From Comamonadaceae bacterium (GTDB taxonomy: Bacteria; Pseudomonadota; Gammaproteobacteria; Burkholderiales; Burkholderiaceae_C), in NCBI GenBank assembly GCA_021299555.1, contig JAJTGH010000002.1, positions 1 to 35,241 on the forward strand: a stretch of 35,241 nt of DNA, in the 5' to 3' direction. Both the position numbers and the translations under genes were made by a program. Position 1 is the stretch's first letter, and each line of letters opens with the position of its first letter. The notes under the pieces were generated by a model, which did no database searches, was not told the origin of the DNA, and saw only the letters and a program-made list of their open reading frames with translations. Shown one piece after another: positions 1-35,241 of the stretch.

Positions 1-37
1 GAGTATCCCTGCCTGCCCGCATGCGCTGAGCCAGTGA

Positions 38-727
38 ATGCGCGATGAATTCGGTCGCATTCTTCCTTTCCGCTCCCTCATTGCCCTCTACGGGATCACG
101 CACAGCGGTGGCGCAACCCCGACGCATCTTTTCCAAGTGGACTTCCCCATGGCTCACTTGCATCAGATACGCAACAAGGCCGGCGCACCCGAATCTCCCC
201 TTGCCCGCAAGTGGATGAAAGAACGCAAGGCCTTTGTGTTCGATCCCAAACTCCATACTCATTGGCCGGAGATCGATCGTGACTGGTTGAGATCATTCCA
301 ATCTCATGGTTTGGTCAACGCGGTGGTCAGCGGATTCATCGATGAGAGCATCTGCACTGGGTCATATCTGAGCTTGCATGGTGTCCCCGGCCACGCCTTG
401 CGCCATGCAGCGGAAACCTTGGAGGTCTGGTCCAGACCGCTGCATGAAATGCTGTTGCGCTGTGTCGAACGCACCAGTGCGCTGTACGGACCCACCGGCC
501 CCCGCTGGGATCTTCTGACACCCAAGGAAATGATCATTGCCAAGGCCGCAGCTCAGGGGAAAGGCAATCTGGCCATCGCCAATGAACTGGGTCTGTGTGA
601 GAGCACGGTCAAGACCCACATGAACAACGTATTGGGAAAGCTCAAGCTCAACAGCCGCACCGAACTGTGTGTGGCTTTCAATGAATGGCCGCCCGAAGGC
701 ATGCGCGGCATCTACGTTCTGTCATGA
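38..727 (+). CDS. LuxR-type transcriptional regulator, possibly 5'-truncated
   Basis: Probable DNA-binding response-type regulator of 229 residues. The last 65 or so residues form a GerE/LuxR helix-turn-helix: 'LTPKEMIIAKAAAQGKGN' leads into the recognition-helix segment 'LCESTVKTHMNNVLGKL' and ends 'LNSRTEL'. The N-terminal 150 residues look like the poorly conserved sensor region seen in exopolysaccharide-type LuxR regulators (EpsA-like), but I cannot name a ligand. The ATG at 38 directly follows an in-frame TGA (35-37) and has no clear Shine-Dalgarno sequence. Relatives usually carry 20-30 more residues before the 'RxLPFRSLIALYG' segment, so the gene may be truncated or may start with a missing first helix. 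The next gene begins 16 nt downstream on the same strand, so the two are probably co-transcribed. The HTH is secure; the role is unknown. Confidence 0.75.
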   Translation: MRDEFGRILPFRSLIALYGITHSGGATPTHLFQVDFPMAHLHQIRNKAGAPESPLARKWMKERKAFVFDPKLHTHWPEIDRDWLRSFQSHGLVNAVVSGFIDESICTGSYLSLHGVPGHALRHAAETLEVWSRPLHEMLLRCVERTSALYGPTGPRWDLLTPKEMIIAKAAAQGKGNLAIANELGLCESTVKTHMNNVLGKLKLNSRTELCVAFNEWPPEGMRGIYVLS

Positions 728-743
728 ACACACCGGAGAACCT

Positions 744-1724
744 ATGGAACAGTCCACCACCCATGCAAACGCCTACAACTCTAGCAACGACTCCGTTGCT
801 CTTTCCCCCCGACGATCGCGCGTGACGCAGGCGCTGCTTCCGGTCGGACTGAGCCTGCTGGGTCTGGCCAGCGTGATGGGATTGCCGAGATTCAGAGAAG
901 ACTTGCAGGGCTGGGGCTTTCCACTGGCTGCGCTCGTCTTTGCGGGAGTGTTTCTTGGGGCACTTGAACTGGCTCGTCGTCGGCGAGATGCATTGACAGC
1001 CAACACGGCCGGCGCGCTGGGGGTACTGCTGATCTCGGCCCTGATGTGGTCGGTGGACAAGCAATTGCGCACCCTGGTCCAGTTTTCGCCCCCCATCCCG
1101 CTGGCGGAGAGCCTGAGCGTCATGGCGTGCGCGGCACTGCTATGGTTTTACCGACTGCCAAGTCTGTCCGGTCTGCTGTCTATCGGTTTGTACATGGTGG
1201 CCTCTGAAACGCTCGCGCAAGCCACCCAGAAGGGAGGCGAACCCTGGAGCAGCCTTCAGATGTGGCTGCCTGCCTGGATGGGTGTGCTCAACCTGAGCGC
1301 AGCAGCATGCACGGACAAATTGCGGCCGGCGTGGAAGTCACATGCATCTTGCCTGCACCTCATCGGCCTAGTCCTGATTGAGACCGGCGCTTGGCTTGCG
1401 ATACAGCGCCAGTGGGTACCGCTTTGGGGGTTCTTTGCCCTGCAAGCCATCCTCTTGGCTGGCATGTTCTGGCTGCGCCGGCATGCCTTGGTGGCATTGC
1501 TCCTGGTGATCACGACCCTGTTCGTGTTTCTGGTGCTGGGGCCGATGACCATGGGCACTCCCATGGGCTGGGACTTGATCCTGGCGGCACTGGGTATCAG
1601 CTTGCTGCTGTGGTACGCACTGTGGTTCCTCCTGCGAAGGCGCACCGCGGCAGGCGAGCGCGCCAGCGCAGATCCGACGACAGCCGCGCCCCCGCCGCCC
1701 CCGGGCCAGGCCAACGCCGCCTGA
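744..1724 (+). CDS. Multi-pass membrane protein of unknown function
   Basis: A 326-residue protein with roughly nine or ten hydrophobic segments (for example about residues 30-47, 59-77, 88-103, 140-157, 171-189, 203-221, 226-243, 249-267 and 277-297). It has a hydrophilic N-terminus and a Pro/Ala-rich cytoplasmic-looking tail 'PTTAAPPPPPGQANAA'. The start is ATG 744, preceded at a good distance by 'GGAG' (735-738). An in-frame ATG at 669 lies inside the upstream regulator gene and is less likely. It resembles the small polytopic proteins annotated DUF4401/DUF2157-like, but I do not recognise a diagnostic motif and give no function. It ends 3 nt from the convergent aroG stop codon, with no room for a terminator between them. 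Confidence 0.7.
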   Translation: MEQSTTHANAYNSSNDSVALSPRRSRVTQALLPVGLSLLGLASVMGLPRFREDLQGWGFPLAALVFAGVFLGALELARRRRDALTANTAGALGVLLISALMWSVDKQLRTLVQFSPPIPLAESLSVMACAALLWFYRLPSLSGLLSIGLYMVASETLAQATQKGGEPWSSLQMWLPAWMGVLNLSAAACTDKLRPAWKSHASCLHLIGLVLIETGAWLAIQRQWVPLWGFFALQAILLAGMFWLRRHALVALLLVITTLFVFLVLGPMTMGTPMGWDLILAALGISLLLWYALWFLLRRRTAAGERASADPTTAAPPPPPGQANAA

Positions 1725-1727
1725 CAA

Positions 1728-2855
1728 TCAGCGCCTGTCGCGCCGCGCCTGCACAGAACGCGAGAGCGTTTCCAGAACATCCAGCGACTGGTCCCAACCC
1801 AGGCAGGCATCGGTGATGCTCTGGCCGTAGGTCAGGGCCGAAACGCTGTCCTTGCCGGGCGAAAACTTCTGCGCGCCCTCCTGCAGATGGCTCTCGACCA
1901 TCACGCCAAAGATCTGACGTGAGCCAGCGGCGATCTGGCCGGCAATGTCACGGGCCACGTCCATCTGCTTTTGGTGCTGCTTGCTGCTGTTGGCGTGGCT
2001 GCAGTCAACCATCAAGGTCGGTGGCAAACCGGCTTTGCGCAAATCGTCGCAGGCCGCCTGTACGCTGGCAGCGTCGTAGTTGGGCGCCTTACCGCCGCGC
2101 AAGATGACATGGCAGTCCTTGTTGCCGTTGGTCTGGACGATGGCAACCTGACCGTTTTTGTGTACCGAGAGGAAATGGTGGCCGCGCGCCGCCGCCTGGA
2201 TCGCGTCTGTGGCAATTCGGATGTTGCCGTCGGTGCCATTTTTAAAGCCGATGGGCGCCGAGATGCCCGAGGCCAACTCCCGGTGCACCTGGCTTTCGGT
2301 GGTTCGCGCACCAATGGCACCCCAAGCAATCAGGTCGCCAATGTACTGCGGCGAGATCACATCCAAAAATTCGCTGCCCGCCGGCAAGCCCAGGCGGTTG
2401 ATGTCGATCAGCAGCTGCCGGGCCATGCGCAGACCTTCATCGATGCGGTAGCTCTCGTCGAGGTAGGGATCGTTGATCAGGCCCTTCCAGCCTACGGTGG
2501 TGCGCGGCTTTTCGAAGTACACGCGCATCACGATCTCCAGCGTGCCGGCGTATTTCACACGCTGCTCGAGCAGGCGCCGGGCGTAATCCAGTGCAGCCGC
2601 CGGATCATGAATCGAGCACGGACCGATGATGACCAACAGACGGTCGTCACGACCGGCCATGATGTCGGCAATGCCCGAGCGGGTGCGCCCAATCAGACTC
2701 TCGGCGGGAGTGCCATGAATCGGGAAAAAGCGAATCAGATGCTCGGGCGGCGGCAGCACGGTGATGTCCTTGATGCGTTGATCATCGGTCTGGCTGGTTT
2801 TGTCGATTGGACGCGCATACCAGGGCTCGCCGGTGGTCGGGGTGCTTGCATTCAT
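1728..2855 (-). CDS. aroG: 3-deoxy-7-phosphoheptulonate (DAHP) synthase, class I
   Basis: Condenses phosphoenolpyruvate with erythrose 4-phosphate to DAHP, the first step of the shikimate pathway, in the cytoplasm. The 375 residues match the AroF/G/H family in length and motifs. 'IGPCSIHDP' around residue 80 holds the metal-binding Cys. 'KPRTTVGWKGLINDP' (116-130) is the PEP/phosphate-binding signature. 'GFKNGTDG' and 'MVDCSHANSSK' follow further on. The start is ATG 2855 with AAGGAG six bases upstream. The gene is preceded by a leader peptide and an intrinsic terminator (see those entries), so expression should fall when charged Phe/Tyr/Trp tRNAs are plentiful. Which amino acid inhibits the enzyme itself cannot be read reliably, so the paralogue letter is tentative. 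Confidence 0.95.
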   Translation of the reverse strand: MNASTPTTGEPWYARPIDKTSQTDDQRIKDITVLPPPEHLIRFFPIHGTPAESLIGRTRSGIADIMAGRDDRLLVIIGPCSIHDPAAALDYARRLLEQRVKYAGTLEIVMRVYFEKPRTTVGWKGLINDPYLDESYRIDEGLRMARQLLIDINRLGLPAGSEFLDVISPQYIGDLIAWGAIGARTTESQVHRELASGISAPIGFKNGTDGNIRIATDAIQAAARGHHFLSVHKNGQVAIVQTNGNKDCHVILRGGKAPNYDAASVQAACDDLRKAGLPPTLMVDCSHANSSKQHQKQMDVARDIAGQIAAGSRQIFGVMVESHLQEGAQKFSPGKDSVSALTYGQSITDACLGWDQSLDVLETLSRSVQARRDRR

Positions 2856-2885
2856 GACGGACTCCTTGTGCTGAAAACGAAAGCT

Positions 2886-2917
2886 AAAAAAAAACCGCCG
2901 GGGTTTCCGGCGGTTTT
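2886..2917 (-). terminator. Attenuator terminator in the aroG leader
   Basis: On the - strand an 11-bp perfect stem (AAAACCGCCGG pairing with CCGGCGGTTTT, plus-strand arms 2891-2901 and 2907-2917) with a 5-nt loop runs straight into nine consecutive T residues. It sits between the leader peptide stop codon and the aroG Shine-Dalgarno sequence, so it would stop transcription before aroG. This is a textbook Rho-independent terminator shape in the place an attenuator requires. Confidence 0.92.
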
Positions 2918-2973
2918 GGTAGAGGGTCTGCTGCGTTTGTTGTCTGCTTACGCGCTGGCCTCTCGACCGCCGG
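2907..2973 (-). promoter_or_regulatory. Antiterminator helix competing with the aroG attenuator
   Basis: The segment CCGGCGGT at 2973-2966, inside codons 17-19 of the leader peptide, is complementary over 8 nt to ACCGCCGG at 2914-2907, which is one arm of the terminator. Between them AGAGG (2963-2959) can pair with CCTCT, and GCGT with ACGC further in, giving a coaxial antiterminator. A ribosome stalled on the aromatic codons (3-12) would leave this segment free. A ribosome reaching the stop codon would cover it. The geometry is seen in the sequence; the mechanism is inferred from known amino-acid attenuators. Confidence 0.75.
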
Positions 2974-3022
2974 GGGCGTCAGAGATCCAAAAGTAAGAAA
3001 AATAAAACGTTGCAAAAGTCAT
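2948..3022 (-). CDS. aroG leader peptide, Phe/Tyr/Trp-rich
   Basis: A 24-residue ORF beginning MTFATFYFSYFW and ending at TAA 2948-2950. Seven of residues 3-12 are aromatic (four Phe, two Tyr, one Trp). The rest of the peptide is ordinary and its codons overlap the antiterminator segment. Such clustering of regulatory codons, followed by a terminator and the first gene of the aromatic pathway, identifies a transcription-attenuation leader. There is no strong Shine-Dalgarno sequence. A -10-like TATATT lies only 6 nt upstream of the ATG, so the transcript may be leaderless at this ORF, or the promoter may lie further upstream in the end of tldD. Confidence 0.88.
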   Translation of the reverse strand: MTFATFYFSYFWISDAPGGREASA

Positions 3023-3028
3023 GAAGAG

Positions 3029-3058
3029 AATATAGCACAACCTCAATCGAGCCCACAA
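3029..3058 (-). promoter_or_regulatory. Candidate promoter of the aroG leader
   Basis: On the - strand TTGTGG (3058-3053) and TATATT (3034-3029) are 18 nt apart, a plausible sigma-70 pair. It would start transcription at or within a few bases of the leader ATG, so this call is tentative. Confidence 0.3.
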
Positions 3059-3078
3059 ACGATGCCGGCCGTGCACAC

Positions 3079-4599
3079 TCAGGCCGTTCCGCCGACCGTC
3101 AAACCGTCGATGCGCAGCGTCGGCTGACCCACGCCCACTGGCACACTCTGGCCTTCCTTGCCGCAGGTGCCCACACCCGAATCAAGCCTCAGGTCGTTGC
3201 CGATCATGGACACGCGGGTGAGCGCGTCCGGTCCATTGCCCACTATGGTGGCGCCCTTGACCGGGTACTGGATCTTGCCGTTTTCCACCCAATAGGCCTG
3301 GCTGGCTGAAAACACAAATTTGCCCGAGGTGATGTCCACCTGACCGCCGCCAAAATTGGTCGCGTACAGGCCTTTTTTGATGGACGCTACGATTTCATCG
3401 GGGCTCTTGTCGCCGCCCAGCATGTACGTGTTGGTCATGCGCGGCATGGGCATGTGGGCATAGCTCTCGCGCCGGCCGTTGCCGGTGGGCTTGACCTTCA
3501 TCAACCGGGCATTGAGCGAGTCCTGGATATAGCCTTGCAAAATGCCGTCTTCTATCAGTACGTTGCGGCCGCTGGCGTGGCCCTCGTCGTCCACATTGAG
3601 GGAGCCGCGCCGATCGGCCAGCGTGCCGTCATCGAGCACCGTGACGCCTTTGGCGGCCACGCGCTGTCCGATGCGCCCGGCAAAAGCGCTCGAGCCTTTG
3701 CGGTTGAAGTCGCCCTCCAGGCCATGGCCGACCGCCTCATGGAGCAAGATCCCGGGCCAGCCCGGGCCAAGCACCACAGTCATCTCTCCGGCCGGCGCGG
3801 GCCGCGACTTCAGGTTGGTCAGCGCCGATTGCACTGCCTCGTCGACATATTCGCTCACCAGGGCGTCGTCAAAATATGCCAGGCCAAAGCGGCCACCGCC
3901 ACCGGCTGATCCCATCTCGCGCCGGCCCTTTTGCTCGGCGATCACCGTCAGGCTCAGGCGCACCAAGGGCCGCACGTCGGCAGCCAACATGCCGTCGGCA
4001 CGGGCCACCATGACCACGTCATACTCCATGGCCAAGCCGGCCATCACCTGCACGACGCGCTTGTCCTTGGACTTGGCCATCTTTTCAACTTTTTCAAGCA
4101 AGGCCACCTTGGCGGTGCTGTCAAGCGTGGTGATCGGATCGAGCCCCGCATACAGCGATCGGCTGGAGGCCACCTTGACACTCGGGGCCCGCGCTTTGAC
4201 GCGGCGGCTTGCGCCGCAGGCGGCTATCGTGCGCACCGTTCGCGCCGCATCGAGCAAGCTCGCCTCAGAGATATCGTCAGAATAAGCGAACGCGGTTTTC
4301 TCACCACTGACCGCACGCACGCCCACCCCCTGGTCTATGCTGAAGGAGCCGGTCTTGACGATACCCTCTTCCAGGCTCCAGCCTTCGCTGCGTGTGTACT
4401 GAAAATACAGGTCGGCGTCGTCAGCGCCATGAGAGCTGATCTGTGCCAGGGCCCGACCCAGGTGCGCTCGAGTCAGACCGAACGGCGCGAGCAAAAGCTG
4501 CTCTGCCACGCGCAAGCGATCCTGGGTGCTGCTCTGACTGAGTCGGGCATGAGGCAAGGACGCCGGGAGCCCGGCAGCATGGGAATTGAGGGTATTCAT
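3079..4599 (-). CDS. tldD: Metalloprotease TldD
   Basis: TldD family protein, the partner of PmbA/TldE in a heterodimeric metalloprotease that trims unfolded peptides and matures some modified peptides. The 506 residues match the family apart from a slightly long N-terminus (E. coli TldD is 481). The zinc-site motif HEAVGH lies at residues 287-292 in the context 'GILLHEAVGHGLEGDFN'. The conserved C-terminal glycine-rich blocks 'MPRMTNTYMLGGD' and 'GVGTCGKEGQSVPVG' are present. I chose ATG 4599, although ATG 4620 and ATG 4701 are in frame and none has a strong ribosome site. No pmbA is present in the window. The gene follows rodA on the same strand after 70 nt. Confidence 0.93.
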   Translation of the reverse strand: MNTLNSHAAGLPASLPHARLSQSSTQDRLRVAEQLLLAPFGLTRAHLGRALAQISSHGADDADLYFQYTRSEGWSLEEGIVKTGSFSIDQGVGVRAVSGEKTAFAYSDDISEASLLDAARTVRTIAACGASRRVKARAPSVKVASSRSLYAGLDPITTLDSTAKVALLEKVEKMAKSKDKRVVQVMAGLAMEYDVVMVARADGMLAADVRPLVRLSLTVIAEQKGRREMGSAGGGGRFGLAYFDDALVSEYVDEAVQSALTNLKSRPAPAGEMTVVLGPGWPGILLHEAVGHGLEGDFNRKGSSAFAGRIGQRVAAKGVTVLDDGTLADRRGSLNVDDEGHASGRNVLIEDGILQGYIQDSLNARLMKVKPTGNGRRESYAHMPMPRMTNTYMLGGDKSPDEIVASIKKGLYATNFGGGQVDITSGKFVFSASQAYWVENGKIQYPVKGATIVGNGPDALTRVSMIGNDLRLDSGVGTCGKEGQSVPVGVGQPTLRIDGLTVGGTA

Positions 4600-4669
4600 G
4601 AGGCCATTGTAGGAAGACATCCCGCAAGGCTGCGGCCGAGTCGCACAAAGACCAACTTGGGCAATGCGC

Positions 4670-5824
4670 TCAGGTTTGCACCAGACGCTTGGCCCGTGCA
4701 ATCGAAAGCAGCATGCCCAACGCCAGCCCGAGCGTTACCATGGCCGTTCCCCCGTAGCTGATGAACGGCAGCGGCACGCCCACCACGGGCAAGATGCCGC
4801 TGACCATGCCCATGTTGACAAAGGCATAGGTGAAAAAGATCATGGTGATGGCCCCGGCGAGCAGTCGGGAAAACAGGGTGGAGGCATCCAAAGCAATGGC
4901 CAGGCCCCGCAATACAAAAAACACAAATCCCGCCACCAGGGCCAGGGTGCCCAGCAAACCGAATTCTTCGGCGTAGGCGGCAAAAATAAAGTCGGTGGTG
5001 CGCTCAGGGATGAATTCCAGATGGGTCTGGGTGCCAGCCATGAAGCCTTTGCCAAAAAACCCGCCGGAACCGATGGCAATCATGCCCTGGATGATGTGAA
5101 AGCCCTTGCCCAGCGGGTCGCGCGTTGGGTCGAGCAAGGTGCACACGCGCTGCCGCTGATACTCGCGCAGCAAAGGCCAATCCACGCCAGGGGCGCACCA
5201 CTGCGGCTCCATCAGGACCAACAAAAAGATGCCCACGAGGGCCAGCACGATCGGCGGGATGACCAGACGCCAACTGAGCCCAGCAAAAAAAATAACCGAC
5301 AGGCCGGCGCCAAGCACCAGCAACGCGGTGCCCAGGTCGGGCTGCCTCATGATCAAACCCACCGGCAAGGCCAGCAACAAGGCGGCCGCCAAGAAATCGA
5401 GCGGCCGCAGTTGGCCCTCGCGCTTTTGAAACCACCAAGCCAGCATCAAGGGGGTGGCGATTTTCAAAATCTCGCTCGGCTGTATCACCACACCCACATT
5501 GAGCCAGCGCGTCGCCCCCTTCTTGGTCAGGCCAAACAGCGCCACAGCCACCAGCAGGGCCACACCCAGCCCGTACAGGGGCAGGGCCAGATTCATCAGC
5601 CGCTGCGGAGGTACCCGAGCCACCGCAAGCATGATGGCGCAGGCCAAAAGCATGTTGCGGCCGTGGTCAACAAACCGCGTCCCATGGTCATAGCCCGAGG
5701 AATACATGATCACCATGCCGGCGGCAGCCAACATGGCAACAGCGCAAAGCAGAGGCGCGTCCAGCCCTTCCCACAGAGGCGAGAGGCGCCGCCACAGCGA
5801 AGGCTTATCAAGCACAGAAGACAT
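4670..5824 (-). CDS. rodA: Rod-shape SEDS glycosyltransferase RodA
   Basis: Polytopic SEDS-family peptidoglycan polymerase that elongates the lateral wall together with PBP2. The 384 residues have about ten membrane segments. The family block 'GMVSGILPVVGVPLPFISYGGTAM' near the C-terminus favours RodA over FtsW, and the window encodes a separate FtsW at 19996-21255. The start is ATG 5824, with a GTG two codons upstream as an alternative. No mreBCD or mrdA (PBP2) gene adjoins it, although rodA usually follows mrdA in this group. It is divergent from the esterase gene at 5898, with a 73-nt shared upstream region holding a GATAAT hexamer on the - strand. Confidence 0.92.
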   Translation of the reverse strand: MSSVLDKPSLWRRLSPLWEGLDAPLLCAVAMLAAAGMVIMYSSGYDHGTRFVDHGRNMLLACAIMLAVARVPPQRLMNLALPLYGLGVALLVAVALFGLTKKGATRWLNVGVVIQPSEILKIATPLMLAWWFQKREGQLRPLDFLAAALLLALPVGLIMRQPDLGTALLVLGAGLSVIFFAGLSWRLVIPPIVLALVGIFLLVLMEPQWCAPGVDWPLLREYQRQRVCTLLDPTRDPLGKGFHIIQGMIAIGSGGFFGKGFMAGTQTHLEFIPERTTDFIFAAYAEEFGLLGTLALVAGFVFFVLRGLAIALDASTLFSRLLAGAITMIFFTYAFVNMGMVSGILPVVGVPLPFISYGGTAMVTLGLALGMLLSIARAKRLVQT

Positions 5825-5897
5825 GGCCACATTATCGTCCTGCCCCGCTCAAACAGGCCTCGAGTCCACTGGCTTCGAAGCAGCGTAAGCTTGCGGC

Positions 5898-6488
5898 ATG
5901 GAACCTCTGACCCATCTGCTTTACCTTCATGGTTTTCGCTCCTCGCCGCAATCCGCCAAGGCGCGGCAGATGGCGGCCTGGGTGGCCGAGCACCGGCCCG
6001 ATCTCACCTGGTGGTGCCCGCAACTGCCACCCTCACCCGGGCACGCAGCGCGATGGCTTGACGAGGGCACGCGGGCGTGGCCCTCGTCAACCATGGCCAT
6101 CGTGGGGTCGTCCTTGGGTGGCTTTTATGCAACCTGGCTGGCCGAGCGGCGTGCTTGCCGGGCGGTGCTGATCAACCCGGCGGTCGATCCGGCGCGCGAT
6201 CTGGCACGCCATATCGGTGAGCAAAGCAGCTGGCACGATCCGGCCGAGCGCTTTTTCTTCGAGCCATATTTTGTAGACGAGCTGCGCGCCCTGGAGGTCG
6301 GCGATTTGCTCCAGCCCGAACGTCTGCTGGCCGTCATTGCCACCGGCGATGAGGTGCTCGATTGGCGCGAGATGCATTCGCGCTATGCCACCTGCCACCT
6401 GCGCATCGTCCAAGGCAGCGACCATGCCCTGAGCGACTTCGAGCAGCACCTGCCTGCCATCCTGACCCACCTGGGGCTGCACGCTTGA
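5898..6488 (+). CDS. YqiA/YcfP-like alpha/beta-hydrolase (esterase)
   Basis: Probable cytoplasmic esterase of 196 residues. 'LLYLHGFRSSPQSAKA' (7-22) is the family N-terminus. The nucleophile elbow is GSSLGG with Ser72. The acid is likely in 'ATGDEVLDW' near 150, and the His in 'QGSDHALSDFEQH' near 176, which completes the triad. The family is known for small acyl-ester hydrolysis, but the natural substrate is unknown. It is the first gene of a + strand run leading to an RNase, mtgA and ruvC. There is no strong Shine-Dalgarno sequence upstream of ATG 5898. Confidence 0.85.
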   Translation: MEPLTHLLYLHGFRSSPQSAKARQMAAWVAEHRPDLTWWCPQLPPSPGHAARWLDEGTRAWPSSTMAIVGSSLGGFYATWLAERRACRAVLINPAVDPARDLARHIGEQSSWHDPAERFFFEPYFVDELRALEVGDLLQPERLLAVIATGDEVLDWREMHSRYATCHLRIVQGSDHALSDFEQHLPAILTHLGLHA

Positions 6489-6570
6489 AACCTGGCCGTG
6501 GTCGCCGCGGCCAAAAGCCTGAAGCGGCAGGGGGGCCACTACACTAAAGCCCCCACAAAAAGGTGCCCAC

Positions 6571-8646
6571 TTGTACGTATTGTTCGAAGATGCCGGCAAG
6601 TTTCTTGCCGGCCGCATCCTGACTCAGGCCGAGGCCTCGCTGCAAGTCGAGCTGGACTCGGGCAAGCGGGTCAAGGTCAAGGCCGCGCATGCACTGATCC
6701 AGTTTGACAAACCCGCGCCGGGCGATCTGATGAAAGCGGGCGCGCAATTGGCCGCCGAGATCGACCTGAACCTGGCCTGGGAATTTGCCGGCGAAGAGGA
6801 GTTTGGCTTTGCCGATCTGGCCCGCGACTATTTTGACCCGGATCAGGCGCCCTCGCCGGCGCAGCAAGCCGGCGCGCTCATGGCTTTGTACGAGGCGCCG
6901 CACTACTTTCGCCGCGCTGGCAAGGGCCGCTTCAAGAAGGCACCGCCCGAAATCTTGCAGCAAGCGCTGGCCGCTATCGAAAAGCGCAAACAAATCGCAG
7001 CTCAGATCGATGCCTGGGCCAACGATCTGGCCGCTGGCCATTGCCCGGCGCCGATCGCCGAGCAACTCTATCGCATCTTGTTCAAACCCGACAAGAACAG
7101 CCCGGAATACAAGGCGGTGGTTCAGGCAGCCCAGAAAACGCACAAACCGCCACTCGATTTGTTGCAGCAAGCCGGCGCCATCACTTCGGCCTACCAGTTC
7201 CACTGGCGCCGCTTTTTGTTTGAGAATTTTCCCAAGGGGGTCGACTTTCCATCGGTCCAGGCACCCGACGTGGGGCAGGATCTGCCGCTGGCTCAGGTGC
7301 AGGCCTTTTCAATCGACGACTCGAGCACCACTGAAATCGACGACGCGCTGTCGGTGCGAGGCTTGGGCTCGGGCACGGTCACGCTCGGAATCCACATCGC
7401 GGCGCCGGGCCTGGCCGTGCAGCCGGCCAGCACCATCGACGCGCTGGGTCGCGCACGCCTGTCGACCGTCTACATGCCTGGCCACAAGCTGACCATGCTG
7501 CCAGATGCCGTGGTGCAGCACTACACGCTGCAAGCGGGCAGGCCCTGCCCTGCGGTGTCGCTGTATGTGACGATCGACGAGGCGACTCTGGCGGTCAAGG
7601 CCAGCCATACGCAGCTCGAGCGCGTTCCGATCGCAGAGAACCTGCGGCACGACCAGCTCGACCATGTTTTCAACGAGGATTTTTTTGCCAGTCCTGCAGC
7701 CGCCAGCGAGCCCGCCTGGGGCGCCGAATTGCGCTTTGCGCACCGCCTGGCCAAGCGGCTCAAACTCGAGCGCGAGCAGGTGCGCGGCAAGCCCGAAAAC
7801 TTCAACCGGCCCGACTACAACTTTCGCCTCGACAAGGCAGCCGACGCCGAGCCTGAAGGCAGCGAAACGGTACTCATCAGCGTGCGCCAGCGCGGCGCGC
7901 CGCTGGACCTGATTGTCGCCGAGGCCATGATCCTGGCCAACAAGACCTGGGGGCTTTGGATGGCCGACTTGGGCGTTCCGGGCATCTACCGCAGCCAGGC
8001 AAGCATGGCGCCAGGCGTGAAGGTGCGCATGAGCACCAAAGCCCTGCCGCATGCCGGACTGGGCGTGCCGGCCTACGCCTGGAGCACCTCGCCGCTGCGC
8101 CGATACGTGGACCTGGTCAACCAGTGGCAGATCATTGCGTGTGCCAAACACGGTGCAACCGCTGCGCTGGCAGCGCCGTTCAAACCCAAGGACACCGAGC
8201 TGTTTGCCATCATCTCGGCCTTTGATGCGGCCTACACCGCCTACAACAGCTTCCAGGCCGGCATCGAGCGCTACTGGACGTTGCGTCACCTGAAACAAAA
8301 CAACACCACCGAGCTGACCGCCAGCGTGATCAAAGACGACCTGGTGCGCGCCGACGACCTGCCGCTGGTGCTCTCGGTGGTCGGCGCTCAGGGCCTGGCG
8401 CGGGGAGCGCCTGTGCGCATCAAGCTCGCAGCGATTGACGAGATCACGCTGCACGTCAGCGGTACGGTGACCGAGCGCCTGAACCTCGCGCCGGGCGTTG
8501 CCGTGGACGAGGAAGACCTTGAGGGCGGCGAGTCTGAATTGGCGGCCGGGCCGATCTCGATCGCGGTGGACGTGAGCGATGCGCAGGACAGTGATGCGCA
8601 GCCGGGCGCGCCCACAGATTCGGCGACGGCGCAGCCAACGCCCTGA
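6571..8646 (+). CDS. RNase II-family (RNB domain) exoribonuclease
   Basis: Predicted 3'-to-5' exoribonuclease of 691 residues. The RNB catalytic core begins 'FSIDDSSTTEIDDAL' (about 246-260). It has Asp249, Asp257 and Asp258 at metal positions, and a Glu (255) where E. coli RNase II has Asp207, probably a subfamily trait. The late block 'WSTSPLRRYVDLVNQW' is the conserved RNB substrate-clamping signature. The C-terminal 60 residues are acidic and low-complexity. The start is TTG 6571, preceded by AAGG with good spacing. The usual N-terminus of this subfamily (M/L-Y-V-L-F-E) begins exactly there. It is more like the betaproteobacterial VacB/RNB group than true Rnb or Rnr. The function of the subfamily is not well established. 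Confidence 0.88.
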   Translation: MYVLFEDAGKFLAGRILTQAEASLQVELDSGKRVKVKAAHALIQFDKPAPGDLMKAGAQLAAEIDLNLAWEFAGEEEFGFADLARDYFDPDQAPSPAQQAGALMALYEAPHYFRRAGKGRFKKAPPEILQQALAAIEKRKQIAAQIDAWANDLAAGHCPAPIAEQLYRILFKPDKNSPEYKAVVQAAQKTHKPPLDLLQQAGAITSAYQFHWRRFLFENFPKGVDFPSVQAPDVGQDLPLAQVQAFSIDDSSTTEIDDALSVRGLGSGTVTLGIHIAAPGLAVQPASTIDALGRARLSTVYMPGHKLTMLPDAVVQHYTLQAGRPCPAVSLYVTIDEATLAVKASHTQLERVPIAENLRHDQLDHVFNEDFFASPAAASEPAWGAELRFAHRLAKRLKLEREQVRGKPENFNRPDYNFRLDKAADAEPEGSETVLISVRQRGAPLDLIVAEAMILANKTWGLWMADLGVPGIYRSQASMAPGVKVRMSTKALPHAGLGVPAYAWSTSPLRRYVDLVNQWQIIACAKHGATAALAAPFKPKDTELFAIISAFDAAYTAYNSFQAGIERYWTLRHLKQNNTTELTASVIKDDLVRADDLPLVLSVVGAQGLARGAPVRIKLAAIDEITLHVSGTVTERLNLAPGVAVDEEDLEGGESELAAGPISIAVDVSDAQDSDAQPGAPTDSATAQPTP

Positions 8647-8670
8647 GCGTTTAAAGGCAGTGCAGATCCC

Positions 8671-9474
8671 ATGAAGACCGTGCTGCGTCTGCTGGGCTTG
8701 TTGCTGTTGGCCTTGCTGAGCCTGCAAATTTACTTTGCCGCTCGCATCGTGCTGATGCGCTGGGTCAATCCAGAGTCGACCAGTTTCCAGCGCAGCGAAG
8801 CGGCGCGGCTGGTGACCAGCACCGGCCGCTTGATGTGGCGCCAGCAATGGATGCCTTACAGCAAAATCGCCCATACGCTCAAACGCGCGGTGATCGCCTC
8901 GGAAGATGCCAGCTTCACCGAGCACGATGGGGTGGACCTTGAAGCGCTAGAAAAAGCCTGGGAAAAAAATCAGAAGGCAGAACAACTCGCCAGACAGCAA
9001 GCCGAGCGACTGGCCCAACAGGCCAAACGCAAGGCCGCCCAGCAAAAAGCCCAAGGGCAGGTCGCATCCACACCGCCGCCAGCCCCCCCGCCTGCGCCGG
9101 CCGCCAAAATCATCGGCGGCTCGACCATCACCCAGCAGCTGGCCAAAAACCTGTTTCTCTCGGGCGAGCGCACGCTGGTGCGCAAAACGCAGGAGCTGGT
9201 GCTGACCTTTATGCTCGAGGCCTTTTTGAGCAAGCAGCGCATCCTGGAGATCTACCTCAACAGCGTGGAGTGGGGCGAAGGTGTGTTCGGCGCCGAAGCG
9301 GCGGCGCAGCACTACTACCGCAAAAGCGCTGCCCGCCTGAGCGCCTACGAAGCGGCACGGCTGGCCGTCATGCTGCCGCGGCCACGCTACTTTGAGAAGC
9401 TGCCCAATTCGCCCTACCTGGCCTCGCGGGCACAGACCATCACCGTGCGCATGAACCAGGTGGATCTGCCATGA
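8671..9474 (+). CDS. mtgA: Monofunctional peptidoglycan transglycosylase with an inserted segment
   Basis: GT51 glycosyltransferase that polymerises lipid II in the periplasm, anchored by one N-terminal membrane segment (residues 5-25). Catalytic Glu78 lies in '[14 protein letters not shown]', followed by '[16 protein letters not shown]' (149-164) and 'RKTQEL'. The '[20 protein letters not shown]' block is also intact. Between motifs 1 and 2, about residues 97-146, sits a Gln/Ala/Lys-rich helical stretch followed by a Pro/Ala linker. Ordinary MtgA proteins have a short loop of roughly 15 residues there. Total length (267) is above the usual 230-240. The stop overlaps the ruvC start (ATGA). 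In related genomes an aroE gene often precedes mtgA, but none is present here. Confidence 0.93.
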
Positions 9475-10055
9475 CGTCGGCCAGCAGCTTGCGCATCCTG
9501 GGCATCGATCCGGGCCTGCAGGTCACCGGCTTCGGCGTGATCGAGGTACAGGGCATGGCGATGAGCTATCTGGCCAGCGGCACCATCCGCACACAGGCCC
9601 AGCGCAGCCTGCCCGAGCGGCTCAAAGTGCTGTTCGAGGGCGTGCGCGAGGTGGTCGAGCGCTATCAGCCCCAGGTCTGTGCGGTTGAAATCGTGTTCGT
9701 CAACAACAACCCGCAGGCCACACTGATGCTCGGTCAGGCGCGCGGCGCCTGCGTCACCGCCCTGGTCAGCGCCGGACAAACAGTGCGTGAATACACGGCC
9801 TTGCAGCTCAAGAAAGCAGTCGCCGGGCACGGGCGTGCCGGCAAAGCCGAGGTGCAGCAAATGGTGATGCGCCTGCTCAAGCTGCCCGGTTTGCCGGGCC
9901 CGGACGCAGCCGATGCCCTGGGTCTGGCCATCACCCATGCGCAGGTCGGCGCCGCCATGGACCGCATGCGCGCAGCCAGTGCCAAGGCGGACCCGAGGGG
10001 CAGCGGTGCGGGTCTGCCGCTGTCTGGCCGCTACCGAGACGGACGCAGCCGCTGA
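9471..10055 (+). CDS. ruvC: Holliday junction resolvase RuvC
   Basis: Endonuclease that cuts four-way junctions with RuvAB during recombinational repair. The 194 residues contain the four acidic metal ligands: Asp13 in 'GIDPG', Glu73 in '[10 protein letters not shown]', and Asp145 and Asp148 in '[14 protein letters not shown]'. The C-terminal 20 residues are Gly/Arg-rich and variable. The ATG overlaps the mtgA stop by 4 nt, so translation is probably coupled. ruvA and ruvB are not adjacent. The 60 nt to the convergent hppD stop codon hold no convincing terminator. Confidence 0.95.
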
Positions 10056-10115
10056 GGGCCTGCTTGACCCTCGCCTCTGGTGGTCGGTCAGACGGGGGAG
10101 TTTTTTAAACCCAAC

Positions 10116-11216
10116 TCACGCCAGAGCGTTAGTGCCTACAGGTTCGACGATCAGAGCGCCTCGGCGCAGCTGGTCACGCTCCATCGATTCAAAAAGTGCC
10201 TTGAAATTGCCTTCGCCAAAGCCCTCATCGCCCTGGCGCTCGATGAACTCGAAAAAAACCGGGCCCAAGACAGTCTGCGAGAAGATCTGCAGCAGCACGC
10301 GCCTGTTGCCGGCGTGCGTGGAGCCATCGATCAAAATTCCGCGCGCTTGCAGAGCAGACACATCCAGGCCGTGCCCAGGCAAACGCTTTTGCAGCATCTC
10401 GTAGTACACCGCATTGGGAGCAGTCATCAGGGGGATGCCAGCGAGCTGCAGCTCATCGACCGTGCGGACCAGATCGTCGGTGACCAGTGCCACGTGCTGT
10501 ATGCCCTCGCCCGAGAACTGCATCAGGAATTCCTCGATCTGCCCGGCGGTCTTGCCCGCCTCCTCGTTGAGCGGAATGCGAATGCGCCCGTCGGGAGCGG
10601 TCATGGCCTTGGACGTCAGGCCAGTGTGGTCTCCCTGAATGTCGAAATAGCGCATCTCCCGAAAATTAAAAAGCCGCTCGTAGAACGCCGCCCAATGCGC
10701 CATCCGGCCACGATAGACGTTGTGGGTGAGGTGGTCCACGGCCTTCAGACCCACGCCGCTGGGCTGCCGATCCACCCCGGGCAGGAACTCAAAATCGATG
10801 TCGTAAATGCTCCGGCCTTCTTCGAATCGGTCGATCAGGTAGAGCGGCGCACCGCCGATGCCCTTGATGGCCGGCAGGCGCAGCTCCATCGGACCGGTTG
10901 GGATGTCCAAAGGCTGGGCACCCAGATCGAGTGCGCGGGCGTAGGCCTGGTGCGCGTCCCTGACACGAAAGGCCAAACCACAGGCCGACGGGCCATGCTC
11001 AGCGGCAAAGTAAGCGGCCAGTGACCTGGGCTCGCGGTTGACAATGAAATTGATCTGGCCCTGCCGGTAGAGCAGCACATCCTTGGAGCGGTGCCTGGCC
11101 ACGAGCGAAAAGCCCATTTTTTCAAACAAGGGCTCCAGAACATTGGGGGTGGGGGAGGCAAATTCGACGAACTCGAAGCCCATCAAGCCCATGGGGTTGT
11201 CAAACAAATCAGTCAT
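10116..11216 (-). CDS. hppD: 4-hydroxyphenylpyruvate dioxygenase
   Basis: Converts 4-hydroxyphenylpyruvate to homogentisate with Fe(II) and O2, the committed step of tyrosine degradation. The 366 residues form two vicinal-oxygen-chelate domains. The iron ligands are visible as His162 ('DHLTHNV'), His241 ('GIQHVAL') and Glu323 ('FFEFIER'), at nearly the positions known in Pseudomonas HPPD. The start is ATG 11216 with GGAG about eight bases upstream. It is divergent from an Lrp/AsnC regulator gene, with two dyad sites in the spacer, so tyrosine- or ligand-dependent control by that regulator is likely. hmgA and fahA are not in the window. Confidence 0.96.
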
Positions 11217-11235
11217 GGCGATCGCTCCAGGGTGT

Positions 11236-11270
11236 TGATGTCGGCTCCCCTCACTTTAGGTGCGACATCA
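11236..11270. repeat. 8-bp inverted repeat in the hppD 5' region
   Basis: TGATGTCG (11236-11243) and CGACATCA (11263-11270) are perfect inverted copies 19 nt apart, just upstream of the hppD ribosome site. They could be a regulator dyad or, if transcribed, a hairpin in the hppD leader. The second arm is adjacent to the first GCAT-N5-ATGC box. Confidence 0.6.
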
Positions 11271-11271
11271 C

Positions 11272-11325
11272 GCATCGAATATGCAAATTTCGGCTTTTTA
11301 ATTCATAAAAACGCATTAATCATGC
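11272..11325. promoter_or_regulatory. Two copies of a GCAT-N5-ATGC operator between hppD and the lrp-type gene
   Basis: The 13-bp dyad GCAT-N5-ATGC occurs at 11272-11284 and again at 11313-11325. Both copies have C before the first half-site and AAA after the second (CGCATxxxxxATGCAAA). Start-to-start distance is 41 bp, close to four helical turns, so dimers bound at the two sites would lie on the same DNA face. Such phased dyads in a divergent spacer are typical of Lrp/AsnC-family binding sites. Assignment to the adjacent regulator is inferred. Confidence 0.7.
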
Positions 11326-11337
11326 AAAATAAAGTCT

Positions 11338-11817
11338 ATGAATGATTCATTTGAACTGGATTCGATCGATAAACGCATCATCGGTGCTCTGCAGTTGCAA
11401 GGGCGGCTGTCCTATGAAGACTTGGGCAGCCAGGTTGGCCTGTCGGCCTCGGCAGCACTGCGACGCGTGCGCCGGCTCGAGGACTCGGGTGTGCTGGCCG
11501 GCTACGTGGCGCTGATTCGCGCCCGAACGGTGGGGCTGAACCTGACGGCCTACATCCAGGTCCGGCTGACCAAGGCAGCGGGCAACGACAAGCGCAGCCC
11601 CTTGGACCTGTTCGCCGCGGCCGTGCAAGGCTGGAAGGAAGTGATCGAATGCGCCGCGCTGACCGGCGAGATGGACCTGTTGCTCAAAGTGGCGGTGGCT
11701 GACATGGACCACTTTTCAAGATTCATCATGGACACGCTGCTCAAGCATCCGAGCGTTCAAGACTGCAAGACCAGTTTTGTCATGAAGCCGATCAAGACCG
11801 GGGTGAGCCTGCTCTGA
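11338..11817 (+). CDS. Lrp/AsnC-family transcriptional regulator
   Basis: A 159-residue regulator with the standard architecture. The N-terminal winged HTH is 'LDSIDKRIIGALQLQGRLSYEDLGSQVGLSASAALRRVRRLEDSGVL' in its parts, at about residues 7-55. The C-terminal ligand-binding RAM domain includes 'ALTGEMDLLLKVAVADMDHFSRF' in its parts. It is divergent from hppD across a 121-nt AT-rich spacer containing two dyad sites, so it probably controls hppD and its own gene in response to an aromatic amino acid or keto acid. That ligand is a guess from context. The start is ATG 11338; the spacer shows no strong Shine-Dalgarno sequence. Confidence 0.92.
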   Translation: MNDSFELDSIDKRIIGALQLQGRLSYEDLGSQVGLSASAALRRVRRLEDSGVLAGYVALIRARTVGLNLTAYIQVRLTKAAGNDKRSPLDLFAAAVQGWKEVIECAALTGEMDLLLKVAVADMDHFSRFIMDTLLKHPSVQDCKTSFVMKPIKTGVSLL

Positions 11818-11870
11818 GGTCGCATCCGCTGGGCGTCCTGTTGACGCATTGATTGGCCGCGCCTGTCAAC

Positions 11871-12047
11871 TCAGAGCACGCGCTCGAGAATCAGCACAGC
11901 AAAGAAGCCCAGGCCTGCGATCAGCGTCCACTTGAGAATGATCAAGCCCCAGCGCCGGTAATGCGGCTGGCCGGTACCCAGGTACGTGGCAAAGCACACG
12001 CCCGCCGCCAGCAGCAGCAAAAAAATCAACCAGCGAAACAGCAACAT
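11871..12047 (-). CDS. Small membrane protein downstream of lpxC (58 aa)
   Basis: A 58-residue ORF starting MLLFRWLIFLLLLAAGVCF and ending ILERVL, with stop TGA at 11871-11873. It has two hydrophobic segments (about residues 3-20 and 35-53) separated by a short basic loop containing 'QPHYRRWG'. The start lies 8 nt after the lpxC stop codon on the same strand, so it is the last gene of the division cluster transcript. The two-helix hairpin shape, regular codon use and tight spacing argue that it is real. I recall similar short uncharacterised proteins near lpxC in related bacteria but assign no function. Confidence 0.75.
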   Translation of the reverse strand: MLLFRWLIFLLLLAAGVCFATYLGTGQPHYRRWGLIILKWTLIAGLGFFAVLILERVL

Positions 12048-12055
12048 GCCCAGAC

Positions 12056-12979
12056 CTACCAGGCCGGCGCCAGTTGCGCCAGACCCTTGGGCGCGCGGCG
12101 CTCGTCTTCGAAGGTCACGACCTCATAGGCTTCAGGGTGGGCCAGCAATTCGCGCAGCAACTTGTTGTTAAGTGCATGGCCGGATCGGAAAGCGCTGTAA
12201 GCGCCAATGATGGGCTTGCCCAGCAAGTACAAGTCACCCATGGCGTCGAGGATCTTGTGCTTGACGAATTCGTCGTTGTAGCGCAAGCCCTCGGCATTGA
12301 GCACCTTGTAGTCGTCCATGACGATGGCATTGTCGAGTCCACCGCCCAAAGCCAGGCCGTTGGCCCGCATCATCTCGACGTCCTTGGTAAAGCCAAAGGT
12401 GCGGGCCCGCGCGATGTCGCGCACGTAAGAGCCGGTGGCCATGTCAAATTGCACGCGTTGGCCGGTGGAGTCGACCGCGGGGTGATCGAAATCGATCTCA
12501 AAACTGAGCTTGTAGCCCTCATGCGGGCTCAGCGCGGCCCATTTGAGCTGAGCGCCCTGCCCTTCACTGACCTTGACCTCCCGGAGGATGCGTACAAAAC
12601 GCTTGGGTGCATCCTGCAGCGCAATGCCGGCCGACTGCAGCAAAAAGACAAAGGAGGAGGCCGAGCCGTCGAGGATGGGCACCTCTTCGGCCGTGATGTC
12701 GATGTACAGATTGTCCAGCCCCAGGCCGGCACAGGCCGACATCAGATGCTCAACCGTGAACACCTTGGCCTGTCCGGCTGAAATGGTCGAGGCCATGCGG
12801 GTATCGGTCACGGCGCTGGCCGACACAGCGATGTCCACCGGCTGCGGCAAATCCACCCGCCGAAACACAATGCCAGTATCCGGTGCGGCAGGACGCAGGG
12901 TCAGCTCGACCCGCTGGCCGCTGTGCAGGCCCACCCCCACGGCTTTGGTCAGGGATCGAAGAGTGCGCTGAGCAAGCAT
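12056..12979 (-). CDS. lpxC: UDP-3-O-acyl-N-acetylglucosamine deacetylase
   Basis: Zinc deacetylase that commits UDP-GlcNAc to lipid A synthesis. The 307 residues match the family (about 305). Zinc and catalytic residues are visible: Glu77-His78 in 'FTVEHLMSA', and His241 and Asp245 in '[14 protein letters not shown]'. The general-acid His is in 'GHALNNKLL'. The start ATG 12979 lacks a purine-rich ribosome site; the sequence just upstream is pyrimidine-rich (CTCCTC). A strongly structured 150-nt spacer separates it from ftsZ. It ends the dcw order, followed only by the small membrane protein gene. Confidence 0.97.
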
Positions 12980-13013
12980 GAGGAGATTTTAAAGGGCGAT
13001 CGATCCCCAGCGG

Positions 13014-13129
13014 GCGTTTGCAGGAACTGCCGGCTTGGCTGGGCGCTGTGGCTGATGCCAGTTTGCGCCCAGAGTCTGCGCCCGACAGGCCAAAGCCTGA
13101 GGGGACACAGACCCTGGGCCTGCAAACGC
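13014..13129 (-). promoter_or_regulatory. Structured ftsZ-lpxC intergenic RNA element
   Basis: The spacer starts directly after the ftsZ stop codon. On the - strand RNA, GCGTTTGCAGG (13129-13119) pairs with CCTGCAAACGC (13024-13014), 11 bp perfect. The next 11 nt (13118-13108) pair with 13078-13068; the only non-Watson-Crick pair is a G-U that exists only in this RNA sense. CAGGC (13099-13095) pairs with GCCTG (13090-13086) around a UUUG loop. An alternative 8-bp helix, CTGGGCGC (13072-13065) with GCGCCCAG (13046-13039), uses part of the second helix and so excludes it. No run of T follows, so this is not an ordinary terminator. Function is unknown. Confidence 0.65.
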
Positions 13130-14335
13130 TCAGTCGGCCTGCCTGCGCAGGAAGGCCGGGATCTCCAGATCGTCCATGCCGCCGGCGGCCAGGGCATCGA
13201 CCTTGGCGGCCGCCTGACTGCGGTTGTTGCGCCAGACGCTGGGCACCGACAGCGCTTCGTAGCTGGGCTGACCGGCAGCGCCCGCGCCATTGCCCATCGG
13301 ACCCACATTGACCGGCAGGTTGTCCGTACCGGTGCGCTGGATCACTTGCAAAGGAGGCGCTGCGCGGCGGGCACCCTGGCGATTCAAACCAGTGGCCACC
13401 ACAGTCACCCGCAGCTCGTCAACCAGCGATTCGTCGTAGGCGGTACCGTAGATCACGTGCGCATCGGGCGCAGCGAAGGCGCTGATGGTCTTCATGGCCA
13501 GCTTGGTCTCGTTGAGCTTGAGCGAGCCCTTGGCGGCGCTGATGAGCACCAGCACCCCCTTGGCGCCGTTCATGTCCACGCCGTCGAGCAGCGGGCAGGC
13601 AATGGCCTGCTCGGCCGCGATACGGGCGCGGTCCGGACCGCTGGCGCAGGCCGTTCCCATCATGGCCTTGCCAGGCTCACCCATCACGGTGCGAACGTCT
13701 TCAAAGTCTACGTTGACCAAGGCCCTGACGTTGATGATCTCGGCGATGCCGCCCACGGCGTTTTTGAGCACATCGTTGGCATGGGCAAACGCCTCGTCCT
13801 GCGAAATGTCTTCGCCCAGCACCTCCAACAGCTTCTCATTGAGCACCACGATCAATGAGTCGACATTGGCTTCAAGCTCGGCCAAGCCGGCGTCTGCATT
13901 GGCCGTGCGGCGAGGGCCTTCAAACTCGAACGGCTTGGTCACCACACCCACGGTCAAAATGCCCATCTCCTTGGCGATGCGGGCTATCACCGGCGCAGCG
14001 CCAGTGCCGGTTCCACCGCCCATGCCAGCGGTGATGAACAGCATGTGTGCGCCGTCGATGGCCGCTCGTATATCGTCTGCCGCCGCTTCAGCGGCCTCGC
14101 GGCCCCTGTCGGGCCTGCTGCCTGCGCCCAGGCCGGTGCCGCCGAGTTGAATGACCTTGTCCACCGCAATGCGGTTGAGCGCCTGCGCGTCGGTGTTGGC
14201 GCAGATGAACTCCACGCCCTGTACCTGGGTGGCGATCATGTGCTCGACTGCGTTGCCGCCGCCGCCTCCAACACCGATCACCTTGATCAGGGTGCCTTGG
14301 TTGAATTCCTCGATTTCCATCATTTCGATGCTCAT
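13130..14335 (-). CDS. ftsZ: Cell division GTPase FtsZ
   Basis: Tubulin homologue that forms the cytokinetic ring. The 401 residues have the GTP-binding glycine-rich segments 'GVGGGGGNAVEHM' near the N-terminus and the tubulin signature 'GGGTGTGAAPVIA' near residue 105. A long variable linker follows, then the conserved C-terminal peptide 'DDLEIPAFLRRQAD' that binds FtsA and other partners. The start is ATG 14335, preceded by GAAGGAGG seven bases upstream, the best ribosome site of the cluster. This fits the high FtsZ level needed. The 143-nt spacer to ftsA may hold an extra promoter, but I see no convincing one. Confidence 0.98.
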   Translation of the reverse strand: MSIEMMEIEEFNQGTLIKVIGVGGGGGNAVEHMIATQVQGVEFICANTDAQALNRIAVDKVIQLGGTGLGAGSRPDRGREAAEAAADDIRAAIDGAHMLFITAGMGGGTGTGAAPVIARIAKEMGILTVGVVTKPFEFEGPRRTANADAGLAELEANVDSLIVVLNEKLLEVLGEDISQDEAFAHANDVLKNAVGGIAEIINVRALVNVDFEDVRTVMGEPGKAMMGTACASGPDRARIAAEQAIACPLLDGVDMNGAKGVLVLISAAKGSLKLNETKLAMKTISAFAAPDAHVIYGTAYDESLVDELRVTVVATGLNRQGARRAAPPLQVIQRTGTDNLPVNVGPMGNGAGAAGQPSYEALSVPSVWRNNRSQAAAKVDALAAGGMDDLEIPAFLRRQAD

Positions 14336-14478
14336 GTGAGCCTCCTTCTTGTCTGCAGTTGCCTTGAATATGAATCGTTCTTCGTATCGAAACCCATGCG
14401 TTCATCATGAAGGGGGGTCGGCACCTCCTGAATGGGTCAGGCCATGAAAACGGGTGTAGCTTGCGCGGTGTTCATTCA

Positions 14479-15708
14479 TCAGAAATTCCCCACCAACCAT
14501 TCCTTGATCCGACCAAAAGCGTTGTGCACGCTGCCCGCTTTCTGGGCCACCTTCAGGCCGCGCATGCGAGCCAGGCGGGCCTCTTCCATCAGACCCATCA
14601 CAGTGGCCGCCCTGGGCTGGGCCACCATGTCGGCCAGCCCGCTTGAATAGCGGGGCAGGCCCCGGCGCACTGGCTTGAGAAAAATGTCTTCGCCCAACTC
14701 CACCATGCCCGACATGACCGCGCTGCCACCAGTGATCACAATGCCCGAAGACAGCATCTCCTCATAGCCCGACTCGCGAATGACCTGCTGCACCAGGGTG
14801 TAGATCTCCTCAACCCGCGGCTCGATCACGCCTGCGAGCGCCTGTCGCGAGAGCATGCGAGGGCCGCGGTCGCCCAGCCCCGGCACTTCCACCTGGGTTT
14901 CCGGATCGGCCAGCAACTGCTTGGCACAGCCGCTGTCGACTTTGATGTCCTCGGCGTCCTTGGTGGGCGTTCGCAGGGCCATCGCAATGTCGCTGGTGAT
15001 CAGATCGCCGGCGATCGGAATGACCGCGGTGTGCCGGATCGCGCCGCCCGTAAAAATCGCCACATCGGTGGTGCCGGCACCGATATCGACCAGCGCCACA
15101 CCCAATTCCTGCTCGTCCTGACTGAGCACAGCCAGACTCGAGGCCAGCGGGTTGAGCATGAGCTGATCGACTTCGAGCCCACAGCGGCGCACGCACTTGA
15201 TGATGTTTTCGGCCGCGCTTTGCGCGCCGGTGACGATGTGCACTTTGGCTTCGAGCCGAATTCCACTCATGCCGATGGGCTCGCGCACGTCCTGACCATC
15301 GATCACGAATTCCTGGGGTTCAACGAGCAAGATGCGCTGGTCGGTCGAAATGTTGATCGCCTTGGCCGTCTCGATCACACGCGCCACATCGGTCTGCGTG
15401 ACTTCTTTGTCCTTGACGGCGACCATGCCGCTCGAATTTCTGCCACGGATGTGACTGCCCGTGATGCCGGTGTAGACCCGCGAAATTTTGCAATCGGCCA
15501 TCAGCTCAGCCTCTTTGAGCGCCAACTGGATGCTCTGCACCGTGGCGTCGATATTGACCACCACGCCGCGCTTGAGTCCGTTGCTGGCGGCCACCCCCAT
15601 GCCGGCGAGCTTGAGTTCACCGCCGGGCAGCACTTCGGCGACCACCACCATCACCTTGCTGGTACCAATGTCCAGCCCCACCACCAGATCTTTGTATTCC
15701 TTGGCCAT
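14479..15708 (-). CDS. ftsA: Cell division protein FtsA
   Basis: Actin-like ATPase that tethers FtsZ to the membrane. The 409 residues contain 'VGLDIGTSKVMVVVAEV' (phosphate 1), 'VDIGAGTTDVAIF' (phosphate 2) and 'VITGGSAVMSGM' (adenosine motif). The C-terminal amphipathic helix 'FGRIKEWLVGNF' is the membrane-targeting sequence. ATG 15708 is chosen because AAGG lies eight bases upstream and MAKEYKDLVVG is the usual N-terminus. Longer in-frame extensions run into ftsQ. The gap to the ftsQ stop codon is 4 nt. Confidence 0.97.
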   Translation of the reverse strand: MAKEYKDLVVGLDIGTSKVMVVVAEVLPGGELKLAGMGVAASNGLKRGVVVNIDATVQSIQLALKEAELMADCKISRVYTGITGSHIRGRNSSGMVAVKDKEVTQTDVARVIETAKAINISTDQRILLVEPQEFVIDGQDVREPIGMSGIRLEAKVHIVTGAQSAAENIIKCVRRCGLEVDQLMLNPLASSLAVLSQDEQELGVALVDIGAGTTDVAIFTGGAIRHTAVIPIAGDLITSDIAMALRTPTKDAEDIKVDSGCAKQLLADPETQVEVPGLGDRGPRMLSRQALAGVIEPRVEEIYTLVQQVIRESGYEEMLSSGIVITGGSAVMSGMVELGEDIFLKPVRRGLPRYSSGLADMVAQPRAATVMGLMEEARLARMRGLKVAQKAGSVHNAFGRIKEWLVGNF

Positions 15709-15712
15709 AGAG

Positions 15713-16498
15713 TTACCTTGTTGCCTTGTTTGCCTGGACGGCCCCATCTGCCGCCACAGTGGTCACACCCCGCAACCGCAGCGCATAGCCGCTGGGATAG
15801 CGCAGATCGGCCGACTCGATGTTGCGTCCGTAACGCGATGATGTTTGCGAGACGGTGACAACGAAACGCCGCACCCGCTGCACGATCTCATCGATACTGC
15901 CGGATCCGATCTCGATCATGGCGCCGCTTTCCAGGCGCACGCGCCAACTGCCGCGACCGGTCAGTTCAAGCTGCGCCACACTGGTGTCGAGCAACTCAAA
16001 CACCGGGACAAGCGCGCGGTAGGCTTGCAACACCAGACCCGACTGTGCCCGTGGGCCCGCCAGGCGCGGCAACCCCTCGGCTTCGACATCGCCTTGATTG
16101 ACCTCGAACACCTCACCGTAGCTGTTGAGCAGACGGGTATCGTCGTCCAGCCCCCAGAGGGCCACCGGCAGATGCTCTTCAATGCGCACCCGCAGCCGAT
16201 CCGGAAAGTCCCTTCGCACCACAGCCAGCCGCACCCAAGGCACGGACTCAAAGGCCGCTTTGGCCTGCGCCAGATTCAGGGTGAAAAAATTGCCGGTGAG
16301 CTTGGGCGCAACGTTGGCCCGCAGAGTCACTGCGTTGTTGTGGATCAATTCATTTTCAATGCGTATGGCCTGCAGGCCGAAGCTGGGCTGACGCACGGAC
16401 CAATGCACGACAAGGGCCAAAGCCATGCCAGCAAACACAAGGGCCAGCAAAGCACTCAGGCTGTTCATCAACCGCACATCCATGGGCAAGGCGCTCAC
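15713..16498 (-). CDS. ftsQ: Cell division protein FtsQ
   Basis: Bitopic divisome protein that links FtsA/FtsZ to the FtsB-FtsL pair. The 261 residues have a short cytoplasmic tail, one membrane segment (about 14-32, '[18 protein letters not shown]') and a periplasmic POTRA domain starting '[16 protein letters not shown]'. The start GTG 16498 is preferred. It overlaps the ddl stop codon as GTGA and has GGAGG seven bases upstream. ATG 16483, five codons on, has a poor site. Length agrees with the family. Confidence 0.93.
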
Positions 16499-17463
16499 CG
16501 CAGGTCCTCCCCGTGGTCCAAGCTGGCCGAGACCAGAACCGCCAAGCACAGTTCCTCGTAGGACATTCCGGCCGCCAGGGCCGACATGGGCACCAGCGAA
16601 TGGCTGGTCATCCCGGGCGACGTGTTCATCTCCAGCAAGTGGGGCTGCCGTGTGGCGGCATCGATCATGACATCGGCACGCGCCCAGCCACGGCAACCCA
16701 GACTGCGGTAGGCCGCCAGGACAATCGCTGAGATGGCTTGCTGCTCGTTCGGCGGCAAACCACAGGGCACCAGGTACTTGACCTCGTCGGTGAAGTACTT
16801 GTTGTGATAGTCGTAATTGCCCTGCGGTGCCACGATGCGGATCAGGGGCAAGGCCTTGGCCTGATCGCCGCTGCCTAGCACCGGACAGGTGAGCTCCTCG
16901 CCGGCGATGAATTGCTCGCACAGGACGTCCGCATCGAAAGCGGCGGCCCGCTCGAGCGCCTCTTGCATCTGAGCCTCTTGCGTGACCTTGGTCAGCCCGA
17001 TGGAGGAGCCTTCACGGGCCGGCTTGACGATCAGCGGCAAACCCAGATCGGCGAGCACGGCAGCCACCTGGGCCGCAATGTAAGCGCCTTTGCGCAGCAG
17101 CACATACCTGGGTGTGGGCAAACCTTCGGACAACCAAAGGCGCTTGGTCATCACCTTGTCGATGGCCAGGCTCGAAGCCATGACGCCCGAGCCGGTGTAG
17201 GGCAGGCCCATCAACTCGAGGGCGCCCTGCACCGTACCGTCTTCACCAAAGCGACCATGCAAGGCAATGAAACAGCGTGAAAATCCCTCGGCCTTGAGGT
17301 CAAAGAGGGGACGCTGCGCCGGATCGAAAGCATGGGCATCGACGCCCCGCCCGCGCAAGGCCTGCAGCACACCCTGGCCGGAAAGCAGCGAAATCTCGCG
17401 CTCCGCCGAACGTCCGCCCATGAGCACGGCCACCTTGCCCAGGCTGCGAACATCCGCGCTCAT
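16495..17463 (-). CDS. ddl: D-alanine--D-alanine ligase
   Basis: ATP-grasp enzyme that makes the D-Ala-D-Ala dipeptide for UDP-MurNAc-pentapeptide. The 322 residues include '[14 protein letters not shown]' at the N-terminus, '[19 protein letters not shown]' with the ATP-binding Lys, and '[10 protein letters not shown]'. The metal-binding end '[16 protein letters not shown]' is also present. It belongs to the DdlB group found inside dcw clusters. ATG 17463 overlaps the murC stop codon (ATGA). Confidence 0.97.
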
Positions 17464-18866
17464 GATGCCGCTCCCGCCATCTCAATGACCTTGGCTGCCA
17501 CCTGTCCGATCGAGCCAGCACCCATGCACATCACCACATCGCCATCGCGGGCGTTGTCCACGATGGCCTGGGCCATGTCATCAATGGCCTCAACGAACAC
17601 CGGCTCGACCTTGCCTGCCACCCGCAGGGCCCGCATGAGCGCACGGCTGTCGGCTGCCACGATGGGCGCTTCGCCGGCGGCATAGACCTCGGCCAGCAGC
17701 ACGGCGTCGGCCTGACCGATGACCTTGACGAAGTCCTCAAAACAATCGCGCGTGCGGCTGTAGCGGTGGGGCTGAAAAGCCAGCACCAGACGCCGGCCGG
17801 GAAAGGCGCCACGCGCAGCGGCCAACGTCGCCGCCATTTCAACCGGATGGTGGCCGTAATCGTCGATCACGGTGCACTGCCCGCCGCCGGCCAAGCGAGC
17901 CTGACCGTAGCGCTGAAAGCGCCGGCCCACGCCGCGAAATTCAGACAGGGCTTTTTGCACTGCTGCGTCGGGCACGTCCAACTCAACCGCAATGCTCACC
18001 GCAGCCAGGGCGTTGAGCACATTGTGCAGACCCGGCAAGTTGAGGACCACAGGCAAGTCAGGCAGCGTCACACCATTGCGCCGCTGAACCGTGAAATGCA
18101 TCTGCCCCTGTACATGCCGCACATCCACCGCCCGCACCTGCGCCTGCTCGCCCAGACCGTAACTGGTGATCGGGCACGACACCTGAGCAAGGATCTCGCG
18201 CACCGCCACATCGTCCGTGCAGAGCACCGCGGTTCCGTAAAAGGGCATGCGGTGCAAGAAGTCGACAAAGGCCGACTTGAGCCGCCCGAAATCATGCCCA
18301 TAGGTCTCCATGTGGTCCGCATCGATGTTGGTGATCACCGCCATGACCGGCAGGAGATTGAGAAAGGACGCATCCGACTCGTCGGCCTCGACCACGATGT
18401 AATCGCCCGAACCGAGCTTGGCATTGGCCCCCGCACTGTTGAGCCGACCGCCAATGACGAAGGTCGGATCCAGGCCGCCTTCGGCCAACACGCTGGCCAC
18501 CAAACTGGTGGTGGTGGTCTTGCCGTGCGTGCCCGCAATCGCGATGCCTTGCTTCAGGCGCATCAGCTCGGCAAGCATCAGGGCGCGGGGAACCACGGGA
18601 ATGTGTTTGGCCCGTGCAGCGCGCACCTCCGGGTTGTCAGACTTGACCGCTGTCGAGGTGACCACGGCATCGACCGAGGCCAAATTGGCTGCCGCGTGTC
18701 CAACGAAGGTGCGGATGCCCAGCCCCGAGAGCCGGCGCAAGGTGGCGCTGTCGGCCAGGTCCGAGCCCGAGATCTGATAGCCAAGGTTGTGCAGCACCTC
18801 GGCGATGCCCGACATGCCCGAGCCACCCAGACCAATGAAGTGGATGCGTTTGACGGCGTGCTTCAT
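17460..18866 (-). CDS. murC: UDP-N-acetylmuramate--L-alanine ligase
   Basis: Cytoplasmic Mur ligase that adds L-Ala to UDP-MurNAc. The 468 residues begin with the Rossmann-like UDP-binding block '[20 protein letters not shown]'. The ATP loop is '[18 protein letters not shown]', where the His of GTHGKTT is characteristic of MurC. The C-terminal ligase domain contains '[10 protein letters not shown]' and 'FQPHRYSRT'. ATG 18866 overlaps the murG stop codon. Confidence 0.98.
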
Positions 18867-19999
18867 GACAGCAGCTCCTCGCAGGCACTGACCAGCGTCT
18901 GCGTGGCTTGGGTCTTCTCCAGCCCCTTGGCGGCCGTGGCCCTCCTGAGCAACTCGGTGCGGTCCAGGCCGGCGAGCAACTCGGCCAGGGCCGCGGCGCT
19001 GAGCGACTGCTGTGGCATCAGCCAGCCGCCGCCGGCATCGACCAAATACTGAGCGTTTCGGCTCTGGTGATCGTCAACAGCAAAGGGAAAGGGCACAAAC
19101 ACGGCGGCCGCACCCACCGCGGCAATTTCGGTGACCGTGGATGCGCCCGCCCGGCAAATGATCAGGTCCGCTTGAGCAAACGCCGCCGCGGTGTCTTCAA
19201 TGAAATCGGTCAGATCGGCCTGCACCCCAGCGGCCTGATAGTTCGCGCGCAGCGCATTCAATTGACCAGCGCCACTTTGATGGATGACCTGGGGACGCTT
19301 GGCCTCGGGCAACAGCGCCAAAGCCTGCGGCACCTGCTCATTGAGCGCCTTGGCACCCAGGCTGCCGCCGACCACCAGCAGCCGCAAGGGTCCTTGGCGA
19401 CCCGCAAAACGCTGGGCCGGTGCAGGCTGCGACAGGAACCCGGCGCGCAGCGGGTTGCCCACCCATTGCGCCTTTTCGAGCACCCCGGGAAAGGCCGTGA
19501 AAACGCGGTCAGCGACCTGGCAAAGCACCCGGTTGGCCAAGCCCGCCACACTGTTTTGTTCATGCAGCACCAGGGGCTTGCCCAGCAGCACGCTCATCAT
19601 GCCGCCGGGGAAGGTGATGTAGCCGCCCAGACCGACCACCACATCGGGGCGAATGCGGCGCAACAGGGCCAGGCTTTGCCAGAAGGCTTGCAGCAAACGC
19701 ACAGGCAGCAGCGCCATGGTCAGAAGGCCCTTGCCGCGCAGGCCGCCAAAGTCGATGCAGTCGAAGGCCAGCCCACGCGCAGGCACCAGCTGGCTCTCCA
19801 TGCTTGGGCGCTGGGCCGTGCCCCGCCCGCCAAACCAATGCACCCGCCAGCCCCGCTCGCGCAAAGCCTCGGCCACGGCCAAGCCCGGGAAGATGTGGCC
19901 GCCGGTGCCACCGGCCATGACCATGGCACAAGGCGCATGGGTCCGCATTCGGACGGACTCTGCGGGCATAAGGGGTTGCGGCGACGCGCCCGTACTCAT
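18863..19999 (-). CDS. murG: Lipid II synthase MurG
   Basis: GT28 glycosyltransferase that adds GlcNAc to lipid I on the inner membrane face. The 378 residues contain the two G loops '[19 protein letters not shown]' and '[12 protein letters not shown]'. The donor-sugar region '[25 protein letters not shown]' is present in its parts. The N-terminus is about 20 residues longer than usual. ATG 19999 overlaps the ftsW stop codon and follows a G-rich ribosome site, but the internal ATG 17 codons later (MRTHAPC) would give the standard length. Confidence 0.97.
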
Positions 20000-21255
20000 A
20001 CGCGCCCCCCCTTCATCAAGATGCGGTTCTCGTGGTCAACGCGCAGCACCACGGCCAGCGCCAGGATGTTCATCATGATGGCGGAGCCGCCATAGCTCAT
20101 GAGCGGTAAGGTCAGGCCCTTGGTGGGCAAGGCGCCCAAGTTGACGCCCATGTTGATGAACGACTGAAAGCCGATCCAGATGCCCACGCCCTGAGCCACC
20201 AGACCAGAAAACAGGCGGTCCATGGCAATGGCTTGCCGACCGATGTGCATGATGCGGCGCGTGAGCCACAGAAACAGCGAAATGACCACCAACACACCGA
20301 TCAGGCCAAACTCCTCGCCGATGACCGCCATCAAGAAGTCGGTGTGCGCCTCGGGCAGCCAGTGCAGTTTTTCGATGCTCCCGCCCAAGCCCACGCCGGT
20401 GAACTCGCCACGTCCGAAGGCAATGAGCGAATGGGACAGCTGATAGCCCTTGCGGATGGCATTTTCAGCAGACCACGGATCGAGGTAGGCGAAGATGCGC
20501 TCCCGCCGCCAGGGGCTGGCCCAGATCATGACGGCAAAGGCCAGCACCACGATGGTGGCAATAAAAACGAACATCCGGGCGTTGACCCCACCCAAAAAGA
20601 GGATGCCCATGGCAATGACCGCGATCACCAGGAATGCACCCATGTCCGGCTCGGCCAGCAAGAGCATGCCAACCACCCCCACGGCCACGCCCATGGGCAG
20701 GACGGCGCGGAAAAAGCGTTCCTTGACCTCCATCTTGCGAACCATGTAGTCGGCCGCATACATGAGCACCGCAAACTTGGCCAGCTCTGACGGCTGAAAG
20801 TTCAATACCCCAAAAGAAATCCAACGGCGTGCGCCGTTGACACCACGCCCGATGAAAGGAATGAGAACCACCACCAGCAGCAGCAGCGATGCAACAAACA
20901 GCCAAGGCGCCGCCTTTTCCCACGTCGACATCGGGATCTGGAAAGCCAGCACCGCGACAACCAGCGCCACCGCCAGAGAAAAAGCGTGCCGCAGCAGGTA
21001 ATGGGTGCTTTCATAGCGGGAAAACTTGGGGTTGTCCGGCATGGCCACCGAGGCCGAATACACCATCACCAGGCCCCACAAGAGCAAGGCCATGGTCACA
21101 AACACCAAGGCCTGGTCAAATCCAAGCAGGCGCACCGGCATCGAGGGCCCCATCACGCGTCCGGGCATGCCTGTGCGAACCGGCAAGGCGCTGGCCGGCT
21201 CGGCCGCAACCATGCCCAGAGACTGCCTGATGCGATCGAGCCAGGCCGTCGTCAC
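19996..21255 (-). CDS. ftsW: Septal SEDS peptidoglycan polymerase FtsW
   Basis: Polytopic SEDS glycosyltransferase that works with FtsI at the septum. The 419 residues have about ten membrane segments. The FtsW-type block '[29 protein letters not shown]' is present in its parts near the C-terminus. The loop '[16 protein letters not shown]' is typical of FtsW. The position between murD and murG is the normal dcw place. The start ATG overlaps the murD stop codon. Confidence 0.97.
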
Positions 21256-22946
21256 AGCGTCACCCCATGCTCTTGGGCCAACTCAGCGACCGTCTGGCAA
21301 AAAACCTGCCCCCGGTGGTTGTAGTCTCGAAACATGTCAAAGCTCGCGCAGGCCGGTGAAAGCAGCACCGCATCGCCCGATTGCGCCTGGGCAAAGGCCA
21401 ACGCGACGGCGTCCTTCATGTCCTGGGCATCATGCAAAGGCACGCGCGTCGATGCCAAGGCTTGACGCAGCAGCGGCGCATCGCGCCCAATGAGCACGAC
21501 CGCGCGGGCATGTCGCGAAACAGGCGTGGCCAGGGGCTCGAAGTCCTGGCCTTTGCCCTGGCCGCCCAAAATCACCACCACCTGACGTTCGGCGCCAAGT
21601 CCCTCCAGGGCCGCGACGGTCGCACCCACATTGGTGCCTTTGCTGTCATCAAAAAACTCGATGCCCTCCAGCACACCCACCGGCTCAACCCGGTGCGGCT
21701 CGCCGCGGTACTCGCGCAGCCCATGCAGCATGGGCGCCAGCGCACAACCGGCGGCCGTTGCCAAGGCCAAAGCTGCCAACGCGTTGCAGGCGTTGTGCCG
21801 GCCTCGGATCTGCAAAGCCTCGGCCGGCATCAGGCGCTGAATGTGCAGCGCTTCGTCCTCGTCCTTGCGGCGCTTGATCGTCTCGTCGGCCTCTGCGGCG
21901 CGCACCAACCAGGTCATGCCGGCGACGCTCTCTAAGCCCCAGTGACCGGCGCGGGCCGGCATGTCCATGCCAAAAGTCAGATGGTTGCGCACCAGCGGCG
22001 CACGCGACTTGCCCTTGACCGGCAAGGGCGCTGGCAACTGGCCCATCACCAGGGGATCTTGCCGGTTGAGCAGCATCAACCCCCGCTGACCATACACGTG
22101 GGCTTTGGCCTGGGCGTACGCCTGCATGGAGCCGTGCCAGTCCAGGTGATCCTGGGTCAGGTTGAGTACGGTGGCTGCCGTTGGCTCGAAGTTGTCCACC
22201 CCATCGAGCTGAAAGCTCGAGAGTTCGAGCACCCAGACCTCGGGCAAGTCACCGGCATCGATCGTTGCGCCCAAGGTGTCGAGCAAGGTCGGGCCGATGT
22301 TGCCCGCCACAGCCACGCTTTTTCCTGCGCGCTGCACCAACTGGCCAGTGAGCGCCGTCACCGTGGTCTTGCCGTTGGTCCCTGTGACCGCCAGCACCTT
22401 GGGCCGATAGCCAGGCTCGGGCGCCGGTGGAGCTGCCACGGTCAAGGGTGTGGCCTCATCGGCATCCACGGCCAGCGCCATCTCGCCGGGATCGAGGTCA
22501 GGGCGATCTTGGGCCTTGGCCACCAACACAGGCTGCGGCTGCGGCTCCAGTTCCTGCGGCGGTTGCACAATCACGTCGGCCTGGGCCATGGCAGCCACCG
22601 GCTCGGGCTGGGCCAATTCGGCCAGCGCCTGGGCAAACAGGCTCAGCTCGTTGCCCACATGCAGACCCGTTGCGCGCGCGGCATCCACCACCGGCGCCAC
22701 CTCGGCCGGTGACAGGCCGGGACTTTTAAAAACGGCCTGCTGACCTTGCACCAAATCGGCCGTCAGCGGACCGCTGACGAACACCGCCTGCGGACAGTGG
22801 TAGCGCAAGGCAGCCAGCTGCGGGGGTTCGGGCCGGGTGTCGGCCACGGTGACCTGCGCGCCAAAGCGCAAGCACCAACGCACCAGCGCCAGACCCGATA
22901 GGCCCAGCCCCAGCACCAGCACGCGCTTGTCTCGCAGATTCTTCAT
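21252..22946 (-). CDS. murD: UDP-N-acetylmuramoyl-L-alanine--D-glutamate ligase with a long insertion
   Basis: Mur ligase that adds D-Glu to UDP-MurNAc-L-Ala. The 564 residues compare with 438 in E. coli. The N-terminal UDP-binding domain is '[17 protein letters not shown]' and the ATP loop is '[15 protein letters not shown]' starting near residue 187 (about 110 in E. coli). The C-terminal domain includes '[17 protein letters not shown]' and '[19 protein letters not shown]'. About 75 extra Pro/Gln/Glu/Ala-rich residues (roughly 108-182) separate the first two domains. A second charged insertion, '[14 protein letters not shown]', lies in the central domain. ATG 22946 overlaps the mraY stop codon. 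Confidence 0.96.
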
Positions 22947-24121
22947 CGCAGTTTCAAAGTGGACAGGCCAACCAGGCACAGCAGCATGGTGATGATCCAG
23001 AACCGAACCACCACCTGCGTTTCCTTCCAGCCGCTTTTCTCGAAATGATGGTGCAGCGGAGCCATCTTGAAAAATCGACGGCCTTCGCCAAACTTCTTCC
23101 TGGTGTATTTGAAGTAAACCACCTGAGTCATGACCGACAAGGCCTCGACCACAAAGATGCCGCCCATGATGGCCAGTACGATCTCCTGGCGCACGATGAT
23201 GGCGATCGTGCCCAGGGCCGCGCCCAAGGCCAGGGCGCCCACATCGCCCATAAAGACTTGGGCCGGATGGGTGTTGAACCACAAAAAGGCCAAGCCTGCA
23301 CCGGCCATGGCTGCGCAAAAAATCAACAGCTCGCCTGAACCCGGGATGTAGGGCATGAACAGGTATTTGGAATACACCGAGCTTCCCGTGACGTAGGCGA
23401 ACACGCCCAGGGCTGAGCCGACCATCACCACCGGCATGATGGCCAGACCGTCCAGGCCATCGGTCAGGTTGACCGCATTGCTCGAGCCGACGATCACCAA
23501 GTAGGTGAGGACGACGAAGCCAAAAACGCCCAGGGGATAACTGACTTCCTTGAAAAACGGCAGCATCAGGCCGGCCTTGGGCGGCAGGTTCACGTCAAAG
23601 CCTGAGCGCACCCAATTGAGCGCCAGTTCAAGCACCTTGGCATTGGAGCTCTCTGAAATGCTGAACACCAGATACAGCGCTGCCACCAGGCCTATGACCG
23701 ACTGCCACAAGTACTTCTCGCGCGAAGGCATGCCCTCAGGGTCTTTGTTGACGACCTTGCGCCAGTCATCGACCCAGCCGATCGCACCGAACCCCAGGGT
23801 CACCACGAGCACGATCCAGACAAAACGGTTGGACAGATCGAACCAAAGCACAGTGGAGATCGCAATCGACAGCAAGATCAGAACACCCCCCATGGTCGGC
23901 GTTCCGCTCTTGACCAGATGGGTCTGAACTGCATACTCGCGAACAGGCTGGCCGATCTTGAGTGAAGTCAGACGCCGGATCACCCAAGGGCCGGCCGCCA
24001 AGCCAATGAGCAGGGCCGTCAGAGCCGCCATCACAGCCCGGAAGGTGAGGTACTGAAACACCCGAAAAAAGCTCAGCTCGGGCGACAGCGCCTGCAGCCA
24101 CTGGGCCAGCCACATCAGCAT
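22943..24121 (-). CDS. mraY: Phospho-N-acetylmuramoyl-pentapeptide transferase
   Basis: Integral membrane enzyme that transfers phospho-MurNAc-pentapeptide to undecaprenyl phosphate, making lipid I. The 392 residues have about ten membrane segments. Catalytic Asp-rich '[13 protein letters not shown]' and the histidine motif '[11 protein letters not shown]' are intact. '[12 protein letters not shown]' near the N-terminus is family-typical. ATG 24121 is chosen because AAGGAG lies five bases upstream. ATG 24115, overlapping the murF stop codon as TGATG, is the alternative. Confidence 0.97.
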
Positions 24122-25503
24122 GCGTGCTCCTTCGTGGCCTGACCACAATGGGACTCGATGGCCTGAACCACCCGCTCCATGCGCATGAAGCGAGAGCCTT
24201 TGACCAGCACGCTGGCAACACCGGGCAACACCGAGGGCAAGGCAGCGAGCAACTGCTCGACCGTCTCAAAATGACGCGCGCCCGGGCAAGCCGGGACAGC
24301 ATGACGCATCAGCACACCAGTGCACCAGAGCAGCTCTATGCCCAACCTGCTGGCCCAGGCGCCGGCCTCTTCATGGAACTGCGGCCCCCGGTCGCCGACC
24401 TCGCCCATATCGCCCAGCACCAGCAGGCGCGGCCCCGGGAGTTCGCGCAAAACCTCGATGGCTGCACGCACCGAGTCCGGGTTGGCGTTGTAGCTGTCGT
24501 CGATCAGGGTCAGCGGCGCGCCGGCAGGCCCTTGCAGCGACCGAGCGCGCGAGCGACCCTGTACCGGCTCGAAAGACGACAGCCCCTGAGCAATGGCTTG
24601 AAGCGCAACGCCCGCCGCGATGGCGCAACTTGCTGCGGCCAACGCATTCTTGACGTTGTGGCGGCCAGCCACCTTGAGCGTGAAATTCAAACGGCCTTGC
24701 GGCGTCAGGGCGTGCACTTGCCAACTGCCGCCCAACGAATCGGCCTGCGCGGTCACATCAGCCGGCCCTTCCAGGGCAAAAGTCAGCACCTTGCGCTCGC
24801 CCGCCAGACGTCGCCAAAGCGCGGAGAAGGCGTCGTCGGCCGGAAAGACTGCTGTGCCATCGGCTGGCAAAGCGCTGAGGACGGCACCGTTTTCAAGCGC
24901 CACCGCCTCAACCGTGGCCATGAACTCCAGATGCTCGCGCTGCGCATTGTTGACCAGCGCGACCGTGGGTTGGGCCATCTGCGCCAGACGGGCGATCTCG
25001 CCGGGGTGGTTCATGCCCAACTCGAGCACCGCGATGCTGTGCTCGGCGCGCAGGCGCAGCAGCGTGAGCGGCACACCGATGTCGTTGTTGAAATTGCCTT
25101 GCGTGGCCAGAGCCGCGGATCCGGCGTGGGCACGCAAGATGGCAGCGATCATTTGCGTCACCGTGGTCTTGCCATTGCTGCCGGTCACAGCAATCAGCGG
25201 ACCTTGCAGGCGCTGGCGCCAGGCCAGCGACAGTTGGCCCAGGGCCTGCCGACTATCGGCCACCTCCAGACCCGGCAAACCCGCAGACTCCAGGCCCCGC
25301 TCAGCCACTGCAGCGACTGCACCGGCGGCACGCGCCTGGGGCAAGAAATCATGCGCATCAAAGCGCTCGCCGCGCAGCGCCACGAACAGATCGCCCGGCT
25401 GCAAGCTGCGGCTGTCGGTATGTACGCGACCAATTCGCAACGCGCCGTCTCCAACCAGGCGCGAGCCGGGCAGCATCTGATGGGCCTGGGCCAGCGTCAT
25501 CAT
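24115..25503 (-). CDS. murF: UDP-MurNAc-tripeptide--D-alanyl-D-alanine ligase
   Basis: Adds D-Ala-D-Ala to the UDP-MurNAc-tripeptide, completing the pentapeptide. The 462 residues contain the ATP loop '[18 protein letters not shown]', '[15 protein letters not shown]' and the C-terminal '[16 protein letters not shown]' and '[10 protein letters not shown]'. These are all MurF hallmarks. It starts at the first of two adjacent ATG codons, overlapping the murE stop codon. Confidence 0.97.
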
Positions 25504-26999
25504 GAGGTCACCGCCTTGCGCTGCTGGCGCAAGAGCAAGGCACGCTGCGCCTGTTGGCGATCGGAAAACGCACGCCTGTGGCCGAGCACCTCCTGGTAGT
25601 CCTCATGCCCCTTGCCCGCAACGAGCACCACATCGGCCGCTTGAGCCTGCTGCAAAGCCTGCTCGATGGCGCTGGCACGATCGAGTTCAACCTGCGCCCG
25701 GGCTGCTTGCTGCAGACCCGCAATCATGGCCTGCACAATGGCCTGGGGCGACTCGCTGCGCGGGTTGTCACTCGTGAGCACCAGCCGATCGGCGGCACGC
25801 TCGGCCACAGCGGCCATCAGCGGACGCTTGAGGCGGTCACGGTCGCCTCCACAGCCAAACACCACCCACAACAGCCCACCTCGTGCGTCAGCGACCGGAC
25901 GCAAAGCCCGCAAGGCATGCTCGAGCGCGTCGGGGGTGTGGGCGTAGTCGATCACCACCAAAGGCTCGGCCGTCCCGCCCACCCATTCCATGCGCCCAGG
26001 CACGGCCGTGATCCGGGCGCAGGCAGACACCGCCTGAGCCAAATCAAGCCCCAGGCTGCGCAGGACGGCAATCACACCGAGCAAATTGCTGACGTTGTAG
26101 TGGCCGACCACCCCGGCGCTGAGCGTGTGGCTGCGATGGCCCTCGTGCACATCAAAGACCATGGTCGCCTGGGCAATGCGCAGGTCTCGTGCCTGCAAGC
26201 GGGCGGACGATTGACAGGAAAAAGTCCAAAGGTCCAACTGGCCCTCGCGCTCCAGACGTTGTGCCAATTCGGCGCCCTTGGGATCGTCGATGTTGACCAC
26301 TGCCACGCGCAGGCCGGGCCAGTCAAACAGCCGGGCCTTGGCCTGCCAATAGGCCTGCATGCTGCCGTGGTAGTCCAGATGATCTTGGGTGAAATTGGTG
26401 AAGATGGCGGTGTGGACCTTCAGGCCCTCAAGCCGCCCCTCGGCCAGCCCAATGGAGGAGGCCTCCAGGGCGCAGGCGGTGCAACCCCCGTCGAGCAGGC
26501 GCCTGAGTTCGCGCTGCAGCAAGACCGGGTCGGGCGTGGTCAGGCCGTTGGGCGTCATCTGCCCAGGCTCGCCAACGCCCAGCGTGCCAACCACCGCGCA
26601 GCGCCGCCCGGCTGCCGCCAAGGCCTGCGCAATCCACCACGCCGTGGACGTCTTGCCGTTGGTGCCAGTGACGGCCAGCACCTGCATGGCGGCACTGGGG
26701 TGGTCAAAAAATTGCGCTGCAATCGATGCGGCCGACAACTTCAGGCCCGCATAACAGGCCAGCCGGGCATCTCCGAGGTCCAGTCCCATGCAATCGCTGC
26801 CCTCGTGTTCGATCAGGCAGGCTGTGGCACCGGCTTCGAGCACTGCCGGCACGAAGCGGCGCGCGTCGGTCGCCGCACCAGGCCAGGCCAAAAATGCGTC
26901 GCCGGCGTGCACGCGACGGCTGTCTGCATGGAGCGTGCCCAAGGTTCTCAGCCTCAGCCAGTCCACGGCTTGCTCTGGGCTGTGGAGCACGGTGCTCAA
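25500..26999 (-). CDS. murE: UDP-MurNAc-L-alanyl-D-glutamate--2,6-diaminopimelate ligase
   Basis: Adds the third stem residue of peptidoglycan. The 499 residues show the ATP loop '[18 protein letters not shown]', 'TNFTQDHLDYHGSM' and the C-terminal 'TSDNPRSESP'. The DNPR motif indicates meso-diaminopimelate rather than lysine specificity, as expected for a Gram-negative. The ATG overlaps the ftsI stop codon. Confidence 0.97.
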   Translation of the reverse strand: MSTVLHSPEQAVDWLRLRTLGTLHADSRRVHAGDAFLAWPGAATDARRFVPAVLEAGATACLIEHEGSDCMGLDLGDARLACYAGLKLSAASIAAQFFDHPSAAMQVLAVTGTNGKTSTAWWIAQALAAAGRRCAVVGTLGVGEPGQMTPNGLTTPDPVLLQRELRRLLDGGCTACALEASSIGLAEGRLEGLKVHTAIFTNFTQDHLDYHGSMQAYWQAKARLFDWPGLRVAVVNIDDPKGAELAQRLEREGQLDLWTFSCQSSARLQARDLRIAQATMVFDVHEGHRSHTLSAGVVGHYNVSNLLGVIAVLRSLGLDLAQAVSACARITAVPGRMEWVGGTAEPLVVIDYAHTPDALEHALRALRPVADARGGLLWVVFGCGGDRDRLKRPLMAAVAERAADRLVLTSDNPRSESPQAIVQAMIAGLQQAARAQVELDRASAIEQALQQAQAADVVLVAGKGHEDYQEVLGHRRAFSDRQQAQRALLLRQQRKAVTS

Positions 27000-28726
27000 A
27001 AGGACTCCCCCGCAGCCTTGGCAACGATCTGCGGCTTGACGGCCAGATCCGGCGGCAAGCCCATCATGCGCAGCGTCTGCTGCACGGTCTCGGCAAACAC
27101 CGGTGCGGCCACGTCGCCGCCGAAATAGCGGCCGTTGCTTGGCTCATCGATCATCACAGCGACCACGATGCGTGGCTTTTCCACGGGCGCCAAACCGACA
27201 AAAAAGCCCCGGTACTTGTTGCCCGAATAACCCTTGCCTTCTTGCTTGTGCGTGGTGCCGGTCTTGCCGCCGACCGAGTAACCGATGGTCTGCGCCTTTT
27301 GCGCGGTACCGCCGGGCTGGGTCACCGTGTGCAGCATCTGCCGCATGGCGATGGCATTTTTATCGCTGAACACCCGCACACCGGCGGCCGGCTCGCTCAC
27401 TTTGAGCAAGCTCGCCGGCGCCAAGTCACCGTCGCGAGCAAACACCGTGTAGGCATGGGCCAATTGAAACAGCGAGACCGACAAGCCGTAGCCATAACTC
27501 ATGGTGGCCTGCTCAATGGGTCGCCAAGTCTTGTAAGGCCGCAGCCGGCCGCTGACCACGCCCGGGAAAGGCACTTGCGGCTTTTGTCCAAATCCCACTT
27601 GGGTGTAGTACTCCCACATGTCGCGCGGCTGCAATTGCATGGCCATCTTGACCGTGCCCACATTGCTGGATTTTTGGATCACCTGGGCCACGCTGATCAA
27701 GCCTTGCGGATGGGTATCGCTGATGGTCGAACCGCCCATCGTGATTCGACCAGGCGCCGTCTGGATCATGGTCTCGGGCTGGACCAGGCCCTTTTCCATG
27801 GCCGCAGCCACAGCAAAGGCCTTCATGGTCGAACCCGGCTCGAATGTGTCGGTCAAGGCGCGGTTGCGCAACTGCGCCCCGCTCAGGTGCACCCGCTTGT
27901 CCGGCGTGTAGCTGGGGTAATTGACCAGCGCAAGCACCTCGCCGGTCTGCGCATCGAGCACCACCACGCTACCGGCCTTGGCCTTGTTTTCGATCACCGC
28001 ATCGCGCAGCTTTTGGTAGGCGAAAAACTGCACCTTCGAATCGATCGAGAGCTGCAAGTCGCGACCATCGATCGGCGCAATCTGCTCGCCCACGTCTTCA
28101 ACCACCCGGCCAAATCGGTCCTTGATCACGCGCCTGGAGCCCGGCTGACCCGCCAACTGCTTGTCAAAGGCCAGCTCCACCGCCTCCTGGCCCACGTTTT
28201 CCACATTGGCAAAGCCCACCACGTGCGCGGCCGCCTCGCCGTCAGGGTATTGGCGCTTGTAGCCGTCGCGCTGGTAAATGCCCTTGATGCCCAACGCGGC
28301 GATCTTCTTGGCCACCGGTTCATCAATCTGGCGCCGCAGCCACACAAAGGTCTTGTCTTCCGCCAAGCGGCGCTGGAGATCGGGCAGCGGCATCTCCAGA
28401 AGGCGTGCGAGCTCGGCCAGCTGTGCCGGCGTGGCCTGCACGTCTTCAGGAATGGCCCACAGACTGGGCGCGGGAACGTTGTAGGCCAACACCAGGCCGT
28501 TGCGGTCCATGATCCGGCCGCGGCTGGCGGGCAACTCCAGGGTGCGGGCAAAACGGACCTCGCCCTGCTTTCGGAAAAACTCGTTGTCCAGCACCTGGAT
28601 ATAGACCGCGCGACCGGCCAACACGGCGAATCCCAGAGCAATGCCTGCGACGATCAACTTGCTGCGCCACACCGGTGTGGGACTGGCCAGCAAGGGGCTG
28701 GCGCTGTAACGCACGCTGCGGCTCAT
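26996..28726 (-). CDS. ftsI: Septal transpeptidase FtsI (PBP3)
   Basis: Class B penicillin-binding protein that cross-links septal peptidoglycan with FtsW. The 576 residues have one N-terminal membrane anchor (about 23-43) and a pedestal domain with 'RGRIMDRNGLVLAYN' (69-83). The transpeptidase domain has nucleophile motif STMK (Ser299-Lys302), SSN (353-355) and KTGT (488-491). All catalytic motifs are intact. Its ATG lies in the sequence CCATGAGC, where the TGA would be the stop of an in-frame ftsL (see ftsL). Confidence 0.97.
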   Translation of the reverse strand: MSRSVRYSASPLLASPTPVWRSKLIVAGIALGFAVLAGRAVYIQVLDNEFFRKQGEVRFARTLELPASRGRIMDRNGLVLAYNVPAPSLWAIPEDVQATPAQLAELARLLEMPLPDLQRRLAEDKTFVWLRRQIDEPVAKKIAALGIKGIYQRDGYKRQYPDGEAAAHVVGFANVENVGQEAVELAFDKQLAGQPGSRRVIKDRFGRVVEDVGEQIAPIDGRDLQLSIDSKVQFFAYQKLRDAVIENKAKAGSVVVLDAQTGEVLALVNYPSYTPDKRVHLSGAQLRNRALTDTFEPGSTMKAFAVAAAMEKGLVQPETMIQTAPGRITMGGSTISDTHPQGLISVAQVIQKSSNVGTVKMAMQLQPRDMWEYYTQVGFGQKPQVPFPGVVSGRLRPYKTWRPIEQATMSYGYGLSVSLFQLAHAYTVFARDGDLAPASLLKVSEPAAGVRVFSDKNAIAMRQMLHTVTQPGGTAQKAQTIGYSVGGKTGTTHKQEGKGYSGNKYRGFFVGLAPVEKPRIVVAVMIDEPSNGRYFGGDVAAPVFAETVQQTLRMMGLPPDLAVKPQIVAKAAGESF

Positions 28727-28991
28727 GGCTTGGCCTGGGCTTGCGCCCCGTTGACGGAGACATACTCACGGAGCGCATCTGCAACTTGTCCTTGGCCAGC
28801 CGCTCGACCCGCAAAGGCGTGGCCTGACCGCGTTTTTCAGCCTCCAGGCTCTCTTTGGCGACCTCCAGCCTGCCGGCCTGCGCGGTCGCTTTCTCGATCT
28901 CGACGAACACCCGCCGCGACTCATACTGCACATGCACCAGATACAGGGCATTGGCCAGCACCACCAGGGTCAACAGCAGGTTCAGGCGCAT
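28723..28991 (-). CDS. ftsL: Cell division protein FtsL, with an apparent frameshift near its end
   Basis: Small bitopic divisome protein: a membrane segment at residues 2-20 ('RLNLLLTLVVLANALYLVH') and a periplasmic coiled coil with 'YESRRVFVEIEKATAQAGR', ending 'LAKDKLQMRSV' (65-75). The reading frame that starts at ATG 28991 does not stop there. It continues inside ftsI to 28446, which would give 181 residues. In the -1 frame the same place reads EYVSVNGAQAQAKP and stops at TGA 28725-28723, overlapping the ftsI ATG exactly as other junctions of this cluster do. One missing base near 28767 (GTGAG for GTGGAG) would restore a normal protein of about 89 residues. I give the corrected span. It is a real mutation, programmed frameshift or sequence error. 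The start overlaps the rsmH stop codon (TGATG). Confidence 0.8.
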
Positions 28992-29911
28992 CAGGCGGCC
29001 TCCGTGCGCTCGGCCACGCGCATGACCGCGCTTCGCGCGCGTGGGTTGCTGGCGATCTCGTCGGCCGAGGCCATGATTCGCCCCATCAATTGCAGGTGCA
29101 TGGCCGTCGGCATGGCCATGGGTGCGCGGCGGTCATAGACCTGGCGGGCGTGCGCTGCCATGAACTGTTTGACGATGCGATCCTCGAGCGAATGAAAGCT
29201 GATCACGACCAGACGACCTTTGGGCTTCAATACCTTGAGCGATGCCTCTAACGCCTGCCGCAGCTCTTCAAGCTCGGCATTGATGTAAATCCGAAAAGCC
29301 TGAAACGTGCGCGTTGCGGGGTCCTTGCCAGGCTCGCGGGTTTTGACCGCGCCAGCCACGACCTGGGCCAGCTCGGCGGTACCCACCAAGGGCCCGTGCT
29401 GCTGCCGCCGACGATCAATCGCCTTTGCAATCGGCCCAGCAAACCGTTCTTCGCCGCAGTCACGAATGACCTCCGTCATCTGCTCGACCGATGCCTGTTC
29501 GAGCCACTGAGCCACGCTTTGGCCGCGCGTGGTGTCCATGCGCATGTCCAGCGGACCATCGCGACGAAACGAAAAGCCCCGGCTCGCATCGTCGAGCTGA
29601 GGCGAGCTCACGCCCAGATCCATCAGCAGGCCATCGACACTGGCCGGTGCCAAGCTGCCCAAATGGGCAAAGCCCTCGTGCCGGATTGAAAAGCGCGGAT
29701 CGGTCGCTGCCAATTGCTCGGCCACAGCCACGGCCTGCGGATCCTTGTCGAAAGCAATCACGCGCCCGCTCGATTGCAGGGCGGCCAGAATGAGGCGCGT
29801 GTGTCCGCCGCGGCCGAACGTGGCATCGACATAGCAGCCCTGCGGCTTGACCCCGAGCGCCTCCACGGCCTCGTGAAGCAAGACGGTTTGATGTTCCCAT
29901 GGGCCTTGCAC
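28991..29911 (-). CDS. rsmH: 16S rRNA (cytosine-1402 N4)-methyltransferase RsmH
   Basis: SAM-dependent methyltransferase modifying C1402 in the ribosomal P site (also called MraW). The 306 residues include '[13 protein letters not shown]', the SAM loop '[15 protein letters not shown]', '[20 protein letters not shown]' and the C-terminal '[15 protein letters not shown]'. The start is GTG 29911, ten bases after the mraZ stop codon. The ribosome site is weak. Confidence 0.97.
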
Positions 29912-29921
29912 CGCCGCGTCT

Positions 29922-30350
29922 TCAGAAAGAAAAATCCTTGAAGACGTCAGGCATCTGACCCTTCATCTGCTCGGCCTCTTGGGCGGCATAGTTGACCGCA
30001 TCCCAGAGCTCAAAGTGCGCTCCCATGCCCAGCAAAACGGTTTCACGGCTCAGGCCTGCAGCGCTACGCAGCTCGGGCGAGACCAGCACACGACCGGTGG
30101 AGTCCATGTCCACATCCATGGCATTGCCCAGAAAGATGCGCTTCCACCACTGCGCCTGCATCGGCAGCGCCGCAATGCGCTCTCGAAACTTTTCCCACTC
30201 GTTGCGCGGAAAAATCATCAAGCAACCGTGCGGATGCTTGGTGATGGTCAACTGGCTCGCTGCAGTGGCCACCAGAACGTCACGGTGCCGAGTCGGCACA
30301 GCCAGCCGACCCTTGCTGTCAAGAACGATGGACGACGCACCCTGAAACAC
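29922..30350 (-). CDS. mraZ: Transcriptional regulator MraZ
   Basis: AbrB-like DNA-binding protein that represses the dcw promoter in studied bacteria. The 142 residues contain two MraZ repeats with the DxxxR signature: '[15 protein letters not shown]' and '[15 protein letters not shown]'. GTG 30350 is selected. The family begins (M/V)FQGASxxxLDxKGR, and AAGGGG lies eight bases upstream. An in-frame GTG at 30383 falls inside the operator repeats. It is the first gene of the cluster. Confidence 0.95.
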
Positions 30351-30369
30351 CTGACCGGCCCCTTGAAAT

Positions 30370-30403
30370 CCAGTTTTTCCCACAAAAATGCACTTTTCAC
30401 CAC
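30370..30403 (-). promoter_or_regulatory. MraZ operator: four boxes at exact 10-bp spacing
   Basis: On the - strand the tetranucleotides GTGG (30403-30400), GTGC (30393-30390), GTGG (30383-30380) and CTGG (30373-30370) recur every 10 bp with A/T-rich spacers. MraZ is known to bind direct repeats of a GTGGG-like core spaced by 5 bp, that is, a 10-bp period. Location just upstream of mraZ supports autoregulation of the cluster. A TGATAA hexamer immediately upstream of the boxes could be the -10 element. Confidence 0.8.
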
Positions 30404-30461
30404 TTTATCAGGAAAGTTTCAGGATACAAGAGGGTTTGCGTAAAAATTTTCCAATGAAATC

Positions 30462-30549
30462 AAGCACTTAGAGGCGATTTCACAGTCTTTAAAGAAGATA
30501 AAAGTCTTTCAGAATGAAGCACTTAGCGCAAGCAGTGAAAGTGCTTCAT
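30462..30549. repeat. AAGCACTT repeats and an 11-bp inverted repeat upstream of mraZ
   Basis: AAGCACTTAG occurs at 30462-30471 and 30517-30526, 55 bp apart. An inverted copy follows: ATGAAGCACTT (30514-30524) and AAGTGCTTCAT (30539-30549) form an 11-bp perfect dyad with a 14-nt loop. The 297-nt stretch 30384-30680 has no gene. Besides these repeats it holds the MraZ boxes and the dksA terminator. The repeats may be binding sites for another regulator of the division promoter, but no known motif is recognised. Confidence 0.6.
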
Positions 30550-30622
30550 GAAGGCAGGCGAGAAAAACCCGCTTGCGCTGCGGCGCGCGCCACTGCCCTT
30601 GCCCGGCTGCGGCCGACTGGGC

Positions 30623-30648
30623 AAAGAAAATGGCCCTGCGTGGGGCCA
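30623..30648 (-). terminator. Rho-independent terminator after dksA
   Basis: On the - strand TGGCCC, a 6-nt loop and GGGCCA (plus-strand arms 30631-30636 and 30643-30648) are followed by TTTTCTTT. It lies 32 nt beyond the dksA stop codon and separates dksA from the division-cluster promoter region. Confidence 0.8.
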
Positions 30649-30680
30649 CCTTCAAGCAAACCAGCAAAACCGGGCTCGGC

Positions 30681-31868
30681 TCAGTCGCCAAACATCTTTT
30701 GTTTGAGCTCGCGGCGTTGCTGCGCTTCCAGAGAAAGGCTGGCCGTGGGGCGGGCAATTAGCCGGGCCACGCCGATGGGCTCGCCGGTTTCATCGCAATA
30801 GCCGTAATCACCGGCATCGATGCGGGCGATGGACTGCTCGATCTTCTTGAGCAATTTGCGTTCGCGGTCGCGAGTACGCAATTCGAGCGCATGCTCCTCC
30901 TCGATGGTGGCCCTGTCTGCAGGGTCGGGCACCACGATCGTCTCTTCGCGCAGGTGCTCCGTGGTCTCTCCAGCACTGTTGTGAATGTCCTGTTTGAGCT
31001 TGAGCAGTTTCAAGCGGAAAAACGCGAACTGAACTTCGTTCATGTACTCGCTATCGGGCATGGACTTGACTTCTTCGTCCGTCAGATCTTCAGGTCGCTT
31101 GCTCTTCCAGTTGTTGGCCAATTTCGGGTCCTTGCGTATGACCGCCGCTGCAGGCGGCGGTGCGATGACGCGCTCTGTGGCCGACACATAGCTGGCCTTG
31201 GCGGCATCAGGAGCATGGGTCGGCACGACGGGCGCACGGACCGGCGCCAAAACGGCGCGGCCCTTGGATTTGCGGGTGGGAATTTCAGCAGGCACCGGCG
31301 CAACAGCCACCGGCAGCGCCGCCTGAGCCGGCCGGCTGGGGGCAACTGCTGTGGGCCGGGCGGCCGGCTTTGACGCTGGCTTTGGTGCTGGCTTGGGTGC
31401 TGGCTTGGCTACGGCTTTGGCTGATGGCTTGGCTGAGGACTTTGCTGGGCCCTTGGTCACCGGTTTGGCAGCCCCCCTGACCGCCGCAGCCTCGGTCTTG
31501 TTCACCGGCTTGGCCGCTTTGGGCGTTGGCTTGGCCGCTTTGGGCAGCGGCTTGCCCTTCACTGCAGCTTTGGCCGGTGCTTTGGCCGAACTCTTGCCCT
31601 TGGCTGGCACTTTGGCTGGCGCTTTCAAAGTAGCCTTCACCACAGCTTTGCCCGCAACTTTTGCTGGTGCTTTTTTAACGGCTTTGGCCGGGGTTTTGAC
31701 CGACTTTTTGGCAGAGCTCTTGCTAACGGGCTTGGCGGCCTTGGAAGGGGTCTTAGACACCGGGCGGGCGGCCTTCTTCCTGGCGGCCGAGGTGGCAGCC
31801 TGGGGTCGGTCGGCCGCACCGCGGCCTGCCTGGGCCTGCGGCTTGTCGCGAAGGGCTGGAGCTGTCAA
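30681..31868 (-). CDS. dksA: DksA-type RNA polymerase-binding factor with histone-H1-like N-terminal extension
   Basis: The C-terminal 150 residues are DksA-like: a coiled-coil hairpin whose tip carries 'DPADRA' (about 315-320), matching the DxxDxA motif that acts in the RNA polymerase secondary channel. The globular end is 'GYCDETGEPIGVARLIARPTAS'. Only one of the four zinc-finger Cys residues remains, as in the known cysteine-poor DksA group. The first 220 or so residues are almost entirely Lys/Ala/Pro/Ser repeats (AKP, AKK, KPAPKP), resembling H1-like nucleoid proteins. E. coli DksA has 151 residues; this has 395. I prefer TTG 31868, which has AGGAG seven bases upstream, over ATG 31898, which has none. 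It is probably a stringent-response regulator with added nucleic-acid affinity. Confidence 0.9.
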   Translation of the reverse strand: MTAPALRDKPQAQAGRGAADRPQAATSAARKKAARPVSKTPSKAAKPVSKSSAKKSVKTPAKAVKKAPAKVAGKAVVKATLKAPAKVPAKGKSSAKAPAKAAVKGKPLPKAAKPTPKAAKPVNKTEAAAVRGAAKPVTKGPAKSSAKPSAKAVAKPAPKPAPKPASKPAARPTAVAPSRPAQAALPVAVAPVPAEIPTRKSKGRAVLAPVRAPVVPTHAPDAAKASYVSATERVIAPPPAAAVIRKDPKLANNWKSKRPEDLTDEEVKSMPDSEYMNEVQFAFFRLKLLKLKQDIHNSAGETTEHLREETIVVPDPADRATIEEEHALELRTRDRERKLLKKIEQSIARIDAGDYGYCDETGEPIGVARLIARPTASLSLEAQQRRELKQKMFGD

Positions 31869-31984
31869 GGGCGGTCTCCTGTGCGGTGGGCTGCGCATGA
31901 GGTGCTTGCAGCCATCTGACCGAGCCCCTGCCCAATTGGGCCGGGGAAAAAAATCAGATCCTGATCAAGCCTGTACTCACGCAT
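31865..31984 (-). CDS. Possible upstream ORF in the dksA leader (39 codons)
   Basis: ATG 31984 opens a 39-residue frame beginning MREYRLDQDLIFFPGP. Its TGA (31867-31865) overlaps the TTG start of dksA by 4 nt (TTGA), as expected for a translationally coupled leader ORF. Its codons 6-10 run through a small hairpin and T-run. The ribosome site is weak and the peptide has no recognisable family, so it may be chance. Confidence 0.35.
   Translation of the reverse strand: MREYRLDQDLIFFPGPIGQGLGQMAASTSCAAHRTGDRP
31925..31965 (-). promoter_or_regulatory. Tandem hairpins in the dksA leader
   Basis: On the - strand ATCAG-GAT-CTGAT (31965-31953) is followed by a run of seven T, a small terminator-like hairpin. 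Next, CCCC-G-GCCCAATTGGGC-A-GGGG (31946-31925) forms a hairpin around a 12-bp palindrome. Both lie within the short upstream ORF and before the dksA start. Attenuation-like control of dksA is possible but unproven. Confidence 0.5.
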
Positions 31985-32060
31985 GGCCAGAGTCTCGTTG
32001 TAATGTGTCACTCGCCTGTGCGACCCGGGCACGCCTGCACAGCAAGCGCCGGGGCCAGCC

Positions 32061-32100
32061 GCGGACGGTCCGCCACTGCCCAAGTCGGCGCGCGATTGTA
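32061..32100 (-). promoter_or_regulatory. Candidate dksA promoter -10 and downstream dyad
   Basis: TACAAT (32100-32095 on the - strand) fits a -10 element, but no clear -35 is visible 17 nt upstream. About 22 nt beyond it lies GCGGACGGTCCGC (32061-32073), a 13-bp near-perfect palindrome at a plausible operator position. The remaining 31985-32060 holds only a CTGTGC/GCACAG inverted repeat (32016-32042). Confidence 0.35.
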
Positions 32101-32148
32101 GCGGCCTCCTTGAAATGGGTGCAGGCGGGCAAAAAACGGTCGTAAGAG

Positions 32149-33207
32149 TCAAACCAGGCACTGCTCCAGGCCCTGCAGAAATATGTCTTTGGGCAAATCA
32201 ATGCCGATGAAAACCATCTTGCTCTGGCGCGGCTCATCGGCCGCCCAGGCCGGCCCCAGGTCGCTGCCCATGAGCTGGTGCACGCCCTGGAAAATCACCT
32301 TGGACTGCGTACCCTGCATGTTCAGCACACCCTTGTAGCGCAACATGCGCGGGCCATAAATGTTGACCACTGCCCCCAAAAAATCTTCCAGCTTGGCCGG
32401 GTTGAAGGCCCGCTCGGAGCGAAAGACAAAGCTCTTGACGTCGTCATCGTGGTGATGGTGATGCCCGTGCGCATGCGACGGGTGATCGCAATGCTCACCT
32501 TGGTGTTCATGATCGTGATCGCTGTGATCATGACCGTGGTCGTGCCCGCCCTCAGTGAGGAAATCAGGGTCGATGTCGAGCTTGGCATTGAGGTTAAAGC
32601 CGCGCAGGTCGAACACCTCGCGCACCGAAACCTGCCCGAAATGCACGGTGCGCTGGGCCGCACGCGGGTTCATGTGCTTGATGCGGTGTTGCAAGGCGTC
32701 GAGTTCCTGGGGGCTGACCAAGTCGCTCTTGCTGATGAAGATCTGGTCGGCAAACCCGATCTGCCGGCGCGCCTCCTGCCGCTCATCGAGCTGGGTCTGC
32801 GCATGCTTGGCATCGACCAGCGTCACAATGGCATCGAGCAAAAACTGTTCGGCAATTTCCTCGTCCATAAAAAAGGTTTGCGCCACCGGGCCAGGATCGG
32901 CCAGACCGGTGGTTTCGACCACCACCCGCTCGAAATCGAGCAAACCCTTGCGCTTTTTGGCGCCCAGCAGTTGGAGCGTGGCCCTCAGGTCTTCGCGAAT
33001 GGTGCAGCAGATGCAGCCATTGCTCATCTGCACGATGGTCTCTTCGGTGTCAGAAACGAGGATCTCGTTGTCGATGTTTTCCTCACCAAACTCGTTTTCA
33101 ATGACGGCGATCTTGTGGCCGTGGGTTTCAGTCAGCACACGCTTGAGCAAGGTGGTCTTGCCCGAGCCCAGAAAGCCGGTGAGGATGGTGACAGGTATGA
33201 GGCTCAT
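32149..33207 (-). CDS. CobW/COG0523-family metal-chaperone GTPase
   Basis: G3E-family P-loop GTPase thought to deliver a metal, most often zinc, to client proteins. The 352 residues contain Walker A 'GFLGSGKTT' (11-19), the metal-binding CxCC motif 'GCICC' (64-68) and the guanine-specificity motif 'SKSD' (159-162). A strongly His/Asp-rich segment runs from 222 to 256, with about 15 His residues. The C-terminal CobW domain follows. The His stretch points to Zn or Ni rather than cobalt handling for cobalamin, since no cob genes are near. I see no clear Zur box upstream. The neighbouring Cys-poor DksA fits the idea of zinc-sparing physiology, but that link is speculative. Confidence 0.92.
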   Translation of the reverse strand: MSLIPVTILTGFLGSGKTTLLKRVLTETHGHKIAVIENEFGEENIDNEILVSDTEETIVQMSNGCICCTIREDLRATLQLLGAKKRKGLLDFERVVVETTGLADPGPVAQTFFMDEEIAEQFLLDAIVTLVDAKHAQTQLDERQEARRQIGFADQIFISKSDLVSPQELDALQHRIKHMNPRAAQRTVHFGQVSVREVFDLRGFNLNAKLDIDPDFLTEGGHDHGHDHSDHDHEHQGEHCDHPSHAHGHHHHHDDDVKSFVFRSERAFNPAKLEDFLGAVVNIYGPRMLRYKGVLNMQGTQSKVIFQGVHQLMGSDLGPAWAADEPRQSKMVFIGIDLPKDIFLQGLEQCLV

Positions 33208-33335
33208 GTTCGAAAAAATCCATCAGCGTTTGGGTCGGAGCGCAGCGGTGGCTGACCCTGACCGGGGGCCAGTGTAGTGGCAGCGGACGCCGGACGCCGA
33301 GCTCTGCCGCACAGCCCCGCCGGGTGGGGCCGGGA

Positions 33336-34520
33336 TCAGTACTTGCGCACCAGCACCAGACCCTTGAGGTACTCGCCTTCAGGGAAGTGCACCGTCATCG
33401 GGTGATCCGGCGCCCCAGCCATGCGCTCACTGATGAAGGCATCGACCTCGGCATCGGTGCCCGCGGAGGCCACGATCTTGTGAAACAAATCGGCGCTGAT
33501 ACCGCCCGAGCATGAAAACGTGAACAGCACCCCGCCGGGCTGCAGCAGCTGCAGCCCCAGGCGATTGAGGTCCTTGTACGCGCGGGCTGCCCGCTCGGCA
33601 TGGGCCACGGTGGGCGCCAGCTTGGGCGGATCGAGCACGATGGCGTCAAACCGCCGGCCCTGAGCCAGAAACTGGCGCAAGCTCGCGTTCACGTCAGCAT
33701 CGAGCATGTCGGTGCGATCCAGGGGCAGTGCATTGAGCCGCACGTTGGCTCTGGCCTGCTCGAGCGCCGGCCCGGAGGAGTCGACGGACGTGACGTGCCC
33801 TGCCCCGCCGGCCAGCGCAGCCACAGTAAAGCCGCCGGTGTAGCAAAAGCAGTTGAGCACGGTCTCGAAGCGGCGGTGCCGCGTCCACTGAAAGAACCGC
33901 TGCCGGTTCTCCCGCTGATCCAGATAAAACCCGGTCTTGTGGCCGCGGTCTATGTCCAGCGCGAGCCGCCAGCCGTGCTCGCTGATCACCCGCTCGGTCG
34001 ACCCACTGCCCGAGAGCCAGCCCTTGACCTCGGGCAAGCCTTCAAGCTGGCGCACGCTGGCATCAGAGCGCTCATAGAGTTGCGTCAATCCCGTGTGATC
34101 GAGCAACGCTTGGGTGATCACCTGCTTCCAACGCTCGGTTCCGCAGCTGGTGAACTGGGCCACCAGGACGTCGCCGTAGCGGTCGACCACCAGGCCCGGC
34201 AAGCCGTCAGACTCGCCGTGAACCAGGCGCAGACCGTCGCTGCGGATGTCAAAAAAAGAACGCGCCTGGATGGAGCGGGCGATTCGATCGGAGAAGAAGG
34301 TGGCATCGATGCGTTGCGCCTCGTCAAAGCTCCAGACGCGCGCCCGAATGCGCGATCGCGGACTGAACGCAGCCCAGGCCAAAAACCGGCCCTCGTGCGA
34401 CTCCACCCTCACCGTCTCACCACTGTCAGCCCCGCCCCTGGCCACGGCGCCGTCGAAAACCCAGGGATGCTTCCTGCGCAAGGATTTTTCCTTGCCCGGG
34501 TGCAGTCGTATCGATTTCAT
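33336..34520 (-). CDS. rlmI: 23S rRNA (cytosine-1962 C5)-methyltransferase RlmI-like
   Basis: Class I SAM-dependent rRNA methyltransferase of 394 residues. An N-terminal PUA domain ('LHPGKEKSLRRKHPWVFDGAV', in its parts, then 'GRFLAWAAFSPRSRIRARVWS') is followed by 'HKTGFYLDQRENR'. Further on come SAM motif I 'VLNCFCYTGGFTVAALAGGA', 'VDSSGPALEQARANVRLN' and 'IVLDPPKLAP', and finally 'FTFSCSGGI' with the likely catalytic Cys. ATG 34520 is the family start; longer in-frame extensions run into xerC. C1962 specificity is inferred from family resemblance. Confidence 0.9.
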   Translation of the reverse strand: MKSIRLHPGKEKSLRRKHPWVFDGAVARGGADSGETVRVESHEGRFLAWAAFSPRSRIRARVWSFDEAQRIDATFFSDRIARSIQARSFFDIRSDGLRLVHGESDGLPGLVVDRYGDVLVAQFTSCGTERWKQVITQALLDHTGLTQLYERSDASVRQLEGLPEVKGWLSGSGSTERVISEHGWRLALDIDRGHKTGFYLDQRENRQRFFQWTRHRRFETVLNCFCYTGGFTVAALAGGAGHVTSVDSSGPALEQARANVRLNALPLDRTDMLDADVNASLRQFLAQGRRFDAIVLDPPKLAPTVAHAERAARAYKDLNRLGLQLLQPGGVLFTFSCSGGISADLFHKIVASAGTDAEVDAFISERMAGAPDHPMTVHFPEGEYLKGLVLVRKY

Positions 34521-34629
34521 AACGCCATTGTCGCCGCCGCCCAAGGCGGTGGTGCCTGCATGCAGATGTGGTGGTCTGATCGAGCTTCCCATCGCGCCGA
34601 GGCTGGCCCCGGCGCAAGCACCAGCGACG

Positions 34630-35241
34630 CTATTTTTTGCCGTGCGCGCGCGGGTGGGCGGCGTCGTAAATTTTGGCCAGGTGCTGAAAATCGAGCCGGG
34701 TGTAGACCTGGGTGGTGCTGATGTGGGCGTGACCGAGCAGCTCCTGCACGGCGCGCAAGTCACCACTGGACTGCAGCACGTGGCTGGCAAAGGAATGGCG
34801 CAGCATGTGCGGGTGCACGGGCGTGGCCAGGCCTGCGGCCAGAGACCGACGCTTGAGCCGTACCTGCATCTGGCGGGCCGACAGGCGCCGCCCCTGGCGG
34901 GTGATGAACAGCGCAGCGCTGGGCGGCTCGGCAGCGCTCCAAAGGCTGCGAACGCTGAGCCAGGCAGCCAGCGCTTTGAGCGCGGGCTCGCCCACAGGCA
35001 CACTGCGCCGCTTGTTGCCCTTGCCCAGGACGTGGGCCTGCCCCTCTTGCAGGTCGATCCAGCCCTTGGCTTGAGCGCTGGCCTGCACGTCCAACCCGAC
35101 CACCTCTGCGATGCGCAGGCCGCAGCCGTAGAGCAGTTCGGTCAGGCAATGGTCGCGGGCATCGAGATCGGGCGAGGCGCTTTCGTCTTGGAACTGGGCC
35201 AATTGCACCGCCTCGTCCACGCCCAGGGCCTTGGGCAAGGG
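34630..35241 (-). CDS. xerC: Tyrosine recombinase XerC, 5' end outside the window
   Basis: Site-specific recombinase that with XerD resolves chromosome dimers at dif. Only the C-terminal 203 or so residues are present; the frame is open through the right edge. All catalytic residues are visible: Arg in 'YGCGLRIAEVVGL', Lys in 'GKGNKRRSVPVG', His-x-x-Arg in 'HMLRHSFASH', His in 'LLGHAHIS' and the nucleophile Tyr in 'TTQVYTRLDF'. The 'LPKALGVDEA' segment at the edge is the usual start of the catalytic domain. It is a housekeeping Xer rather than a phage integrase, judged by context. Confidence 0.93.
   Translation of the reverse strand, partial: PLPKALGVDEAVQLAQFQDESASPDLDARDHCLTELLYGCGLRIAEVVGLDVQASAQAKGWIDLQEGQAHVLGKGNKRRSVPVGEPALKALAAWLSVRSLWSAAEPPSAALFITRQGRRLSARQMQVRLKRRSLAAGLATPVHPHMLRHSFASHVLQSSGDLRAVQELLGHAHISTTQVYTRLDFQHLAKIYDAAHPRAHGKK

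Follow-up and report, generated by a model that had tools for sequence, protein, structure and literature searches.

A putative transcription attenuator with an aromatic leader peptide precedes aroG in many families of a betaproteobacterial order

The stretch of DNA analysed here (35,241 nucleotides, referred to as the window) carries, upstream of aroG, a leader that is very probably a ribosome-mediated transcription attenuator. An aromatic amino-acid attenuator had been proposed at this position in the initial annotation, and the comparative analysis upheld the proposal at the level of sequence: the leader open reading frame (ORF) is conserved, it contains and is followed by RNA segments that could exchange pairing partners and that co-vary, these segments lie at a characteristic distance from the aromatic codons, and a promoter element occupies a constant position in the closer relatives. 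The controlled gene encodes DAHP synthase, the first enzyme and entry step of aromatic amino-acid synthesis; its product scored well above the cut-off of the general class I model (Table 1) and below that of the narrower AroG model NF006723 (541.1 bits, cut-off 568). Upstream of the leader lies tldD, on the same strand as aroG. Elsewhere in the window, the look of the translations points to a long run of cell-wall and division genes (12056-29911, minus strand), which we take to be lpxC, ftsZ, ftsA, ddlB, murC, murG, ftsW, murD, mraY, murF, murE, ftsI, rsmH and mraZ.

Table 1 Features of the aroG leader region in the window
Feature	Position	Strand	Basis or remark
aroG, class I DAHP synthase, controlled gene	1728..2855	-	TIGR00034 aroFGH, 533.6 bits (cut-off 173.2)
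AAGGAG, Shine-Dalgarno-like, for aroG	2862..2867	-	Read from sequence
T tract of the intrinsic terminator	2886..2890	-	Follows on from the TTTT of the stem
Segment 4, terminator 3′ arm, CCGGCGGTTTT	2891..2901	-	
Segment 3, terminator 5′ arm, AAAACCGCCGG	2907..2917	-	Could pair with segment 2 or segment 4
Leader ORF (uORF), 24 codons and TAA, MTFATFYFSYFWISDAPGGREASA	2948..3022	-	Sequence; similar ORF in 67/80 aroG upstream regions
3′ arm of the 1:2 hairpin	2971-2959	-	
Segment 2, putative antiterminator strand in the ORF, CCCCGGCGGT	2966..2975	-	Repeats the terminator 3′ arm region exactly
Segment 1, 5′ arm of the in-ORF hairpin, TCTCTGACGCC	2975..2985	-	Hairpin of -11.0 kcal/mol
Aromatic control-codon run, codons 3-12 (F3, F6, Y7, F8, Y10, F11, W12)	2987..3016	-	Sequence
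Predicted extended -10 element, TGCTATATT	3029..3037	-	Ends 6 nt before the leader ATG

The 24-codon leader ORF of the initial annotation is present (3022-2948, minus strand), with the seven aromatic codons described for positions 3-12, Phe, Tyr and Trp all being represented. An intrinsic terminator of 11 pairs with a 5-nt loop and a T tract follows (2917-2891, minus strand), succeeded by AAGGAG and then aroG, so that the terminator stands just before the aroG ribosome site as had been reported. An antiterminator segment had been placed in codons 17-19 and credited with an 8-nt resemblance to one terminator arm; its location was correct, the actual span beginning with the final base of codon 16 and reaching codon 19, and the copy exists but is 10 nt long rather than 8, CCCCGGCGGT being an exact string that joins the two loop bases preceding the terminator 3′ arm to the start of that arm. 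A hairpin within ORF codons 13-22, absent from the earlier description, together with the terminator completes the 1:2, 2:3 and 3:4 layout of a classical attenuator. The folding energy of the leader was lower than that of all 200 shuffled sequences (z = -4.45; 0/200 as good), and a loose scan of positions 2400-4300 found one terminator relative to a shuffled mean of 1.7, so that the terminator alone is not beyond chance.

In the proposed mechanism, transcription would start at or beside the leader ATG, and the first ribosome would load on a leaderless end and translate the ORF. When charged Phe-, Tyr- or Trp-tRNA is scarce, the ribosome would stall in codons 6-12 and cover segment 1, leaving segment 2 to pair with segment 3 ahead of the synthesis of segment 4; RNA polymerase would then proceed into aroG. 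When charged tRNA is ample, the ribosome would pass over segment 2, segments 3 and 4 would form the terminator, and aroG would be off.

Conservation was assessed in contigs scanned with AroG, from which the best 80 of at least 592 loci were kept; one of these (L018) had no upstream region, giving 80 regions in all, those of the window and 79 loci. With the ORF defined as one starting at ATG and holding at least five aromatic residues in 10 codons, an aromatic ORF was found upstream of aroG in 67/80 regions, relative to 0 on the reverse strand and a mean of 0.9 in shuffled sequence, and lowering the threshold to four aromatics gave 68/80, relative to 6 and 4.6, respectively. A terminator-like hairpin followed the aromatic run in every one of these 68 leaders (lowest score 15.1; hairpins of the relatives were scored without a shuffled control). 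The ORF was missing from 12 of the 80 regions (L031, L033, L034, L035, L043, L048, L050, L054, L068, L071, L074 and L077), which include three Polynucleobacter, two Cupriavidus and metagenome-assembled genomes labelled Planctomycetota, Verrucomicrobiia and Gemmataceae, and their best hairpin scored 12.2 or less or was absent under a narrower loop limit than that used for the 68. The comparison with related genomes that the initial annotation had suggested found the ORF kept in close and more distant relatives, with compensatory changes between lineages. In Candidatus Burkholderia humilis (L055) the ORF departs from the frame of its relatives after the fifth aromatic codon, losing Trp, and extends through the terminator, possibly reflecting decay in a symbiont genome. 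Five leaders (L014, L015, L023, L026 and L028) have an enlarged terminator loop, AAGCTGAAAAGCC, that could form a small hairpin of its own.

The copy of the terminator arm within the ORF was followed across the same leaders. An exact GGCGG copy is present in 65 of the 68 (it is absent in L004, L029 and L036), and the base beside this core changes in concert in the ORF copy, the 5′ arm and the 3′ arm of the terminator, the three positions reading C-G-C in 33 leaders, T-A-T in 15, A-T-A in two and G-C-G in one; the exceptions among the 65 are a T-G wobble in the ORF pairing in five leaders and a mismatch in nine. An exact ORF copy of at least 6 nt was found in 116 of 142 leaders (these 68 and 74 from the order sample described below) relative to a mean of 24.4 in shuffled sequence (at most 33), some of the 116 being T-rich matches elsewhere in the ORF (e.g. 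L138, L154 and L162). When terminator arms were permuted among leaders the observed total was reached in 0/500 permutations, a figure that is no strict probability because related sequences are not independent. RNAalifold applied to the closer group found only the terminator, with a covariation term of -0.04 and no pair changed on both sides; since the core is invariant within this group, few positions carry the co-variation. Of the 65 leaders, 32 read the motif in frame 0 (GGC GGN), 32 in frame 2 (GCG in frame) and one in frame 1, and the peptides after the aromatic run vary by lineage (PGGREA, TAAGEA, PLADREG, PKAVE); as the copy is read in different frames, it is the RNA that is conserved and not the peptide.

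A covariance model (R1) was built from 44 leaders including that of the window; its E-values are rough. The window's own genome contains one strong match (E 3.9e-29), the next best being at E 0.017. In an order sample of 300 genomes including the window's own, 150 matched R1 at E ≤0.01, many at the terminator end of the model only, and among the matches listed 85 genomes, the window's own included, had a match to the whole model. Of the 84 whole-model matches fetched (window's own excluded), 74 have an aromatic ORF before aroG, and these span 14 family labels (f1, f3, f4, f8, f10, f11, f12, f13, f20, f23, f30, f32, f40 and f44); an aromatic leader precedes aroG in all eight other genomes of the window's family. 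Eight of the 84 have no aroG in the fetched stretch, three from family f28 having a different aromatic leader and the remaining five resembling terminators of other genes. Two f44 genomes (L119 and L120) have aroG and an ORF below the threshold. In L119 the aromatic residues of the leader, a weaker one that the criterion missed, are Y, F and F (MKTCYAHFTFPTALAAGDD). Upstream of aroG in L120 the RNA segments and terminator are kept and the ORF, identified by eye (MHASPRPLRFCRPRSTAVGRQ), has a single Phe codon, possibly a case of lost or altered sensing. The leader was demonstrated in at least 75 genomes of the order, own included, relative to 233/300 with a TIGR00034 gene; this is a lower bound, in part because of the search filters, and the aroG leader appears from these sequences to be widespread in the order, universality being a larger claim than the sample supports. 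In a class-wide sample R1 matched 7/229 genomes at E 1e-4, namely the window's own, two of its family, two from f63, one from f89 (terminator end only) and one from f169. At the two f63 loci, aroG is accompanied by an aromatic ORF (SFYFWYYF in L178, RFYRWYYF in L179), and the f89 and f169 loci (L180 and L181) lack aroG in the stretch retrieved.

The near-absence of a 5′ untranslated region (UTR) before the leader ATG, noted in the initial annotation, gained backing from promoter position in 44 of 45 closer relatives and is confined to that group, which comprises the window and its closer relatives (AroG identity 72-86%, 45 leaders). In these 44 leaders the distance from the end of the best -10 element to the leader ATG is 6-9 nt, a placement reached in shuffled sequence by a mean of 6.6 leaders and at most 15; most of these elements are of the extended type (TGnTAnAnT). 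In the Burkholderia-like (14 leaders) and Oxalobacteraceae-like (nine leaders) groups the best -10 element is located 25-47 nt upstream. With an extended -10 ending 6 nt before the ATG, the transcript start in the window is predicted at the ATG or within 1-2 nt of it, and a leaderless transcript beginning at or beside the leader ATG is predicted from sequence for these 44 leaders of the closer group. No Shine-Dalgarno-like tetramer was found before the leader ATG in any of the 68 leaders. A sigma-70 scan found no promoter, due to its requirement for a -35 box.

For stall folding, a ribosome was placed at each codon in turn and the RNA beyond its edge (+12) was folded as far as segment 3. Mean 2:3 pairing was 1.00 with the last aromatic codon in the A site and fell to 0.69 and 0.02 when the stall was moved one and four codons on, respectively, and the last productive stall fell 0-4 codons past the last aromatic codon in 65/65 leaders (-1 to +3 with an edge of +15). 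This switch position largely repeats the spacing between codon and copy, as in all 65 a gap of 8-21 nt separates the end of the last aromatic codon from the ORF copy. Naked RNA to segment 3, with no ribosome, favoured 2:3 pairing in 25/65, indicating that protection by the 1:2 hairpin is not strong in every leader. When the RNA extended until the GGCGG of segment 4 was just complete, 27/65 leaders, including the window, never exceeded 0.5 for 2:3, and with the complete terminator equilibrium folding preferred the terminator even with a stalled ribosome, 2:3 exceeding 0.5 in only 5/65; the switch must therefore be kinetic. Of the E. coli controls, trpL behaved like the window, with 2:3 pairing at the Trp codons in short RNA and the terminator in full RNA, and pheL retained 2:3 pairing in full RNA for stalls at Phe codons 6-12. 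As a known trp attenuator fails the same equilibrium test, this outcome is expected if the choice is kinetic. For window RNA ending in the middle of segment 4, values were 0.14-0.25 for stalls at F6-F8, 0.57 at Y10, 0.59 at F11 and 0.65 at W12, making Y10, F11 and W12 the best aromatic stall sites, and the non-aromatic codons I13 and S14 both gave 0.72. With only the first two bases of the segment 4 GGCGG transcribed, every aromatic codon gave at least 0.86; the values shift with the RNA end, and the codon ranking depends on the assumed transcript length.

Codon content bears on which amino acids would be sensed. Counted over the first 18 codons, all 142 leaders have Phe, 133 have Tyr and 85 have Trp, Trp being found in 11/14 Burkholderia-like and 0/9 Oxalobacteraceae-like leaders; these counts make Phe and Tyr the core, with Trp lineage-specific. 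On the broadest reading, which in our estimation falls just short of an even chance, one attenuator would set the aromatic entry step across 14 or more families of a single betaproteobacterial order (Burkholderiales, judging from the named relatives) by reading the charging of Phe- and Tyr-tRNA and, in many lineages, Trp-tRNA; in the window's group, Tyr-Phe-Trp would lie at the switch point of a leaderless mRNA on which ribosome and polymerase would set off together. That one stalled ribosome senses all three amino acids is suggested by codon content, which is not proof of sensing. A serious competitor, which we consider quite possible and yet lean against, is that the attenuator is real and senses one or two amino acids (Phe, perhaps Tyr), the Trp codon being incidental. 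The uneven residue counts and the absence of Trp from the Oxalobacteraceae-like leaders fit such restricted sensing, as does the report, in the relevant passage of a review, that the Corynebacterium glutamicum leader aroR before aroF, with Phe-Tyr-Phe, responds to Phe and not Tyr (PMC11802643). The closer group argues against it, since F, Y and W are all held by 40/45 of its leaders and the string YFW by 32/45, and in the window Y10, F11 and W12 gave the highest predicted antitermination of the aromatic codons with segment 4 half made. The notion that possessing only one DAHP synthase would make a three-way sensor necessary gained no support: two TIGR00034 matches were found in 7/8 further members of the window's family, and one in the window's own genome, which is incomplete (82.85%) and in which no type II DAHP synthase was found. 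Phenylalanine codons in the 68 leaders are 198 TTT and 95 TTC versus 39 and 192 in aroG of the same named loci; a TTT preference as a special leader signal was rejected for the window, whose 21 checked genes also favour TTT (181 TTT, 127 TTC).

Two further readings would deny the leader its attenuator role or make it secondary. The hairpin might be an ordinary terminator of the upstream tldD next to an unrelated chance ORF, as could be imagined from the order of the genes, tldD being followed on the same strand by an intrinsic terminator, and from the finding that a terminator-like site as such is no rarer than chance in the region. This we judge extremely improbable: a promoter element stands at a conserved place in between, the ORF is kept beside aroG in 14 family labels of the order sample and co-varies with the terminator through its copy, and ORF and strong hairpin are jointly missing in the 12 regions that lack the ORF. 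That the main product is instead a small peptide or a trans-acting small RNA, as reported for the Sinorhizobium meliloti trp leader, has a precedent in peTrpL and rnTrpL, described as acting in trans in the relevant part of PMC7298713, and the terminated RNA here would be about 135 nt; it too seems improbable. The differences between lineages in the peptide after the aromatic run, where the frame differs, speak against a peptide product, and an RNA role would stay compatible with them.

At the gathering cut-off, no Rfam leader family was found in the window or in the loci of 20 relatives, the window scoring 20.4 bits against Phe_leader (RF01859, cut-off 55), and below-cut-off matches to sroD and Phe_leader were set aside as likely terminator matches. 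Three leader peptides each searched against NCBIfam and Pfam gave no match. As no family in these databases matches the leader, annotation likely misses it. The attenuation mechanism itself is known, as in trp- and phe-type attenuators; what appears new is a widespread aroG leader without a matching family. E. coli trpL and pheL likewise combine a uORF containing control codons with an antiterminator/terminator exchange, and differ in serving one amino acid each and other genes (trpE and pheA). E. coli ilvL is a multivalent attenuator with codons for three branched-chain end products in one leader; it resembles the present case in joining three end products of one pathway and differs in that these are branched-chain amino acids. 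Proteobacterial attenuators were reportedly treated by Vitreschak et al. in 2004, and Neshat et al. in 2014 are said to have described the aroR leader of C. glutamicum aroF. The aroA of the Vibrio aroA-tyrA arrangement presumably encodes a DAHP synthase.

No paper on a betaproteobacterial aroG attenuator was found in the open-access literature at title and abstract level, and such a leader may have been mentioned before. Among the published cases found, C. glutamicum aroR comes nearest; control of aroF by Phe and Tyr is stated for it in the passage concerned of PMC7356990. This leader likewise places mixed aromatic codons before a DAHP synthase gene under ribosome-mediated attenuation, and differs in belonging to another phylum and in having Phe-Tyr-Phe only, with no Trp reported in the passages on this leader; the likeness is one of description. 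The S. meliloti trpL attenuator RNA begins at the leader ORF ATG, according to the part of PMC7298713 that deals with it; the present leader is predicted to start likewise, and trpL differs in being specific for Trp and controlling trpE(G). Table 7 of Bonner et al. gives database-predicted attenuators for tyrA operons including those of Vibrio and Bordetella (PMC1173090). The Vibrio aroA-tyrA operon and the Bordetella aromatic supraoperon are thus also proteobacterial aromatic-pathway operons with predicted attenuation, and they differ in gene arrangement and in that no leader peptide is given in the described parts of that paper (PMC1173090). The words DAHP and aromatic are absent from the main text of Naville and Gautheret (PMC2965389), and TyrR and TrpR control aro genes in gammaproteobacterial lineages according to the relevant section of a comparative regulon study (PMC5343134).

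For many betaproteobacteria, the aroG leader gives a concrete answer, open to test, to the question of how the pathway to Phe, Tyr and Trp is controlled at its first step. Nature also supplies a series in which some leaders have Trp codons and others lack them, and likewise for a predicted 5′ UTR; this series is suited to tests of multivalent sensing and leaderless initiation. A distinct aromatic leader was observed in family f28 (L112, L126, L175 and L137). In the 6.6 kb available for L137, no aromatic-pathway gene was seen by eye among ORFs of at least 110 amino acids. The f28 leader, which reads MITFSAVFNAYFYWYRSSRRLQGASLD in L112 with a close variant in L175, has a CGGCGG segment and a downstream terminator, and stands before an uncharacterised gene and a small membrane-like protein.
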